Origin: Thiotrichaceae bacterium
GTDB lineage: Bacteria > Pseudomonadota > Gammaproteobacteria > Beggiatoales > Beggiatoaceae
DNA length: 64,000 nt
NCBI GenBank assembly: GCA_011391085.1
Contig: JAABRD010000007.1
Location: 1 to 64,000, forward strand
Reading direction: 5' to 3'
Shown: in pieces, positions 1-64,000 of the stretch
Position numbering within the stretch: the first letter of the stretch is position 1
Layout of the letters: every line of letters begins with the position of its first letter
Position numbers and translations under genes: made by a program
Notes under the pieces: model-generated
Databases searched by the model: none
Told to the model about the DNA's origin: nothing
Seen by the model: the letters and a program-made list of their open reading frames with translations, nothing else

Positions 1-45
1 CGGCTAAAGCCTCCACTCCAACGGGGTCTTAATTCCTTTGCGTAA
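1..45. repeat. Partial 'GGCTAAAGCCTCCACTCCA' repeat at the window edge
   Basis: The first 45 bases are the right half of a palindromic repeat (arm CGGCTAAAGCCTCCACTCCA) found again near 16.9, 21.7, 29.1, 48.4, 50.5 and 56.8 kb. The left arm lies outside the window. The rest of 46-487 holds no credible gene; it has a short direct duplication of CTAATAGATTGTAT near 251-283 and is otherwise AT-rich. Confidence 0.7.
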
Positions 46-487
46 GGTGAATGATTAGATAATCCACATCTAAATCGAGTAGCGAAGCATTCATCATGGT
101 TTCGGTGGTTGACGGGAACTAAAGTGTTATCAGAGTATTTAACTCTCAAATAAGTTATATCATTTGAATTAAAGTGTCAAGTAGGAATAAGTGAGTTAAT
201 AACCTATTAGAATATGCACCTTTTATTACTTTGGATGCGTAAGGTGAGTGACTAATAGATTGTATATGGCTAATAGATTGTATTACGATAAGCAGTAAGC
301 CGATGAATATTCTCGATTGATCAATTAGTTTTACAACTTGGATTATACAGCAATGCCTTGGAATCATGGGTCTGGCAAATCACTATACCATTACTTTTCT
401 AACACGATGTATAACCTGCTTGACAAAGTGATTATGTTGATGGTACCTTGAAAGAATCAATGTCATATAACAAAGAGGATTATTTGC

Positions 488-895
488 ATGTCTCTATCTA
501 CTCAAAAACCACCGATTGAAATCAAACTCCAATTAACAGGCCATTCTGCTAATGACGAAACCTTGCATGATCTTCTCACTTGGTTAGAACAAGAAGACAT
601 TGAAGGACTTACTTTGAAACGCCAAGAAGTGCCTTCGATTCCAGAGAAAATGGGAGGACCTGAATTTTATGTCATCCTGGCCGTCATTCTTGCTACACCA
701 CCTGCGCTAGAAAGCAGTGTTAAAATCGTTGAACGGCTGTTAGACTCGCTATCAAGATGGATCAATTTGAGAGATTCCGACGTTTCAGATATTCTCATTG
801 AAACCTCTCAAGAAGAGTTAGAGTTTCAGAAAGAGATCAAAGCTCTTAGGGAAAAACAAGAGGCCAAACGTCAAAAACGTGCCCAAAAACCATGA
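488..895 (+). CDS. EACC1-like protein (effector-associated constant component 1), conflict-system gene
   Basis: A 135-aa protein with no signal peptide. It starts with a beta strand (IEIKLQLTGH) and a short helix (LHDLLTWLEQ), followed by a strand-rich stretch. Then comes a hydrophobic helical segment around residues 55-95 (YVILAVILATPPALESSV), a strand (SDILIETSQEE) and a charged Lys/Arg/Glu tail. This order matches by eye the EACC1 family, small proteins that recur beside caspase, trypsin-like or NTPase effectors in predicted bacterial conflict systems. AAGAGGA about 8 bases before the ATG is a good ribosome site. The stop overlaps the start of the caspase gene (ATGA), so the two are translationally coupled. 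Family assignment is from memory of the pattern; the exact role of EACC1 is unknown. Confidence 0.65.
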   Translation: MSLSTQKPPIEIKLQLTGHSANDETLHDLLTWLEQEDIEGLTLKRQEVPSIPEKMGGPEFYVILAVILATPPALESSVKIVERLLDSLSRWINLRDSDVSDILIETSQEELEFQKEIKALREKQEAKRQKRAQKP

Positions 896-2184
896 CTCTC
901 TCTTTTGACACCGACAAAACTCATGCCATTTTAATTGGTGCCAGCGAATTTGAACAAACAGACGATTTGCTTCTGCCCTTGCCTGCTGTGCCCAAAAATC
1001 TGGACGCTTTAAAGCAATGGTTAAAAGGGATAGGTCTTCCTGACACTCAGATTACCCCTCTCCTCAATCCATCTAATGGGGCAGACATTACCCTCAAACT
1101 AGATAAGATAGTTAAGGAGGCCAAGAAAGGAAGAATAAACACTCTGATTTTTTATTACGCGGGACATGGCATCCCTGACAAAAATCAAGAACTTTATTTA
1201 GCGACTCGACAAACTGACCGTAGCAGTTTTGATAATGGTGGGGCGTTGGCTTTTAATAAAGTGCAGAATATGTTGACGGACCTGGAAAAGGTTACTTTGA
1301 TTTTCATTTTGGATTGTTGCTATAGTGGCAAAGCAATTAAAGGGTTTCGTAGGGGAAGCCAGTCAGTCTATTTTCTAACAGCTACACCCGCTAATTATCT
1401 GGCGGATGCCCCTGAAGGGGAAACTTACACTGCATTTACCGGTGAACTGATAACGGTGTTGATTCAAGGAGTCGAAAACCACGGGGAAACTTTGAGTCTA
1501 GCCGATATTCATAAGCATTTAAAGATTCGACTGACCCCAGACCACCCTGAACCACAACGTCAACCTTGGAACGAAGAACCCTTCGTGTTTGCTTTTAACC
1601 GTGCCTACTCAACTATCGTTAACCCCACAGATAGCTTGAGTTCCGTTCTTGAAATCACCAACAAAAATATACCTGACGACACACAAAGAGAGGTTATCAC
1701 TACCACGAAATTAGATGAAGAATCTCTCAAAAATTTTTTTGCTGATATTGGTTCTGAATCTCGTAAAAAGGGGATAATGTCCGAAGAACTGAATGAAGAA
1801 TCTCTTAAAAAAAATTCTGCTGATGACATTGATTCTGAATTTCGTAAAAAAGGGATAATGTCCGAAAAAAAGGAACAACAAGAATTATTTGTCACTAACC
1901 AAAAATCTATCAAAAATCCACCTGCCAGGAGACAACTTGGACCAAGCAAAAAAATAAGGGGACAGGGAGAATCTAAATTGTTTAAAGAAATGGTTGGCGA
2001 GAAGCAATTGCCGAACAATGACGGGAAAACAGAAGAATTTATCCGAGAGTTATCAAAATCAATCAGAAAATACTTATCAGCCCTGTCAACAGGGGAGTTG
2101 GTTCAACACCTATATAGCTGTTTGTCAGACAACCCAAATACGATGGCCAGATTTATTATCAACATTTCAAAATTCCAGAGGTAA
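892..2184 (+). CDS. Caspase-like (peptidase C14) protease
   Basis: A 430-aa protein whose first ~250 residues are a caspase/metacaspase p20-type domain: HAILIGASEFEQ at the N-terminus, catalytic His (about residue 92) in FYYAGHG, and catalytic Cys (about 143) in LDCCYSG. Caspases of this clan cut proteins after basic or acidic residues and in bacteria often act as suicide effectors. From about 265 on the protein is a Lys/Glu-rich linker with an imperfect internal duplication (ESLKK...RKKGIMSE, about residues 280-325). A helical C-terminal segment (EEFIRELSKSIRKYL...) may be an adaptor-like domain; I do not recognise it. It overlaps the EACC1-like gene by 4 bases and is followed after 6 bases by the 492-aa gene, so the three form one operon. 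Confidence 0.85.
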   Translation: MTLSFDTDKTHAILIGASEFEQTDDLLLPLPAVPKNLDALKQWLKGIGLPDTQITPLLNPSNGADITLKLDKIVKEAKKGRINTLIFYYAGHGIPDKNQELYLATRQTDRSSFDNGGALAFNKVQNMLTDLEKVTLIFILDCCYSGKAIKGFRRGSQSVYFLTATPANYLADAPEGETYTAFTGELITVLIQGVENHGETLSLADIHKHLKIRLTPDHPEPQRQPWNEEPFVFAFNRAYSTIVNPTDSLSSVLEITNKNIPDDTQREVITTTKLDEESLKNFFADIGSESRKKGIMSEELNEESLKKNSADDIDSEFRKKGIMSEKKEQQELFVTNQKSIKNPPARRQLGPSKKIRGQGESKLFKEMVGEKQLPNNDGKTEEFIRELSKSIRKYLSALSTGELVQHLYSCLSDNPNTMARFIINISKFQR

Positions 2185-2190
2185 GCAATA

Positions 2191-3669
2191 ATGCCTACGC
2201 CAAGAACCTTCAAATATCAAGAACTAACAGCCCCCAAATACGTTGGCGAAGGTCTGTTAGACATACCACATCCCCTCATCTTGCGTTACAAGTCTCCAGA
2301 GGAACTGATTGCAGAATTTGAAAAAAACTTTGGCGTGAAGCCCACGGGCGTAGTTTTGCCTGCCATCGCCACCGATGGTCTTATGTATCCCTGTGAGAAA
2401 ATTGAATTGCCGCTTTCTCGATATACTTATGCCACAGGTAAATTTCAGGATTTTCAAACCACCGTGGCAGACTTTGCTTCTCAAGAGGCAATAAAAACCA
2501 TCTACTTATCTATAGAACCTACCTTACAATTTGTCACTACCGACGCCTTACATGTGGTTGATATTGTGGGTGATGGTAGTTCACAGGTATGTATTGGTAA
2601 CCAGCGCACTCAGGAATTAATATCGACAATTTTGGGAATTGGGATCGACAAGACTTTGGCAATTTTAGAGGAGAAAAAAAGCCAAGCGAAATTAGCCGGT
2701 GCTGTGATTGATTGCGTGGATTTGTGGCCTCAAGGTGCCAGAAATGACCGGTTGGAATTGACCTGTTTCTGCGAAAGTTGCCTGCAATATTTCAAGGAGG
2801 AGAGTAGGTCGCCAGAGTTGATAGATAAGTTTCGTACCTTCCCCAATCCTTGGAATTTGGTTCTCAAAGATAGGGGAGATGGTATCGGCTACATAGATGA
2901 CTTGCCAAAAGGGGTAACCGAAACACAAATCATTGGTTTAAGTCGTCAAAAAGGGTTTCTGGAAATTTTCAAGGAGACCTCAGAACAAGAACTCATCCAA
3001 CAAGCGGGCTTTTTGTTGGACTATATGCAACTCCGCCATAATCAAACAGTCCTCGCCTTGCATAGCATCTTTGACGAGGCTTTCAAGGACCTTGAAAAAC
3101 CTGAGTTGAAACGAATCGTCTTGCTAGAAGGCATCCATTATGACTGGACCAGTGGCTTGCAACTCACTCGTTTAGATGACCCAGACGAGGGGATTCCCAA
3201 ATTTGACGAAATTTGGTTTAATCCAACTTCTTCTGACTTGTACACTCGCAACGTCCAGTTTCGTTCCTACATGTGGCGACGGTCCCGCTATTTGATTGAT
3301 GCCTTTTTCCAAGAAATTGCCAATGCTGCCGACCCAGTGAAACGCAATACGACGGGCATTGCACGGTTTTCCGAGGAGGATTTGCGGAAACAATTGTTAA
3401 AACGCTTCCTTGGCGCCCTCAATACTTCCGCCAGTTCACTGACTTCATTAGCCGCATTGCCAGAACTCCAAGGTGGCACAAAAGGAAGTCAACGGGTAGG
3501 ATTTGTAGGCGTCGCCTTTCTGTCAGAAGAACAAGGCCGTCAATTCATTAATACTCTACCCATTGCAGAAAGTGGCGTGGTCACCGGCGGGAGATTATCA
3601 AGGGAACGTGGGCCGTCAGATTTGTTGGATTTGTTTAGACAGTTGTCGGAGTCTAAGGATTCCAAATAG
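2191..3669 (+). CDS. Uncharacterised 492-aa protein, third gene of the caspase operon
   Basis: I do not recognise this protein with certainty. It is soluble, with no signal peptide or membrane segment. Alternating hydrophobic strands and helices in the first 330 residues (TGVVLPAI, KTIYLSIEPTLQFV, LAGAVIDCVDLWPQG, RIVLLEGIHYDW, FDEIWFNP) suggest a TIM-barrel-like fold. The segment ending LELTCFCESC resembles the Cys-rich CxCxxC loop of some uncharacterised glycoside-hydrolase-like barrels. The Ser/Gly-rich C-terminus looks flexible. AGAGG lies ahead of the ATG, inside the end of the caspase frame, so it is coupled to the caspase. Context suggests a sensor, substrate or modifying partner of the caspase; this is inference. 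Confidence 0.75.
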   Translation: MPTPRTFKYQELTAPKYVGEGLLDIPHPLILRYKSPEELIAEFEKNFGVKPTGVVLPAIATDGLMYPCEKIELPLSRYTYATGKFQDFQTTVADFASQEAIKTIYLSIEPTLQFVTTDALHVVDIVGDGSSQVCIGNQRTQELISTILGIGIDKTLAILEEKKSQAKLAGAVIDCVDLWPQGARNDRLELTCFCESCLQYFKEESRSPELIDKFRTFPNPWNLVLKDRGDGIGYIDDLPKGVTETQIIGLSRQKGFLEIFKETSEQELIQQAGFLLDYMQLRHNQTVLALHSIFDEAFKDLEKPELKRIVLLEGIHYDWTSGLQLTRLDDPDEGIPKFDEIWFNPTSSDLYTRNVQFRSYMWRRSRYLIDAFFQEIANAADPVKRNTTGIARFSEEDLRKQLLKRFLGALNTSASSLTSLAALPELQGGTKGSQRVGFVGVAFLSEEQGRQFINTLPIAESGVVTGGRLSRERGPSDLLDLFRQLSESKDSK

Positions 3670-3741
3670 GTGGTGAGAGACTTGGTTTCTCTTGTCATGT
3701 TGGGCATAGTTGAAATGGCTTTAGAGAATCGTCAAGTTGTT

Positions 3742-3774
3742 AAACCTGACAGGTCTAGCAGACCTGTCAGGTTT
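3742..3774. repeat. Perfect hairpin, 14-bp arms (AAACCTGACAGGTC), terminator-like
   Basis: Arms AAACCTGACAGGTC and GACCTGTCAGGTTT with a 5-base loop, followed by a T run; it could end transcription of the caspase operon. A close copy lies at 29658-29690 and a degenerate one near 6134-6167, so it is also a dispersed repeat. Confidence 0.75.
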
Positions 3775-3824
3775 TTCCAATACATTGCGCAATACTATTG
3801 AATATTTCAAAGACAGAGGCAATT

Positions 3825-4121
3825 ATGACCACCGTAAATTATCACGACACTCTCATCCAAGACCTGCGCAAGGACCCTCAAGATGCGTTGCACTACCTCA
3901 ATGCGGCCATAGAGGAAGACGACCCGCGGGTCTTTTTTATCGCATTACAAGATGTCGCAGAAGCGCAGGGTAATGACCTGTCTAAATTGGCCAAAAAAGC
4001 GAAACTCACTGCCAAGAAAATCACTGAAGCATTGGCGGGCCAGACTCATCCAGAATTGTATAAGATTGATTTGTTATTACAGGCTATGGGGTATCGGTTG
4101 ACGATTCAACCTCAGAGGTAA
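3825..4121 (+). CDS. HI1420-type (HigA-like) antitoxin, orphan
   Basis: A 98-aa protein of the 'addiction module antidote' family. The N-terminus MTTVNYHDTLIQDLRKDP is followed by the typical Ala/Glu-rich helix (ALHYLNAAIEEDDPRVFF). A helix-turn-helix comes next (LSKLAKKAKLTAKKITEALAG), then the closing LLLQAMGYRLTIQP strand that marks this family. I chose the ATG at 3825 because AGAGG lies just before it; an upstream in-frame ATG at 3798 lacks a ribosome site. The usual RelE-like toxin should sit directly upstream but only a hairpin is there, so this antitoxin is orphaned. Its last 38 bases recur at 6170-6207. Confidence 0.75.
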   Translation: MTTVNYHDTLIQDLRKDPQDALHYLNAAIEEDDPRVFFIALQDVAEAQGNDLSKLAKKAKLTAKKITEALAGQTHPELYKIDLLLQAMGYRLTIQPQR

Positions 4122-4140
4122 GGACGTGCGGTTAAACGGT

Positions 4141-4167
4141 CTTCCTAAACCTCACAGGTTTAGGAAG
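4141..4167. repeat. Hairpin CTTCCTAAACCT / AGGTTTAGGAAG
   Basis: Perfect 12-bp arms with a 3-base loop. Relatives occur at 18208-18231 (degenerate) and, in frame, inside the first NRPS gene at 33433-33459. Confidence 0.7.
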
Positions 4168-4180
4168 GCTGGGGGGTTAA

Positions 4181-4255
4181 GTAGGATGGATTAAGCGAAG
4201 CGTATCCACCATCTTTAAAAACGCAGGTGGATACGCTTCGCTTAATCCACCCTAC
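4181..4255. repeat. Palindromic repeat with GGTGGATACGCTTCGCTTAA arms
   Basis: Two ~30-bp arms (GTAGGATGGATTAAGCG... and its near-perfect complement ...CTTAATCCACCCTAC) around a short AT-rich loop. Single arms or full copies recur at 11780-11811 and 56863-56936. Confidence 0.75.
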
Positions 4256-4282
4256 ATTGACTGTTGACAGGAGTAATGACTT

Positions 4283-4492
4283 ATGCTAAATTTGGAACAC
4301 TTTCATCCTCAATACCTCAGAGATAGGACTGGCAAGAACATTTCGGTAATGTTGCCCGTCCAGGAACGGGAAGAATTGGAAGAATTACTGGAAGATGTCC
4401 ATGACTCAGTCATTCTTGCACAACGACAAGATGAGGAAACCATTTCACACCAAGACTTGATTTTGGAACTGAAACAAGATGGCCTTATTTGA
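4283..4492 (+). CDS. RelB/Phd-type antitoxin
   Basis: A 69-aa acidic protein (Glu-rich EREELEELLEDVHDS centre, ending in HQDLILELKQDGLI). It has the size, charge and position of the antitoxin of a RelBE/ParDE module: it precedes and overlaps the toxin gene by 14 bases. The N-terminus would bind DNA as a dimer and the acidic C-terminus would wrap the toxin. ACAGGAG lies upstream of the ATG. The assignment rests mostly on linkage, since antitoxins of this size diverge quickly. Confidence 0.75.
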   Translation: MLNLEHFHPQYLRDRTGKNISVMLPVQEREELEELLEDVHDSVILAQRQDEETISHQDLILELKQDGLI

Positions 4493-4748
4493 GATTAGGT
4501 GGAAAAAATCTGCCAAAGCTGAACTGCGAAAACTGCCTACCCCAGTTATCCAACGAATCATTAAAGCAGTTGAGAATCTGGCTATTTATCCTTATCCTCA
4601 AGGATGCAGAAAGATACAGGGTACGGCACACACTTATCGGATTCGAATAGGTGATTACCGAGTGTTGTATTCGGTGACCTCTTCTCTCTTGTTGATTGAC
4701 ATTATTAGGGCAGGACATCGCAAGGATGTATATGATAACTGTCCCTGA
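4479..4748 (+). CDS. RelE/ParE-family toxin
   Basis: An 89-aa basic protein with the family pattern: FEIRWKKSAKAELRKLP, helix VIQRIIKAVENLA, then YRIRIGDYRVLYSV (core strands with the basic Arg/Tyr residues) and IIRAGHRKDVYDN at the end. RelE proteins cut mRNA in the ribosomal A site; ParE relatives poison gyrase. The RAGHRKDVY ending is the usual YafQ/RelE-like signature. It overlaps its antitoxin and lies inside a segment bounded by 8-bp direct repeats. Confidence 0.88.
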   Translation: MALFEIRWKKSAKAELRKLPTPVIQRIIKAVENLAIYPYPQGCRKIQGTAHTYRIRIGDYRVLYSVTSSLLLIDIIRAGHRKDVYDNCP

Positions 4749-4830
4749 ATTTCAGTTTTGTATAGTTGTGTGGAATTGGAAAACCTTCCGGCTGACAAGT
4801 CACTTAATTGAACTGTAAGGACATGGACCA

Positions 4831-4863
4831 AGAAACTAAGTTTCTTAAAGAAACTTAGTTTCT
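4831..4863. repeat. 'GAAACTAAGTTTC' double palindrome
   Basis: 33 bp made of two AGAAACTAAGTTTCT-like palindromes back to back, so both the whole and each half fold. Copies lie at 6216, 7283, 7826, 8051, 12341, 14358 and 21595, and in frame inside the NRPS at 40466 and near 45155. Confidence 0.85.
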
Positions 4864-4914
4864 AATGACTCAATAAGTACCGAAGCAGAAATTTTACCGT
4901 ATTTTCAATCGTCG

Positions 4915-5011
4915 CCCTCACCCCCGGCCCCTCTCCCAAAGGGAGAGGGGAGACGGGCAACACCAGTGGTTTTCTCCCCTCTCCCTCTGGGAGAGGGGCC
5001 GGGGGTGAGGG
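4915..5011. repeat. REP-like GC-rich inverted repeat (CCCTCACCCCCGGCCCCTC)
   Basis: Two ~38-bp GC-rich arms flank a short loop. The same palindrome is the interior of the MITE at 7870-8033, and a shortened version is the interior of the MITE at 29834-29932. Confidence 0.8.
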
Positions 5012-5052
5012 TAAGGGCGTTATTATACCAGAAAATTTTTACTTCACTACTT

Positions 5053-5123
5053 AATACTTCGTCAAATCCATCCCCCGATACAACTCCGCCACCTGGTTCG
5101 CATAGCCATTAAACAACAGCGTT
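5053..5123 (-). pseudogene. Fragment duplicating the 3' end of msrP
   Basis: About 70 bases match the last codons of msrP (6279-6349) with only a few mismatches, on the same strand (encoding ...[21 protein letters not shown] in reverse). Similarity stops abruptly at 5123. With the antitoxin 3' fragment at 6170-6207 it shows that the flanks of the xisHI segment are copies of one another. Confidence 0.7.
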
Positions 5124-5135
5124 GTTACAAAAACG

Positions 5136-5300
5136 GGTAGTGATGCAATGTGGGTGAAATGTCTGAACTATGATTAGAATGATTTTCAGATGGACTCTGA
5201 TTAGTCATAGCCTCCTTTCATAGCCCTCATTTAATCATCTAAATCACAGTTCAAGACGAAGAGAAACCGCACGATATTTCACCCAGATTGCATCACTACC
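5136..5300. mobile_element. MITE, 22-bp TIRs, perfect 8-bp TSD CAAAAACG
   Basis: Ends GGTAGTGATGCAATGTGGG... and ...CCCAGATTGCATCACTACC are inverted repeats. CAAAAACG flanks both sides (5128-5135 and 5301-5308). The interior (TCTGAACTATGATTAGAATG... to ...CCGCACGATATTTC) is shared with the copy at 52683-52919. There is no coding capacity, so it must be moved in trans. Confidence 0.85.
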
Positions 5301-5344
5301 CAAAAACGGCTATGTGAGTTCTGTAAACGACAAAAAAGGAATCA

Positions 5345-5782
5345 ATGATGCCTAGATTAGACATTTACCATGACACAGTGAAACGGGCTTTGGAAAAAGA
5401 CGGCTGGCAAATTACTCAGGACCCTTACCGATTAAATATTGGGAAAAAACGTCTCTTTGCCGATTTAGGTGCAGAACGCCTGTTAAGTGCAGAAAAGGGA
5501 ACCTGTCAAATAGCGGTGGAAATCAAAAGTTTCCTTGGGCCTTCCGATGTGACTGACTTAGAAAAAGCGTTAGGTCAATACGTGTTGTATCAACACCTCA
5601 TGGAACTGACAGAACCAAATCGGTTACTCTATCTGGCCGTAAGCACACAAACTTTTTATAACACGTTTGCCCTTGAAATCGGACAATTACTGTTAGATAA
5701 GGGGACACTTCGTTTATTCACTTTCAACATCCAAGAGGAGGTTATTACACAATGGATACCTTCACTTCAGACCAATCCATAA
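5345..5782 (+). CDS. xisH: XisH-family fdxN-element excision controlling factor
   Basis: A 145-aa protein that matches XisH from end to end: DIYHDTVKRALEKDGWQIT at the start, the LFADLGAERLLSAEKG core, then IAVEIKSFLGPSDVTDLEKALGQY and an ending VITQWIPS. The D...ExK arrangement (DLGAE and VEIKSF) is that of the PD-(D/E)XK nuclease fold. In Anabaena XisH works with XisF and XisI in excising the fdxN element; elsewhere xisHI pairs are widespread without that element and their role is unknown. AAAGGA lies 8 bases ahead of the ATG. xisI starts 31 bases before the end of this gene. Confidence 0.9.
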   Translation: MMPRLDIYHDTVKRALEKDGWQITQDPYRLNIGKKRLFADLGAERLLSAEKGTCQIAVEIKSFLGPSDVTDLEKALGQYVLYQHLMELTEPNRLLYLAVSTQTFYNTFALEIGQLLLDKGTLRLFTFNIQEEVITQWIPSLQTNP

Positions 5783-6090
5783 TCAAGAAGGTGTTGCAAG
5801 ACTATTCTCACTTTTTAGCCACCGCTAACGGAGGGTTGCCTAGTTATCTGTTATTTGATGATGAACACGGTCAATATGCCCTCATCGAAGGCGGTTGGCA
5901 ACAGGACCATTATGTGCATGATACTATCATTCATATTGGGATTGTCAAGCAACAGATTTGGATTCATGGGGATAATACCGAGGAAGGAATTGCCCCCGAA
6001 TTAGTCGCCGCCGGGATTCCTAAACAACAAATTGTGTTAGGTTTCCGTTCCCCAGAGGTTCGCCCGTTCACGGAATTTGCGGTGGGATGA
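5752..6090 (+). CDS. xisI: XisI-family protein
   Basis: A 112-aa protein with the full XisI pattern: IKKVLQDYSHFL, then YLLFDDEHGQYALIEGGWQ, HDTIIHIGIVKQQIWIHGDNTEEGIAPELV and IPKQQIVLGFRSPEVRPFTEFA at the end. It overlaps xisH by 31 bases in another frame, the standard arrangement. The pair is common in cyanobacteria and in giant sulfur bacteria. No XisF recombinase is nearby, so excision of a linked element is not supported here. Confidence 0.9.
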   Translation: MDTFTSDQSIIKKVLQDYSHFLATANGGLPSYLLFDDEHGQYALIEGGWQQDHYVHDTIIHIGIVKQQIWIHGDNTEEGIAPELVAAGIPKQQIVLGFRSPEVRPFTEFAVG

Positions 6091-6169
6091 GTTGAACTCA
6101 TTGCTTTTGTTGGTCGCCTGTCCTCTCGTGGAAGACCTGACTGGTTTTCAAAACTTGTCAGGTCTGGCA

Positions 6170-6207
6170 GGGGTATCGGTTGACGATTCAACCTCAGAGG
6201 TAAGGAC
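6170..6207 (+). pseudogene. 38-bp copy of the antitoxin gene 3' end
   Basis: GGGGTATCGGTTGACG... through GGTAAGGAC is identical to 4088-4125, the last codons of the HI1420-type antitoxin plus four bases. It continues into a 'GAAACTTAGTTTC' palindrome (6216-6248) and then the msrP end, just as the copy near 4.8-5.1 kb does once the later insertions are removed. Confidence 0.75.
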
Positions 6208-6215
6208 ATGGATTA

Positions 6216-6248
6216 AGAAACTTAGTTTCTTAAAGAAACTAAGTTTCT
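6216..6248. repeat. 'GAAACTTAGTTTC' double palindrome
   Basis: 33-bp copy of the palindromic family at 4831. It lies between the xisHI segment and the 3' end of msrP and could act as a bidirectional terminator. Confidence 0.8.
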
Positions 6249-6271
6249 GTGGTGCCGTTGCGTAACATGAC

Positions 6272-7261
6272 TCAATAATATTTCGTCAAATCCATCCCCC
6301 GATACAACTCCCCCACCTGGTCAGCATAGCCATTAAACAACAACGTTTTCCGTTTCGTCAATTCCCCAATTCGTCGTTCTTTTGCTTGTGTCCAACGGGG
6401 ATGAGGAACGTCGGGATTGACGTTGGCGTAGAAACCATATTCAGACGCATCGGCAGTTTCCCAACTGGTGAACGGTTGTTGTTCCACTAGGTGAACTTTG
6501 ACAATGGACTTGATACATTTGAAACCGTATTTCCAAGGCACCACTAAGCGAATCGGGGCACCGGTTTCATTGGGAAGGGTTTTGCCGTACATGCCTACGC
6601 TAAGAAGCGTCAACGGGTGCATCGCTTCGTCAATACGCAAACTTTCGGTATAAGGCCAGTCCAAGAGGTCACGTTTTTGACCTGGCATTTGTTCAGAGTC
6701 CCGCAAGGTGAAAAATTGGACATATTTAGCCTTAGAAGTGGGTTGACACCGTTTGAGAAAATCGGCCAGTGGGAAGCCGACCCAGGGGATAACCATTGAC
6801 CAGCCTTCTACACAACGGTGGCGATAAATGCGTTCTTCTAAGGGAAACTGTTTGAGAATGTCTTCTATGTTTAAAATCCCTGGCTTTTCCACTTCTCCTC
6901 CAATAATGACTTGCCAAGGACGAGTTTTGAGAGTATGGGCATGGCGCATGGGGTCCGATTTGCTGGTGCCAAATTCGTAAAAGTTGCTGTAACTGATGAT
7001 TTTTTCCAATGGAGTCAGTTCCTCATTGACACTGAAGGTACTTTTTTTGACGTTGGGCAGTTCTTGCAAATAGCTGGTATCTGGAGAAGAGGGAAGCAAG
7101 CCTTTGGCGTGGGCTGGGGTGAGAAGAGTGGGAGTTGCCATGGTGATGGCCGTAACCACCGTGGTATTCATTGCCGTTTGGATAAATTGGCGACGGTCTT
7201 GGTAAAGGGTTTCGGAAGTGATTTCGGAAGGTAAAATGTCATCGGGATGTTTGATTAGCAT
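6272..7261 (-). CDS. msrP: Protein-methionine-sulfoxide reductase catalytic subunit MsrP (YedY)
   Basis: A 329-aa periplasmic molybdenum enzyme that repairs oxidised methionines in envelope proteins. The N-terminus has a twin-arginine signal (DRRQFIQTA, then a hydrophobic stretch and a PAHAK cleavage region) for export with folded cofactor. The Mo-pterin Cys is in [10 protein letters not shown] (about residue 150). [20 protein letters not shown] and [18 protein letters not shown] near the end are typical of the family. Length matches E. coli MsrP. The partner haem membrane protein gene msrQ is not next to it; a PH-domain protein lies upstream instead. A fragment of its 3' end is duplicated at 5053-5123. 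Confidence 0.95.
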
Positions 7262-7282
7262 GGGAAGAGTCCTTGGGTGAGG

Positions 7283-7315
7283 AGAAACTAAGTTTCTTTA
7301 AGAAACTTAGTTTCT
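7283..7315. repeat. 'GAAACTAAGTTTC' double palindrome
   Basis: 33-bp family copy in the 57-bp gap between msrP and the PH-domain gene. Confidence 0.8.
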
Positions 7316-7318
7316 ATT

Positions 7319-7792
7319 CTAGTCGGTTTTGGATGGTTTGGGGGTCGAGTCGCCCCGATGTTCATTAATCAGTTGTCGCACCTTTTCAGGGTCGGTGACG
7401 CCTGTGATAACGATTTCAGCACCCACTACGTTGGCGGCACTGGCAATTTCCATGTCCCCAATTCCTACAATGCGTTGGAAGAGGTTTTGAGAGAGTTGAA
7501 TATTTCTGACGTTGGAATGAAATATTTCCGTGGTATATTTGGAGAATATGCCTTTTCGCAGGATAGTCCGTTTGTCCGTGATGGTAAGCGTGGTGCCAAT
7601 TTTTCGTAGCCATTGCACCAGGAGGATAAGTCCACCGAAGAGAATCAAGGGGATGGCAATTGCCGTTTTCCAGCCATCAACGGTTAGCCAGAGGGTTAGG
7701 CTACCTAGAATCAGGGTTAGGCTGATGAGGAAAATCAGGGGGTGATTTCTGAAAATAGCAGGGCGATTTTGATAGAGGATTTGTTCTTCCAT
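7319..7792 (-). CDS. PH-domain (YdbS/YdbT-like) membrane protein
   Basis: A 157-aa protein with two adjacent membrane helices near the N-terminus (PLIFLISLTLILGSLTLWL and AIAIPLILFGGLILLVQWL). A bacterial PH domain follows: TTLTITDKRTILRKGIFSK, TTEIFHSNVRNIQLSQNLFQRIVGIGD, and the closing helix DPEKVRQLINEH. This is the layout of small bPH2 proteins; their function is not established, though links to membrane stress are common. It is on the same strand as msrP, 57 bases upstream. Confidence 0.85.
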   Translation of the reverse strand: MEEQILYQNRPAIFRNHPLIFLISLTLILGSLTLWLTVDGWKTAIAIPLILFGGLILLVQWLRKIGTTLTITDKRTILRKGIFSKYTTEIFHSNVRNIQLSQNLFQRIVGIGDMEIASAANVVGAEIVITGVTDPEKVRQLINEHRGDSTPKPSKTD

Positions 7793-7825
7793 AAGTGTTC
7801 TGGTTCGGCAGTGGATAGTTAAAGA

Positions 7826-7858
7826 AGAAACTAAGTTTCTTTGAGAAACTTAGTTTCT
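7826..7858. repeat. 'GAAACTAAGTTTC' double palindrome
   Basis: 33-bp family copy immediately left of the MITE at 7870. Confidence 0.8.
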
Positions 7859-7869
7859 TAGAATTAGTG

Positions 7870-8033
7870 GGTAGTGATGCAATGTGGGTGATATGTTTAC
7901 CCTCACCCCCCGGCCCCTCTCCCAGAGGGAGAGGGGAGAAAACCGTTGGTGCCGCCACACTCCCCTCTCCCTCTGGGAGAGGGGCCGGGGGTGAGGGCAA
8001 CTCCAGGAATATCACCCAGATTGCATCACTACC
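7870..8033. mobile_element. MITE with REP-like interior
   Basis: Ends match the GGTAGTGATGCAATGTGGG / CCCAGATTGCATCACTACC inverted repeats of the copy at 5136. The interior is instead the CCCTCACCCCCCGGCCCCT palindrome. Flanks are only loosely similar (GAATTAGT and GAATTTGC), so any target duplication has decayed. Confidence 0.75.
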
Positions 8034-8050
8034 GAATTTGCCAACGTGTT

Positions 8051-8083
8051 AGAAACTAAGTTTCTTTAAGAAACTAAGTTTCT
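8051..8083. repeat. 'GAAACTAAGTTTC' double palindrome
   Basis: 33-bp family copy just past the 3' end of the solute-binding protein gene; it may end its transcript. Confidence 0.8.
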
Positions 8084-8099
8084 TGAATTTGCTGGAACG

Positions 8100-9317
8100 T
8101 TATTTGGCATTCCGTTCCCAGGCTTCCAGCAGTTGTTTCATAATCTCCGCACTGGGTGAATCGATGGTGTTCACGTCAATCTGAACCACGTCTTTGAGTT
8201 TGGTAAAGGGACTGGTGTCGTCCAAAATGGGAACGTTGATGCTGGCGGGACGGAGTAAATATTTGTCTCGCGCCACTTTCTGGGCTTTGTCGCCAAGGAG
8301 AAAACTTTGGAAAAGTTTGGCGGCAGTTTTGTGGTCTTCGTCGGTCCAGGGAACGTCTAGGATGTAGTAAGGATTGTCGTTCCACACGCTACGGGCCGGA
8401 TAGATGACTTTGAGGTTGATTCCCCATTTGCCTTTGGCCGCGTCCAGATTGGCCAAGGCGAGGTTTTCATAGACCATGACGGCATTGTATTTGGGGCCTT
8501 CAATCACCATGGCATTCATCAGTTTGCCAGTGCTTTCTTCCTTGACAGTCATGTTTTGTTGGGCACTTTTTAACCAGTCTAAAAAGGCTTGGTCCATGAT
8601 TTGTTCGGCAGTGATGGTGCGTGATTGTTGATAATCATACGCCATGAGGACGAGAGTGAGGAGACCACTGTTAGACTTCGTGGGGAGAGTGTGACCAAAG
8701 GTAAAAAATCCCCATTTGGTATTGTCGCTGATGGCTTTCCAGCCGGTAGGTTCGTTGAGGGCTTGGGCGAGGTTTTTAAAATTCATCTCGCCATATTTTT
8801 TCATAAAGGCGTCATAACGGTCTTCCCACATGACGATGACCATGGGCGTGAGGGCTAACATGGCGTCGGAGGCGATGGGGTCTTTACCGGTGTCCTTTTT
8901 CCAGGGATCCGCGAGGAGGTTTTGGACGATGCTACTGGCAGGGGACCAGACGTGAATCTTTTTGGCAGTGTCATCCTTTTTGAGAATGGCTTCGGCGCCT
9001 TCCACGGAACCCATGGGGATGAGGTTGACTTTGATTTTTTTGCCTTCTTCGGTATTGGCAAATTCGGTCACGGCCCATTCTAGCCATTCTTTTTTCTCGG
9101 TGCCGTAAGCAATGCCAATTTCAACGGGCTTGGCGGGAGAGAATTTTTCCTTGACGCTGGTGGTAACTTCGCTGGTTTTGGCTTTGGTATTATCCCAAAG
9201 GTTGCCCAGTTTTTCTTTCCAATCACTGGCCCAGTCTTGGGCTAATAGGGTGGGGGAACCACAAAGTATGCCGACCGTAACTAGAGTGGCAAGTGGGGTT
9301 TTGAGTTTTGTGAACAT
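8100..9317 (-). CDS. Extracellular solute-binding protein (SBP_bac_11-like)
   Basis: A 405-aa exported protein with a signal peptide (MFTKLKTPLATLVTVGIL... to LLAQ). A coiled, Lys-rich spacer of about 35 residues follows (DWKEKLGNLWDNTKAKTSEV), then a periplasmic-binding-protein fold from about residue 65 (VEIGIAYGTEKKEWLEWAV, IHVWSPASSIVQNLLAD, SNSGLLTLVLMAYDY). The family includes molybdate-, sulfate- and VWA-linked binding proteins; the ligand cannot be told. No ABC permease or ATPase gene is adjacent and it diverges from dctQM. The Lys-rich insertion after the signal peptide is unusual for this family. Confidence 0.8.
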   Translation of the reverse strand: MFTKLKTPLATLVTVGILCGSPTLLAQDWASDWKEKLGNLWDNTKAKTSEVTTSVKEKFSPAKPVEIGIAYGTEKKEWLEWAVTEFANTEEGKKIKVNLIPMGSVEGAEAILKKDDTAKKIHVWSPASSIVQNLLADPWKKDTGKDPIASDAMLALTPMVIVMWEDRYDAFMKKYGEMNFKNLAQALNEPTGWKAISDNTKWGFFTFGHTLPTKSNSGLLTLVLMAYDYQQSRTITAEQIMDQAFLDWLKSAQQNMTVKEESTGKLMNAMVIEGPKYNAVMVYENLALANLDAAKGKWGINLKVIYPARSVWNDNPYYILDVPWTDEDHKTAAKLFQSFLLGDKAQKVARDKYLLRPASINVPILDDTSPFTKLKDVVQIDVNTIDSPSAEIMKQLLEAWERNAK

Positions 9318-9647
9318 ATTTAGGTTTTCCTCTTCGTTAATGGAGATAATTCAATAATCTAAATTACCAGTTGATGACAGGCAGTTAGGATTACCAAATT
9401 TTAACACGTTTTAGGGTAATGGCAAATTTTGGTGATAATCAGGGATGATTATCAATTCACCCAAACCCGCATAATTTCTTTTGAAACGCAATAATTCTGA
9501 TTGCGCCCAGCAGAAACGTGTCATCGTAAGTCATTTTTGTTTCAAGATTGTTACAACGATTTTAGCATAGACAATGATTGGGTTGACAGATTTTTTTGAA
9601 AGTTGTCAAATCAGCCTATAAAAAAGATTGTTTTATTGTAGATTTGT

Positions 9648-9653
9648 TATAAT
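9648..9653 (+). promoter_or_regulatory. Possible -10 box (TATAAT) upstream of dctQM
   Basis: A perfect TATAAT lies in the 525-bp gap between the divergent solute-binding protein and dctQ, about 190 bases before dctQ. The -35 region at the right distance is weak (AGATTG). Nearby TTGACA at 9583-9588 is part of an inverted repeat (TTGACAG...TTGTCAAATC). Apart from this, the 43-bp tandem array and a GCAATAATTCTGATTGC palindrome near 9488, the gap shows nothing. Confidence 0.35.
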
Positions 9654-9691
9654 TGGGATAGACTTTTCTATCTCAGGAGTCCAAAGCGTAG

Positions 9692-9838
9692 CTTTGTCTG
9701 ACAAAGCTACGCTTTGGACTCCTGGATATACTGGCTTTGTCTGACAAAGCTACGCTTTGGACTCCTGGATATACTGGCTTTGTCTGACAAAGCTACGCTT
9801 TGGACTCCTGGATATACTGGATATACTGGATGGAAAAA
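9692..9838. repeat. Tandem repeat, 43-bp unit x3 plus TATACTGGA extensions
   Basis: Three copies of a 43-bp unit (CTTTGTCTGACAAAGC... GATATACTGG), each containing the CAAAGCTACGCTTTG palindrome of the 'GGAGTCCAAAGCG' family, end 5 bases before the dctQ start. The repeat is an open frame joined to dctQ, but translation is more likely to start at 9843. Confidence 0.85.
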
Positions 9839-9842
9839 CGTC

Positions 9843-10370
9843 ATGTCTTTCTTAAACTCTCTTATTCGTATTCTCAACTCCCTGAGTGAATGGACCGGCC
9901 GCCTGACCGCTTGGTTAGTCTTGCTAATGGTATTACTTATCGTCTATGATGTCAGTAATCGTTACCTCTTTGCCACCGGTTCTGTCGCTTTACAAGAATG
10001 GCAATGGCATTTATTTGCCCTGATTTTTTTACTGGGGGCGGCTTACACTTTCAAACATGATGAACATGTGCGAATCGATATTATTTACCAAAGTCGTTGG
10101 GTAGGTGACAGAGGACGGGCGTGGGTTAACTTAGTTGGTGGAGTATTCTTCTTAATTCCATTCTGTCTATTAATCATCTATAGTTCTTGGCCATTCGTCC
10201 ACGATGCGTATCTACACCGGGAAAGTTCTCCAGACCCTGGTGGATTGCCTTATCGTTTTCTGTTGAAGGGCGCGATTCCACTTGGTTTTGCTTTACTGAT
10301 GGTGCAAGGTGTGGCCAATAGTTTAAGTCAATTTTTATATTTGATGGGTGAACAAGGGAAACAACCATGA
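9843..10370 (+). CDS. dctQ: TRAP transporter small permease subunit (DctQ)
   Basis: A 175-aa protein with four membrane helices (LTAWLVLLMVLLIVYDVSNRYL, FALIFLLGAAYTF, WVNLVGGVFFLIPFCLLIIY, and the C-terminal one after YRFLLKGAIPLGFALLMV). VSNRYLF and EWQWHLFALIFLLGAAYTFKHDEHVRIDI are hallmark DctQ sequences. It forms, with DctM, a Na+-driven importer of organic acids or similar anions fed by a periplasmic DctP protein. I chose the ATG at 9843 because upstream codons belong to a tandem repeat. Its stop overlaps the dctM start. No dctP gene is in the window. Confidence 0.92.
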   Translation: MSFLNSLIRILNSLSEWTGRLTAWLVLLMVLLIVYDVSNRYLFATGSVALQEWQWHLFALIFLLGAAYTFKHDEHVRIDIIYQSRWVGDRGRAWVNLVGGVFFLIPFCLLIIYSSWPFVHDAYLHRESSPDPGGLPYRFLLKGAIPLGFALLMVQGVANSLSQFLYLMGEQGKQP

Positions 10371-11707
10371 TGGAATTTTTCACGGCAGATATGTGGGCGC
10401 TGGTCATGTTTGCCACGCTGATACTCGTTTTATTATTGGGCTACCCGGTGGCCTTTACCTTGGGGGCGGTTGCCCTACTATTTGGCAGTATTTTTCTAGG
10501 ATTGGATTTTTTCAGCTTACTGCCCATGCGAATTTGGGGAATTATGACCAATTTTAGTTTATTGGCGGTCCCTTTATTTGTTTTCATGGGGGTGATTTTA
10601 GAAAAGTCAGGACTTGCCGAGGATTTATTGGAAACGATGGGATTACTGTTTGGCCCAATACGCGGCGGTTTGGCTTTATCAGTGGTCATAGTGGGGGCGT
10701 TATTAGCGGCTACCACAGGCGTAGTGGGGGCAACCGTCGTGACGATGGGAATTGTGGCACTACCAACCATGTTGAAAAATGGCTATTCGCCCACCTTAGC
10801 CACTGGAACCATAGCGGCTTCTGGGACGTTGGGGCAGATTATTCCGCCCAGTGTCATCTTAATTTTGTTGTCTGATATGATAGGACAGCCTATCGGGCGG
10901 CTATTTCTTGGCGCGTTAATACCAGGTCTCCTCTTAGTTTTCATATATCTCCTCTATATTGCATGGAAAGCCTGGCAAGACCCCTATTGTGCGCCTGCGT
11001 TAGCAGGTGACGACCATGTCTGGGATATAAAATTTTTCATGCGAGTCTTTAAAAGTCTATTTCCTGCCTTAGTATTAGTAGTTGCAGTCCTTGGTTCTAT
11101 TTCGTGGGGAATAGCGTCACCCACAGAATCAGCGGCCCTGGGGGCAACTGGGGCGTTGCTGTTAGCATTATCGCATAACCGCTTGACTTTACGGAATTTG
11201 TTAGATGCCATGCAACATACCACCCGCTTGACTAGCATGGTATTCTTAATTTTAATCGGGGCAACGGCTTTCGGCTTGGTCTTTCGTGGCATGGAAGGGG
11301 ACCATCTGGTACATGAGTTGTTCAGTCAGTTACCTGGTGAGAAATGGGGATTTCTATTAGTCAGTCAACTGTTAATTTTTACACTGGGATTTTTTTTAGA
11401 CTTCTTGGAAATCTGTTTTATCGTGGTGCCCATTTTGGCGCCGATAGCACAACATTTTAACATCGACCTTTTGTGGTTTGGCATTCTAATTGCCGTGAAT
11501 TTACAAACTTCATTTTTAACTCCCCCTTTTGGTTTTTCGCTATTCTATCTCAAGGCCGTGGCCCCCCCTTCGATGCACATTGGAGTGATTTATCAAGGGA
11601 TTATACCCTATGTGATTCTGCAAGTTTTCGTACTCCTAAGTATCGCCATGTTTCCTGAATTGGCATTATGGTTGCCCAATATGGTGGATAGATGGCATGG
11701 GTTTTAA
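10367..11707 (+). CDS. dctM: TRAP transporter large permease subunit (DctM)
   Basis: A 446-aa, 12-helix membrane protein, the usual DctM length. Family signatures include LLGYPVAFTLGAVALLFG, VPLFVFMGVILEKSGLAEDLL, GTLGQIIPPSVILILLSD, SPTESAALGATGALLLAL and the closing LDFLEICFIVVPILAPIAQ. Together with the overlapping dctQ it moves the substrate across the inner membrane. The FFLDFLEI/PPFGFSLFYLKAVAP region resembles the subgroup often annotated for mannitol/chloroaromatic or C4-dicarboxylate-type compounds, but substrate cannot be inferred. Confidence 0.95.
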   Translation: MMEFFTADMWALVMFATLILVLLLGYPVAFTLGAVALLFGSIFLGLDFFSLLPMRIWGIMTNFSLLAVPLFVFMGVILEKSGLAEDLLETMGLLFGPIRGGLALSVVIVGALLAATTGVVGATVVTMGIVALPTMLKNGYSPTLATGTIAASGTLGQIIPPSVILILLSDMIGQPIGRLFLGALIPGLLLVFIYLLYIAWKAWQDPYCAPALAGDDHVWDIKFFMRVFKSLFPALVLVVAVLGSISWGIASPTESAALGATGALLLALSHNRLTLRNLLDAMQHTTRLTSMVFLILIGATAFGLVFRGMEGDHLVHELFSQLPGEKWGFLLVSQLLIFTLGFFLDFLEICFIVVPILAPIAQHFNIDLLWFGILIAVNLQTSFLTPPFGFSLFYLKAVAPPSMHIGVIYQGIIPYVILQVFVLLSIAMFPELALWLPNMVDRWHGF

Positions 11708-11737
11708 ATAGTGGATAGTGGATAGTGGAAAAAACAG

Positions 11738-11811
11738 GGTGGACTGGAGGCTTCAGCCGCAATGCCATTAAATTAAGGTAGGGTGGATACGCTTCGCTTA
11801 ATCCACCCTAC
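11738..11811. repeat. Composite of two repeat families
   Basis: A GGTGGACTGGAGGCTTCAG arm runs into GCAATGCCATTAAATTAAGG and then a GGTGGATACGCTTCGCTTAA arm. Just before it (11707-11728) is a short GTGGATA heptamer array. Confidence 0.7.
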
Positions 11812-11824
11812 TTGTGACAAAGCA

Positions 11825-11853
11825 TTGCATATTGACAATAAACAAATTATAAT
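11825..11853 (+). promoter_or_regulatory. Sigma70-type promoter of ndk
   Basis: TTGCAT (11825-11830), 17 bases, then a perfect TATAAT (11848-11853), 38 bases ahead of the ndk ATG. A GGAG ribosome site lies at 11877-11880. Confidence 0.6.
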
Positions 11854-11890
11854 ATCGGTTTTGTTAAACCAAACTTGGAGTTATTTTTGA

Positions 11891-12322
11891 ATGGCACTTG
11901 AACGCACATTATCTATTATTAAACCAGACGCCTTGGCCAAAAATGTCATCGGCGAGATTTACTCACGCTTTGAAAAAGCCGGGTTACGCATTATTGTTGC
12001 CAAAATGTTGCACCTGAGTCGTGCCCAGGCGGAAGGCTTTTATGCCGTCCATAAACATCGCCCGTTTTTCAAAGACCTCGTCGACTTTATGATTTCTGGC
12101 CCCGTCATGGTACAAGTGCTAGAAGGGGAAAATGCGGTTAACGTGAATCGTACCCTTATGGGTGCAACGGACCCTAAAAAAGCCGAACCTGGCACAATAC
12201 GTGCTGATTTTGCCAAAACTGTCGACGAAAATGCAGTACATGGTTCAGATGGTCCAGAAACGGCACAAACTGAAATTCAATTCTTTTTCAGTACCATAGA
12301 ACTGTGCCCACGGACACGCTAA
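11891..12322 (+). CDS. ndk: Nucleoside diphosphate kinase
   Basis: A 143-aa enzyme that transfers the gamma phosphate between nucleoside tri- and diphosphates through a phospho-histidine. The active-site His is in NAVHGSD; the N-terminal [15 protein letters not shown] and [22 protein letters not shown] are invariant family segments. Length matches bacterial Ndk (143 aa). It opens the conserved gammaproteobacterial gene order ndk-rlmN-pilF-rodZ-ispG. A palindromic repeat separates it from rlmN. Confidence 0.98.
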
Positions 12323-12340
12323 ATTTATAATGAGGCAACC

Positions 12341-12374
12341 AGAAACTCAGTTTCGGAAAGCAAACTGAGTTTCT
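12341..12374. repeat. 'GAAACTCAGTTTC' palindrome between ndk and rlmN
   Basis: AGAAACTCAGTTTCGG and CAAACTGAGTTTCT arms form a stable hairpin ending 22 bases before rlmN; it could attenuate transcription or protect the ndk transcript end. Confidence 0.75.
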
Positions 12375-12396
12375 CGAAGAAGAAAACCGCTACTTT

Positions 12397-13479
12397 ATGA
12401 TTAACCTACTCAACTTGGACCAACCAGATTTAACCACGTTCTTCACGGACCTGGGTGAAACACCTTTTCGCACCGTTCAACTGTTGAAATGGATTCACCA
12501 TCAAGGCGTCGTGGACTTTGACGTGATGACCAATTTGAGTAAAGTATTGCGGCAAAAATTAAAAGAACTGGCTTGCGTCTCTCCTCCTCAAGTGGTCCGA
12601 ACCCAAGCCTCCCAAGATGGCACCCAAAAATGGCTATTCCAATTGGATAATGACAACTGTATTGAAACCGTCTTCATTCCCGAAGATGACCGCAATACCC
12701 TGTGCATCTCCTCTCAAATTGGTTGCGCCCTCGACTGTCGCTTTTGTGCCACCGCCCAGCAAGGTTTTAACCGCAATCTCACCGTTGGGGAAATTATTGG
12801 CCAACTGTGGCAAGTCGAACAAACATTGAGAAACGCAGGCTATTCATTGGATCCGCGGCGCCGCGTGATTAGCAATGTCGTCATCATGGGCATGGGTGAA
12901 CCTCTGATAAACTTTAAGAATGTTGTCAAAGCAATGCGTCTGATGATGGATGATAACAGTTACGGTTTGTCGAAACGACGCATCACACTTAGTACGGTAG
13001 GCATTGTCCCTGCCATAGCGCAGTTGAAAGAAGAGTGTCAAGTGAATCTCGCGGTCTCCTTACATGCACCTACAGATGAACTACGTGACCAATTGGTACC
13101 CATTAACAAAAAATATCCGCTGACTGACCTAATGGCAGCCTGTCGCGCATATATGGAAGGAGGAGATATTCGCCATCAAAAAATCACATTTGAATATGTC
13201 ATGTTGAAAGACCTCAACGACAGCCCCGCCCAAGCGCGTGCCTTAGTCAAACTGTTGGAAGGCTGTCCTGCTAAGGTCAACTTGATACCGTTTAACCCGT
13301 TTCCTGAAACTCGTTATCAATGTTCCGCACCTGACACTATCGAACGTTTTCGCGAAATTCTCTTTAAGGCTGGAATCATCACCGTGACGCGCAAAACTCG
13401 CGGTCAAGATATTGACGCGGCTTGTGGCCAACTGGCAGGAAAAGTGCAAAATCGTCGCGGAGTCCAAAACGTGTGTTAG
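12397..13479 (+). CDS. rlmN: Dual-specificity 23S rRNA/tRNA adenine-C2 methyltransferase RlmN
   Basis: A 360-aa radical-SAM enzyme that methylates C2 of A2503 in 23S rRNA and A37 in some tRNAs. The iron-sulfur motif is [10 protein letters not shown] (Cys-x3-Cys-x2-Cys). [34 protein letters not shown] and the C-terminal [17 protein letters not shown] with the catalytic Cys are all present. The last six residues (GVQNVC) and the stop codon come from a GGAGTCCAAAACGTG... palindromic repeat that begins at 13459, so the original C-terminus may have been replaced; the catalytic core is unaffected. Confidence 0.97.
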
Positions 13480-13551
13480 ACTCCATGAGAATGTCCAAAA
13501 CGTGTGTTGGACTCCATGATAATAAGGAGTCCAACACATGTTTTGGACTCT
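13459..13551. repeat. Cluster of three 'GGAGTCCAAAACG' palindromes
   Basis: GGAGTCCAAAACGTG..AGACTCC (13459-13484), a second copy at 13493-13515 and a third, inverted, at 13527-13551. The first supplies the end of rlmN. Further members: 9692 array, 15707-15765, 20093-20127, 48395, 54196 and 57080-57125. Confidence 0.8.
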
Positions 13552-13573
13552 ATGTTATGAGGAGAATGAAAGA

Positions 13574-14353
13574 ATGAAGTCAATTTTAAACAAATTATGC
13601 TGGTTACTGATAGTTGTAATCCTCCTAAGTGGATGTAACCAAGTTTTTGTTACTAAGGAACACAAACCCGATAAAGTTGTAGAAAACAGCATGTTAAGAG
13701 GCGCCGAGTATATCCGGTTAGGCAAATACGATGTAGCCATGCAAAGACTTCAAGAAGCGTTAGCACAAGACCCGAACTATGCGGAAGCGCATGGCGTGAT
13801 GGCTATCCTAAATGAACGCTTAGGACGCTTTGACGAAGCGCAAAATCACTATGAAACAGCTATCACTCTCAAACCCAATGATTCAGACATTCATAATAAT
13901 TACGGACAATTTTTATGTCAGCGAGGTCAACGGACCGAAGCGGAACAACAATTTTTAAAGGCAGTGGAAAATCCTCTGTATAAGACACCATTTGTTGCTT
14001 ATGTCAATGCCGCCTTGTGTGTCTTACGCCATGACGACGCCCCCAAAGCCGAAATTTATTTACGCAAAGCACTGCAAATTCATCCTAAGTTTAGTCAAGG
14101 CCTCTATTTGATGGCAAAATTGAGTTATGACCAACAATTTTACACCCAAGCCCATAATTACTTAGAACGATATTTAGAAATTGCACAACATACTGAAGAT
14201 ACACTATGGTTAGGTGTGCAAATTGAATGGCAACTGAATAACGATCCAGTCGCCTCCAAATATGCCCAACAATTACGTTCGCAGTATCCAGATTCCGAAT
14301 ACATACCATCTCTTAATCAATTAGAACGACAACCAATCAAGAATGAACAGTGA
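13574..14353 (+). CDS. pilW: Type IV pilus biogenesis lipoprotein PilF/PilW (TPR)
   Basis: A 259-aa outer-membrane lipoprotein: signal KLCWLLIVVILLSGCN has a lipobox with Cys about residue 20. TPR repeats follow (AEYIRLGKYDVAMQRLQEAL, AEAHGVMAILNERLGRFDEAQNHYETAI, NYGQFLCQRGQRTEAEQQFLKA and others). In Pseudomonas and Neisseria this pilotin assembles the PilQ secretin. I chose the ATG at 13574, after GAGGAGAATG, because upstream codons lie in a repeat. Its place between rlmN and rodZ is the standard order. Type IV pili fit with the FimX-like protein encoded at 57-59 kb. Confidence 0.93.
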   Translation: MKSILNKLCWLLIVVILLSGCNQVFVTKEHKPDKVVENSMLRGAEYIRLGKYDVAMQRLQEALAQDPNYAEAHGVMAILNERLGRFDEAQNHYETAITLKPNDSDIHNNYGQFLCQRGQRTEAEQQFLKAVENPLYKTPFVAYVNAALCVLRHDDAPKAEIYLRKALQIHPKFSQGLYLMAKLSYDQQFYTQAHNYLERYLEIAQHTEDTLWLGVQIEWQLNNDPVASKYAQQLRSQYPDSEYIPSLNQLERQPIKNEQ

Positions 14354-14357
14354 GTTA

Positions 14358-14462
14358 AGAAACTCAGTTTGCTTTCCGAAACTAAGTTTCTTACGCACTG
14401 TTGCGTAAGATGAACCGTTAACACCACTATCCACTATCCACTATCCCCTATCCCCTATTCCC
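14358..14462. repeat. 'GAAACTCAGTTTG' palindrome plus CACTATC heptamers
   Basis: 14358-14391 is a member of the GAAAC family; 14424-14462 is a degenerate array of CACTATC/CCCTATC heptamers ending 34 bases before the rodZ start. Confidence 0.7.
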
Positions 14463-14496
14463 TAGTAATGAACAATCGAGGTTAAAATAACATCTT

Positions 14497-15558
14497 ATGA
14501 CTATCCAAGCAGCCTCTTCTACTTACCCAGAAGAACCCCAAACCATTGAATTTGAAGTACCTAGAGAAGAAATACCTGTCAGTGTTCAAGAACCTGACAA
14601 TACCAAGGTGGAGATTGACACCATGAAACCAGGTGCGCGTTTACACTATGCGCGAGAACAAAAGAACCTCTCCATCCAGCATGTCGCAGACCGGTTGTAC
14701 CTAGATAATAGCGTCATTAAAGCACTCGAAGCAGATAACTACGAAAGCCTGCCATCCTCAATTTTTGTGCGTGGCTACTTACGAAATTATGCCAAAGTGT
14801 TAGAAATACCACCAGACGCAATTTTGGAGGCGTATGACATTGTGACTGGAAAAAAGACGACTTTACCAGTCCTCTCTACTGGAGTGAAGCAAAAAACGCA
14901 AGCCAGTAGCAATGATTCCTGGGTAAAAGCCATCACCTTCACGGTCATCATTACTTCAATTATTTTTATGGCACTGTGGCAGATCGCGCCCAACAGTTCC
15001 TCCCCTCCCTCAGAGGAGCCTAAGGCGGTCTCCATTGATTTAGGTAAAACCCAGCCGATACCACCGGCCGTTTCAAAACCCGATGCGCCTACCAGCGAAG
15101 GCACTCAACCCAACCCCTTATCAGGAGGTACCAGTGGCGAAACTCCCACTTCTACAGGCACCCCGGGAGTTCCCCCTGCCAATAGTGGTACAAGTGGAGT
15201 GCAACCAGCGGTCCCTTCCGGAATGCACACTGGAACAGAAATTGACGGTTCTATCGGCACCCCGGTTGACACCACGACATCTGTCGTCGAAAACGATCCG
15301 GGGGTCATCAAGTTCTCCTCGAACAAGAATACTTGGATGCGAATCGTTGACAAAACTAACAAAGCCTTGTATGAAGGAGTTAGCAAGGAAGATGGAGAAG
15401 TCATTTCCGTCACTGGAACGCCACCCTTCAAAGTGAAAGTAGGGCGTGTGGACGGCGTGAGTGTTGACTATATGGGTCAAAAAACTGATTTTGTGACCCT
15501 TCCTAACCGGACTGGGAAAGGCAAAAAAGAAGCCTCTTTTGGAACGGCGCCCAATTAA
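14497..15558 (+). CDS. rodZ: Cytoskeletal protein RodZ
   Basis: A 353-aa bitopic inner-membrane protein that links MreB to the elongation machinery. An acidic 45-residue lead is followed by a helix-turn-helix domain (PGARLHYAREQKNLSIQHVA, SSIFVRGYLRNYAKVL). One membrane helix follows (AITFTVIITSIIFMALWQI, about residues 148-166), then a Pro/Ser/Thr/Gly-rich periplasmic linker and a C-terminal DUF4115 beta domain (NTWMRIVDKTNKALYEGV, SVTGTPPFKVKVG). The long N-terminal lead and the linker (about 75 residues) are variable in the family. The same C-terminal domain recurs in the chimeric protein encoded at 17.1-18.2 kb. Confidence 0.95.
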   Translation: MTIQAASSTYPEEPQTIEFEVPREEIPVSVQEPDNTKVEIDTMKPGARLHYAREQKNLSIQHVADRLYLDNSVIKALEADNYESLPSSIFVRGYLRNYAKVLEIPPDAILEAYDIVTGKKTTLPVLSTGVKQKTQASSNDSWVKAITFTVIITSIIFMALWQIAPNSSSPPSEEPKAVSIDLGKTQPIPPAVSKPDAPTSEGTQPNPLSGGTSGETPTSTGTPGVPPANSGTSGVQPAVPSGMHTGTEIDGSIGTPVDTTTSVVENDPGVIKFSSNKNTWMRIVDKTNKALYEGVSKEDGEVISVTGTPPFKVKVGRVDGVSVDYMGQKTDFVTLPNRTGKGKKEASFGTAPN

Positions 15559-15585
15559 AGTGGTTTAGAGAAAAATTCAGAAATT

Positions 15586-15705
15586 GGTAGTGAGGCAATG
15601 TGGGTGATGGGATGGTAGGGGCAACCCTTGTGGTTGCCCGCGGCAGATGCAGGTTGGGCAACCACAAAGGTTGTGCCCCTACCTCACCCACATTGCCTCA
15701 CTACC
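15586..15705. mobile_element. MITE with third interior type
   Basis: Ends GGTAGTGAGGCAATGTGGG and ...CCACATTGCCTCACTACC belong to the GGTAGTGATGCAAT family. The interior is a different palindrome (GGGGCAACCCTTGTGGTTGCC...). Flanks CAGAAATT/CAGGAAGA match 5 of 8. Adjacent bases 15707-15765 hold a 'GGACTCC...GCGTAGC' family fragment. Confidence 0.75.
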
Positions 15706-15812
15706 CAGGAAGAAACAGCGTAGCTTTGCCAGAACCCCAACAAAGTTACGCTTTGGACTCCTGGATGATCCTGACTTCCAGCCCATTATCCATTAACCTT
15801 TGAAGAATTGAA

Positions 15813-16901
15813 ATGCACTCTCTTTCACCAATTATTCGACGTCATACTCGCCAAATTCAGGTCGGCACCGTTGCCGTAGGTGGCGACGCCCCTATTTCGG
15901 TACAAAGCATGACTAATACGGAAACTTGCGATGTCACTAGCACGGTTGCCCAAATTCATGCCTTGCAAGCCGTCGGTGCAGATATTGTACGAGTCTCCGT
16001 GCCCTCTTTGGAAGCCGCGGAAGCCTTTGGTGAAATCAAAAAAGCCGTCACTGTGCCCCTGATTGCAGACATTCATTTTGACTACCGCATTGCCCTGCGC
16101 GTCGCCGAATTAGGGGCCGACTGTCTGCGTATCAACCCTGGCAACATTGGCCGAGAAGACCGGGTCCGTTCCGTGGTGGATAGTGCCCGTGACAAAGGCA
16201 TTTCCATTCGCATCGGTGTCAATGCCGGTTCGTTGGAAAAAGATTTGCAAAAACAATATGGTGAACCGACTGCCGACGCCCTGGTGGAATCTGCTTTACG
16301 TCACATTGACATCTTAGATAAACTCAACTTTACGGACTTCAAAGTGAGTTTGAAAGCGTCCGAAATATTTATGACGGTGGCAGCTTATAAGAAACTCGCT
16401 ACCCAGATTGAACAACCTCTGCATTTAGGGATTACCGAAGCCGGCGGACTTCGTTCAGGCACCATCAAATCTGCCATCGGCATTGGCATGTTACTTGCCG
16501 AAGGAATCGGTGATACCATTCGTGTGTCCCTGGCGGCAGACCCTGTGGAAGAAATCAAAGTCGGTTTTGATATTTTAAAAAGCCTCCACCTGCGTCAAAA
16601 GGGCATCAACCTGATCGCTTGTCCTTCCTGTTCGCGCCAAAATTTTGATGTCATCAAAGTCGTCAACGCCTTAGAAAACCGTCTGTCAGACATTTCGCAA
16701 CCGTTGAATGTCGCTGTCATTGGCTGTGTGGTCAATGGCCCTGGCGAAGCGCGGGAAGCAGATGTTGGATTGACTGGCGGAACCCCTAATAATCTCTTAT
16801 ATGTGGGAGGCAAACCGGACCGCAAATTGAAGAATGAAGAACTAGTAGAAGAACTGGAAAAAGTCATTCGAGATTATCTGGCCCACCAAACCACCGGCTA
16901 A
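15813..16901 (+). CDS. ispG: 4-hydroxy-3-methylbut-2-en-1-yl diphosphate synthase (IspG/GcpE)
   Basis: A 362-aa iron-sulfur enzyme of the MEP isoprenoid pathway: makes HMBPP from the cyclic diphosphate MEcPP. The N-terminal TIM barrel is seen in [26 protein letters not shown] and [10 protein letters not shown]. The C-terminal [4Fe-4S] ligands are in [10 protein letters not shown] and [14 protein letters not shown]. Length matches the short bacterial form. It closes the ndk-to-ispG cluster; hisS, the usual next gene, is absent and the chimeric gene follows after a palindromic spacer. Confidence 0.98.
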
Positions 16902-16938
16902 CGCCTCGCTACCATTTAGTTAAGGGATCAATTAATGG

Positions 16939-17028
16939 ACAGGTGGACTAGAGGCTTTAGCCGGTGGGGGGCGGAACATAATTGAAATCGCGGGGCCCCG
17001 CCCCGGCTAAAGCCTCTAGTCCACCTGT
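16939..17028. repeat. Palindromic repeat (GGACTAGAGGCTTTAGCCGG arms)
   Basis: 90 bp with 26-bp arms ACAGGTGGACTAGAGGC... / ...CTCTAGTCCACCTGT. A nearly identical copy lies at 29093-29180. Related right-hand arms follow at 17071-17097. Confidence 0.85.
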
Positions 17029-17139
17029 ATTTTAATTTCGGGGAAACTTTCATTCCTTAACTTAATAGCATTGCGACTAAAGCCTCTATTCCACTCTTAA
17101 ATATTAAATTTATCCATATTGATTTTATACAATAACATC

Positions 17140-18183
17140 ATGAACCTGAACCTCAAATTTGCTATTTTAGCAACCTTCACCTTGGGACTCCTTGGTAATC
17201 CCCTGTATGCAGAAGAAAAACCGGACTTTACTCTCCAAGACAAACTGAGTTACAGTCTCGGCATCAAAGCGGGTCGAAGTCTAGCCAGAGACATTACTCA
17301 ACAAGGTTTAGACAAAAATAGTCTGGACTTGGACATGCTAACGAAAGGAATTCAACAAGGTTTATTTGAAAATAATAAACCGTTGTTGAGTGACACGGAG
17401 TTGCGGAGTGTCTTTATTGAGTTCCAACAACAAAAGCAGAAGAGAGAACTGGCTTCTCAACAACTGAAAATGATTGCGGCCCTTCTCTCCACCTATCACT
17501 TAGATACGGGCGAATATCCAATGAGTTTGGAAGACCTCCTCAGCAACACCAATGACAATAAATATTGGCGCGGCCCCTACGTGGATGACAAGAGTATTTT
17601 AACCGACTCATGGAATCGTCCCTACCAATATCGCTATCCGGGTCAGGATAAGAAGCATGGCATGTACAACTATGACTTGTTCTCTTTTGGGGCCGATGGT
17701 GCTGTAGGTGGACCAGAAGAAAATGCCGATATTGTTTGGGAAACCCCAGAAGAGGCTTCTTCACCAGCCACCCCACCACCGCCTGCCCCCGCGAAAAAAA
17801 ACGGTGGGAAGGTCGAGGCACCCCTTGACAATCCGTCCGCACTTGGTCCACCAACCGAAGACCAGTTTGAAGACATAGAAATGGCAACACTAATGCCCCC
17901 TACAACCCCTCCTTCAGGGGATAAAAAAAAATTTCATACGTTAGTCATCCATTACCAACAAGACTCCTGGACCCGCGTCGTTGACCTTCGTGGTAAAGAA
18001 CTCTATTCTGGGGTTGCCAAAGCCGGTGGCCAAGTTTCACTCACCGGCGTTCCTCCATTTGATTTAAGATTTGGTGTGACTGGAGGAGTGATAATTGAAT
18101 ACGACGGCGAAAATATGATGTTGGAAGAACAACCTGGCCTAAAAAATGGACGTATTACAATAGGACTTGCAGAAGGACCATGA
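17140..18183 (+). CDS. Chimeric exported protein: FKBP-N-like + GspG-like + RodZ C-terminal (DUF4115) domains
   Basis: A 347-aa exported protein with a signal peptide ending NPLYA-EEK. Residues ~35-110 read like the N-terminal dimerisation domain of FkpA/Mip-type proline isomerases (DKLSYSLGIKAGRSLARDI, LLSDTELRSVFIEFQQQ). The PPIase domain that should follow is missing. Instead ~113-205 match the periplasmic part of the type II secretion major pseudopilin GspG (LSTYHLDTGEYPMSLEDLL, YWRGPYVDD, DSWNRPYQYRYPG, YDLFSFGADGAVGG). A Pro-rich linker leads to ~265-347, a DUF4115 domain as in RodZ (SWTRVVDLRGKELYSGV, SLTGVPPFDLRFG). I chose the second ATG because it begins the signal peptide; 17119 is possible. 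Function unknown. Confidence 0.75.
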   Translation: MNLNLKFAILATFTLGLLGNPLYAEEKPDFTLQDKLSYSLGIKAGRSLARDITQQGLDKNSLDLDMLTKGIQQGLFENNKPLLSDTELRSVFIEFQQQKQKRELASQQLKMIAALLSTYHLDTGEYPMSLEDLLSNTNDNKYWRGPYVDDKSILTDSWNRPYQYRYPGQDKKHGMYNYDLFSFGADGAVGGPEENADIVWETPEEASSPATPPPPAPAKKNGGKVEAPLDNPSALGPPTEDQFEDIEMATLMPPTTPPSGDKKKFHTLVIHYQQDSWTRVVDLRGKELYSGVAKAGGQVSLTGVPPFDLRFGVTGGVIIEYDGENMMLEEQPGLKNGRITIGLAEGP

Positions 18184-18359
18184 GTGATGATCACCATGAT
18201 CAGGTTTTCTAAACTCCGAAGGTTTAGGAAACTGATTATTATTCCTAGAAATTTGTACGCAACCCGCTGGGGCGCAATAATTCTTATTGCGCTCCAGTGG
18301 AAATCGTACAATAGAGAATACTACTATATCCACTATCCACTATCCGCTATCCGCCCCCA

Positions 18360-19298
18360 ATGCTTCCCCCCAAACGTTATCACGGCCTTCTCCTATTAGC
18401 TTTCATCATCATGATTTTACCGTTGTTTCTGACGAACAACTTTCACTATGATGTCGCCATTCACATTGGCATCAACGCCATTGTCGTGGTAGGCTTAAAC
18501 CTCCTCATTGGCTATGCCGGCCAAATCAGCTTAGGACACGCCGGTTTCTTCGGACTCGGCGCCTATACTTCGGGTATTTTGACGGCGAATTACGCCTGGC
18601 CACCGTTGTTAGCTTTGGGGGCCGGCGTCATTTTAGTCGGACTACTGGCTTTTCTCGTAGCCCACCCCATTTTGAGACTCAAAGGACATTATCTAGCAAT
18701 GGCTACGTTAGGATTGGGAATGATTATTTCGATTGTCCTGTCGACCGAAGACCGCTATACCGGCGGCCCAGATGGTATGACGGTACCATCCTTCTCTCTG
18801 TTCGGTTGGGAAATTTTGGGAGAACAAAACTGGTATTGGATAATCGGATGCCTCCTCCTCCTTAGTATTTGGTTAGCCTTAAATCTGATTGATTCACCCG
18901 TAGGACGCGCCTTGCGGGCCGTACATGGTTCAGAAGTCGCAGCCCAAGTGGTTGGGATCGACACCATCCGTTACAAAATTCTGATTTTCGTTATCTCGGC
19001 TATTTTTGCCAGTATCATGGGCAGTCTCACCGCCCACTACACTGGCTTCATCACTCCTGTCATAGCCGATTTTTTCCATTCCATTGAATTAGTCACGATG
19101 GTGGTACTAGGCGGGATGGCCTCTACTTTCGGCGTCGTTATTGGGGCCTTCATACTGACTCTGCTTCCCCAATTTTTGGCCAACGTAGAAGAATATGAAG
19201 TCATGATTTTTGGTCTCATTCTGATATTGACCATGATCTTCCTCCCGAAAGGACTGTTACCCACTTTGATTGCTTTAAAGAAGAGGCACACTGCATGA
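18360..19298 (+). CDS. livM: Branched-chain amino-acid-type ABC transporter permease (LivM)
   Basis: A 312-aa polytopic inner-membrane protein. Family signatures are GLNLLIGYAGQISLGHAGFFGLGAY, GHYLAMATLGLGMII, RALRAVHGSEVAAQVVGIDT (coupling loop to the ATPase) and VVLGGMASTFGVVIGA. It is the second permease of a Liv-type importer. livG overlaps its end by 4 bases (ATGA). No livH, livF or binding-protein gene is adjacent, so the rest must be elsewhere or lost. A CACTATC heptamer array lies just before the start. Confidence 0.93.
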   Translation: MLPPKRYHGLLLLAFIIMILPLFLTNNFHYDVAIHIGINAIVVVGLNLLIGYAGQISLGHAGFFGLGAYTSGILTANYAWPPLLALGAGVILVGLLAFLVAHPILRLKGHYLAMATLGLGMIISIVLSTEDRYTGGPDGMTVPSFSLFGWEILGEQNWYWIIGCLLLLSIWLALNLIDSPVGRALRAVHGSEVAAQVVGIDTIRYKILIFVISAIFASIMGSLTAHYTGFITPVIADFFHSIELVTMVVLGGMASTFGVVIGAFILTLLPQFLANVEEYEVMIFGLILILTMIFLPKGLLPTLIALKKRHTA

Positions 19299-20047
19299 GT
19301 CTCCTAAAAATCGAAGGTCTCACCAAAACATTTGGCGGGGTTCACGCCATTGAGGACTTGAGTTTTACCATTCAGGCAGGCACCATTCACTCCGTTATTG
19401 GCCCCAATGGGGCAGGGAAGACGACCTTGTTTAATCTGATCACGGGGATTTATGCCCCGACTTCTGGCAAGATTCTGTTAGAAGGTTGGGACATTGCCCA
19501 TAAACCGCCTTATGAACTGGCTAAACTGGGTCTCTGTCGCACCTTTCAAAATCTGCAAATTTGCTTTAACATGACCGCGATAGAAAACGTGATGATGGGC
19601 AGTCACCTGCACTTGAATACCAGTTTCTTAGCGGCCCTGTTTCGCTTCCCAACTCTCTCCCAAGGAGATCACGAATGTCGTGAACAAGCCGCAGAATTGA
19701 TGAAATTGGTAGGACTGTCAAAATATATCACGGCGGATGCTGACAGTCTCCCTTATGGAGCCTTAAAACGTTTAGAAATCGCCAGGGCGTTGGCCACCAG
19801 TCCCCGTCTTCTCCTCCTAGATGAACCTGCCGCCGGACTCAATCCCAAAGAAACGGCGGAAATAGATGAAGTGATTCAGAAAATTTGTCAGTCTGGCGTC
19901 ACTATTTTGTTAGTGGAACACGACATGAAATTGGTGATGAATATTTCCGACCATATTTTAGTGCTTGACTATGGCAAAAAATTGGCCGAAGGCAAGGCGG
20001 AGGAGATTCGAAATAATACGGCTGTGATTGAAGCGTATTTGGGGTAA
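19295..20047 (+). CDS. livG: Branched-chain amino-acid-type ABC transporter ATP-binding protein (LivG)
   Basis: A 250-aa ABC ATPase: Walker A GPNGAGKTT, Q-loop region LCRTFQNLQICFNMTAIENVM, a slightly altered signature LPYGALKRLEIARAL, Walker B LLLLDEPAAGLNP and switch His in LLVEHDMKLVM. The LivG-type C-terminal extension GKAEEIRNNTAVIEAYLG is complete. The signature's LPYGALKR in place of LxYGxQRR is common in this subfamily. Coupled to livM by a 4-base overlap. Confidence 0.95.
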   Translation: MSLLKIEGLTKTFGGVHAIEDLSFTIQAGTIHSVIGPNGAGKTTLFNLITGIYAPTSGKILLEGWDIAHKPPYELAKLGLCRTFQNLQICFNMTAIENVMMGSHLHLNTSFLAALFRFPTLSQGDHECREQAAELMKLVGLSKYITADADSLPYGALKRLEIARALATSPRLLLLDEPAAGLNPKETAEIDEVIQKICQSGVTILLVEHDMKLVMNISDHILVLDYGKKLAEGKAEEIRNNTAVIEAYLG

Positions 20048-20136
20048 TCGGAACAGTCCATGAGTCCAGAAACCAGAAGTCACCCGAAACCAGGAGTCCA
20101 AAGCGTAGCCTTAGACTCCCGTATTGGCAAATCCAA

Positions 20137-21336
20137 TTAACCCTTTCCAGCCGCTTCTTCTTGATAGTATCCCATCAAAATCCTAGCGACTTCTGGGCGC
20201 GAAAACTCCGGTGGGAGGTCTTTGCCGGCGGCCAGCATTTCGCGAACTTTAGTGCCAGACAGAAGCACAAAGTCATCTTTAGTGTGATCAGGAACATCAC
20301 GCATCATCACGACTTTATTCAGTTTCTTGGAGAAAGCCGTATGGTCCGCCCGGAAGATTTCAATTTGCAAAGTCCCCCTGGGAATCTCATCAAAAATCGC
20401 CTGGGCATCAAAGGCACCGTAGTAATCTCCCACCCCGGCATGGTCACGACCAATGATGAAATGACTGCAACCAGCATTTTGACGGAAGATGGCATGTAAC
20501 ACGGCTTCACGAGGACCCGCGTACAACATGTCAAAACCGTAACCCGTAATCATCACCGTATTGGGTGGGAAGTACAGTTCAACCATCTTCCGAATCGCAG
20601 CATCGCGCACTGGTGCTGGGATGTCACCGGCTTTGAGTTTACCCAGTAACATGTGAATCAACACCCCGTCAGCATTCACTGCATCTTTGGCAATTTTGCA
20701 CAGTTCTTCATGGGCCCGGTGCATGGGATTACGAGTTTGGAAGGCGACGACTTTATTCCAACCACGTTCTTGAATTTCATTGCGAATTTCCACCGCAGTC
20801 CGGAAAGTGTCTGGAAATTCTTGTTGGAAGTAACTGAAGTTGAGGACCTGAATCGGACCTGAAATCACGTATTTACCTTGCCCGGTGAAAGTAGAGACGC
20901 CAATATGACCTTGGTCCAAGGTACGGAAGACCTTTTCGGCAATAAAATCAACATGTCCATCCTTGAGTTCCTCAATCGCCTCTACATCTTGAACGGCTAG
21001 AACCGGATTACCTTCCACATTGGGGTCACGTAAGGCAATCCGCTTGGCATTCTTGATAGCGGAAACGTCTGGGGTCATGTTGAGAATGGGCACCGGCCAA
21101 AACAACCCGTTAGTCATCTCCATTCTATCGGCAACCTTCATGGCATCGGCAATATTCATAAATCCTTTCAGGGGATTAAAATAGCCGGATCCCAACATGA
21201 CCACGTTGCCTGCGACAGAGGAATGAATGACCAGCGATGGCAGTGTTTCAGCCTCTTTCAGCAATTGTTGGCGTTTTTTCTCGTCATAAACGAATAATGG
21301 ATTTAAGGTATCTGACCCGTAAGGCTTAATCATCAA
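20137..21336 (-). CDS. sat: Sulfate adenylyltransferase (ATP sulfurylase), dissimilatory type
   Basis: A 399-aa homo-oligomeric ATP sulfurylase. The nucleotide motif is FQTRNPMHRAHEELCK, with GRDHAGVGDYYGAFDA and the C-terminal SGTKVREMLAAGKDLPPEFSRPEVARIL. In sulfur oxidisers the enzyme runs in reverse, making ATP and sulfate from APS and pyrophosphate. It lacks the APS-kinase-like domain of fungal forms and is not the CysDN type. AGGAG sits just before the start. aprAB are not adjacent. It is the strongest metabolic clue that this is a sulfur oxidiser. Confidence 0.96.
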   Translation of the reverse strand: MMIKPYGSDTLNPLFVYDEKKRQQLLKEAETLPSLVIHSSVAGNVVMLGSGYFNPLKGFMNIADAMKVADRMEMTNGLFWPVPILNMTPDVSAIKNAKRIALRDPNVEGNPVLAVQDVEAIEELKDGHVDFIAEKVFRTLDQGHIGVSTFTGQGKYVISGPIQVLNFSYFQQEFPDTFRTAVEIRNEIQERGWNKVVAFQTRNPMHRAHEELCKIAKDAVNADGVLIHMLLGKLKAGDIPAPVRDAAIRKMVELYFPPNTVMITGYGFDMLYAGPREAVLHAIFRQNAGCSHFIIGRDHAGVGDYYGAFDAQAIFDEIPRGTLQIEIFRADHTAFSKKLNKVVMMRDVPDHTKDDFVLLSGTKVREMLAAGKDLPPEFSRPEVARILMGYYQEEAAGKG

Positions 21337-21544
21337 TGTTCTCCTATGGTGTGTTTGTGACTGTCTTATTCAGACAAAGAAATTAAAATTTACATGAGGT
21401 ATCAAGTCTATCCGATATGAATTGCCTAAAGCAAATAAATCTTTTTGTGGATGATTATAAAATAAACTAATTTCATCCAGAGTTGGTTTGATTTGGGTAG
21501 TCAATTCGTGAGGCGTGTTTTGAGTAGCTACAATGACATATTGT

Positions 21545-21572
21545 CTCGTTCCCACGCGCCTGCGTAGGAACG
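21545..21572. repeat. Partial 'CTCGTTCCCACGCG' palindrome
   Basis: CTCGTTCCCACGCGCCTGCG runs into GTAGGAACGAG, a shortened copy of the palindromes at 22511-22621 and 24392-24502. The flanking 21370-21540 stretch holds no gene I can support. Confidence 0.7.
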
Positions 21573-21594
21573 AGAGAAAGCTACGCATTTTCTT

Positions 21595-21760
21595 AGAAAC
21601 TCAGTTTTTCGAAAAAACTGAATTTATCATTGGTGAACCTACTGAATACTCGGCATAATGACTGGTATAAAAGGAAATGTTGGAGTAGAGGCTTTAGCCG
21701 GTGGCTTTTCCCCTGCGTTTAAGTTGGTGCCAACCCCCGCCGGCTAAAGCCTCCACTCCA
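21595..21760. repeat. 'GAAACTCAGTTT' palindrome followed by 'GGCTTTAGCC' palindrome
   Basis: 21595-21625 is a degenerate GAAAC-family member. 21681-21760 has arms TGGAGTAGAGGCTTTAGCCG / CGGCTAAAGCCTCCACTCCA, a full member of the family seen partially at position 1. Confidence 0.8.
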
Positions 21761-21781
21761 GCATATCCGAGTGGTTTACCA

Positions 21782-22165
21782 TTACCACTGTAACACTACC
21801 CGAAAATCACTGTCTAATGTCAAAATCGCACTGTGAGGGTGTTGTTCCGATATTCTCACTAAACAGGCATCGGCGAAAGACATGGGGATATTCGCGTATT
21901 TAGCCATCAAATTTTTGATGAGATCTATCTCCTTATTCAATTGGAATGACACTGTCATAAAGCCATTATGCACCATATTAATTATTGCGTTGGCGCCACC
22001 GACATGACGACGCGATAAAAAACAGGCTTCAGTAATAACCGCTTCACAGGTCAACAATGGCGGTTGAATACCGGGCATTTGAAAATTTACCCAGTCGTGA
22101 TAAGCATCACCATGGTTTAGCAACGCGACTAAAGGGCCTGCATCAAGAATAACTCTCTATTTCAT
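21782..22165 (-). pseudogene. PIN-domain toxin with an in-frame TAG at codon 3
   Basis: Read from an ATG overlapping the antitoxin stop (ATGA at 22165-22162), the gene is ATG AAA TAG AGA GTT ATT CTT GAT..., that is MK-stop-RVILDAGPLVALLNHGDAYH... The frame then stays open to 21782 and holds the PIN acidic residues: Asp in VILDAGPLVALL, Glu in LTCEAVITEACFLS, Asp in MSFADACLV and in ILTLDSDF. PIN proteins are VapC-like Mg-dependent RNases. Only the TAG breaks the gene. Starting downstream at the TTG at 22123 would lose the first catalytic Asp. Either a point nonsense mutation has disarmed the toxin, or a rare start or read-through is used. Confidence 0.7.
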
Positions 22166-22410
22166 AACCCGAAGCCCTCAAAGTAGGCTTTATTGGTGGA
22201 TAGATCCGGCGGGCCATCTATACACCCAATATAGTCCTTCGCTAAATCATAGGCCGAGATACCTACCATTTCAGGATGTAGAGAATCATTCACCACGGCA
22301 GTCTCAAACTCCTCTTGGAGTGTCTCTAACACCACCTGAATATCGCTAAAATTAGCCGTGTCAGGCAATTCTGAAATAGCATTGGCAACTGCTTGCTTGA
22401 TGGTTTCCAT
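22162..22410 (-). CDS. Antitoxin partner of the PIN toxin
   Basis: An 82-aa acidic protein (METIKQAVANAISELPDTAN, IQVVLETLQEEFETAVVNDS). It sits directly upstream of the PIN gene and overlaps its ATG by four bases, the usual antitoxin-toxin order. A DNA-binding motif is not obvious. The assignment rests on size, charge and linkage. It remains intact although the toxin carries a nonsense codon. Confidence 0.65.
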   Translation of the reverse strand: METIKQAVANAISELPDTANFSDIQVVLETLQEEFETAVVNDSLHPEMVGISAYDLAKDYIGCIDGPPDLSTNKAYFEGFGL

Positions 22411-22510
22411 ACGAGTAACCTCTTAAATGATTTTTGACTTGATACGATGACTCAGTTTAGCATATATTTTATTTGACCAAGTAAAGACTACCTAACTTTT
22501 TGTCTCGTTG

Positions 22511-22621
22511 TCTCGTTCCCACGCGCCCGCGTGGGAATGCCGTGGGCAACGCGCCAGCGTTGCGGAAACGGGATGCTGGCGTAGCCACACCGCATTCTCA
22601 CGCTGGCGCGTGGGAACGAGA
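22511..22621. repeat. 'CTCGTTCCCACGCG' palindromic repeat, first copy
   Basis: About 110 bp, ends CTCGTTCCCACGCGCCCGCG and CGCTGGCGCGTGGGAACGAG, with inner arms GCAACGCGCCAGCGTTGCGG. It lies ~50 bases before the first methyltransferase start. Confidence 0.85.
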
Positions 22622-22671
22622 TAAAAATTTCACTATTCTATTTAACTATCCTCAAGAAGGAGTATTAACCC

Positions 22672-24369
22672 ATGAACCAATTAATCCTTGGAGACAATTT
22701 AGACATTTTGAAGAGTCTGGAATCTAACAGCATCGACTTGATTTATCTTGACCCCCCCTTCTTCTCCAATCGCAATTATGAAGTCATTTGGGGAGACGCC
22801 GGCGAGATTCGGAGTTTTCAAGATCGCTGGTCGGGTGGCATTGACCACTATCTTGCATGGTTAAAAGAACGGGTGGTGGAAATGCACCGACTGTTGAAAC
22901 CGACAGGGTCGCTGTTTCTGCATTGTGATTGGCACGCTGATGCTTATATTCGAGTGTTAGTGTTGGACAAAGTGTTTGGGGAACAAAATTTTAGGGGAGA
23001 CATTGTTTGGCAACGAGTTAATGCACATGGTGATGCCAAGAAAAAATTGGCCGTTCTCACTGACACCATCTGGTATTTTTCCAAAACAGAGAAGTTCCTC
23101 TATAACCCAATTTACACTGAACATTCAGAAAACTATAAAACCAGTTTTTACAAACACAATGATAATGATGGTAGAGGTGCGTATGGATTAAATGATATGT
23201 CAAGTCCTAACCCAAGACCCAATATGATGTATGAATGGTTGGGGTTTCCCTGTCCTGCTAAAGGTTGGCGTTATCAAAAGGAAACAATGCAAAAATTGCA
23301 TGACGAGGGTAAGATTTACTACCCTAAAAATAAAAAAGGGATGCCTGATTATTCAAAGAGACCCAGACTGAAGCGTTATTTGGATGAACAAAAGGGAACC
23401 TTATTGGGTAATATTTGGACCGATATTCAAAATGTTCAATCCCATGCCAAAGAACGCATCGGCTACCCCACCCAAAAGCCCGAAGCCTTACTGGAACGTA
23501 TTATCAACATAGCCAGCAACGAAGGCGACACCGTGTTAGACCCGTTCGTCGGAGGAGGTACAACCGTGGCCGTCGCAGATCGGTTAAAACGTCAATGGCT
23601 AGGCATTGACCAATCGGTGCAAGCGATAAAAGTTTCGGAAATGCGGTTGCAGAAACAACAAGACTTGTTCTCCCAACCCTTTTTGGTTAAACTGCATAAA
23701 TACGATTATGACACCTTACGTTATTCCAACGCTTTCGAGTTTGAAACCTGGATCATTCAACAATCCGGCGGAGTGGCGAATACCAAACAACGTAGCGATT
23801 TAGGCTTAGATGGCCGAACCCAAGACGGTTTACCGATACAAGTCAAACGGTCTGACAACGTTGGACGTAACGTCGTGGATAACTTTAAATCGGCCTGTGA
23901 ACGGTTTGATAAAAATTTATTTGCCCAGAACAAAGCCAATGCTACCCCTGTCGGCGTATTAATTGCGTTTAGCTTTGGTAAAGGCGCGATTCAAGAAGTG
24001 GCCCGCTTGAAAAATGAAGAAAACACCCTCATTCAATTACTCCGCGTTGACGACATCGTCCCCATTGCCAAGAAACCCAAGTTAAGCGTCGACCTGAACG
24101 ATTTAGGATTGGATAGTAAAGGCTGGCATGACATTGAATTTGTTGCAGATGGCGAATCCGACGTCGGAATTGAATTTTATGCGTGGGATTTCCATTTCAG
24201 TCAACCAGCAGGATTTAAAGCCGACGTGATGATTGATAAAATTGGCAAACAAACGGAGAAATTCAAACCGGGGAGTCATATCATTGCGGTCAAAGTGGTG
24301 GACAATGAAGGTCTGGAAAGTTTGGAAGTGCTGGAACTCAAGATTAACGGAAAGGTTCATACTTCTTAA
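22672..24369 (+). CDS. DNA methyltransferase fused to a nuclease-like domain, copy 1
   Basis: A 565-aa protein. Residues ~1-325 are a beta-class amino-methyltransferase: motif IV LIYLDPPFFSNRNYEV comes before motif I TVLDPFVGGGTTVAVADRL. Such enzymes methylate the N6 of adenine or N4 of cytosine. Residues ~345-425 look like a PD-(D/E)XK (Mrr-like) nuclease: ETWIIQQSGGVANTK, GLDGR and IQVKRSD give the D...QxK pattern. Residues ~470-565 are a beta-sandwich (Ig/PKD-like) end domain (YAWDFHFSQPAGFKADV, GSHIIAVKVVDNEGLE). One chain may modify and cut DNA, or the nuclease part may only bind. AAGGAG lies 9 bases before the ATG. The second copy follows directly. Confidence 0.88.
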   Translation: MNQLILGDNLDILKSLESNSIDLIYLDPPFFSNRNYEVIWGDAGEIRSFQDRWSGGIDHYLAWLKERVVEMHRLLKPTGSLFLHCDWHADAYIRVLVLDKVFGEQNFRGDIVWQRVNAHGDAKKKLAVLTDTIWYFSKTEKFLYNPIYTEHSENYKTSFYKHNDNDGRGAYGLNDMSSPNPRPNMMYEWLGFPCPAKGWRYQKETMQKLHDEGKIYYPKNKKGMPDYSKRPRLKRYLDEQKGTLLGNIWTDIQNVQSHAKERIGYPTQKPEALLERIINIASNEGDTVLDPFVGGGTTVAVADRLKRQWLGIDQSVQAIKVSEMRLQKQQDLFSQPFLVKLHKYDYDTLRYSNAFEFETWIIQQSGGVANTKQRSDLGLDGRTQDGLPIQVKRSDNVGRNVVDNFKSACERFDKNLFAQNKANATPVGVLIAFSFGKGAIQEVARLKNEENTLIQLLRVDDIVPIAKKPKLSVDLNDLGLDSKGWHDIEFVADGESDVGIEFYAWDFHFSQPAGFKADVMIDKIGKQTEKFKPGSHIIAVKVVDNEGLESLEVLELKINGKVHTS

Positions 24370-24391
24370 ACGAGACGCCAGGTAGTCTATG

Positions 24392-24502
24392 TCTCGTTCC
24401 CACGCGCCCGCGTGGGAATGCCGTGGGCAACGCGCCAGCGTTGCGGAAACGGGATGCTGGCGTAGCCACACCGCATTCTCACGCTGGCGCGTGGGAACGA
24501 GA
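24392..24502. repeat. 'CTCGTTCCCACGCG' palindromic repeat, second copy
   Basis: Identical by eye to 22511-22621; it stands between the two methyltransferase copies, so it was duplicated with the gene. Confidence 0.9.
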
Positions 24503-24552
24503 TAAAAATTTCACTATTCTATTTAACTATCCTCAAGAAGGAGTATTAACCC

Positions 24553-26250
24553 ATGAACCAATTAATCCTTGGAGACAATTTAGACATTTTGAAGAGTCTG
24601 GAATCTAACAGCATCGACTTGATTTATCTTGACCCCCCCTTCTTCTCCAATCGCAATTATGAAGTCATTTGGGGAGACGCCGGCGAGATTCGGAGTTTTC
24701 AAGATCGCTGGTCGGGTGGCATTGACCACTATCTTGCATGGTTAAAAGAACGGGTGGTGGAAATGCACCGACTGTTGAAACCGACAGGGTCGCTGTTTCT
24801 GCATTGTGATTGGCACGCTGATGCTTATATTCGAGTGTTAGTGTTGGACAAAGTGTTTGGGGAACAAAATTTTAGGGGAGACATTGTTTGGCAACGAGTT
24901 AATGCACATGGTGATGCCAAGAAAAAATTGGCCGTTCTCACTGACACCATCTGGTATTTTTCCAAAACAGAGAAGTTCCTCTATAACCCAATTTACACTG
25001 AACATTCAGAAAACTATAAAACCAGTTTTTACAAACACAATGATAATGATGGTAGAGGTGCGTATGGATTAAATGATATGTCAAGTCCTAACCCAAGACC
25101 CAATATGATGTATGAATGGTTGGGGTTTCCCTGTCCTGCTAAAGGTTGGCGTTATCAAAAGGAAACAATGCAAAAATTGCATGACGAGGGTAAGATTTAC
25201 TACCCTAAAAATAAAAAAGGGATGCCTGATTATTCAAAGAGACCCAGACTGAAGCGTTATTTGGATGAACAAAAGGGAACCTTATTGGGTAATATTTGGA
25301 CCGATATTCAAAATGTTCAATCCCATGCCAAAGAACGCATCGGCTACCCCACCCAAAAGCCCGAAGCCTTACTGGAACGTATTATCAACATAGCCAGCAA
25401 CGAAGGCGACACCGTGTTAGACCCGTTCGTCGGAGGAGGTACAACCGTGGCCGTCGCAGATCGGTTAAAACGTCAATGGCTAGGCATTGACCAATCGGTG
25501 CAAGCGATAAAAGTTTCGGAAATGCGGTTGCAGAAACAACAAGACTTGTTCTCCCAACCCTTTTTGGTTAAACTGCATAAATACGATTATGACACCTTAC
25601 GTTATTCCAACGCTTTCGAGTTTGAAACCTGGATCATTCAACAATCCGGCGGAGTGGCGAATACCAAACAACGTAGCGATTTAGGCTTAGATGGCCGAAC
25701 CCAAGACGGTTTACCGATACAAGTCAAACGGTCTGACAACGTTGGACGTAACGTCGTGGATAACTTTAAATCGGCCTGTGAACGGTTTGATAAAAATTTA
25801 TTTGCCCAGAACAAAGCCAATGCTACCCCTGTCGGCGTATTAATTGCGTTTAGCTTTGGTAAAGGCGCGATTCAAGAAGTGGCCCGCTTGAAAAATGAAG
25901 AAAACACCCTCATTCAATTACTCCGCGTTGACGACATCGTCCCCATTGCCAAGAAACCCAAGTTAAGCGTCGACCTGAACGATTTAGGATTGGATAGTAA
26001 AGGCTGGCATGACATTGAATTTGTTGCAGATGGCGAATCCGACGTCGGAATTGAATTTTATGCGTGGGATTTCCATTTCAATCAACCAGCAGGATTTAAA
26101 GCCGACGTGATGATTGATAAAATTGGCAAACAAACGGAGAAATTCAAACCGGGGAGTCATATCATTGCGGTCAAAGTGGTGGACAATGAAGGTCTGGAAA
26201 GTTTGGAAGTGCTGGAACTCAAGATTAACGGAAAGGTTCATGCTTCTTAA
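24553..26250 (+). CDS. DNA methyltransferase fused to a nuclease-like domain, copy 2
   Basis: Identical to the preceding gene except Ser to Asn in the WDFHFxQPAG loop of the C-terminal beta domain and Thr to Ala at the penultimate residue. All catalytic motifs (DPPF, DPFVGGGTT, and the D...QVK nuclease-like motif) are intact, and the ribosome site is the same, so both copies should be expressed. The near identity means a very recent duplication or continuing gene conversion; dosage of the methylase could be adjusted by copy number. An assembly artefact is also possible. Confidence 0.88.
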   Translation: MNQLILGDNLDILKSLESNSIDLIYLDPPFFSNRNYEVIWGDAGEIRSFQDRWSGGIDHYLAWLKERVVEMHRLLKPTGSLFLHCDWHADAYIRVLVLDKVFGEQNFRGDIVWQRVNAHGDAKKKLAVLTDTIWYFSKTEKFLYNPIYTEHSENYKTSFYKHNDNDGRGAYGLNDMSSPNPRPNMMYEWLGFPCPAKGWRYQKETMQKLHDEGKIYYPKNKKGMPDYSKRPRLKRYLDEQKGTLLGNIWTDIQNVQSHAKERIGYPTQKPEALLERIINIASNEGDTVLDPFVGGGTTVAVADRLKRQWLGIDQSVQAIKVSEMRLQKQQDLFSQPFLVKLHKYDYDTLRYSNAFEFETWIIQQSGGVANTKQRSDLGLDGRTQDGLPIQVKRSDNVGRNVVDNFKSACERFDKNLFAQNKANATPVGVLIAFSFGKGAIQEVARLKNEENTLIQLLRVDDIVPIAKKPKLSVDLNDLGLDSKGWHDIEFVADGESDVGIEFYAWDFHFNQPAGFKADVMIDKIGKQTEKFKPGSHIIAVKVVDNEGLESLEVLELKINGKVHAS

Positions 26251-26368
26251 ACGAAATGCCGGGTAATCTATGTAGGGTCGGTGACGGATTTATCATTGCC
26301 CACCAGATTCAAATTTTAGAGAAAGAAGTTAGGTGGGTAAAAAAACACTTGCCCACCCTACGACTATA

Positions 26369-26479
26369 TATAGTAATATTCATTCATTTTTGTCCCCTCC
26401 CGCCCCGCACGCAGGGGGGGTCACTCCCCCCGTGTACGGGGGGGCTGGGGGGGTACAAGAATAAATGAATATCACTATA
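26369..26479. mobile_element. IS630-type MITE (TATAGTAATATTC ends), copy 1
   Basis: Arms TATAGTAATATTCATTCATT and ...AATGAATATCACTATA enclose GC-rich inner arms (CCCCCC...GGGGGG around CCCCGTGTACGGGG). Ends start and finish with TA, suggesting TA target duplication. Four full relatives lie at 48625, 54727, 56247 and 59757. Confidence 0.75.
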
Positions 26480-26529
26480 CTTCCATAACATGCTATCATT
26501 TTTCATTTCTAACTCACATTAGGTCATTC

Positions 26530-27783
26530 ATGTATTCCAAACAACTTAACATCGCAGACTTTGATGCCGAATTATGGCAAGCTATCCAAAACGAACAGAA
26601 GCGGCAAGAAGAACATTTAGAACTGATTGCTTCGGAAAATTATACCAGTCCACGAGTCTTGCAAGCGCAAGGGTCTTTGCTAACCAATAAGTATGCGGAA
26701 GGCTATCCAGGTAAACGTTATTACGGGGGTTGCGAATTTGTCGACATCGCCGAACAATTGGCGATAGACCGGGCCAAACAGTTATTCGGTGCCGCCTACG
26801 CCAATGTCCAACCGCATTCTGGTTCCCAAGCCAATGCCGCTGTCTATTTGGCATTGGTAGAACCACAACAGACTATTTTAGGAATGAGTTTGGCCCACGG
26901 TGGCCACCTCACCCATGGCGCCAAAGTCAATTTTTCCGGCAAATTGTTTAACGCCGTTCAATATGGCTTGAATCCCCAAACTGGCGAAATCGATTATGAC
27001 CAAGTCGAAACGTTAGCCCAACAACACCGTCCCAAAATGATTGTAGCAGGCTTCAGTGCCTATTCCAGAGTCGTCGATTGGCAACGAATGCGTAACATTG
27101 CAGACCAAGTGGGGGCTTATTTCGTCGTCGATATGGCCCACGTTGCCGGGTTAGTCGCCGCCGGTTACTACCCCAATCCAGTCCACATTGCCGATGTGAC
27201 CACCACCACGACCCATAAAACCTTACGCGGTCCCCGCGGTGGTTTGATTCTCGCCAAAGCCAATCCAGAGATTGAGAAAAAACTCAGTTCCCTCGTCTTC
27301 CCTGGGACGCAAGGAGGACCGTTGATGCACGTCATCGCGGCCAAAGCCGTGGCCTTGAAAGAAGCGTTGCAACCGGAGTTCAAAGCGTATCAGAAGCAAG
27401 TCTTGGAAAATGCCAGGGCAATGGCAACAGTGATGATGGAACGCGGTTATAAAATCGTTTCTGGTGGCACTGACAATCATCTCTTCTTGGTGGATTTAAT
27501 TGATAAAAATATCACCGGTAAAGACGCCGATGCCGCGCTAGGACAAGCCAATATCACAGTGAACAAGAATGCCGTACCCAATGATCCGCGGTCTCCCTTT
27601 GTCACCAGCGGCTTGCGCATTGGTACCCCTGCTATTACCACTCGCGGGTTGGGAACAGCAGAAGCGCGGCAAGTCGCCCATTGGATTTGCGATGTTCTGG
27701 ACGATATAAGCAATGTCGACAGACAAGCCCAAGTGAGAAAACAAGTGTTAGACTTATGTGCGCGTTTTCCTGTCTATGGTTAA
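26530..27783 (+). CDS. glyA: Serine hydroxymethyltransferase
   Basis: A 417-aa PLP enzyme that converts serine and tetrahydrofolate to glycine and methylene-THF. The PLP Lys is in [54 protein letters not shown] and [13 protein letters not shown] are invariant. Length equals E. coli GlyA (417 aa). ribD starts within its last codons. nrdR, often between these two genes, is absent. Confidence 0.98.
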
Positions 27784-28936
27784 CTTGACTTATTCGAATC
27801 ACCAGGCGGACCAATATTACATGGCCCGGGCCTTACGACTAGCCGAACGTGGCTTGTGGACGACCCATCCCAATCCGCGGGTCGGCTGTGTTATTGTTCG
27901 AGAAGGAGAAATCGTGGGAGAGGGCTGGCATGAAGTAGCAGGAGAACCTCATGCAGAAATTCATGCGTTGCGCAAAGCCAAAGACAAAGCTGCCGGGGCC
28001 ACTTGTTATGTCACCTTGGAACCCTGTTGTTATCACGGGCGCACTCCTCCCTGCACCGACGCCTTAGTTAAAGCGGGCATCACTCGCGTCGTCATTGCCG
28101 TGATGGATCCCAATCCCCTGGTGTCTGGAAAAGGTGTCGAACAATTGTTGAAAGCGGGTATGATTGTGGATACAAGCGTCTTGGGAAGCGAAGCGGAACA
28201 GTTGAACCTGGGATTTTTCACTCGAATGCGATATGGGCGTCCCTACGTTCGTTGCAAAATGGGGATGAGTTTAGATGGACGCACCGCGATGGCATCTGGA
28301 GAGAGTCGGTGGATTACTTCCAAAGAAGCCCGTAGCGATGTCCAAGCCCTCCGTGCCCGCAGTTCTGCCATAATGACAGGGGCTGGCACCGTATTGGCAG
28401 ACGACCCATTACTGACCGTGCGGGAGGAGGAATTGCCGACTCATTTACCCAAACCTGCGACGACACTTAAACAACCGTTGCGAGTGGTCGTCGACGCCCA
28501 TTTAAGTATTCCACTGAATGCGCGTCTCCTCAGTCAACCGGGGCAAACGGTGATCTTCACAGCTTCCCATACTGAGACGATTACCGAGTTACTCAAAAAG
28601 ACGGGGGCACATGTTATCTATATGCCCAATCGGGACGGTCAAATTGACTTGCGTACCATGTGTGACAAGTTAGCCAAAGACTATGAAGTGAACGAATTGT
28701 TCATGGAAACTGGTGCGACTTTAGCGGGGGCAATGTTACGAGTCGGTTTGATTGACGAATTGGTGATTTACCTCGCCCCCATACTCATGGGTAACAAAGC
28801 CCGTCCATTATTCTACTTACCGGACTTGCAAATGTTAAGTCAAAAGATACCGTTAGAGATTGTCGACATTCGTGCCATTGGAACGGATTGGAAAATCACA
28901 GTTCACCCGAAAATGACTCCAGCAATGTTAGGATAG
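27776..28936 (+). CDS. ribD: Bifunctional riboflavin biosynthesis deaminase/reductase RibD
   Basis: A 386-aa two-domain enzyme of riboflavin synthesis. The N-terminal deaminase has the zinc motif HAEIHAL and [12 protein letters not shown]. The C-terminal reductase begins near [23 protein letters not shown] and includes [22 protein letters not shown] and [17 protein letters not shown] chose the ATG at 27776 ([20 protein letters not shown]), which overlaps glyA by 8 bases; an in-frame ATG at 27758 lies deeper in glyA. Translation is probably coupled to glyA. Confidence 0.96.
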
Positions 28937-28956
28937 CGGATAGTAACGCAATGAGT

Positions 28957-29280
28957 AGGGTGCGTCCTACGCACCGAGTAGATGTGATGCGGTTCCTGAA
29001 AAGGTGCGTAGGACGCTATATAACGTGCCCCAACTTACGGCTAAAGCCTCAATGCCATTAAGTTAAGGGAAAAAGCCCCTCGAAACTAAAATACAGGTGG
29101 ACTAGAGGCTTTAGCCGGTGGGTGCAGAACATAATTGAAATCGCAGTGCCCCACCTCCCGGCTAAAGCCTCTAGTCCACCGCTATTTTAATTCTTTGGCT
29201 ATTTTAATTCCTTAACTGAATGGCATTGCGGCTAAAGCCTCCACTCCACCGGCATCTTAATTCCTTAACTTAATAGCATT
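28957..29280. repeat. Repeat-filled spacer after ribD
   Basis: Holds a GGTGCGTCCTACGCACC palindrome with a second arm at 29002-29016. A 'GGCTAAAGCCTC' arm lies at 29038-29060. A full GGACTAGAGGCTTTAGCCGG palindrome (29093-29180) is almost identical to 16939-17028, and further arms with GCAATGCCATTAAGTTAAGG-type spacers run to 29280. No gene. Confidence 0.75.
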
Positions 29281-29336
29281 GTTCAATCAACCCTAGCCCC
29301 CAAAGTGAGAAAATGAAAGGGGCAAAACCACATTCC

Positions 29337-29440
29337 TAGTCTGAATCAGAATGGCCCGAATGTGAGAATTTTCAGAATGAGAATGCAACAGACCATCCTG
29401 AAAATTCTAAAATTCTGCAAATTCTGATTCTGACAACTTC
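29337..29440. repeat. Inverted repeat of 'CTGAATCAGAAT / ATTCTGATTCTG' type
   Basis: CTGAATCAGAATGG...GAGAATTTTCAGAATG is mirrored by CCTGAAAATTCTAAAATTCTG...ATTCTGATTCTG. AT-rich, about 100 bp, ending just before the LRR fragment. The interior of the 5136 and 52683 MITEs (TCTGAACTATGATTAGAATG) looks related. Confidence 0.65.
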
Positions 29441-29452
29441 ATTTAAAATACT

Positions 29453-29659
29453 ATGATGACTAAACAAGAGTTACTTAAAAAAATTCAACGGGCGGTACGA
29501 GAAAACGCAATGTACTTAAACCTTAGCGGCCAAAAATTAACTGAATTGCCACCTGAACTTGGGCACCTGACGCAATTGCAATGGCTAGACCTCAGTCTCA
29601 ATCAGCAGCTATTTGGCAAATCGTTTAAACTAACCCCAGAAGAGAAACTGGCAGGTTAA
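29453..29659 (+). pseudogene. N-terminal fragment of a leucine-rich-repeat protein
   Basis: A 68-aa frame that begins like bacterial LRR/Roco proteins: KQELLKKIQRAVRENAMYLNLSGQKLTELPPELGHLTQLQWLDLSLN, a short helix then one and a half LRR units. It stops after EEKLAG, where the AAACCTGACAGATC palindrome (29658-29690) begins, and its TAA stop is part of that repeat. Full-length relatives have many more LRRs and often a GTPase domain; none is found downstream. It is most likely a truncated remnant. Confidence 0.6.
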
Positions 29660-29690
29660 ACCTGACAGATCTAACAGACCTGTCAGGTTT
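29658..29690. repeat. Hairpin AAACCTGACAGATC / GACCTGTCAGGTTT
   Basis: Second copy of the hairpin at 3742-3774, with one mismatch in the left arm. It supplies the stop codon of the LRR fragment. Confidence 0.75.
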
Positions 29691-29833
29691 GAAACTGAAC
29701 ATGAGAAAGACCCAAAAAAATTACTGAGTCAATTACCCATACAAATAGGTAATCGTCACTTCTGGATTTTTCTCATTTCGCCCTTAAATATCGCCAACCT
29801 GGGTCATCTCTCAAAACTGGGTGACAAAATAGT

Positions 29834-29932
29834 GGTAGTGATGCAATCTGGGTGATAATGGCCGCCCTCCTCCCCTCTCCCTCTGGGGGCCGGGGGTGAG
29901 GGAAAGTTTATCACCCAGATTGCATCACTACC
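29834..29932. mobile_element. MITE, REP-like interior, near-perfect 8-bp TSD
   Basis: Ends GGTAGTGATGCAATCTGGG and its complement. The interior is a shortened CCCTCCC...GGGTGAGGG palindrome. Flanks AAAATAGT (29826-29833) and AAAAGAGT (29933-29940) match at 7 of 8 positions. Confidence 0.8.
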
Positions 29933-30046
29933 AAAAGAGTTAAGGAGAAAATGGATATGACCTTTGACATGCCTCTTGAAACGCCCAGACCGTAACTGTA
30001 TAATAGATAGGATAGTTCCCCACACCTAAAATGACCAATGGTTATG

Positions 30047-30084
30047 GGTTTTGGAGTACGGAATTAATTCCGTACTCCAAAACC
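30047..30084. repeat. Perfect 38-bp palindrome 50 bp before the NRPS
   Basis: GGTTTTGGAGTACGGAATT and its exact complement abut with no loop. It lies about 50 bases upstream of the first NRPS gene. It could be an operator, a terminator for leftward or rightward transcripts, or another repeat. No clear promoter boxes were found. Confidence 0.7.
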
Positions 30085-30133
30085 GCTATACCATTACTTG
30101 TACAACACTACCTAAAAGCATTTAGTAACATTT

Positions 30134-33100
30134 GTGAACAACCCCATGTTCCAATTTAATCTATCAACGATGAATAACACCTCACAAGAAAGTCAAATTC
30201 TAACCCAATCAACCCCTGATTTCGCTATCTTTCAGGAACAATTGACTACCTTCACGGCGCCTGAAGTGCCTTATTTTAATCGTCTCCCAAAATCTCCGCA
30301 GCGACCTGTCGAAGTCCGCCCAGTGGCAGTCCCCGACGTCATGGCAGAAATTGACCCGTCAAGTACCCCTGTTTGGGATTGGCAAATCGTCCTGTTCACC
30401 GCGTTTGCCGTCTATTTAGCCCGTCTCTGCCAAACCAATCAACTGGACCTGGGTTTTAAACCACTACAATCGAAGTCCATCGAAGACGGTTCTGCCATCC
30501 ACATCCCCCTACGTCTGACTCTCGATTTGGAGGCTAATTTTGACCAAAATTATAAAGCGGTGGAACAGCAATTGGAGGCAACGATGCACCACTTCCAAGA
30601 TTGGTGTGCCCAATTCCCCGCTCTGTCCACCCCGCCGACTTATTCCGTCGTCATTGCCCAAGTCGAACACCCTCAGGATTATCAACCTCTATCAGAAGTC
30701 GGTCTCACCCTGCTGATCGCTTCCACAGGAGAGGTTCTATGGTTATATAATCTTGCGCAACTGAGTGACCCTCAAGGTCTCCAAATGCTTAAACAGTTCA
30801 TTACCTTGCAAGAGAGTCTGGCCACGCAATGGAACGCACCCATTTGGCAGTTACCCTTATTGAACGCCACCGAACGGCATCAACTCTTGATAGAATGGAA
30901 CAACACGGCCACCCCTTATCCAGCCGATAAGTGCATTCATCAACTGTTTGAAGAACAAGTGGAACGCACCCCGGACCAGGTTGCCGTGGTCTTTGAAGAG
31001 AAGCAGTTGACTTATCAAGAATTGAATCAACGGGCTAATCAACTGGCGCATTATCTGATCACGTTGGGAGTGCAAGCCGATAGTCTAGTGGGTATTTGTG
31101 TCGAACGTTCTATGGAGATGGTGATTGGCTTGTTGGGTATTCTCAAAGCTGGTGGCGCCTACGTTCCCCTAGAACCAGCTTATCCCAAAGAAAGATTGAC
31201 ATTCATGTTAACAGATGCCCAGGTGTCCGTGTTACTGACTCAAACCGCCTTACAAGCGAAACTACCTGCTACTACGGCACAAATCGTTTGTTTGGATGCT
31301 GGGCTGCGTTCCCCGTGGGTTACTTTCAACCAGCAAAACCCATCGGTACTTGTGCAACCTCACAATCTAGCTTATGTGATTTACACTTCCGGTTCTACGG
31401 GGCATCCCAAAGGCGCTTTGATAGTTCATCAAGGAGTGGTTCGTCTCGTACGCCACACCAATTATATCAACATCGATGAACAGGAAGTCTTTCTCCAATT
31501 GGCACCTCTCGCCTTTGACGCCTCCACCCTGGAAGTGTGGGCGCCTTTGTTGAATGGCGGTCATTTGGCCGTCATGTCCCCCGGCCCCGCTTCTCTAAGC
31601 GACATCGGTCAAGCCATTCATCACTATGGAGTCACCACGTTATGGTTAACGGCCAGCTTGTTTCACTTGATGGTTGAGGAACGATTAACCGATTTACAAC
31701 CGTTACATCAACTCCTAGCGGGAGGCGATGTGTTAGCGGTGCCACAGGTGAATAAAGCAGTGGCAGCTTTGACTCAAGGGCGACTGATTAATGGATATGG
31801 ACCTACCGAAAATACCACCTTCACTTGTTGTTACACAATCCCCAAACACACCGTCATAACTGGCAGTGTGCCCATTGGAAAACCCATAGCCAATACGCAA
31901 GTCTATATTTTAGATTCCTGGATGCAACCGGTACCAGTCGGAGTCGTAGGCGAACTCTACATTGGCGGTGCCGGTTTAGCACGAGAATATTTGAATCAAC
32001 CCGAATTGACGGCCGCTAAATTTGTTCCCAATCCGTATGGAGAAGGACGATTGTATAAAACTGGCGATAGAGTCCAGTGGTTACCAGAAGGCAATATCGA
32101 ATTTCTGGGACGCTTTGACCATCAAGTCAAATTAAGAGGCTTTCGAATTGAATTGGGCGAAATTGAAGCTACTCTGACCTCTCATTCAGCCGTGCGCGAA
32201 GCGGTGGCAATGCTTCGTGAAGACTCACTGGGGGAACCGTCTCTGACTGCCTACTTAGTTCCAACCAATGCCGATACTACCACCCAACATGAATATGTCG
32301 AACAATGGCAAAGTTTGTATGAAGAGACTTATAAAGAGGTCTCAGCCTCGGCAAAGGAGGATTTGAGTTTCAATATTCAAGGGTGGAATAGCAGTTACAC
32401 CGGGGGACCCATCCCTGCCGAAGAGATGGCCGAATGGGTGGAAAATACCGTAGCGGAATTACAAGCCCTATCGGCAACCAACATCTTAGAAATTGGTTGC
32501 GGCACAGGATTACTGTTAGCGCGGTTAGCCCCTCATTGTGACCAGTATTGGGGATTGGATTACTCTCACCAGGTCATCGCACAAGTGCAACGCTTGACCC
32601 AAACCATGGGACTTGAGAATGTCACATTACAACAACGGGTGGCCGATGATTTCACTGGGATTCCGACCCACACGTTTGACTTGGTCATCATTAATTCCGT
32701 CGTGCAATATTTCCCCAGTCTTGATTATTTACAACGGGTCATTGAAGGGGCGTTGCAAGCACTCAAACCAGGCGGAACTCTCTACTTGGGAGACATACGC
32801 AATTTCACCTTATTGGAAGCCTATCATGCCTCGGTGCAATTGTACCGTGCCACAGAAGACTTGACGCGGGCTGAATTGGTGGCACTAGTACAACAATATA
32901 TGAGGGATGAGGAGGAGTTACTGATTGCCCCCGCATTTTTTTATACGCTGCCGCACCGCTTCCCCCAAATCCAGGGAGTCGAGGTGCGCTTGAAACGGGG
33001 ACATTCTCAAAATGAATTGACACGCTTCCGTTATCAAGTGCTGTTGCATCTGAACGACACTCATGCCACTCCAGGAGTCCAAAGCGTAGCTTTGCCTGGC

Positions 33101-33994
33101 CAAGCCGATAGCTTTGACTGGCAACAAGAAGGCTGGCACCTCCCCAAACTTCGTTCCTACCTCTCCCAATCTACAGAATTGGGAAGCAAACCGTTACTTC
33201 TACACAACGTCCCCAATGCCCGTATTCAAAGGGAAATTCGAACCTTGGCGTGGTTAGCAGAATCTCATCCACAACAAGTCGTGGAGTGGCGTCAACAACT
33301 GGCCACCAGGTCTGGTGGGATTGACCCTGAAACGCTTTGGGCCTTGGGTGAAGAACTTTCTTATCAAGTCCATATCACTTGGTCTGAGGAGGCACCGGGG
33401 AGGATGACGGTGGTTTTTTACCGGGGTCCAGTTTTCCTAAACCTTGGAGGTTTAGGAAAGCTAACTGGGAGGCTGACCACGCCCCCCTATGCCAACAACC
33501 CGTTGATAGGTAAATGGCATCGTATCCTCGTTCCCCAACTGCGCGAGTATCTCCAGGCCAAACTCCCTGACTACATGATACCCGCAACTTGGGTCACGTT
33601 GGAAACACTACCCCTGTTACCCAACGGCAAAGTCAATCGGGCGGGTTTACCAACCCCGACCTTTTTCCACAGAACCACCAGGCAACCCATCGTACCCCCG
33701 CACACGGCAACCGAACAAGCCATTACCCAAATTTGGCGGGACCTGTTGGGACAGGTGCAGATAGGCATCCATGACAACTTTTATGAACTGGGTGGCCATT
33801 CTCTGTTAGCTACTCAAATCGTATCACGCCTGCGCTTGGCGTTACAAGTGGAAATACCTTTAAATCGATTTCTCAAACAACCCACGGTGGCGGCCCTAGC
33901 CCAATATGTGGATACTATAAAAGCGGCCCAAACGATGTTATCACAAAACGAAAATCAACCTGTTGATTCGAATGAGGAAGAAGAAATATGGTAA
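30134..33994 (+). CDS. NRPS loading module: partial C - A - N-methyltransferase - T
   Basis: A 1286-aa synthetase. Residues 1-240 resemble the C-terminal half of a condensation domain without HHxxxDG, so it is a starter module. The adenylation domain follows (A3 YTSGSTGHPKG about 417, A8 GRFDHQVKLRGFRIELGEIE about 659). An N-methyltransferase domain is inserted between A8 and A10 (SAM motif ILEIGCGTG about 784). A10 is LPNGKVNR and the carrier domain has GGHSL (phosphopantetheine Ser about 1222). My ten-residue code is DALWLGGTFK, close to the valine code DAFWIGGTFK. Product would be an N-methylated Val-type thioester. The GTG at 30134 or ATG at 30146 may start it. It overlaps the next gene by 7 bases. 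Two palindromic repeats lie in frame (33071-33099, 33433-33459). Confidence 0.93.
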   Translation: MNNPMFQFNLSTMNNTSQESQILTQSTPDFAIFQEQLTTFTAPEVPYFNRLPKSPQRPVEVRPVAVPDVMAEIDPSSTPVWDWQIVLFTAFAVYLARLCQTNQLDLGFKPLQSKSIEDGSAIHIPLRLTLDLEANFDQNYKAVEQQLEATMHHFQDWCAQFPALSTPPTYSVVIAQVEHPQDYQPLSEVGLTLLIASTGEVLWLYNLAQLSDPQGLQMLKQFITLQESLATQWNAPIWQLPLLNATERHQLLIEWNNTATPYPADKCIHQLFEEQVERTPDQVAVVFEEKQLTYQELNQRANQLAHYLITLGVQADSLVGICVERSMEMVIGLLGILKAGGAYVPLEPAYPKERLTFMLTDAQVSVLLTQTALQAKLPATTAQIVCLDAGLRSPWVTFNQQNPSVLVQPHNLAYVIYTSGSTGHPKGALIVHQGVVRLVRHTNYINIDEQEVFLQLAPLAFDASTLEVWAPLLNGGHLAVMSPGPASLSDIGQAIHHYGVTTLWLTASLFHLMVEERLTDLQPLHQLLAGGDVLAVPQVNKAVAALTQGRLINGYGPTENTTFTCCYTIPKHTVITGSVPIGKPIANTQVYILDSWMQPVPVGVVGELYIGGAGLAREYLNQPELTAAKFVPNPYGEGRLYKTGDRVQWLPEGNIEFLGRFDHQVKLRGFRIELGEIEATLTSHSAVREAVAMLREDSLGEPSLTAYLVPTNADTTTQHEYVEQWQSLYEETYKEVSASAKEDLSFNIQGWNSSYTGGPIPAEEMAEWVENTVAELQALSATNILEIGCGTGLLLARLAPHCDQYWGLDYSHQVIAQVQRLTQTMGLENVTLQQRVADDFTGIPTHTFDLVIINSVVQYFPSLDYLQRVIEGALQALKPGGTLYLGDIRNFTLLEAYHASVQLYRATEDLTRAELVALVQQYMRDEEELLIAPAFFYTLPHRFPQIQGVEVRLKRGHSQNELTRFRYQVLLHLNDTHATPGVQSVALPGQADSFDWQQEGWHLPKLRSYLSQSTELGSKPLLLHNVPNARIQREIRTLAWLAESHPQQVVEWRQQLATRSGGIDPETLWALGEELSYQVHITWSEEAPGRMTVVFYRGPVFLNLGGLGKLTGRLTTPPYANNPLIGKWHRILVPQLREYLQAKLPDYMIPATWVTLETLPLLPNGKVNRAGLPTPTFFHRTTRQPIVPPHTATEQAITQIWRDLLGQVQIGIHDNFYELGGHSLLATQIVSRLRLALQVEIPLNRFLKQPTVAALAQYVDTIKAAQTMLSQNENQPVDSNEEEEIW
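33071..33099 (+). repeat. In-frame 'GGAGTCCAAAGCG' repeat in NRPS
   Basis: CCAGGAGTCCAAAGCGTAGC...TTTGCCTGG encodes PGVQSVALPGQA between the methyltransferase and the end of the A domain. The same repeat is otherwise intergenic (9692, 15707, 20093, 54196, 57080). Confidence 0.75.
33433..33459 (+). repeat. In-frame 'TTTCCTAAACCT' palindrome in NRPS
   Basis: 12-bp arms and a 3-base loop, the family seen at 4141-4167. It encodes FLNLGGLGK in a loop where the second NRPS gene has unrelated sequence at the equivalent place. Confidence 0.75.
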
Positions 33995-36900
33995 ATGTTA
34001 CTCTCACCGCCCTGCTGACGGAATTACAAAACTTAGGGGTCAAACTGTGGGTCGAAGCCGACCAATTACGCACCAAGGCACCTAAAGGGGTTATCACGCC
34101 CACCTTACGCACTCAAATTCAGACGCATAAAGCGGAACTTATCGATATCCTCCGACAAGCCCAACGCGAAACCACGTCGTCACCGGCCATTCCACTGGCA
34201 CCGCGAACGGGCCAATTGCCACTCTCCTTTGCCCAACAACGGTTATGGTTCTTAGAACAAATGGGGGCTGGGGCCGCTTACAACGTCTTCTCCGCCTTGC
34301 AACTGACCGGCGAATTAAATGTGGCCGCCTTACAAGCCACATTGCATGAAATTGTACAACGCCATGAAAGTTTGCGTACCACTTTTGCAGAAGCAGAAGG
34401 AGAAGTCTATCAACTCATTCACCCTGACGCAACGTTAGACCTGCCCTTGGTGGATTTGCGTCACCTTGCCCCATCTGAACAAACAGCAGAAGTGAAACGA
34501 TTGGCCTTAACGGAAGCCCAAAAGACTTTTGATTTGACTCGTGATCTGATGATACGGGCGACCCTCTTACAACTACAGGCGACTCCTGCTACCTATGTTC
34601 TCTTGTTAACCATGCACCATATTGCAGTGGATGGTTGGTCAATTAATGTTTTGGTGCATGAACTGACTTCCATCTACCCTGCTTTCTGCCAGGGACAACC
34701 CTGCCCATTGCCTCCTCTACCCATTCAATATGCCGATTTTGCGATTTGGCAACGGCACTGGTTACAAGGGGAAGAATTAGCCACTCAGTTACGCTATTGG
34801 AAAACCCAATTGGCGGGTGCCCCTGAATTACTCTCCTTGCCTACGGACCGGCCGCGTCCACCGACCCAAACCTATGAAGCTGACGTGTGCCGCGTTCAAA
34901 TTTCAGCAGAGGACACGCAAGCGTTACAGGAACTCACTCGCCAAGCCGATGCGACATTGTTTATGACCTTGTTAGCGGCTTTCCAAGTATTACTGTCGCG
35001 CTACAGTGGCCAACCTGACGTGGTAGTCGGTTCCCCCATTGCCAACCGCAATCGCCAGGAAATTGAACCCATGATTGGCTTCTTTGTGAACAACTTGGCC
35101 TTGCGGGCGAATCTGGCTGACAATCCCAGTTTTCTCGACCACTTGGCACGAGTGCGGCACACCATGCAGGAGGCTTACACGCATCAAGATTTACCATTTG
35201 AACAATTAGTGGAAGAGTTACAACCGACTCGAACCTTGAATTACAACCCAATTTCGCAAGTGGTGTTGGCCTTACAAAGTGCCTTTATCGAACGTTTGGA
35301 ATTGCCCGGCCTCCAAATTGCCCGACCTTTGGATTTCTTCTACACCTCAAAAGTACGCATGGACATCGAAGTCCATCTCTGGGAACGCAATAGTGGCGTG
35401 GATGGCGTTTGGCTATATAATACCAATTTATTTGATGCCACCACGATGGAACGAATGAGTCGCCACTTTCAGACCTTGTTAAAAGGAATCCTAGCGAATC
35501 CCCATCAAAAAGTTGCCCAACTGCCTCTCTTAACCGAAGAGGAACGCCATCAACTGCTGGTAGAATGGAATGATACCGCCACCCCCTATCCCCAAGACAA
35601 GTGCATTCACCAGTTATTTGAAGAACAAGTGACCCGTACTCCTGACCTGGTTGCAGTCGTCTTTGAAGGTCAGTTACTAACCTATCAAGACTTAAATCAA
35701 CGCGCCACTCACCTGGCTTCTTATTTGCAAACACTAGGCGTCGGCCCAGACATCTTAGTCGGTCTATGCGTAGAACGTTCCTTAGACCTCGTCATTGGCC
35801 TCTTAGGCATTTTAAAAGCCGGTGGCGCCTACGTTCCCCTGGACCCCGGCTATCCCAAAGAACGATTAGCTTACATGCTAACCGATGCCCAACTGCCGAT
35901 TATCCTCACCCAAACCCATTTACTTGGCACCGTTGGACTAGAAGCGTTAGCCGGAGAATTGTGCAAAATAACCTGCATGGAAGAGTTAACCAAACTGAAG
36001 AGTGACACTTCACTCTCCACTCTCCACTCTCCGCTGTCCACCAACCTGGCCTACGTCATCTACACCTCCGGTTCCACTGGCCACCCGAAAGGTGCCCTCA
36101 TTCAACATCAAGGCTTATGCAACCTAGCACAAGCCCAAATTCGGGCCTTTGGCGTTCAACCAGGTCATCGAGTCTTACAATTTGCCTCACTCAATTTTGA
36201 TGCCTCCATTTCGGAAGTTGTGATGACCCTGTTAGCTGGCGCCACCTTATATTTAGCTAAAAAGGAGGACCTGTTACCTGGTGTAGAATTAAGTCGTTTC
36301 CTCACCAAACACGCCATCACGCATATCACCTTAGTGCCTTCCGCATTAGCGGTCTTATCGCCTGAAGAGTTAACCAGTTTAAGCACCCTTATCGTGGCCG
36401 GTGAACCTTGTCCCCTGGAATTAATGAAACGTTGGCGAGACGGACGACATTTTCTCAATGCCTATGGACCCACCGAAACGACGGTTTGCGCCACCATTAT
36501 GAATTGTGACGCACTCTCTTCAATCCTACCTTCTCCCCCCATCGGCCGGCCGATAGACAATACCCAAGTTTATATTTTAGACCAATGGATGCAACCGGTA
36601 CCAATCGGCGTCACGGGCGAGTTATATGTAGGTGGCGTGGGGTTGGCACGAGGATATTTGAATCAACCAGAATTGACTGTAACCAAGTTTATTCCCAATC
36701 TATTTGGGGAGGGACGCTTGTACAAAACGGGTGATTTAGGACGCTGGTTGCCCGACGGGAATATCGAATTTTTAGGACGTGTGGACCATCAAGTAAAACT
36801 CCGTGGCTTTCGGATTGAGTTGGGTGAAATTGAAGCCACCTTAACCTCTTATCCCGCGGTGCAAGATGCCGTCGTCATGCTTCGTGAAGACCAGCAGGGA

Positions 36901-39900
36901 GACCCGCGCTTAACTGCCTACTTGACACCAAAGACCAGTGACACAGCGACGCAAAGCGAACATGTCCAACAGTGGCAAAATTTATATGAGGACACTTATG
37001 GACAAGTCGCCACGGACGTGGATTTGAATTTCAATATTGGTGGTTGGAATAGTAGTTACACGGGAGAACCGATTCCTGCGGTAGAAATGGCCGAATGGGT
37101 AGAAAATACCGTGGCAGAATTGCGGGCGTTATCTGCTTCACAGATTTTAGAAATGGGTTGCGGTTCTGGACTACTGTTAGGACGCCTGGCCCCTCATTGT
37201 GAGAGTTACTGGGGCGCCGATTATTCCCAACACGCCTTGACTCAAGTGCAACGCTTGACCCAAACTGCGGGACTCCAGAACGTCACGTTACGGCAACGGT
37301 TAGCTGATGATTTTACCGGGATTCCTTCTCAAACTTTTGATTTGGTCATCGTCAACTCCGTGGTGCAATATTTTCCCAGTCTGGACTACTTACTACGGGT
37401 CATTGAAGGGGCGGTGCAAGCACTCCAGCCGGGCGGAATTATCTATTTGGGGGACATTCGAAATTTCACGTTACTGTCTGCCTATCATGCTTCCGTGCAA
37501 CTCTATCGTGCCTCAGACGAGGTGACCCAGGCTGAATTGGCGGCCCGTGTGCAACAGCGTATGTTGGATGAGGAGGAATTACTGATTGCCCCCGCGTTTT
37601 TTTATACGCTACCACAACGTTTTCCTCAAATCCAGAAAGTCGAAGTGCGGTTGAAACGGGGACATTATCAGAATGAATTGACGCGCTTCCGTTATCAGGT
37701 GTTGTTGCATCTGGGCGCCGCTAATACTAACACTTCCTCAAATAAAGAGGAGACTAAGGACTGGCAGTCCTGCATACCCAGCGATAGCTTTGACTGGCAA
37801 CGAGAAGACTGGACTCTTCCCAAACTCCGTTCCCACTTACTTGCTAACTCCACAGAGTTAGACAAACGAATCCTAGTTCTACGCAACGTCCCCAATGCCC
37901 GGGTTCAACAGGAAATTCAAACGCTGGCTTGGTTAGGTGAAACCTCTGCACAACCAGTCGCTGACTTACGTCAAAGGTTGACCACTCAACCCAGTGGAAC
38001 TGACCCAGAAACTCTTTGGGCGTTGGGTGAAGAACTGTCTTATGCAGTCCATATCACCTGGTCAGAAAACGAATCAGGGGAGATGGATGTGTATTTTTAC
38101 AAAGGTGAACATGTTCTGGAGTCCACATCGAAAGACGTGGCCAGGCTACAGTTGACCGCCTCTGCCAACAACCCATTGTTAGGCAAATGGCACCGGCGCG
38201 TGGTGTCCCAATTGCGCGAATTTCTCCAGTCTAAATTGCCAGATTACATGATACCTTCCGCCTGGGTGACGTTAGATGCGTTGCCTCTGTTGCCCAATGG
38301 CAAGGTCAATCGTAACGCGTTGCCAGCACCGGCCACCTTGCAGAGAAGTACCAACCAACAAATGGTACAGCCGCGCTCGGCCACGGAAGAGACAATGGCC
38401 AAAATTTGGCGAGAAGTGTTGGGAGTGACGCGGATTGGTATTCATGACAATTTCTTTGAACTTGGTGGCCATTCTCTCTTAGCTACCCAGGTCACATCGC
38501 GGTTACGCAATGCGTTTGGAATCGAGGTGAGTGTGCGCCAACTGTTTGAAACGCCAACCTTGGCGACCTTAAGTCAGGTCGTTGATGCCACTCATACCAC
38601 TGGCAATTTGAGTCTGCCTCCCCCGATGCGCCCGCGTCCCAAACCTGACAAATTGGATTCCAACTTTGTGGAAGAAGAAAAACAGCCTTTATCTTTTGCC
38701 CAACAACGGCTTTGGTTTATCAATCAACTCGAAGGACCTAATCCCGTTTACAACATCCCGGTGGCATTGCGGTTAACCGGTCATTTGGACGTGGTGGCAT
38801 TAGAAGTGTCGTTCAATCAGATTGTCGAAAGACATGAAGTGTTACGCACATCTTTTCCATCCCAAGAGGGCGTGGCCCGGCAACGCATTGCGCCGATGTT
38901 AACAGTGACCTTGCCAGTGATTGAAGTGTCTTCCGCTGAATTACAGGAACAATTGGTGACAGAGGCTTGGCAACCGTTTGATTTAGCTTCGGGACCTTTG
39001 TTACGAATCAAGTTGTATCGCCTCACCGAGACGGAACATGTTTTATTACTCAACCTCCATCATATCATTGCCGATGGCTGGTCAATGGGGGTCTTGTTCA
39101 CCGAATGGAATGCCCTCTATTCCGCCTTCCTCAAAGGGGCACCGTCCCCCTTGCCACCACTTACGATTCAATATGCGGATTTTGCATTGTGGCAAAGAGA
39201 ATGGTTACAAGGGGAGATGTTAACACGTCTCCTGGCTTATTGGCAACAACAGTTGGCACACATTTCCACTTTACTCAATTTACCGACGGACCATCCGCGT
39301 CCACCGGTGCAATCTCTCCGCGGGGACAGTTTGACTTTTGAATTTGCCCCTGAGTTGACCACTGCGCTGATTCAATTCAGTCGTACCCAGGGGGTCAGTT
39401 TGTTTATGACCCTCTACGCCGGGTTTGCGGTGCTACTCTCTCGTTACGGTGGACAAGAGGATATTGTGATAGGCGTACCCATTGCCAATCGTCAATATCG
39501 AGAAATTGAATCTCTAATTGGTTTTTTTGTCAACACCTTAGCTTTACGGGCCGACTTAACGGGCAATCCGAGTGTCCTCGAATTGCTAACACGAGTGCGG
39601 CAGATGACGTTAGATAGTTACAAACATCAAGATATTCCTTTTGAACAACTGGTCAACGAGTTGAAAATTGAACGGAGTCTGAGTCATCATCCCCTGTTTC
39701 AAGTGATGTTGACCTTAAATAATGCCGTTGGCACAGAATATTGGCAATTGGCAGATTTAATGGTCACCGAAGTGGCGTTGGATAGCCACAATGCTAGATT
39801 TGATTTACTTATCGCCTTGGAAGAAAAAACGGCCCGTCAACTCTCAGGAATAGTGGAATACAACCGCGACCTGTTTGAACCAGCCACCATAGCGCGTTTG

Positions 39901-42900
39901 CTAGGTCACTTCCAAACCTTATTGACCAGTATCGTAGCCAATCCCAACCAGCCGATACAACAGTTACCGTTATTGACAGCGGCGGAACGTCTCCAACTTT
40001 TGGAGGAATGGAATGACACTGCCATTCGACATCCAACTGAACAGAATGAGAAACTGAGTTTCTTCGGGGCAGAGAAGTGCGTCCATCAACTCTTTGAAGA
40101 ACAAGCAGAACGTACCCCAGACCGGGTAGCCGTGATATTTGAAGAGAAGTCTTTGACCTATCGAGAACTGAATCAACGTGCTAACCAACTTGCTTACTAC
40201 TTACACACTTTGCAAGTAGGTCCTGACGTGTTGGTAGGAATTTGTGCAGAACGTTCCTTCGACTTGGTCATCGGCATCCTGGGGATTCTTAAAGCTGGCG
40301 GTGCCTACGTGCCCCTCGACCCCAACTATCCCAAAGAACGTCTGGAGTTCATGGTAACGGATGCCCAAATGCCAGTTCTGTTAACGCAAGCACACCTGCG
40401 GTCCCGTCTTCCCCAAACGGCTGCCCATATAGTGTGCTTAAATGAACTAACTTTGTTCGAACCCCAGAAACTCAGTTTCTTGAAGAAACTGAGTTTCTCC
40501 TCTCAAAATTTGGCTTACGTTATCTATACCTCTGGTTCGACGGGACATCCCAAAGGGGTTATGATGCCTCATCAAGCCTTGTACAATCTGATTGCCTGGC
40601 AACTCGAACACACCACCGTTGCGCCTGATAGTCACACGTTGCAATTTGCCCCTATCAGTTTTGACGTGTCCTTCCAAGAAATTTTTTCCACTTGCACCAC
40701 AGGAGGGACGTTGGTGTTAATTTCTGAAGACCGCCGACGCGATATGGAAGCCTTGTTACGTCTGCTGATAGACCAACGTATTCAGAGACTCTATCTCCCC
40801 TTTGTGGCCTTGCAAAGTTTGGCCGAAGTGGCAGTCGACAGTCGCACTCTACCTACCAGTTTGAAAGAAGTGATTACGGCGGGTGAACAACTCCAAATCA
40901 CGCCTGCTATCACTCGTTTTTTTCAGCAAACAGGGGCGACTTTGCACAACCATTATGGACCCTCCGAAACCCACGTAGTGACGGCTTATACGTTATCGAA
41001 AGCGGTGGCTGATTGGCCCACTTTGCCACCCATTGGTCGTCCGATAGCCAATGTCAAACTCTACATCCTGGATTCCCACTTACAACCGACTCCTATCGGC
41101 ATTCCAGGTGAGTTATATCTCGGTGGTGTGTGTTTAGCCCGCGGATACTTGAATCGACCAGAATTGACAGCCGAGAAATTTATTGACAATCCGTATGGTG
41201 AAGCGCGTTTGTACAAAACGGGTGACTTGACTAGATGGTTGCCAGATGGCAATATCGAATTTCTTGGACGCATTGACCAACAAGTGAAAATTCGTGGATT
41301 TCGTATTGAACTCGGTGAAATCGAAACGGTCCTCAGTCAACATCCCGCCGTCCAGGAAGTGGTGGTTCTGGTGCATACCGATGACCGTGGCGAAAAACGA
41401 CTCCATGCCTATCTCACACGTCGCGCCGGTGAGGTTGGACTAGAGGCTTCAGCCGGTGAGGTTGGACTAGAGGCTTCAGCCGGAGACCTACGGTCTTACC
41501 TCGCCCAAAAACTCCCCGATTACATGATACCCGCTACCTTCCTAGTCCTAGAACGTCTCCCCCAGACCCCCAGTGGCAAGATAGACCGGCGGGCTTTATC
41601 GGAACTGGGATTGACGCAAGTCACGCAAACGCCTTCCGATACCTTACCCTTGCAAACGCCCACAGAGGAGATAGTGGCAGCCATTTGGGCGGAAGTGTTA
41701 AAATTGGACAAGATCGGACGTGACGACAACTTCTTTGATTTAGGTGGCCATTCTTTATTGGCCACGCAAGTCACGTCACGACTACGGAAGGCGTTTGGTT
41801 TGGAGGTGACCGTGCGGCAATTATTTGAATATCCAGTTCTCTCGCAACTGGCTATGATGCTATCTAGCACCGCAGCGCAAGGCGAGTTACCGATGCCGCC
41901 ACCGTTGCAACCGCATCCAGAATGGGTGGCAAATGAGGCGAAGATACCGTTATCGTTTGCCCAACAACGCTTCTGGTTCTTAGACCAATTGGAAGGACCT
42001 AGCCCGACTTATAATTTCCCGATTCCACGCCGTTTGAGTGGCCCGTTACAAGTGGGTGCCTTGGAAGCCAGTCTTAACGAAATCGTGCAACGGCATGATA
42101 TTTTACGCACGACTTTCCCGGCTGATGACGGGATAGCTTACCAGCGGGTGGCGCCCGCGGTGCCGTTCACGGTGCCGATTATTACGACCACCGAAACGGA
42201 ATTACCTGGCTTGTTAGTGGAGGAGGCTTGGCAACCGTTTGATTTGGCGACGGGACCCTTGTTACGAATCAAATTGTATCGGTTAACTGAGACCGAACAG
42301 GTCTTGTTCATCAACTGCCATCATATCATTGCAGACGGGTGGTCAGTGGCAGTTTTATTCAAAGAATTGGACTTGTTATACACCGCCACCCTCAAGGGTG
42401 AACCCTCACCATTGCCACCGTTGGCCGTGCAATATACGGACTTTGCAATCTGGCAACGGCATTGGTTGCAAGGAGAAGTGTTGGCGCGACAACTGGCTTA
42501 CTGGCAACGTCAATTGGCAGGTGCCCCTACGTTATTGAACTTGCCTACCGACCATCTGCGCCCGCCCGTTCAAACCTTCAATGGTCGGTATCAATGTTTT
42601 GAATTGACACCTGAATTAACCGCGGAGTTGAAGGCGTTGAGTCGGCAACAAGAAGTCAGTTTGTTCATGCTACTGTATGCCGCTTTTGCGGTGTTATTGT
42701 CTCGTTATAGTGGTCAAGAAGACCTGGTAATCGGTTCCACGATTGCCAACCGTCATTATCGTGAAATTGAACCTCTCCTGGGTCTGTTCGTCAACACTCT
42801 CGCCCTGCGGGCCAATCTGTCGGGTCGCCCCAGTTTTATTGAGTTGTTGGGACGAGTGCGACAACTGACGTTGGATAGCCATTCTCATCAGGATATTCCC

Positions 42901-45900
42901 TTTGAACAGTTAGTAGGCGAGTTACAAATCGAACGCAGTTTGAGTCACACGCCGCTGTTTCAGGTGATGATCACGTTGAACAATACCTCCTCTGAAACGC
43001 CGCAATTAGGGGATTTAGAACTCGCCTGGATGGACTTTGAAAGTGTGATTTCCGCCTTTGATTTAACCCTGTCACTGGCTGAATCCGACGGCATTTTATT
43101 GGGAGGGTTGGAATATAATATCGATTTATTTGAACCGACCACAATCCATCGAATGATTGGTCATTTTCAAACGTTGTTACGGGGTATCGTGGCCAACCCA
43201 ACCCAGTTGATAACCCAATTGCCATTGTTGACAGAGGAGGAACAACAACTCATTTTAGTGAAGTGGAATGACCCAGGCGTGTCTCCTCCTTCAGACGTAT
43301 GTCTTCCCCACAGATTTGAGGCACAGGTAGAACAGTCGCCCAATCAAGTGGCCCTGCTATGGGAAGGACCGCAGATGACCTATTGGGAATTAAATCAACG
43401 GGCGAATCAGGTGGCGGCCCACTTACAAACGTTGGGCGTCGGGCCCGACGTTCCCGTGGGTGTTTGCACTGGTCGTTCACCAGAGATGATTATTGGCTTG
43501 TTGGCGGTGTTAAAAGCAGGTGGAGTGTATGTGCCATTAGACCCGGAATTGCCGGCAGAACGGTTGACGTTTATGTTGAGTGATGCGGGAGTGCAAGTGT
43601 TATTGACTTCGTTCACCCATTTGAAGGTGGGTACCAATCTGAAAATTTGTACCCTGCCACCGGCTGAAGCCTCTAGTCCCGGGGTTGGAGAACCGGGACT
43701 AGAGGCTTTAGCCGGAGGGCGAGGCACGTCATTGGCCTACATCATTTACACATCGGGGACCACTGGATTGCCGAAAGGAGTGATGATAACGCATGACTCC
43801 CTTTCCAATCATATCAACACCATGGTCACCAAATATCAAATCACTCCCGCTGACCGAGTCCTCCAATTTGCGTCCATCAGTTTTGATACTGCTTTGGAAC
43901 AGATTTTCACGGCGTTACTAGGTGGTGCCACGCTGGTGTTACGGGGCGATAACCTCTGGTCCATTGACGAGTTCAATGAGACGGTGTTGAAAACAGGTTT
44001 GACGGTGGCAGACTTGCCACCAGCGTATTTACACGAGTTGTTAGAACATTGGTTGGGGCAACCGCCAACGTTTTTAAATGGACAACTACGCCTGATGATT
44101 GTGGGTGGGGAGAAAATTTCTTTGGATACTCTGAAACGGTGGCAATCACTATCCACTATCCACTATCCACTATCCACTATCCACTATCCGTTATCCACTC
44201 TCTTGCTAAATGCGTATGGTCCCACCGAAACGACCATCACGGCCACGCTATTTGACCTGACTTCTTATCAAAGTCACGATTTACATTTAAATATTCCCAT
44301 TGGGCCACCGTTACCAGGTCACCTGGTGTATATTCTTGACCCCGACTTGCAACCCGTGCCGATGGGCGTGGCGGGAGAACTACATATTGGGGGCGCAAAT
44401 GTGGCGCGTGGGTATCTCAACCGTCCGGAATTGACGGCGGAAAAATTTATTCCGAATCCGTTTGGGGAAGGACGCTTGTATAAGACGGGTGACTTGGTAC
44501 GTTGGCAACCAGATGGCAATATTGAATTTTTAGGACGTTTAGACCATCAGGTGAAAATTCGTGGATTCCGCATTGAGTTAGGAGAAGTGGAAACCGTGTT
44601 AAGTACCCATCCAGAGGTGCAAGAAACGGTGGTTATTGCCCGGCCCGACCACCGTGGCCAGCCGCGTCTGATAGCTTATTTGACTCTCCTCGCCGAGACG
44701 CTAAGTGCCTCCGCAACCTCTAGCTTCTGGAGTGCGGAACTCCGAACTTATCTCATTGACCGGTTGCCACTCTACATGGTGCCTGCCGCGTTTGTGATAT
44801 TAGACCGCTTCCCGTCGACCACCAGTGGCAAATTAGACCGGGAAGCCTTACCTGAACCGAATCTGGAGAGGTTAGCCAGAACCTCTGAATTTGTGCCACC
44901 ACGCACGCCCCTGGAGAAACAGTTGGCAACGGTGTGGAAGGCAGTATTAGGAGTGACCCAAGTGGGTTGTCAAGATGACTTCTTTGAACTGGGGGGCAAT
45001 TCCTTGTTGGCATTACAATTGATTGCTAAACTGTCCACTACCCTGAATCGACAGTTATCCGTCAAGTTCTTATTTTTATGTCCAACCATTGCGCAACAAG
45101 TGATTGAGTTAACCGCGGCCCATCACTCGTCTTTGGTTCAGGGAGAGGAGGCCAAGAAGCTGAGTTTCTCCAAGAAGCTGAGTTTCTCCGCGGAGACGCA
45201 TTTGCCACTGACGATTACCGTCAAAGATTTATTGCCTTACTCGCGGGATTCTGTGGCGACGTCCAAGAATATCTTATTGACTGGCGCCACCGGTTTTTTG
45301 GGAATTTATTTGTTGCAGGAGTTGTTAACTTCTACCACGGCTACTATCTATTGTCTGGTACGGGCCTCGGGTGAGGTGGAGGGCTTCCAGCGTCTGGAAA
45401 GTAAAATGCGGGAATGTCAGATTTGGCAGGAGGCTTATCGGCAACGAATCATCGCAGTCTTGGGAGATTTAGCGCGTCCTCTATTGGGAATCAGTGAGAC
45501 CGTCTATGACACTTTGGCACAACAAGTTGACGTTATTTATCACAATGGTGCGATGGTGAATTACTTGTCCACCTACTCTCAACTCAAAGCGGCCAACGTG
45601 TCAAGTATGCAGGAAGTGTTGACTTTAGCGACGCGCCACCGCGTGAAGGCAGTGCATTACATTTCAACGCTGGGCGTATTAACTGCCGATGTTGGCGGTC
45701 ATCCTGTGGTATTTCATGAAAATGACGAGTTGATAACGATTCCAGACGGTGGCTATAATCAAAGCAAATGGGTGGCCGAAAAACTGCTGGCAGTGGCCCG
45801 TGACCGCGGTATTCCAGTATCGATTTATCGATTAGGAATCGTGGGCGGACATAGTGAGACTGGCATTTGGAATGAGAAGGACTTCCGTTGCCTCTTGATT

Positions 45901-46332
45901 AAGGCTTGTCTAACACTCGGAAAATGGCCAGAGATGGAGATGGGATTAGAAATTGCCCCGGTGGATTATGTCAGTCGGGCGCTAGTCCATCTCTCCCTGC
46001 AACCGTCTTATTTAGGCAAAACGTTTCATATCGACAACCCGGTGGGAGTATCGTTCACGCAATTCTTCCAACAGATTGCCAAGTTAGGGTATTCCATTCA
46101 GCCGGCCTCTTCTGAGGAGTGGGGTCAGATGTTGATGGAACAAGCCACGGCAACGGGAGATGAGACTTTGTCATTTCTCGTTCCTGTGTTTGCGACAGAG
46201 TTGCCCCAAGCTGGGGGCGAGTTCCACATTGACAGTCTGCAAACTCAGACGGAATTGCGCAAGCATTCGCTGGAATGTCCTGTGATAGACGAGAACCTTC
46301 TGAAAAAATATCTGGCGTATTTGACGAGATAG
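33988..46332 (+). CDS. NRPS, three modules with terminal reductase: docking-C-A-MT-T-C-A-T-C-A-T-TD
   Basis: A 4114-aa synthetase. Residues 1-58 form a TubC-type N-terminal docking domain (LLTELQNLGVKLWVEADQL). Module 2: C (HHIAVDG ~210), A (YTSGSTG ~691), N-methyltransferase (ILEMGCGSG ~1053), T (GGHSL ~1492). Module 3: C (HHIIADG ~1690), A (~2180), T (~2585). Module 4: C (~2777), A (YTSGTTG ~3253), T (GGNSL ~3668). A thioester reductase ends it (ILLTGATGFLG ~3762, YNQSKWVAEKLL). Codes by eye: module 2 DASTIAAVCK (Tyr/Phe-like), module 3 DVQYIAHVVK (Pro), module 4 DTEDIGAITK (acidic pocket, so a basic residue is likely). No epimerase or thioesterase. Release as aldehyde, imine or alcohol is inferred. 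Several linkers are made of genome repeats. Confidence 0.95.
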   Translation: MVNVTLTALLTELQNLGVKLWVEADQLRTKAPKGVITPTLRTQIQTHKAELIDILRQAQRETTSSPAIPLAPRTGQLPLSFAQQRLWFLEQMGAGAAYNVFSALQLTGELNVAALQATLHEIVQRHESLRTTFAEAEGEVYQLIHPDATLDLPLVDLRHLAPSEQTAEVKRLALTEAQKTFDLTRDLMIRATLLQLQATPATYVLLLTMHHIAVDGWSINVLVHELTSIYPAFCQGQPCPLPPLPIQYADFAIWQRHWLQGEELATQLRYWKTQLAGAPELLSLPTDRPRPPTQTYEADVCRVQISAEDTQALQELTRQADATLFMTLLAAFQVLLSRYSGQPDVVVGSPIANRNRQEIEPMIGFFVNNLALRANLADNPSFLDHLARVRHTMQEAYTHQDLPFEQLVEELQPTRTLNYNPISQVVLALQSAFIERLELPGLQIARPLDFFYTSKVRMDIEVHLWERNSGVDGVWLYNTNLFDATTMERMSRHFQTLLKGILANPHQKVAQLPLLTEEERHQLLVEWNDTATPYPQDKCIHQLFEEQVTRTPDLVAVVFEGQLLTYQDLNQRATHLASYLQTLGVGPDILVGLCVERSLDLVIGLLGILKAGGAYVPLDPGYPKERLAYMLTDAQLPIILTQTHLLGTVGLEALAGELCKITCMEELTKLKSDTSLSTLHSPLSTNLAYVIYTSGSTGHPKGALIQHQGLCNLAQAQIRAFGVQPGHRVLQFASLNFDASISEVVMTLLAGATLYLAKKEDLLPGVELSRFLTKHAITHITLVPSALAVLSPEELTSLSTLIVAGEPCPLELMKRWRDGRHFLNAYGPTETTVCATIMNCDALSSILPSPPIGRPIDNTQVYILDQWMQPVPIGVTGELYVGGVGLARGYLNQPELTVTKFIPNLFGEGRLYKTGDLGRWLPDGNIEFLGRVDHQVKLRGFRIELGEIEATLTSYPAVQDAVVMLREDQQGDPRLTAYLTPKTSDTATQSEHVQQWQNLYEDTYGQVATDVDLNFNIGGWNSSYTGEPIPAVEMAEWVENTVAELRALSASQILEMGCGSGLLLGRLAPHCESYWGADYSQHALTQVQRLTQTAGLQNVTLRQRLADDFTGIPSQTFDLVIVNSVVQYFPSLDYLLRVIEGAVQALQPGGIIYLGDIRNFTLLSAYHASVQLYRASDEVTQAELAARVQQRMLDEEELLIAPAFFYTLPQRFPQIQKVEVRLKRGHYQNELTRFRYQVLLHLGAANTNTSSNKEETKDWQSCIPSDSFDWQREDWTLPKLRSHLLANSTELDKRILVLRNVPNARVQQEIQTLAWLGETSAQPVADLRQRLTTQPSGTDPETLWALGEELSYAVHITWSENESGEMDVYFYKGEHVLESTSKDVARLQLTASANNPLLGKWHRRVVSQLREFLQSKLPDYMIPSAWVTLDALPLLPNGKVNRNALPAPATLQRSTNQQMVQPRSATEETMAKIWREVLGVTRIGIHDNFFELGGHSLLATQVTSRLRNAFGIEVSVRQLFETPTLATLSQVVDATHTTGNLSLPPPMRPRPKPDKLDSNFVEEEKQPLSFAQQRLWFINQLEGPNPVYNIPVALRLTGHLDVVALEVSFNQIVERHEVLRTSFPSQEGVARQRIAPMLTVTLPVIEVSSAELQEQLVTEAWQPFDLASGPLLRIKLYRLTETEHVLLLNLHHIIADGWSMGVLFTEWNALYSAFLKGAPSPLPPLTIQYADFALWQREWLQGEMLTRLLAYWQQQLAHISTLLNLPTDHPRPPVQSLRGDSLTFEFAPELTTALIQFSRTQGVSLFMTLYAGFAVLLSRYGGQEDIVIGVPIANRQYREIESLIGFFVNTLALRADLTGNPSVLELLTRVRQMTLDSYKHQDIPFEQLVNELKIERSLSHHPLFQVMLTLNNAVGTEYWQLADLMVTEVALDSHNARFDLLIALEEKTARQLSGIVEYNRDLFEPATIARLLGHFQTLLTSIVANPNQPIQQLPLLTAAERLQLLEEWNDTAIRHPTEQNEKLSFFGAEKCVHQLFEEQAERTPDRVAVIFEEKSLTYRELNQRANQLAYYLHTLQVGPDVLVGICAERSFDLVIGILGILKAGGAYVPLDPNYPKERLEFMVTDAQMPVLLTQAHLRSRLPQTAAHIVCLNELTLFEPQKLSFLKKLSFSSQNLAYVIYTSGSTGHPKGVMMPHQALYNLIAWQLEHTTVAPDSHTLQFAPISFDVSFQEIFSTCTTGGTLVLISEDRRRDMEALLRLLIDQRIQRLYLPFVALQSLAEVAVDSRTLPTSLKEVITAGEQLQITPAITRFFQQTGATLHNHYGPSETHVVTAYTLSKAVADWPTLPPIGRPIANVKLYILDSHLQPTPIGIPGELYLGGVCLARGYLNRPELTAEKFIDNPYGEARLYKTGDLTRWLPDGNIEFLGRIDQQVKIRGFRIELGEIETVLSQHPAVQEVVVLVHTDDRGEKRLHAYLTRRAGEVGLEASAGEVGLEASAGDLRSYLAQKLPDYMIPATFLVLERLPQTPSGKIDRRALSELGLTQVTQTPSDTLPLQTPTEEIVAAIWAEVLKLDKIGRDDNFFDLGGHSLLATQVTSRLRKAFGLEVTVRQLFEYPVLSQLAMMLSSTAAQGELPMPPPLQPHPEWVANEAKIPLSFAQQRFWFLDQLEGPSPTYNFPIPRRLSGPLQVGALEASLNEIVQRHDILRTTFPADDGIAYQRVAPAVPFTVPIITTTETELPGLLVEEAWQPFDLATGPLLRIKLYRLTETEQVLFINCHHIIADGWSVAVLFKELDLLYTATLKGEPSPLPPLAVQYTDFAIWQRHWLQGEVLARQLAYWQRQLAGAPTLLNLPTDHLRPPVQTFNGRYQCFELTPELTAELKALSRQQEVSLFMLLYAAFAVLLSRYSGQEDLVIGSTIANRHYREIEPLLGLFVNTLALRANLSGRPSFIELLGRVRQLTLDSHSHQDIPFEQLVGELQIERSLSHTPLFQVMITLNNTSSETPQLGDLELAWMDFESVISAFDLTLSLAESDGILLGGLEYNIDLFEPTTIHRMIGHFQTLLRGIVANPTQLITQLPLLTEEEQQLILVKWNDPGVSPPSDVCLPHRFEAQVEQSPNQVALLWEGPQMTYWELNQRANQVAAHLQTLGVGPDVPVGVCTGRSPEMIIGLLAVLKAGGVYVPLDPELPAERLTFMLSDAGVQVLLTSFTHLKVGTNLKICTLPPAEASSPGVGEPGLEALAGGRGTSLAYIIYTSGTTGLPKGVMITHDSLSNHINTMVTKYQITPADRVLQFASISFDTALEQIFTALLGGATLVLRGDNLWSIDEFNETVLKTGLTVADLPPAYLHELLEHWLGQPPTFLNGQLRLMIVGGEKISLDTLKRWQSLSTIHYPLSTIHYPLSTLLLNAYGPTETTITATLFDLTSYQSHDLHLNIPIGPPLPGHLVYILDPDLQPVPMGVAGELHIGGANVARGYLNRPELTAEKFIPNPFGEGRLYKTGDLVRWQPDGNIEFLGRLDHQVKIRGFRIELGEVETVLSTHPEVQETVVIARPDHRGQPRLIAYLTLLAETLSASATSSFWSAELRTYLIDRLPLYMVPAAFVILDRFPSTTSGKLDREALPEPNLERLARTSEFVPPRTPLEKQLATVWKAVLGVTQVGCQDDFFELGGNSLLALQLIAKLSTTLNRQLSVKFLFLCPTIAQQVIELTAAHHSSLVQGEEAKKLSFSKKLSFSAETHLPLTITVKDLLPYSRDSVATSKNILLTGATGFLGIYLLQELLTSTTATIYCLVRASGEVEGFQRLESKMRECQIWQEAYRQRIIAVLGDLARPLLGISETVYDTLAQQVDVIYHNGAMVNYLSTYSQLKAANVSSMQEVLTLATRHRVKAVHYISTLGVLTADVGGHPVVFHENDELITIPDGGYNQSKWVAEKLLAVARDRGIPVSIYRLGIVGGHSETGIWNEKDFRCLLIKACLTLGKWPEMEMGLEIAPVDYVSRALVHLSLQPSYLGKTFHIDNPVGVSFTQFFQQIAKLGYSIQPASSEEWGQMLMEQATATGDETLSFLVPVFATELPQAGGEFHIDSLQTQTELRKHSLECPVIDENLLKKYLAYLTR
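35931..35960 (+). repeat. In-frame 'GGACTAGAAGCGTTAGCCGG' arm in NRPS
   Basis: Encodes VGLEALAGE in the module-2 A domain, ahead of the A3 motif. It is a degenerate copy of the intergenic GGACTAGAGGCTTTAGCCGG arm. Confidence 0.55.
36007..36036 (+). repeat. CACTCTC-type short tandem repeat in NRPS
   Basis: CACTCTCCACTCTCCACTCT continues into CCGCTGTCC and encodes LSTLHSPLST just before the module-2 A3 motif. It resembles the CACTATC heptamers elsewhere. Confidence 0.6.
40466..40498 (+). repeat. In-frame 'GAAACTCAGTTTC' double palindrome in NRPS
   Basis: A complete 33-bp member of the intergenic family, encoding [12 protein letters not shown] just before the module-3 A3 motif. A half copy (GAGAAACTGAGTTTCTTC) lies at about 40046-40063 and encodes EKLSFFG at the C-A boundary. 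Confidence 0.85.
41430..41483 (+). repeat. Tandem in-frame 'GGACTAGAGGCTTCAGCCGG' arms in NRPS
   Basis: Two 27-bp direct copies encode GEVGLEASA twice in the linker between A8 and A10 of module 3. Confidence 0.85.
43661..43718 (+). repeat. In-frame inverted pair of 'GGCTGAAGCCTCTAGTCC' arms in NRPS
   Basis: ACCGGCTGAAGCCTCTAGTC...GGACTAGAGGCTTTAGCCGG is a complete palindromic member of the intergenic family and encodes PAEASSP...GLEALAG just before the module-4 A3 motif. Confidence 0.85.
44147..44188 (+). repeat. CACTATC heptamer array (6 units) inside module-4 A domain
   Basis: Six perfect 7-bp units plus two degenerate ones encode LSTIHYP twice, then LST, immediately before the A5 motif NAYGPTETT. 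Because 7 is not a multiple of 3, gain or loss of one or two units would shift the frame of the remaining ~720 codons. Confidence 0.9.
45155..45192 (+). repeat. In-frame tandem 'AAGCTGAGTTTCTCC' in NRPS
   Basis: Two 15-bp direct copies encode KKLSFS-KKLSFS between the last carrier domain and the reductase domain; derived from the GAAACTCAGTTTC family. Confidence 0.8.
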
Positions 46333-46352
46333 TGTTAAGTTAATGTGAGTGA

Positions 46353-46383
46353 GATTTGACAACTTTTCAAAAGTTGTCAAATC
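46353..46383. terminator. Perfect inverted repeat after the NRPS
   Basis: GATTTGACAACTTTT and AAAAGTTGTCAAATC around a single base, 21 bases after the NRPS stop. A good hairpin, though without a clear T run. A degenerate relative lies near 9582-9608. Confidence 0.55.
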
Positions 46384-46410
46384 CGTTTCAACTTCTAAAG
46401 AGAATATTAT

Positions 46411-48384
46411 ATGCCAACTGAATCAAACAGTTTCTTCGCAAAAACTAAACAACTCGCCCGTGATGTAATGAGTTCTTTTACAGGTGATGAACGTACCCGA
46501 CAACAGCAAAACATTTCAAAAGATACTCAAGCGTCTCCTACGGAGGAGGAGTCGGACCATTTGCTATTGACCACGTCGGCCGTAATGGGAAGTGCCGTCG
46601 TTGGCAAAACGTTTTACCCACCCTTCCGTTTAGTCGGTGCGCTAGGGGTGGTATATACCGGTTTGCCAATCTTTAAAAAGACTTCCGAAGATTTACAAGA
46701 GGGCCGCGTCACAACTTATCTCAGCGATACCATTTTGATGGGAGGAATGTTAGTCACCGGGCATCTCCTTCTGGCAGCCGCCGTTGGGGTGATAGGAAGT
46801 GTCAGTTTGAAGTTGTTGGCCAAAACCGAAGACCAATCCCAGAAGCAATTGATTAATGTGTTTGGCCAACAACCGCGTCAGGTGTGGATAGTACGTGATG
46901 GAATAGAAGTACACACGCCGTTTGAACAGATCCAAATTGGTGATATAGTGGTCGTCAACGCCGGGGAGATAATTGCGGTGGATGGCACGGTTTCCAGAGG
47001 GTTAGCTACCGTTGACCAACATGTGTTGACTGGCGAAGCGCAACCGGTGGAAAAAGAACCAGGCGACCCTGTGTTTGCTGCCACTGCGGTGTTGACTGGG
47101 CGGTTGTTCATTCTCGTGAAACAAGCGGGGCAAGCCACTGTGGCGGCCCAAATCGGTGATATTTTAAATAATGCGAAAGATTATAAAGACACGCTACAAT
47201 TACAGGGCGAGAAGATTGCTGATGCGTTCAATATACCTACCTTGATTTTAACAGGTATCACTTGGCCATTACTGGGTGCCAGTAAAGCGTTGACCATTAT
47301 TTGGGCTGGACTAGGATATAATATGCGCTTCTTGGGCACGTTTAGCGTCTTGAATTTTCTGCAAATTTTATCTCGTGAAGGGGTCTTGGTTAAAGATGGT
47401 CGAGTGTTAGATTTATTGCCACAAGTGGACACTATCGTGTTTGATAAAACGGGTACCCTCACTTTGGAACAGCCACACGTTCGTCACCTTTATCCCTTCC
47501 ATGGTTTAAGTGAAGAGGAGTTGTTGATTCATGCTGCCACCGCTGAGTATCGCCAAACTCATCCGATAGCCAAGGCCATTTTGGTCGAAGCCCAGCAACG
47601 TGACTTAACTTTGCCGGCAATAGAGGAAGCAGCTTATGAAGTGGGCTATGGTATTCAGGTGAAGGTCAATGATACCGTCATTCGAGTTGGCAGTGCCCGG
47701 TTTATGACCAAAGAAGCGATTCAGATGTCAGAAGAAGCGGTGAGAATTATTCAAGAACAAGCGGAAGCAGAAGGGGCTTCGCTGGTGTATGTGGCAGTGG
47801 CAGACCGTCTGGCCGGGGTGATTGAATTGCAACCGACGCTTCGTCCTGAAGCACAGGCCATTCTGCAACAGTTACGGGAACGTCACTTAGAGACTTATAT
47901 TATCTCAGGCGACCATGAACCTCCCACGCGGCAATTGGCTGAAGAGTTGGGCATTGACCATTATTTTGCCGAAACGTTGCCAGAAAATAAAGCGACGTTG
48001 GTGGAGAAATTGCGTACCGAAGGCAAATTTGTCTGTTTCGTAGGCGATGGCATAAACGATTCGATTGCTTTGAAAACGGCGCAAGTGTCGATTTCATTGC
48101 GCGGTGCTTCGACGGCGGCCACCGACACAGCCCAAATCATTTTGATGGATGGGACACTGAATCATCTTAATCGCCTTTTCGATATAGCCCACGACTTTCA
48201 TAAGAACATGAAGGTTAACCTTGTGTCCAGCATCGTTCCTGGGGCAATTTGCATCAGTGGTGTATACTTGTTGAACTTTGGAATGGGGGCCGGCGTAGTC
48301 ACCTATTACACAGGAATGGTCGCGGGGTTGACCAATACAATGTTACCATTATGGAAGTATCAAGAGGTGGGAGAACAACGGTAG
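46411..48384 (+). CDS. P1B-type ATPase-like protein lacking the CPC motif
   Basis: A 657-aa P-type ATPase. The actuator is VDQHVLTGEAQPVEK; the phosphorylation site is FDKTGTLT (Asp about 345); the nucleotide domain has the P1B marker HPIAKAI; the hinge is VGDGINDSIALK. Two helical regions precede the actuator (residues ~50-135). In heavy-metal pumps the helix before the phosphorylation site carries CPC/SPC; here that segment reads AGLGYNMRFLGTFSVLNF, with no Cys or Pro. There is no N-terminal metal-binding domain either. The protein may move something other than Cu/Zn/Cd or be a regulator. It follows the NRPS by 78 bases on the same strand, but a hairpin separates them. Confidence 0.88.
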   Translation: MPTESNSFFAKTKQLARDVMSSFTGDERTRQQQNISKDTQASPTEEESDHLLLTTSAVMGSAVVGKTFYPPFRLVGALGVVYTGLPIFKKTSEDLQEGRVTTYLSDTILMGGMLVTGHLLLAAAVGVIGSVSLKLLAKTEDQSQKQLINVFGQQPRQVWIVRDGIEVHTPFEQIQIGDIVVVNAGEIIAVDGTVSRGLATVDQHVLTGEAQPVEKEPGDPVFAATAVLTGRLFILVKQAGQATVAAQIGDILNNAKDYKDTLQLQGEKIADAFNIPTLILTGITWPLLGASKALTIIWAGLGYNMRFLGTFSVLNFLQILSREGVLVKDGRVLDLLPQVDTIVFDKTGTLTLEQPHVRHLYPFHGLSEEELLIHAATAEYRQTHPIAKAILVEAQQRDLTLPAIEEAAYEVGYGIQVKVNDTVIRVGSARFMTKEAIQMSEEAVRIIQEQAEAEGASLVYVAVADRLAGVIELQPTLRPEAQAILQQLRERHLETYIISGDHEPPTRQLAEELGIDHYFAETLPENKATLVEKLRTEGKFVCFVGDGINDSIALKTAQVSISLRGASTAATDTAQIILMDGTLNHLNRLFDIAHDFHKNMKVNLVSSIVPGAICISGVYLLNFGMGAGVVTYYTGMVAGLTNTMLPLWKYQEVGEQR

Positions 48385-48394
48385 GAGATTAAGT

Positions 48395-48555
48395 AGGAGT
48401 CCAAAACACGTTTTGGACAATACCGGTGGAGTGGAGGCTTTCGCCGGTAGGCGGCAGGCGCCCCCCACTCTTGAAGTTTGGAATGTGCCTACCGCCGGCC
48501 GGCTAAAGCCTCCACTCCGCCGGCGCTTTCCTCAACACGTTTTGGACAACCTGTT
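48395..48555. repeat. Nested palindromes: 'GGAGTCCAAAACACG' enclosing 'GGCTAAAGCC'
   Basis: GGAGTCCAAAACACGTTTTGG (48395) and ACACGTTTTGGAC (~48536) surround a palindrome with arms GGTGGAGTGGAGGCTTTCGC / GGCTAAAGCCTCCACTCCGC. One repeat appears to have inserted into another. Confidence 0.7.
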
Positions 48556-48624
48556 TCCAAATTATTTTCATTTGAAGTCTTGACAAATGCTTCCGCCTGA
48601 TGAATAATAGGCTTGTACAATATT

Positions 48625-48740
48625 TATAGTGATATTCACTTATTCTTGTACCCCCCCAGCCCCCCCCCGTACACGGGGGGGAGTGACCCCCCTGCGTGCG
48701 GGGGGCTGGGGGGGTACAAAAATGAATGAATATTACTATA
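48625..48740. mobile_element. IS630-type MITE, copy 2
   Basis: Ends TATAGTGATATTCACTTATT and ...GAATGAATATTACTATA, inner GC-rich arms CCCCCCCAGCCCCCC / GGGGGGCTGGGGGG. Confidence 0.75.
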
Positions 48741-48797
48741 TTTAGATATTGTTTGACGTAAATTCATTTTAACCAAACTTTTTTATAAGGCAATCAA

Positions 48798-50477
48798 ATG
48801 CAATTGATTCATCATCTATCCACACGCACGCCTCGCCTGTTTCGGTGGGGTTCTCTACCGCAACCAAAAGTAGCTTTGTTGCTGTGCTTGTCACTAGCAA
48901 TCGGGCCTTCCCTGGCATCTGCCCAAACCGCTTGGTCCAATGGGGCCGCCTGGTCTTCGCCACCAGTCAACCCCCTTTGGGTGCAAGAACAAAAAACCAT
49001 TCAGTATTTTGATTCCATCAAGCAACGTCAATCGCCGTTGTTAATTCCGTTTCTGCGCCAAATGCCGAAAGGGGCAGATTTGCATACTCACTTGTCGGGT
49101 GCCGTATATGGTGAAACCTATCTGCGCTGGGCCGAAGAGAAGGGTTTGTGCATCAGTCAAACCAGCCTCTCCTTGACGAAACCGACTTGCGAAAGTGCTA
49201 CTTGCAAATGTGCTGCTACGGAAGTGGCCGCAAAGGAGATGCGTCGTGACAAACGTTATAGCGAGTTATATGGACAAATCATCGATGCGTGGTCCATGCG
49301 CAACCTGTCTTTGTTGGACGAAACGGGGCATGACCATTTCTTCGAAGCGTTTGGCAAATTTGGAGAAGCCGGCGATGGACGGGAACCGGAGATGATAGCG
49401 GAACTCACCAATCGGGCCGCCTCAGGACAGGTGTTGTACATGGAGATCATGTTGACGATAGAAGGCAAAGCCTTCGAAAAAATCGGTAACAAAGTGGGTT
49501 GGCGCAACTCTTTGGCAGACATGCACCAGGCGATTTTGAATTACGCGCCTACCACCCCCGAAGACCCCAAGTCGGTAAAGGATGTCATTGCTTCGGCAAA
49601 AGCGCGAATTGCAGACGTGGAAAAGAAGAGAGTCCAGGTGCTTCAATGTAACACCCCGCAAGCCAAGCCAGGTTGCCAAGTCACGGTGCGCTATCTGTAT
49701 CAAGTCAAGCGCGTAAACCCCCATGAAAAAGTGTTTGCCCAAATGCTGGGTGGCTTCCTGCTGGTCAATAGCGAACCTCTGGTCGTCGGTATCAATATGG
49801 TGCAACCAGAAGATGACTCAGTGGCGTTGGAAAACTTTGCTACGCAAATGGACATGTTGGATTACTTACATGGGCAATATCCCAAAGTTAATATTGCCCT
49901 CCATGCCGGGGAATTGACCCAAGGGTTAGTGCCACCAGAGGAGTTGAGATTCCATATTCGTGACTCCGTGATCAAAGGTCACGCTAAACGGATTGGACAT
50001 GGCGTGGATGTGTTGTATGAAGACAATGCGTTGGGGTTACTCAAGGAGATGGCGCAACGCAACGTGTTGGTGGAAGTTTGTCTATCCAGCAACGACGGGA
50101 TTTTGGGAGTACGTGGTGCCCAACATCCGTTTTTAACTTATCTGGAATACGGCGTTCCTGTCACGTTGGCAACCGATGATGAAGGGATTGCCCGGTCGGA
50201 TATTTCCAATGAGTATCTGAAAGCGGTGCGCGAACATGACGTTGGGTATTTTCCATTGAAAGCGATGTCGCGCAATGGTTTGGAACATGCGTTCGTATCT
50301 GGCGAAAGTCTGTGGCAAGATTTTGCCAGTGGCCAGAAGGTCGCTGCATGTGCTGCCGATTCTCCTGATGCACCCGTGTTGTCTTGTGCTTGTCAGAAAT
50401 TCTTGGCTTGCAATGAGAAGGCTAGATTGCAATGGAAATTAGAACAAGCGTTTGTGGCGTTTGAACGGAGTTTCTAA
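48798..50477 (+). CDS. Secreted adenosine deaminase-like protein (ADGF/ADA2-like)
   Basis: A 559-aa exported metal-dependent deaminase. The N-terminus has a basic stretch and a long hydrophobic signal (VALLLCLSLAIGPSLASA-Q). The zinc ligands and catalytic residues of adenosine deaminase are present: LPKGADLHTHLSG-type motif (KGADLHTHLSGAVY), LHAGE, RIGHGVDV, and the paired Asp in LATDDEGI. Length and secretion resemble extracellular ADGF/ADA2 rather than the ~340-aa cytosolic enzyme. A Cys-rich insert (CESATCKCAA) and C-terminal Cys cluster suggest disulfides. It probably turns extracellular adenosine or related nucleosides into inosine for salvage. No partner genes are adjacent. Confidence 0.85.
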   Translation: MQLIHHLSTRTPRLFRWGSLPQPKVALLLCLSLAIGPSLASAQTAWSNGAAWSSPPVNPLWVQEQKTIQYFDSIKQRQSPLLIPFLRQMPKGADLHTHLSGAVYGETYLRWAEEKGLCISQTSLSLTKPTCESATCKCAATEVAAKEMRRDKRYSELYGQIIDAWSMRNLSLLDETGHDHFFEAFGKFGEAGDGREPEMIAELTNRAASGQVLYMEIMLTIEGKAFEKIGNKVGWRNSLADMHQAILNYAPTTPEDPKSVKDVIASAKARIADVEKKRVQVLQCNTPQAKPGCQVTVRYLYQVKRVNPHEKVFAQMLGGFLLVNSEPLVVGINMVQPEDDSVALENFATQMDMLDYLHGQYPKVNIALHAGELTQGLVPPEELRFHIRDSVIKGHAKRIGHGVDVLYEDNALGLLKEMAQRNVLVEVCLSSNDGILGVRGAQHPFLTYLEYGVPVTLATDDEGIARSDISNEYLKAVREHDVGYFPLKAMSRNGLEHAFVSGESLWQDFASGQKVAACAADSPDAPVLSCACQKFLACNEKARLQWKLEQAFVAFERSF

Positions 50478-50504
50478 GCCGACGACGACCTTGATCGGAA
50501 CTGA

Positions 50505-50695
50505 CGTTGGAGTAGAGGCTTTAGCCGCAATGCCATTAAATTAAGGTACGGTGGAGTGGAGGCTAACGCCTGCCGGCGGTAGGCGCCCCGCAATTTTAGT
50601 GGGGAGGTGATGCCTACGGCCGGCCGGCTAAAGCCTCCACTCCACCGGGATTTTCCTTAACTTAATGGCATTGCGGCTGAAGCCTCTAGTCCACC
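50505..50695. repeat. Array of 'GGAGTAGAGGCTTTAGCCG' arms
   Basis: Contains one arm with GCAATGCCATTAAATTAAGG, one full palindrome (GGTGGAGTGGAGGCTAACGC... to ...CTAAAGCCTCCACTCCACC) and one reverse arm that reaches the end of the dehydratase gene. Confidence 0.75.
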
Positions 50696-52551
50696 GCTAT
50701 TTTGAACTCATGGGAAGATAGTTTTTCCACGGTCATCTCTGGCACCAATTGTCCAAGTACCTGTTGAATCTCCTCTTCCGAGTAGTTATCAGACGCTACC
50801 ATTAAAGCGTTCAACAGCGGAGTGACTTGTACCAAGTGATTATTTCGGGGCGCGGCTAACAAAATTTTAGGATGTGTGGTCTTTCCCAATTTCTCTTCCA
50901 AATGAAAGAGTTCCTCATATAATTTTTCCCCAGGACGTAAGCCTGTATAGACAATCGCAATCTCCTCATTGGGCACTTTTCCAGATAACCGAATCATTTG
51001 TTCAGCCAAATAGCGAATCTTAATCGGTTTGCCCATGTCTAATACGAAAATCTCTCCCCCCTGGCCCATCGCGGCGGCTTGTAAAATCAACTGACAGGCT
51101 TCAGGAATGGTCATAAAATAACGGCTAATTTCTGGGTGGGTCACGGTCACAGGACCTCCTCTGGCAATTTGTTCTTTAAATAACGGCACCACGCTACCTG
51201 CGGAACCTAACACGTTTCCAAAGCGTACCGTGATGAAACGGGTCTTCGAATGTCCATTCATGGCTTGACAAAAGATTTCGGCGGCCCGTTTGGTGGCGCC
51301 CATGACACTCGTGGGATTGACAGCTTTATCGGTAGAAATCATCACAAATGTTTCACATCCCTGTTCTGCCACTGCTTCGGCTAAATTTTGAGTGCCTAAC
51401 ACGTTATTGCGAACCGCTTCTCGCGTTTGGGATTGTAACATGGGAACATGTTTATAAGCGGCGGCATGAAATACTAAGTCAGGCTGATACGTTTTTAACA
51501 GGTGACGAATGGCCACTGAGTCGGTCACGTCCCCTAAACAAGCATGTAACGTCAAGTTGGGGAAGGCTTGGCGTAACTGCATATCGATTTGATATAAATT
51601 AAATTCACAACGTTCTAAAATCACCAACGCGGTGGGTTGTAACTGGGCAATTTGATGACATAATTCGGATCCAATGGAACCGCCTCCGCCACTGACCATG
51701 ACGATTTTACTTTGTAATCGAGTTTGAATAATTTGCCAATCCAGTTCAATTTTGTCACGTCCTAACAGGTCCTCAATTGCCACATCACGCAAGACTTTGA
51801 GATTGACTTGGGCATTGACGAGATTATCTAATTTGGGCAAGGTTCGAAAGGGAACGTGACTGCGTTCACAGTGTTCGACTACCTGTTGCATTTGTTCCGC
51901 TGTAGCTGACGGCATGGCAATCACAATGAGATCAATTTTCAAGGATTCCACGACGTTTGCTACCTTGTCAAGGCTTCCCAAAACGGGGATACCTTGCACT
52001 TTGCCACCATGCAAACGAGGTTGGTCATCTAAGAAGCCGACTGGGATATAGCCACCACAGCGTAGCATGTCGCGGACTAGCAAATCACCAGAGGTGCCGG
52101 CCCCTAAGACAAGCACACGTTGTAAGTGAGTTTTCCCCGTTATGAGGAATTTGAAGGAATGTTCATGCCAGAGACGATAAAGTAGGCGAGGCATTCCTAG
52201 AAAGAAGACGAGTAAGAAAGGATAGAAGAGTAATGAGGTGCGTGGAATGAGTTCCAGGCGATTAAATAAGACGAGTACCAAGACAATCGCTAACGTGCCA
52301 ATGAAAACTGACCGCAAAATGGTGACCAGGTCCGGCAAACTGGCAAACCGCCAAATGCTTTGATAGAGACCGTCAAACCAAAGAACTAGACTTTGAATGA
52401 GGATTACCACGGGTAAGGTTTGCCAAAGGGTGGTTTCGACCTCTGGGGTCAGTGGCCAACCATAACGGATAATCATGGCCAAAATCCAGGCAATGGCTAC
52501 CCCTGAAGTGTCATGGAGGATAATAGGAAAACGGTGAGAAAACAATAGCAT
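50686..52551 (-). CDS. WbpM/CapD-type nucleotide-sugar 4,6-dehydratase
   Basis: A 621-aa inner-membrane enzyme of surface-polysaccharide synthesis. Four membrane helices occupy ~1-110. A first Rossmann domain (VLVLGAGTSGDLLVRDML, ~145) is followed by the catalytic SDR domain with VMVSGGGGSIGSELCHQ (~285). STDKAVNPTSVMGATKRAAE carries the Asp/Lys and modified active-site motif in place of YxxxK, and VRFGNVLGSAGSVVPLF is conserved. WbpM and PglF act on UDP-GlcNAc to give the 4-keto-6-deoxy sugar. No other polysaccharide genes are linked. The last ~10 codons lie in a repeat arm. Confidence 0.93.
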   Translation of the reverse strand: MLLFSHRFPIILHDTSGVAIAWILAMIIRYGWPLTPEVETTLWQTLPVVILIQSLVLWFDGLYQSIWRFASLPDLVTILRSVFIGTLAIVLVLVLFNRLELIPRTSLLFYPFLLVFFLGMPRLLYRLWHEHSFKFLITGKTHLQRVLVLGAGTSGDLLVRDMLRCGGYIPVGFLDDQPRLHGGKVQGIPVLGSLDKVANVVESLKIDLIVIAMPSATAEQMQQVVEHCERSHVPFRTLPKLDNLVNAQVNLKVLRDVAIEDLLGRDKIELDWQIIQTRLQSKIVMVSGGGGSIGSELCHQIAQLQPTALVILERCEFNLYQIDMQLRQAFPNLTLHACLGDVTDSVAIRHLLKTYQPDLVFHAAAYKHVPMLQSQTREAVRNNVLGTQNLAEAVAEQGCETFVMISTDKAVNPTSVMGATKRAAEIFCQAMNGHSKTRFITVRFGNVLGSAGSVVPLFKEQIARGGPVTVTHPEISRYFMTIPEACQLILQAAAMGQGGEIFVLDMGKPIKIRYLAEQMIRLSGKVPNEEIAIVYTGLRPGEKLYEELFHLEEKLGKTTHPKILLAAPRNNHLVQVTPLLNALMVASDNYSEEEIQQVLGQLVPEMTVEKLSSHEFKIAVD

Positions 52552-52682
52552 GTGTAGTTTAAAATAAAGGGTAGTAATGCAAAGAAGGCAAAATTTTTGA
52601 ACTGTGATTGGTGTGATGTATATGAGTGGAAGAATGATGAGAAGGGCATGTCTCTATCAACATGAAGCGTCTTTTAATTCTT

Positions 52683-52919
52683 GGTAGTGAGGCAATGTAG
52701 GTTCACTGTCTGAACTCTGATTAGAATGATTTTCAGATGGACTCTGATTCGTCAAGCCTCCTTTCATAGTAGGTTCTCTGTCTGAACTCTGATTTAGAAT
52801 GATTTTCAGATGGACTCTGATTCGTCAAGCCTCCCTTCATAGCCCTCATTTAATCATATAAATCACAGTTCCAGACAAAGAGAAACCGCACGATATTTCA
52901 CCCAGATTGCATCACTACC
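52683..52919. mobile_element. MITE, perfect 8-bp TSD TAATTCTT, internally duplicated
   Basis: Ends GGTAGTGAGGCAATGTAGG and ...CCCAGATTGCATCACTACC. TAATTCTT flanks both sides (52675-52682, 52920-52927). The interior matches the copy at 5136 but has a ~65-bp tandem duplication (TCTGAACTCTGATT... to ...CAAGCCTCC). Confidence 0.85.
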
Positions 52920-52942
52920 TAATTCTTAATCATAAGCCTCTT

Positions 52943-53069
52943 CTGCTGGAACGCAATCAGAATTATTGTGCTTTGTGTTGTCTGCTGGAACGCAATCAGA
53001 ATTATTGCACTTTGCGGCGCTGCCACGCGGACGTAAGGGGGGCGCAATAATTCTTATTGCGTTCCAGCG
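52943..53069. repeat. 'GCTGGAACGCAATCAGAATTATTG' cluster
   Basis: Two direct copies and one inverted copy (GCGCAATAATTCTTATTGCG...) enclose a CGCTGCCACGCGG core. Related palindromes lie near 9488 and 18270-18295. Confidence 0.75.
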
Positions 53070-53093
53070 AATCTGTACAATTTTATCTGAATA

Positions 53094-54110
53094 TCATTGC
53101 AATTGAGATAACTCACTCATCGGCCACCGTGGACGCACTTTAAACGCCAGCGAATCTGATTGACCAGCGGTTAGACGCAGATAACCCGCATAAGCTATCA
53201 TCGCCCCATTGTCCGTGCAAAAAATCGGACGAGGATAATAAACTTTGACATCCATTTCCAATGCCAGTTGAGTTAAGCCGGTGCGCAGACGTTCATTAGC
53301 ACTTACGCCACCTGCAATCACCAGTCGTTTTAAGCCCGTTTGTTGTAAGGCACGTCGGCATTTAATTGCCAATGTATCGATGACTGCCTCTTCAAAAGCG
53401 CAAGCGATGTCGGCACGAGTTTGATCATTTTGTTCATGCGTTTGCCAAGTCGAAAGGGCATGGGTTTTTAGACCACTAAAGCTAAAATCTAAACCGGGTC
53501 GATTCGTCATTGGACGTGGAAAGTGGAATCGGTGCGAATTGCCTTGGGACGCCAGACGGGCCAGCGCAGGTCCTCCAGGGTAGCCTAATCCAAGTAATTT
53601 AGCTGTTTTATCAAACGCTTCTCCGGCTGCATCGTCCAAGGATTCTCCTAAAATGAGATACTTCCCCAACTGTTCCACTTGAACCAATTGAGTATGTCCG
53701 CCTGACACGAGAAGGGCGAGAAAGGGAAATGTGGGGGCTGGTGACTCTAACATGGAGGCCAATAAATGTCCTTCCATGTGATGCACGGCAATGGCTGGAA
53801 TTTGCCACGCCCAAGCGAGACTTCGTCCAATGGTGGCCCCAACTAGCAAAGCCCCGATCAGTCCGGGACCTGCGGTGTAAGCGACGCCATGCAGTTGATG
53901 CGGTTCAGAATGACTATCCTGTAGCACTTTTTCCACCAATGGAATCAGTTTGCGAATATGGTCACGAGACGCCAATTCTGGAACCACGCCACCGTAAGGG
54001 GCATGGAGGGCGACTTGACTGTAGAGGTCATGGGCTAATAAACCTTGTTCGCCATCATAGATGGCGACGCCGGTTTCATCACAAGAAGTTTCTATGCCTA
54101 AGATGCGCAT
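53094..54110 (-). CDS. tsaD: tRNA N6-adenosine threonylcarbamoyltransferase TsaD
   Basis: A 338-aa protein of the t6A37 tRNA modification complex (with TsaB and TsaE). [19 protein letters not shown] starts it. The metal site is [11 protein letters not shown], preceded by [41 protein letters not shown] and [14 protein letters not shown]. Length equals E. coli TsaD (337 aa). The usual neighbour rpsU on the opposite strand is absent; a GTGGATA heptamer array (54118-54186) abuts its start. Confidence 0.97.
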
Positions 54111-54117
54111 GTTTGTT

Positions 54118-54223
54118 ATAGTGGATAGTGAATTTAGTGGATAGTGGATAGTGGATAGTGGATAGTGGATAGTGGATAGTGGATAGCAAAGTCATTCCAG
54201 GAGTCCAAAGCGTAGCTTTGGAC
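54118..54223. repeat. GTGGATA heptamer array and 'GGAGTCCAAAGCG' palindrome
   Basis: About eight GTGGATA units (54118-54186), the same heptamer as the in-frame CACTATC array of the NRPS read on the other strand. Then GGAGTCCAAAGCGTAGCTTT (54196-54223). Confidence 0.85.
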
Positions 54224-54239
54224 TCCGATTCCCATTTGT

Positions 54240-54659
54240 TCATTTCGGTGAAAAAGCATATCGCAACCGCACTCGTAATCGGCGAAAAGTGGCTTCATCT
54301 AGTGTATCTGGAAACAAAATGAGGCAATGGGTTTTACCACTCTCTAGCACTCTTAACACAATTAATTGGGGATGAGTATAGCTACTTGGGGAAATCTGTG
54401 CCTCTTTCTCCGTTGACAGCCAAATGGAATCTTCGCATAATACACAATAGCATAAAGGGTTGTCAATCAGCCATAAATGTTTTCGCATGGTTTGATAGGC
54501 ACTTAGCAATATGCCTAATCCAATACCCATTTTCACAGCCCACGATAATGTTAATGGCAATAGACCGAATAAGGCACCCAGATGCAAGACCGTTATTGAC
54601 CACGCAAAACGTTTGGAAAAGCGAGGTTCAATATAGATGGGGGCGGTGAAGGCAGACAT
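54240..54659 (-). CDS. YgfX (CptA)-like membrane protein
   Basis: A 139-aa protein with two close membrane helices at residues ~18-55 (FAWSITVLHLGALFGLLPLTL, MGIGLGILLSAYQTM) and a soluble beta-rich end closing with DEATFRRLRVRLRYA. This layout and the FRRLRVRLRY ending match the YgfX family. In E. coli YgfX was described as interfering with MreB/FtsZ and lies beside sdhE. No sdhE lies beside it here; tsaD is 130 bases downstream on the same strand. Family call moderate. Confidence 0.65.
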   Translation of the reverse strand: MSAFTAPIYIEPRFSKRFAWSITVLHLGALFGLLPLTLSWAVKMGIGLGILLSAYQTMRKHLWLIDNPLCYCVLCEDSIWLSTEKEAQISPSSYTHPQLIVLRVLESGKTHCLILFPDTLDEATFRRLRVRLRYAFSPK

Positions 54660-54726
54660 GAATTATGACATCTTACAGTTTTATTTATCACGGAAAATAT
54701 CTTTTGACAACGGACCATTTTACCAG

Positions 54727-54841
54727 TATAGTAATATTCCTCATCACTTGTACCCCCCTGCCCCCTGTGTACGGGGGGAGTGACTCCCCCCGCGTGCGGG
54801 GGGGCTAGGGGGGGGTACAAATGAGAAGGAATATTACTATA
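54727..54841. mobile_element. IS630-type MITE, copy 3
   Basis: Ends TATAGTAATATTCCTCATCA and ...GAAGGAATATTACTATA with CCCCCC.../...GGGGGG inner arms. It fills most of the 292-bp spacer upstream of the 155-aa membrane protein gene. Confidence 0.75.
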
Positions 54842-54951
54842 TCATAGTCTAACCTAGACAAATGCCCCAATTTCTTTACCTTGAAAATTATAACTGGTAA
54901 AGATAAAATTTCAAGGCACCATTTTAAACTTAACCTAAACAGGATTCAAGC

Positions 54952-55419
54952 ATGAGTTCACCAGTTGTCGTTGCAATTTTTGCATTTCTAAGTATTTATT
55001 TGGTATTCCTATTGATTCGCCTATTTTCGGATTTGATCATTGTCGGAATTGCACTCACCAGCGCGGTTTTTGCCTATTATGTCACAGGACACTATTCTAG
55101 CTGGTTGCCTCATTTGCGAGAACTGCCCTTCTTAAATGTATTGGGTATCACTTTTCCTGACCAACCAGAAGTGAGTACCCTCTATATCATTGCCTCTTTT
55201 GTCGTTGTAGGCGCCGTCTTACTATGTGTGCCGTTCTTGCCCTTCTCGGCAACGTATCGATTCATGTTAGGGGTAGAGAAACCATTGTTTTCTGAAGAAG
55301 CCAAAGTCCGAGGATGGATTCGGGAAGAAATAGACCGCAATAACCGTTATGAAAATGAACTGGCAACGAATGAACGGACGGGCAGTGAACGGACGGGCAG
55401 TGGTCAGGAATCAGGGTGA
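54952..55419 (+). CDS. Hypothetical membrane protein, 155 aa
   Basis: I do not recognise this protein. It has three hydrophobic segments: residues ~5-28 (VVAIFAFLSIYLVFLLIRLF) continuing into ~28-45 (LIIVGIALTSAVFAYYVTG), and ~82-105 (YIIASFVVVGAVLLCVPFL). A charged C-terminal tail follows from ~115. The last residues NERTGSERTGSGQESG come from a 15-bp direct repeat (GAACGGACGGGCAGT x2), so the tail may be recent. AGGATT precedes the ATG by 5 bases. It is followed by a MITE and hisH. Confidence 0.7.
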   Translation: MSSPVVVAIFAFLSIYLVFLLIRLFSDLIIVGIALTSAVFAYYVTGHYSSWLPHLRELPFLNVLGITFPDQPEVSTLYIIASFVVVGAVLLCVPFLPFSATYRFMLGVEKPLFSEEAKVRGWIREEIDRNNRYENELATNERTGSERTGSGQESG

Positions 55420-55487
55420 CAATCCCACAGATGAAAATAAGACCTTCGTGGTTTTGAACCACTCGAAGGTCTTCAATTACAAAGGTA

Positions 55488-55579
55488 GGTAGTGATAAAA
55501 AATGGGTGATGGTAAGGTCTGGCAGCCCTTCAAGGACTGCCAGACCTGACATTTCGATCACCCACCTTTCATCACTACC
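55488..55579. mobile_element. MITE, perfect 8-bp TSD CAAAGGTA
   Basis: Ends GGTAGTGATAAAAAATGGG and ...CCCACCTTTCATCACTACC. CAAAGGTA flanks both sides (55480-55487 and 55580-55587). Interior is yet another palindrome (GGTCTGGCAGCCCTTCAAGG / CTGCCAGACC). It ends 14 bases before hisH and lies where the hisH promoter would be expected. Confidence 0.85.
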
Positions 55580-55593
55580 CAAAGGTACTCCAA

Positions 55594-56235
55594 ATGAAAA
55601 CCGTCAGTATTATCGATTACGGAATGAGTAACCTCCACTCCGTTAGCAAAGCCCTCGAACACGTTGCCGAAAAAAACTGGCAAGTGACTATCGGCCAAGA
55701 CCCGTCTCGCATCCTACAGGCGGATAAAATCGTCTTCCCAGGTCAAGGCGCGATAGGCAATTGTATGACTCTCCTGCACCAAACTGGCATGGCCGAAGTG
55801 ATTCGTCACTCTCTCTCCAACAAACCCTTTTTAGGTCTTTGTTTAGGATTACAAACTCTCTTAACCTTCAGTGAAGAAAGCGGCGGCACCAAAGGGTTTG
55901 ACTGGGCGACAGGAACCGTGCGCCGGTTTGAGGAACCTCTGCTTGACCCACACAGTGGCGAACGTCTCAAAATTCCCCACATGGGTTGGAATCAAGTGTA
56001 CGCCACCTGGCCGCATCCACTTTGGAAAGGCATCCCTCAAGGCAGTCGTTTCTATTTTGTACACAGTTACTATGTGGACCCTCAAGATAGTCAGATGATT
56101 GCCGGCACGACCCCGTATGGCAACCTTCAATTTGCCTCTGCCCTTGCACGGGACAACGTGTTTGCGGTACAATTTCATCCTGAAAAAAGTCAACAGGCAG
56201 GATTGACTTTGTTGAAAAATTTTTTGGAATGGTAA
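55594..56235 (+). CDS. hisH: Imidazole glycerol phosphate synthase subunit HisH
   Basis: A 213-aa glutamine amidotransferase. The nucleophile Cys is in FLGLCLGLQTLL, the His-Glu pair in VQFHPEKSQQAG; SIIDYGMSNLHSVSKALE and IVFPGQGAIGNCM are family segments. It feeds ammonia to HisF in histidine synthesis. hisB, hisA and hisF, normally adjacent, are absent, so the operon is split. MITEs bound the gene on both sides. VFPGQGAIG has Gln where most HisH read PGVGA. Confidence 0.95.
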   Translation: MKTVSIIDYGMSNLHSVSKALEHVAEKNWQVTIGQDPSRILQADKIVFPGQGAIGNCMTLLHQTGMAEVIRHSLSNKPFLGLCLGLQTLLTFSEESGGTKGFDWATGTVRRFEEPLLDPHSGERLKIPHMGWNQVYATWPHPLWKGIPQGSRFYFVHSYYVDPQDSQMIAGTTPYGNLQFASALARDNVFAVQFHPEKSQQAGLTLLKNFLEW

Positions 56236-56246
56236 ATGGTAAGACG

Positions 56247-56535
56247 TATAGTAATATTCTCTCACTCTTGTACCCCCCCCAGCCCCCCCGCACACGGGGG
56301 GGAGTGACTCCCCTCCGCGGCGTGGATGACTCCCCCCCGCGACGTGGATGACTCCCCCCCGCGACGTGGATGACTCCCCCCCGCGACGTGGATGACTCCC
56401 CCCCGCGGCGTGGATGACTCCCCCCCGCGGCGTGGATGACTCCCCTCCGCGACGTGGATGACTCCCCTCCGCGGATGACTCCCCCCGCGTGCTGGGGGGC
56501 TGGGGGGGGTACAAGAAAACAGGAATACTACTATA
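56247..56535. mobile_element. IS630-type MITE copy 4, expanded by a 22-bp tandem array
   Basis: Ends TATAGTAATATTCTCTCACT and ...GGAATACTACTATA. Inside, 56306-56459 holds seven copies of a 22-bp unit (GACTCCCCCCCGCGACGTGG + AT) that differ only by A/G and C/T changes. The other copies have a single such core, so this one grew by slippage. Confidence 0.85.
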
Positions 56536-56570
56536 TCAGGATTGACAAACCGTAGAGAGATTGTCAATCC

Positions 56571-56597
56571 TGCCATCACCCATATTGCATCACTACC
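56571..56597. repeat. Right end of a GGTAGTGATGCAAT MITE
   Basis: ...ATCACCCATATTGCATCACTACC without a matching left end nearby; preceded by AGGATTGACAA...TTGTCAATCCT, which may be its remaining interior. Confidence 0.55.
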
Positions 56598-56621
56598 TAA
56601 AAAACACTTGTAATCATCACT

Positions 56622-56798
56622 ATGGACAAAGAAAAATACATCACGGTTGTCGAAGCTTACGACAAACAACTGGTCAAAATGGTCAACGAGAAAATCAAGG
56701 AAGGTTACGAACCATATAGAAACGTTGTCATTGCTTTTAACGAAGCAGGTACGATCAAATCTTATGTACAAGTTATGATGTTGAAGGAACACAAATAA
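56622..56798 (+). CDS. Small DUF1737-like protein (58 aa)
   Basis: A 58-residue frame: MDKEKYITVVEAYDKQLV then KMVNEKIKEGYEPYRNVV, IAFNEAGTIKSYVQVMMLKE and HK. The strand-helix-strand order with VVEAY, VNEKIKEGYEPYRNV and YVQVMMLKE matches the DUF1737 family of small proteins often found in phages and proteobacteria. No clear ribosome site was found. It lies between repeat clusters with no partner gene. Function unknown. Confidence 0.65.
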   Translation: MDKEKYITVVEAYDKQLVKMVNEKIKEGYEPYRNVVIAFNEAGTIKSYVQVMMLKEHK

Positions 56799-56811
56799 CC
56801 AATTGGCTGGT

Positions 56812-57125
56812 GGACTAGAGGCTTCCGCCGCAATGCCATTAAGTTAAGAAATATCCTAACCATGTAGGGTGGATTAAGCGTCAGCGTATCCACCAGTTTC
56901 GGGGATGGTGGATACGCTAACGCTTAATCCACCCTACCTTAACTTAATGGCATTGAGGCTTCCGCCGGTGGTGGATCAGCACTTCCCTCCAAAACAAGGG
57001 GCAACCCCCACCGGTTGAAGCCTCTAGTCTACCAACATTCACTGCACTTCCAGTGGCCACCGCACCTCCATGAGGAAAAAGCGTTAGGATCCGGACAAAG
57101 CTACGCTTTTTCCTCATGGACTCCT
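56812..57125. repeat. Nested repeats: GGACTAGAGGCTTCCGCCG, GGTGGATACGC, GGAGTCC
   Basis: The outer GCTGGTGGACTAGAGGCTTC / GAAGCCTCTAGTC arms (56812-57030) contain a complete GTAGGGTGGATTAAGCGTCA palindrome (56863-56936). A GGAAAAAGCGTTAGG...CTACGC...TTTTTCC pair runs to 57125, just past the end of the FimX-like gene. No gene lies in 56799-57130. Confidence 0.75.
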
Positions 57126-57130
57126 GGAAC

Positions 57131-59212
57131 TTACTCCGCTGAAAAATCATACGCCGGCGTCTCCAACGGTTCCTGAATATAATGTCCTTGTGCAAAATCC
57201 ACTTCCGAGGTCCACAATACCGTCAAACTATTGGCATCTTCCACCGCTTCTGCAATGGTTAACTTTCCTGATTCATGTGCCAGTTTCATAATTTCCTTGA
57301 CGGCCTTTTGATTGTCGTCATTGGAGGCCAATCCTTTGCTAAAGGAGGAGTCGATTTTCACATAGTTGACTGGCAAGTGTTTCAACGTAGCTGCCGAGTT
57401 TAACCCCGTACCAAAATGTTCCAGGGCCGATTTACACTCGCTGGCTTGCAACTGTTTAAGAAAGGCTTGGGCCAATTTAATCTGGGTGATGGCCGTGGAT
57501 TCACTCAGTTCAATCACAATACTTTCACCTGGTACCGCCGACGCTTTCAGCAGTTTCCGCAACGTCAATAACACATCCGGGTCTTTTACCGCTTGGTCCG
57601 ACAACTTGATAAAGAAGTGGGCTTTATGACCCTTCTTATGTTGTTCGCCCAACGTTTTGACCGCTTCCTTGAGAACCCATTTGTCTAATTTTACGCTGAA
57701 ATTGGCTTTCTCTGCGGCATCAAATAATTTACCCGTGGGCACTTGATTACCCTCTGCGTCCACCATGCGCAAGAAGACTTCATAAATGGGTTGGGTGTCA
57801 CCACGCAAACTGACAATGGGTTGAAACCGTAACGACAACCGATGTTCTTCAATGGCGGTCTCAATCATCTTGGTGATGTCAGACACCTTGAGTTCCCCTT
57901 GATCACCGCCCTTCACCACCGCTTTATAAATTTCAAAACCATTCCCACCTTTATTCGCAATGACTTCACAAGCGGCATGGGCGTCGTTTAACACATCTTG
58001 GGCATTAGCCGCTGACGCAAAGACCACTGTGATGCCGATACTACAAGTGGTAATCGCAGTCTTTGACCCCACTTCCGTGACCATCCCTTCTAATGCCTTG
58101 CAAATTTTCTCAGCTACCTCGCTGGCATATTCTTTGTCTTTATCAGTCAGCAAGAGAGTAAATACCTCTTCACTAAACCGCGCTAAAATCCCTCCCTCAC
58201 ACACGCTTTTCAGCACCTTGGCAATATTGATAATCACCGGGTCCAGACCACCGATGCCGACGGTTTGTTTAATGTTGGCAATGTTGTCCAGCGAGAGATA
58301 AAACAGCACGCTACGAGTATGCGTGTCCATCGCTTTGACCAGGGCCTTTTCCAACAGTTCCATGAAATAGACATGATTAAACAGACCAGTGGTCTGGTCT
58401 TTGCGACTGAGTTCTTTTAACTTGATTTCCAAATCTTGATTTTGAGAACGGTCTCGCATGACGATTTGCAGACATCGTTCACTCTCATAAATGGCATGAC
58501 TGATTTCCATGGTCAAGCCAAATCCCTTATTGTTGGATTTGAGACCCTCCAGGTCGATTTGACGTTCCTCATCCTTCTCGTCCGCCATAAAACCACGCAT
58601 GAAATCCCTGAACTTGGTTTGGTCTTTCAAAGCCACCAAATCCATAATTGGCATCCCTTCCAAGACTTCCATGCTGTTGTAACTGAACATTTTCAAATAA
58701 CTGGGGTTGGCATAAATGTGCATTCCATCATGGACATAAGCAATCGCATCTTGCGAGGTTTCCAACAGCATCTTGTTCTGCTTTTGACTCTCCTTGTAAA
58801 GTTGTTCAAGATGTTTGCGGTGGCGACGAATAGCCAGACCTTCCAATTCTTTACCTACCACTAATTGTAAGCAGGCATCGGTGCCACTGGGAATAACCAC
58901 TCGCGCCCCCACCTTGAGAAGTTCGGCCATCAGTTTGCCTTCCAATTTGCTGACTAGAACAATCACGGGAATATCTTGTTTTGCACCATTGACCGTTTCA
59001 CAGACTTGGGCCGCCGTCAGATCGCCCACTTGCGGAACCGAGATAATCAAATCCCATTCTTGTTCGGTTAACGCATTTTGTAAATCTTCATCGTCTTCAA
59101 TATGCCGCGGGCGAATCGGATAACGCGCCTTGCGCAGGCTGTTTAAAATCACTTCGGCGTCATTGGCAGATTCTTCAATGACTATCAAGCGAATAATGTC
59201 ACCTTGTTTCAT
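57131..59212 (-). CDS. fimX: FimX-like degenerate REC-PAS-GGDEF-EAL protein
   Basis: A 693-aa protein. The N-terminal receiver-like domain (~5-125) has DLIISVPQVG where the phosphorylated Asp should be, so it is probably not phosphorylated. A PAS domain is at ~150-260 (LETSQDAIAYVHDGMHIYANPSYLKMF). The GGDEF domain (~275-425) has RFSEEVF in place of GGDEF. The EAL domain (~445-685) has EVFLRM for EAL and a changed catalytic set. Length, order and decay all match Pseudomonas FimX (691 aa), a c-di-GMP receptor at the cell pole that promotes type IV pilus assembly. Role in twitching or gliding is inferred; PilF is encoded at 13.6 kb. Confidence 0.8.
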   Translation of the reverse strand: MKQGDIIRLIVIEESANDAEVILNSLRKARYPIRPRHIEDDEDLQNALTEQEWDLIISVPQVGDLTAAQVCETVNGAKQDIPVIVLVSKLEGKLMAELLKVGARVVIPSGTDACLQLVVGKELEGLAIRRHRKHLEQLYKESQKQNKMLLETSQDAIAYVHDGMHIYANPSYLKMFSYNSMEVLEGMPIMDLVALKDQTKFRDFMRGFMADEKDEERQIDLEGLKSNNKGFGLTMEISHAIYESERCLQIVMRDRSQNQDLEIKLKELSRKDQTTGLFNHVYFMELLEKALVKAMDTHTRSVLFYLSLDNIANIKQTVGIGGLDPVIINIAKVLKSVCEGGILARFSEEVFTLLLTDKDKEYASEVAEKICKALEGMVTEVGSKTAITTCSIGITVVFASAANAQDVLNDAHAACEVIANKGGNGFEIYKAVVKGGDQGELKVSDITKMIETAIEEHRLSLRFQPIVSLRGDTQPIYEVFLRMVDAEGNQVPTGKLFDAAEKANFSVKLDKWVLKEAVKTLGEQHKKGHKAHFFIKLSDQAVKDPDVLLTLRKLLKASAVPGESIVIELSESTAITQIKLAQAFLKQLQASECKSALEHFGTGLNSAATLKHLPVNYVKIDSSFSKGLASNDDNQKAVKEIMKLAHESGKLTIAEAVEDANSLTVLWTSEVDFAQGHYIQEPLETPAYDFSAE

Positions 59213-59470
59213 GGGAAATGAATAATGAATAATGAATAATGAATAATGGAAAAAACCGGGGGACTAGAGGCTTTAGCCAGTTTCAGCTTTGCCTCCACCT
59301 CGAAGGTTTAGGAACAGTACTAAGGACACTTTTTGGGTAAAGTCAGATTACCACTGATAACGTAACGAAATAGGTTAAATAATATATAGGATTTACGCAC
59401 CCCAACCCTCCCCGCACGCGGGGAGGGAGTGATTCCCCCCGTACACAGGGGGATAGGGGGTGTTAACTCA
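59213..59470. repeat. Repeat-filled spacer upstream of the fimX-like gene
   Basis: Begins with an AATAATG heptamer array (59215-59250), then a GGACTAGAGGCTTTAGCC arm, a GAAGGTTTAGGAAC half hairpin and a GC-rich palindrome (CCCCAACCCTCCCCGCACGC / GGGGGATAGGGGGTG, ~59398-59463) resembling the core of the IS630-type MITE but with other ends. No gene. Confidence 0.65.
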
Positions 59471-59535
59471 AAGAGTTACAAACACGTTACGTAAGTCCTG
59501 AGATATTAATGTTGAATGTCTGTTCCACCCACACC

Positions 59536-59658
59536 GTGACTCGAGTCAGCCCGTGACTCGAGTCGGGTCAGCCCGTGACTCGAGTCGAGTCAGCCCGTGA
59601 CTCGAGTCGAGTCAGCCCGTGACTCGAGTCGAGTCAGCCCGTGACTCGAGTCGAGTCA
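59536..59658. repeat. Tandem repeat, 22-bp GTGACTCGAGTCGAGTCAGC unit
   Basis: One 17-bp unit, four 22-bp units and a final partial unit. Each contains the palindromes GACTCGAGTC and GACTCGAGTCGAGTC. Confidence 0.9.
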
Positions 59659-59756
59659 AGGTTTCTCACAACCCACGGCATGATTATCATCAACTATTTA
59701 TGTTTAAATAACAGAGTATCTTTCGATGCAGTTAATGTGCTTATTTCAAGCCGATT

Positions 59757-59865
59757 TATAGTCATATTCCTTCATTTTTGTACCCCCCCAGCCCCCCGCA
59801 CGCAGGGGGGTCACTCCCCGTGTACGGGGGGTTGGGGGGTACAAGAATAAGTGAATATCACTATA
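59757..59865. mobile_element. IS630-type MITE, copy 5, with adjoining extra left end
   Basis: Ends TATAGTCATATTCCTTCATT and ...AAGTGAATATCACTATA. A second TATAGTCATATTCCTTC left end begins at 59863, overlapping the right TA, so two copies once lay side by side. The rest of 59881-60040 shows nothing; 60041-60075 is an ATTCATT array running up to aceE. Confidence 0.75.
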
Positions 59866-60089
59866 TAGTCATATTCCTTCAAATCTATACGGTTCCCTCC
59901 AGCAGATATGTACAAAATTATACAAATCTTACTATTAAAGAGGTCCGCAGTATAAAGGAAAGCAGTAGCCCTTCTCTATTATTCATCATTCATTACCAAA
60001 TGTAAACTGGACAAATGTGAATCTCTTATGCTAAATTTTCCCATTATTCATTATTCATTATTCATTATTCATTAACAAAGGACTCCATA

Positions 60090-62750
60090 ATGCCCGAAGA
60101 ATATACAGATATTGACCCTCAAGAAACGCAAGAGTGGTTAGAAGCCATAGACAGCGTGTTAGCCCAAGAGGGTACAGAACGCGCCCATTTTCTTTTGGAG
60201 AAATTGGTTGCCAAGGCACGTAGTTCAGGCGCCTATTTGCCTTATAGCGCAAATACCCCTTACCTCAATACCATCTTACCCAATCAAGAAGAAGCCACCC
60301 CTGGCAATTCTGAATTAGAATGGAAAATCCGTTCCCTCATCCGTTGGAATGCCATGGCGATGGTCGTCCGTGCCAATCGTCAGACCACCGAACTGGGTGG
60401 CCATATCGCCAGTTTTGCCTCCGCAGCCACTTTGTATGACGTTGGTTTTAATCACTTTTTCCATGCCAAGTCGGCCCATCATGGCGGTGATTTAGTCTAT
60501 TTCCAAGGCCATTCCGCCCCCGGCATTTATGCACGGGCCTTTTTAGAAGGGCGTATCACAGAGGAACAATTAGATAATTTTCGGCAAGAAGTCGGTGGCA
60601 AAGGTTTATCCTCCTATCCGCATCCCTGGTTAATGCCTGACTTCTGGCAATTTCCCACGGTCTCCATGGGACTCGGCCCTATCATGGCCATTTATCAAGC
60701 CCGGTTTATGAAATATTTACATGACCGCGGCATAGTCAATATGCAAGGCCGTAAAGTGTGGGCCTTCATGGGTGACGGAGAAATGGATGAACCCGAATCA
60801 TTAGGTGCTATCGCCCTCGCCACCCGTGAAAAATTAGACAATCTTGTGTTTGTCATCAATTGTAACTTGCAACGATTGGATGGACCCGTGCGTGGCAATG
60901 GCAAAATTATTCAAGAACTCGAAGCCGATTTTCGCGGTTCGGGCTGGAATGTCATCAAAGTCATCTGGGGGTCGTACTGGGACCCGCTGTTTGCCATGGA
61001 TACCAAAGGCTTGTTACGCAAACGCATGGAAGAATGTGTCGATGGCGAATACCAAAATTTCAAAGCCAAAGGCGGTGCTTACACCCGCGAACACTTCTTT
61101 GGAAAGTATCCTGAACTGAAAGCGATGGCCGCCAAAATGACTGACGAGGATATTTGGCGACTCAATCGCGGAGGACATGACCCCCATAAAATCTATGCCG
61201 CTTATGCCGCCGCCGTCAAACATCAAGGTCAACCTACCGTTATCTTAGCCAAAACGGTCAAAGGTTACGGCATGGGTATCGCCGGTGAAGGTCAAAACAT
61301 CACCCATCAACAAAAGAAGATGGGAGAAGGTGCTGTTCGCGCTTTTCGGGACCGTTTCAATATTCCTATCCCAGATGAACAACTGGCAGAGGTGCCCTTT
61401 TATAAACCGCCGCAAGACAGTCCTGAAATGCAATACCTGCATGACCGGCGGCGGGCGTTAGGTGGCTATTTACCAGTGCGTAGCAAGACTGCCAATCCCA
61501 TCGAGATGCCTGAATTGAGTATCTTCAACAGTCTGTTAAAAGGGACTGGAGACCATGAAATCTCAACCACCATGGCTTTTGTACGCATCTTAACGGCCTT
61601 GACTCGTGACTCCAAAATTGGTCGCTATGTTGTCCCCATCATTCCTGACGAAGCGCGTACCTTTGGCATGGAAGGGATGTTTCGGCAACTCGGTATTTAT
61701 TCCTCCCAAGGTCAACTGTATGAACCTCAAGATGCCGACCAACTGATGTACTATCGAGAAGACAAACAAGGTCAAATTTTGGAAGAAGGGATTTGCGAAG
61801 CCGGCGCCACTGCCTCCTGGATAGCCGCGGCTACCGCATACAGCAGTCATGGTGTCAACATGATACCTTTTTATACCTTCTATTCCATGTTTGGCTTCCA
61901 ACGAATCGGCGACCTCGTCTGGGCCGCTGCCGATATGCAAGCCCGTGGCTTCTTAATCGGTGGCACCGCAGGCCGTACCACCTTATCTGGAGAAGGCTTA
62001 CAACATCAAGATGGACACGGGTTGGTGATGGCCGCCAATATTCCCAACTGCGTCTCTTACGACCCCTCCTTTGCTTATGAAATGGCTGTGATTATTCACG
62101 ATGGCCTACGGCGCATGTACAGAAATCAGGAGAACATTTTCTACTACATCACGGCCATGAATGAAAACTACTTGCATCCTGCCATGCCAGAAGGAGTACA
62201 AGAAAGTATCCTCAAAGGCATGTACTTATTGAAAGAAGGGGCCAAGAAAACGGGGCCCCGAGTCCAATTACTGGGCAGTGGCACTATTTTGCGCGAAGCC
62301 ATTGCGGCTGGCAACCTGCTAACGTTAGATTTTGATGTCACCGCCGACGTCTGGAGTGTCCCCAGTTTTACCGAATTGCGGCGTGATGGGTTAGACGTAC
62401 AACGTTGGAACCTGTTACATCCTGAAGAGAAACCGCGTACTTGTTATGCCACCCGGTGCCTCAAAGACCGCGTGGGACCCGTGATTGCTGCCACCGACTA
62501 CGTGAGGGCTTATCCCGACCAAATTCGCTTCTGCGTTCCCAAACCCTATTACGTCTTGGGAACGGACGGCTTTGGACGCAGTGACACGCGCAAACAACTG
62601 CGGCGCTTTTTTGAAATGGACCGCTATTACATTGCAGTGGCCGCTTTAAAGAGTCTCGTTGACCTGGGCGACATACCTGCCAGCAAAGTGACTGAAGCCA
62701 TCAAGAAATATGACATTGACCCTAACAAACCCAACCCCACCACGGTGTAA
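60090..62750 (+). CDS. aceE: Pyruvate dehydrogenase E1 component (homodimeric)
   Basis: An 886-aa thiamine-diphosphate enzyme that decarboxylates pyruvate and acetylates the lipoyl arm of AceF. The TPP/Mg motif is FMGDGEMDEPESLGAI. GGHIASFASAATLYDVGFNHFF, GRTTLSGEGLQHQDGH and TRDSKIGRYVVPIIPDEARTFGMEGMFRQ-type segments are those of the single-chain AceE. Length matches E. coli (887 aa). AAAGGA lies before the ATG. aceF follows after 15 bases, so they form an operon; no pdhR is upstream, only heptamer repeats. Confidence 0.98.
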   Translation: MPEEYTDIDPQETQEWLEAIDSVLAQEGTERAHFLLEKLVAKARSSGAYLPYSANTPYLNTILPNQEEATPGNSELEWKIRSLIRWNAMAMVVRANRQTTELGGHIASFASAATLYDVGFNHFFHAKSAHHGGDLVYFQGHSAPGIYARAFLEGRITEEQLDNFRQEVGGKGLSSYPHPWLMPDFWQFPTVSMGLGPIMAIYQARFMKYLHDRGIVNMQGRKVWAFMGDGEMDEPESLGAIALATREKLDNLVFVINCNLQRLDGPVRGNGKIIQELEADFRGSGWNVIKVIWGSYWDPLFAMDTKGLLRKRMEECVDGEYQNFKAKGGAYTREHFFGKYPELKAMAAKMTDEDIWRLNRGGHDPHKIYAAYAAAVKHQGQPTVILAKTVKGYGMGIAGEGQNITHQQKKMGEGAVRAFRDRFNIPIPDEQLAEVPFYKPPQDSPEMQYLHDRRRALGGYLPVRSKTANPIEMPELSIFNSLLKGTGDHEISTTMAFVRILTALTRDSKIGRYVVPIIPDEARTFGMEGMFRQLGIYSSQGQLYEPQDADQLMYYREDKQGQILEEGICEAGATASWIAAATAYSSHGVNMIPFYTFYSMFGFQRIGDLVWAAADMQARGFLIGGTAGRTTLSGEGLQHQDGHGLVMAANIPNCVSYDPSFAYEMAVIIHDGLRRMYRNQENIFYYITAMNENYLHPAMPEGVQESILKGMYLLKEGAKKTGPRVQLLGSGTILREAIAAGNLLTLDFDVTADVWSVPSFTELRRDGLDVQRWNLLHPEEKPRTCYATRCLKDRVGPVIAATDYVRAYPDQIRFCVPKPYYVLGTDGFGRSDTRKQLRRFFEMDRYYIAVAALKSLVDLGDIPASKVTEAIKKYDIDPNKPNPTTV

Positions 62751-62765
62751 GAGGAGGACTACCCA

Positions 62766-64000
62766 ATGGCCATTTCAATTGTAAAAGTTCCTGATATTGG
62801 TGACTTCAAAGAAGTCGGAGTCATTGAAGTCATCGTCAAATCTGGCGAGTCCATCAAAGTGAATCAACCCTTGATTACTTTGGAAAGTGATAAAGCCACG
62901 ATGGAAGTGCCTTCGCCGGCGACTGGCATCGTCAAAGAGGTGCTGGTAAAAATGGGGGACAAAGTCTCTGAAGGGACCCTGATTCTCACCATGGAAGTCA
63001 CTGACCTTGGCGTGGTTGCCCCGACTACTTCGGAAATCGCGACGCCTTCCCTCAGTCCACCACCGCCACCTGCTGGAGTTCCTACCGTATCGCCGGTCAT
63101 TAGTCCACCTTCGCCCGTTAGCAGTGGGGACCCTAGACAACCGCGCTTTTCACCTTCTCCTCCGCTACCTGCCGAAACCCTTTCCGTGGCCAAACCTCAC
63201 GCAGGTCCTGCGGTAAGACATTTGGCTAGAGAATTGGGCGTGGATTTAACCAGAGTCAGTGGTCATGGACGCCAAGGGCGAGTTTTAAAAGAAGACGTCA
63301 CCACTTATGTGAAACAAGTGATGACAGAAGGTACGGCCCCGGTCCTGGCAGTCCCTCTCACAGGAGGAGGCCTGGGCATTCCACCTATTCCTGAGATTGA
63401 CTTCAGCAAATTTGGAGAGATTGAGACTCGACCTCTCAGTCGGATTAAGAAACTCTCCGGCGCCAGTGTCTATCGCAGTTGGCTAAACGTCCCCCAAGTG
63501 ACTCAATTTGACGAAGCAGATATTACCGAACTGGAAGAGTTTCGCAAGAATCTTGCGGAGGAGGCAAACCAGCGCAAAGTGAAAGTGACCATGCTGACTT
63601 TTTTACTCAAAGCCGGTGCTGCCGCTTTGAAACAATTCCCAGAGTTTAACGCCTCCCTGGATACCAGCAAAGAGAATTTGATTCTCAAACACTACTATCA
63701 CATTGGCGTTGCCGTGGAGACGCCTACGGGTCTAGTGGTGCCGGTGATTCGTGAAGTCAACCACAAGGGATTGTTTGACCTAGCCGCTGAACTAGGCACC
63801 ATCAGTCAAAAAGCCCGCGACGGCAAACTCTCCGCCGCTGATATGCAAGGCGCCTCGTTCACTATTTCCAGTCTAGGAGGCATTGGTGGCACTGCTTTCA
63901 CGCCGATTGTCAATGCCCCTGAAGTGGCAATTTTAGGCGTCTCCCGTTCGCAGATGCAACCTGTCTATCAAGGTGGTCAATTTATTCCACGCTTGATACT
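62766..64000 (+). CDS. aceF: Dihydrolipoamide acetyltransferase (pyruvate dehydrogenase E2), 3' end outside window
   Basis: At least 411 codons, open to the window end. One lipoyl domain at the N-terminus (MAISIVKVPDIGDFKEV, lipoyl Lys in LESDKATMEVP), then a Pro/Ser-rich linker (~80-135), the E1/E3-binding domain (AGPAVRHLARELGVDLTRVSG), a second linker and the catalytic acetyltransferase domain (SRIKKLSGASVYRSWLNVPQ, NHKGLFDLAAELG, GASFTISSLGGIGGTAFTPIVNAPEVAILG). The final His-Asp catalytic motif lies beyond 64000. E. coli AceF has three lipoyl domains, so this is a short form. AGGAGG lies upstream of the ATG, which is 15 bases after aceE. Confidence 0.96.
   Translation, partial: MAISIVKVPDIGDFKEVGVIEVIVKSGESIKVNQPLITLESDKATMEVPSPATGIVKEVLVKMGDKVSEGTLILTMEVTDLGVVAPTTSEIATPSLSPPPPPAGVPTVSPVISPPSPVSSGDPRQPRFSPSPPLPAETLSVAKPHAGPAVRHLARELGVDLTRVSGHGRQGRVLKEDVTTYVKQVMTEGTAPVLAVPLTGGGLGIPPIPEIDFSKFGEIETRPLSRIKKLSGASVYRSWLNVPQVTQFDEADITELEEFRKNLAEEANQRKVKVTMLTFLLKAGAAALKQFPEFNASLDTSKENLILKHYYHIGVAVETPTGLVVPVIREVNHKGLFDLAAELGTISQKARDGKLSAADMQGASFTISSLGGIGGTAFTPIVNAPEVAILGVSRSQMQPVYQGGQFIPRLI

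Follow-up and report, generated by a model that had tools for sequence, protein, structure and literature searches.

Rickettsia palindromic elements (RPE) lie in frame within genes that are otherwise unrelated, and a given family encodes a recurrent peptide; they are about 150 bp in length, and compatibility with the fold of the host protein has been proposed for them (PMC10969869). GTAG/CGTC REPs and their dimers have been found within ORFs of many species, with flexible linkers proposed to account for their tolerance (Di Nocera 2013, PMC3733652), and the small mobile RU/ERIC repeats of enterobacteria have likewise been proposed to fuse in frame and give new peptides (PMC2759123). In-frame repeat insertion is a known kind of event.

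Here we describe a window of 64,000 nt (the whole stretch of DNA that was analysed) from a Thiotrichaceae bacterium, in which two NRPS genes together carry 12 repeat elements from six families. The genome is a draft assembly of 140 contigs, and the main counts come from a 0.73-Mb sample of it. We put at about two in three the probability that the NRPS elements are in-frame REP/RPE-like elements, which structural tolerance would concentrate in megasynthase linkers and which would be filtered by the peptide they encode. The genes and elements are as follows.

30134..33994, + strand: NRPS-A, 1286 aa, an open gene; A domain with embedded methyltransferase, carrier domain
33070..33095, + strand: GTCC-family element in NRPS-A, 3' of the methyltransferase; frame PGVQSVALP
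33433..33459, + strand: TCCT hairpin TTTCCTAAACCT-TGG-AGGTTTAGGAAA in the methyltransferase linker of NRPS-A; frame VFLNLGGLGK
33988..46332, + strand: NRPS-B, 4114 aa, an open gene; C-A(MT)-T, C-A-T, C-A-T, terminal reductase
35934..35954, + strand: REP1 element in the A2-A3 loop of NRPS-B module 1; frame VGLEALAG
36010..36032, + strand: (CACTCTC)n heptamer run in the module 1 A2-A3 loop, with the REP1 at 35934; frame SLSTLHSPL
37757..37771, + strand: AGGACTGGCAGTCCT palindrome in the module 1 methyltransferase linker; frame KDWQSC
40049..40064, + strand: single KLSF palindrome in the module 2 C-A linker; frame EKLSFF
40465..40499, + strand: KLSF double palindrome in the module 2 A2-A3 loop, in frame
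41434..41459, + strand: REP1 tandem copy 1 in the module 2 A8-A10 region; frame VGLEASAGE
41461..41485, + strand: REP1 tandem copy 2 in the module 2 A8-A10 region, 27-nt pitch; frame VGLEASAGD
43657..43719, + strand: REP1 inverted dimer in the module 3 A2-A3 loop; frame PPAEASSPGVGEPGLEALAGG
44146..44202, + strand: (CACTATC)n heptamer array in the module 3 A4-A5 loop, in frame
45155..45189, + strand: diverged KLSF double palindrome in the linker between carrier and reductase domains (T-R); frame KKLSFSKKLSFS

All nine NRPS sites quoted in the earlier note were confirmed, each in frame within an open gene, and their coordinates were found again; the note had not included the heptamer run at 36010-36032, the AGGACTGGCAGTCCT palindrome at 37757-37771 or the second tandem REP1 copy at 41461-41485. 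It had called the sites palindromes, but CACTATC is a heptamer array with no palindrome. It had also placed them in linkers; they do lie in variable loops, but those at 35934, 36010, 40465, 43657 and 44146 are in loops within adenylation domains rather than in interdomain linkers. The AGGACTGGCAGTCCT palindrome, picked out by intergenic repeat 12-mers, has a single copy within the window, and Rfam gave no match within the window.

The families had been proposed to be spacer repeats dispersed through the genome, and this is borne out: they have hundreds of copies elsewhere in the genome (in the sample, 92 of 105 GTCC matches and 14 of 19 TCCT hairpin matches are intergenic) and are rare or absent in most relatives. 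Seven family consensuses gave 49 matches deep in genes, and none when reversed (not complemented); dropping nine REP1 matches in ORF C11 64246, a low-scoring ORF of 158 aa built of tandem REP1 copies that we treated as spurious, leaves 40, of which 36 are in NRPS/PKS genes (24 of 28 with the window excluded). With family-neutral probes, comprising all intergenic 12-mers with at least five copies, NRPS/PKS genes held 28 stretches of at least 16 nt and other genes 14, counting those that lay 240 nt or more from the start of the gene and 60 nt or more from its end, against 1 and 0 with reversed k-mers; for 12-nt stretches the reversed control was high (9 and 71, respectively), so only the longer stretches are informative. 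The CCCCTCTCCC/GGGAGAGGGG hairpin family, the source of 8 of these 14 stretches outside NRPS/PKS genes, is not among the seven named families; the family-neutral proportion is therefore 28 of 42, and 36 of 40 is a narrower count. The 28 stretches fall in eight NRPS/PKS genes that make up 8.7% of called gene DNA (p ~4e-20), and among genes of at least 3 kb a stretch of at least 16 nt is present in 7 of 8 NRPS/PKS genes versus 5 of 23 others (Fisher p 0.002). Between genic copies and their closest intergenic copies we counted 24 synonymous and 41 non-synonymous differences, with the spurious ORF included, and see no clear silent-site bias.

At the loops where lengths could be measured, homologues from other genomes are without the elements. 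The C-A linker of module 2 has 21 aa where all 18 homologues have 10 (+11), the A4-A5 loop of module 3 has 30 aa versus 11-21 in 23 homologues (+12), and the A8-A10 region of module 2 has 62 aa versus 42-58 in 41 homologues (+13), although A8-A10 length varies anyway, given that loops without a known repeat reach 71 aa in the relative G010 and 57 in the bacterium's own module 3. These net gains agree with the plain 3n insertions that the earlier note envisaged, but the A2-A3 loops of modules 1, 2 and 3 do not: at 67, 63 and 63 residues they are near the median of 62.5 for 34 homologous loops (range 45-72 aa), which speaks against simple 3n insertion at these loops and indicates that the repeat there replaces host residues. 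In an alignment to LgrA (PDB) the A8-A10 element lies opposite a gap and the A2-A3 element does not. Neither the linkers of the methyltransferases (33070, 33433, 37757) nor the one between T and R (45155) gave usable matches in the homologue length search; the stretch of NRPS-A with the TCCT hairpin has 37 residues versus 35 in the paralogous, hairpin-free stretch of NRPS-B. AlphaFold pLDDT is below 50 at residues 1-22 and 478-490 and averages 58 over block 151-160, with repeats at residues 16-21, 155-166 and 478-495 of the same numbering. Compared with LlaBIII/LlaGI, a Type ISP restriction enzyme is longer by a net 11 aa at one repeat and 9 aa at another.

Gene calling requires open frames, so that being in frame is by itself little proof; the choice of frame bears indirectly on translation. 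At sites with two open frames, one encoding Arg and the other not, it is the Arg-free one that is in use in 22 of 22 cases at about 15 separate places, a pattern noticed after the fact. The peptides in use include GLEALAG, PAEASSP, NLTGLQDLSGL and FLNLQGLGK, and the alternatives not in use TRGFSR, RLKPLV, KPDRSSRPVRF and FPKPSRFRK. As an exception, two KLSF sites in one NRPS gene of a PKS cluster use the Arg-containing frame despite an open Arg-free one. The frame table holds 39 sites, with the single palindrome at 40049 added by hand. It leaves out the nine REP1 matches in C11 64246, a GTCC match (C55 40573) that has 5 mismatches, and the latter half of the array (44174).

A scan of genome contigs returned 24 loci, none from the bacterium's own family; of 43 apparent hairpins in other genomes, 24 proved to be stretches of N in L006, and setting these aside leaves 19. 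In Saprospiraceae, four NRPS/PKS orthologues have palindromic in-frame insertions as well as empty sites (four of six related loci were aligned; L015 and L022 are fragments). In three of the four, one linker (column 2711 of the alignment) contains large inverted repeats that differ from one orthologue to the next; at column 2933 two have AGGTGACACCT...AGGTGTCACCT, where the remaining pair has another sequence just as long; and at column 3628, where L019 has a REP-like stretch, it matches L021 and L023 in length. A palindrome in the A2-A3 loop of Aminicenantes L016 has 6 exact copies in the genome, a number too small to support a conclusion. Since unrelated bacteria have the same kind of in-frame repeat, NRPS/PKS genes appear to be a place where spacer repeats can become protein sequence. 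It is a more tentative suggestion, and one we hold to be somewhat doubtful, that these genes are a recurrent palindrome sink in at least two phyla, with one palindrome swapped for another at the same linker and read in a chosen, Arg-free frame, giving a steady supply of linker sequence and perhaps serving as seams for module exchange. That a REP-rich genome suffices is contradicted by G010, where the REP1 pattern occurs 1,061 times: in 100 kb around its NRPS loci 10 of 10 REP1 matches are intergenic, with none in five long genes (~53 kb).

The palindromes might instead have been made or perfected locally, by template switching within one strand (quasipalindrome correction), rather than transposed in. 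Such switching would leave length unchanged, and the A2-A3 loops, column 2933 and column 3628 conform to this, but there are net gains at other sites, and with hundreds of copies elsewhere in the genome the sequence must have reached the NRPS genes by copying; we regard this origin as unlikely. We think it equally improbable that hairpins are retained because they are active in NRPS/PKS mRNA or DNA, for example in translation pausing at domain borders or as module-recombination seams. Several NRPS copies do fold strongly (the single strand of the REP1 inverted dimer, 43655-43720, at -55 kcal/mol), and columns 2711 and 2933 could be read in this way, but many copies are heptamer arrays with no hairpin or fold weakly, sites vary between modules, and 18 Beggiatoaceae-family NRPS loci (L026-L044 minus L036, which belongs to G010) have no inverted repeat with an arm of at least 10 and a loop of at most 10. 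A loss of hairpins at 35934 and 45155 through synonymous changes was considered and rejected: folding is weakened, not lost (-3.2 versus -4.0 kcal/mol at 35934, where REP1 has two synonymous differences from its closest intergenic copy, and -15.5 versus -17.0 and -19.3 kcal/mol for the KLSF at 45155). Chance likeness in ordinary variable loops, or mis-assembly, is very improbable and already disfavoured: homologous A2-A3 loops do vary and the assembly is a draft of 140 contigs, but reversed controls are close to zero, the 4114-aa frame is open over 10 elements, the same in-gene pattern occurs on four contigs, and it recurs in orthologues from other genomes at 73-74% identity.

We therefore return to REP/RPE-like elements kept in tolerant linkers. 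Dispersed REP/REPIN-like palindromes and heptamer arrays would multiply in the spacers and reach genes at random, by landing or copying, with most copies in coding sequence being lost; NRPS/PKS genes would be rich in surface loops and linkers that can take a stop-free change of 3n without harm to the fold. The encoded peptide would act as a second filter, Arg-free open frames surviving and Arg-containing ones not, and in the length-limited A2-A3 loops copies would be kept only if neighbouring host residues were lost, conserving length. Arrival by insertion in the Thiotrichaceae genome, trimming of host residues and tolerance as the cause are all inferred. In favour are the lineage-limited, multi-copy nature of the repeats, their concentration in NRPS/PKS genes, the homologue linker lengths, the Arg-free choice, the overlap with low pLDDT, the replication in Saprospiraceae and the Type ISP gains; counting against are G010, the variation in A8-A10, the lack of clear silent bias, the two KLSF exceptions and the GTAG-tagged GGTGGATTAAGCG family that flanks the RAYT-like gene described below, with 0 of 68 copies deep in genes.

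Earlier in-frame repeats were listed as curiosities, and here several families enter one gene class together. Most of the encoded peptides obey a frame rule and the Saprospiraceae supply orthologues with full and empty linkers, which together make it possible to test how non-coding repeats turn into protein. The loops also provide natural data on the inserts that NRPS accept, relevant to NRPS engineering.

As in REPINs (PMC3116915), REP doublets occur as inverted repeats (REP1 neighbour pairs under 120 nt: +- 79, ++ 65, -- 53, -+ 13; 18 of 21 KLSF unit pairs have a spacing of 18 nt). The genome has one RAYT-like gene (a single PF01797 match, C75:34353-34640, 30 bits), but it lies between GTAG-tagged GGTGGATTAAGCG repeats, a family different from those in the NRPS genes, so that RAYT as their mover is unsupported. 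The GTAG superfamily is defined by a stem of 5-13 bp with GTAG at its foot (GTRG/GYAG variants also occur, and one family has GTGG): the GGTGGATTAAGCG family belongs to it, GTAG preceding 67 of 68 copies, whereas REP1 does not, its 339 tags in the 0.73-Mb sample being CTAG (191), GTGG (65), GTAG (58) and others (25), about one third of them GTRG. The GTAG/CGTC REPs resemble the NRPS elements as short REPs and dimers inside ORFs, but the emphasis in PMC3733652 is on DNA repair genes, and its main text contains neither "peptide synthetase" nor "polyketide". The RU/ERIC elements with ORFs (PMC2759123) measure 103-168 bp and lie in other genes, versus 15-63 nt here. The Rickettsia parallel drawn by the earlier note is a fair one, judged by PMC10969869 and PMC3733652: although RPE are ~150 bp in length and the NRPS elements, at 15-63 nt, belong to several families and cluster in NRPS/PKS genes, both are palindromic repeats lying in frame in unrelated genes with a recurrent peptide per family, and the NRPS elements are RPE-like in their place inside genes, in frame, at positions where homologues are without them.

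The nine repeat sites that an earlier note quoted from the two NRPS genes of the window are all present, and all nine lie in frame. NRPS-A (1286 aa) is an NRPS whose A domain carries a methyltransferase, and NRPS-B (4114 aa) has the domain order C-A(MT)-T-C-A-T-C-A-T-reductase in three modules. The genome (5.77 Mb, 140 contigs, 99.9% complete; the window is C118 1-64000) belongs to a family set of 42 genomes, several of which are rich in the TAACTGA triplet repeat (strand matches of 326 and 344 in relatives G017 and G039); this abundance fits marine Beggiatoaceae as described in PMC4679880, and the family is therefore probably Beggiatoaceae. We note that the window also holds a perfect 1691-bp tandem duplication (22509-24199 and 24390-26080), with two copies of a 565-aa N6/N4 DNA methylase gene identical at 1696 of 1698 nt, which represents either a recent event or an assembly effect, and two mutually unrelated 22-bp tandem arrays (56283-56495, about seven copies in register; 59516-59680, about six).

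The proposal that the quoted elements belong to genome-wide spacer repeats is borne out, as 692 of 807 matches to seven consensus families in a 728,872-nt sample of the genome are wholly intergenic. AAACTNAGTTTC, counted on both strands because it is palindromic, has 560 and 570 matches in the genome (backwards control 1 and 2) and at most 13 and 12 among 94 relatives (in G037). GANTNGAGGCTTTAGCC has 734 and 759 matches here and 542 and 519 in the relative G010, and is absent from the remaining 40 family genomes. The REP1 pattern occurs in G010 in 1,061 copies, often as tandem arrays, with none in that genome's sampled NRPS-locus genes.

The sample includes contigs chosen for holding NRPS genes, and rates are therefore compared per gene length and not as genome shares. 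Family-neutral probes detect 42 repeat stretches of at least 16 nt deep in genes, and 28 of these fall within eight NRPS/PKS genes that make up 48,549 of the 555,099 nt of gene DNA sampled. For the seven named families, 36 of 40 genic matches fall in NRPS/PKS genes (24 of 28 leaving out the window's genes). The 14 family-neutral stretches outside NRPS/PKS genes are spread over six genes.

Genes outside the NRPS/PKS class that carry repeat stretches of at least 16 nt
Phosphorylase/TPR protein
1503-aa protein
Two large genes, one encoding a PAS-histidine kinase-receiver-Hpt protein (one or two stretches)
KdpD-domain protein
Type ISP restriction enzyme

The suggestion that the repeats are insertions of 3n bases fits some linkers and not others, judged by core-motif spacing in homologues from other genomes. 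All 18 homologues measured have a C-A linker of 10 aa, as do NRPS-A and module 1 here; in module 2 it is 21 aa long and contains a KLSF palindrome. The A4-A5 loop of module 3, which holds a CACTATC array, is 30 aa (11-21 aa in 23 homologues), and the A8-A10 loop of module 2, with two REP1 copies, is 62 aa (42-58 aa in 41 homologues), although lengths of 71 aa in one G010 loop and 57 aa in module 3 here indicate that A8-A10 grows by other routes too. A2-A3, in contrast, is length-neutral: loops with repeats measure 67, 63 and 63 aa in the window and 68 aa in an NRPS on contig C55, those without measure 64, 63 and 63, and 34 homologues have a median of 62.5 aa (range 45-72). Since the repeats occupy about 12-21 residues of these loops, they largely replace host residues. 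Modelling the A domain of module 2 with AlphaFold (535 aa; 12 sequences; mean pLDDT of 83) gives low confidence at 1-22, about 151-160 and 478-490, the locations of the three repeat segments; this is supportive only, because a shallow alignment scores segments lacking homologues low anyway. We also note that the Type ISP restriction-modification enzyme (L070 12296-17137; C75:152296-157137) carries two CCCCTCTCCC/GGGAGAGGGG hairpins in frame in helicase-domain loops; relative to LlaBIII, the repeat of about 18 codons adds a net 11 aa and the one of about 13 codons a net 9 aa.

Open frames were tabulated for 39 genic elements. Exactly one Arg-free and one Arg-containing frame are open at 22 sites, and the Arg-free frame is used at all 22 (REP1 10, ACCT 6, TCCT 4, GTCC 2). 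Merging tandem and dimer copies leaves about 15 places, for a chance of about 2^-15 if frames are equally likely, for a rule noticed after the fact. Four further sites have three open frames differing in Arg, and an Arg-free one is used in two and not in the other two, which lie in one gene; ten sites show no Arg difference and three have a single open frame. This rule is the sole sign in our analysis that the encoded peptide matters. KLSF units have an 18-nt pitch in 18 of 21 pairs, which happens to preserve the reading frame.

The genome's only Y1/RAYT-like transposase gene (L060 14353-14640; G000:C75:34353-34640) lies amid clusters of GTAG-tagged GGTGGATTAAGCGAAGCGTATCCACC repeats. It is flanked by GTAG-tagged GGTGGATTAAGCG repeats, a family with 68 copies in the sample, none deep in genes, and REP1 more commonly bears CTAG than GTAG. 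Mobility by RAYT is therefore plausible for the repeat class at large, and is not supported for the NRPS-borne elements in particular.

Four Saprospiraceae loci retrieved by protein similarity (L018, L019, L021 and L023) each encode an NRPS/PKS orthologue some 4,000 aa long, at 73-74% identity. They differ by palindromic insertions, and one linker has different inverted repeats in three of the four. At column 1394, L018, L019 and L023 have 19, 19 and 20 residues from a CACGGACTGNCAGTCCGTG doublet plus spacer, and L021 has none; unique gains are 22 residues near column 2845 and 11 at 421 in L019, and 21 at 3628 in L018. CACGGACTGNCAGTCCGTG occurs 39 times in the genome of L018, 43 times in that of L019 and 21 times in that of L023, and is absent from that of L021; CCGAACTSSAGTTCGG has 37 copies in the L019 genome and zero in the other three. 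The 12.1-kb L019 gene holds 8 of the 80 exact genome copies of these two families (0.16 expected if uniform), a contrast whose significance is flattered because the gene was selected for showing palindromes. Of 32 other copies, examined in 20 stretches of that genome, 18 are outside any open frame of at least 120 aa and 14 inside, at least two apparently mid-gene as judged from open frames.

Searches of open-licence full texts listed no paper on NRPS-linker repeats. The observation of in-frame repeats in NRPS genes stands, and the kind of event is already known, in-frame intragenic REPs and RPEs being described in PMC3733652, PMC10969869 and PMC2759123. As far as these searches go, it is new that the elements are concentrated in megasynthases, that a rule governs which frame is read, that replacement can leave loop length unchanged, and that the phenomenon recurs in Bacteroidota.
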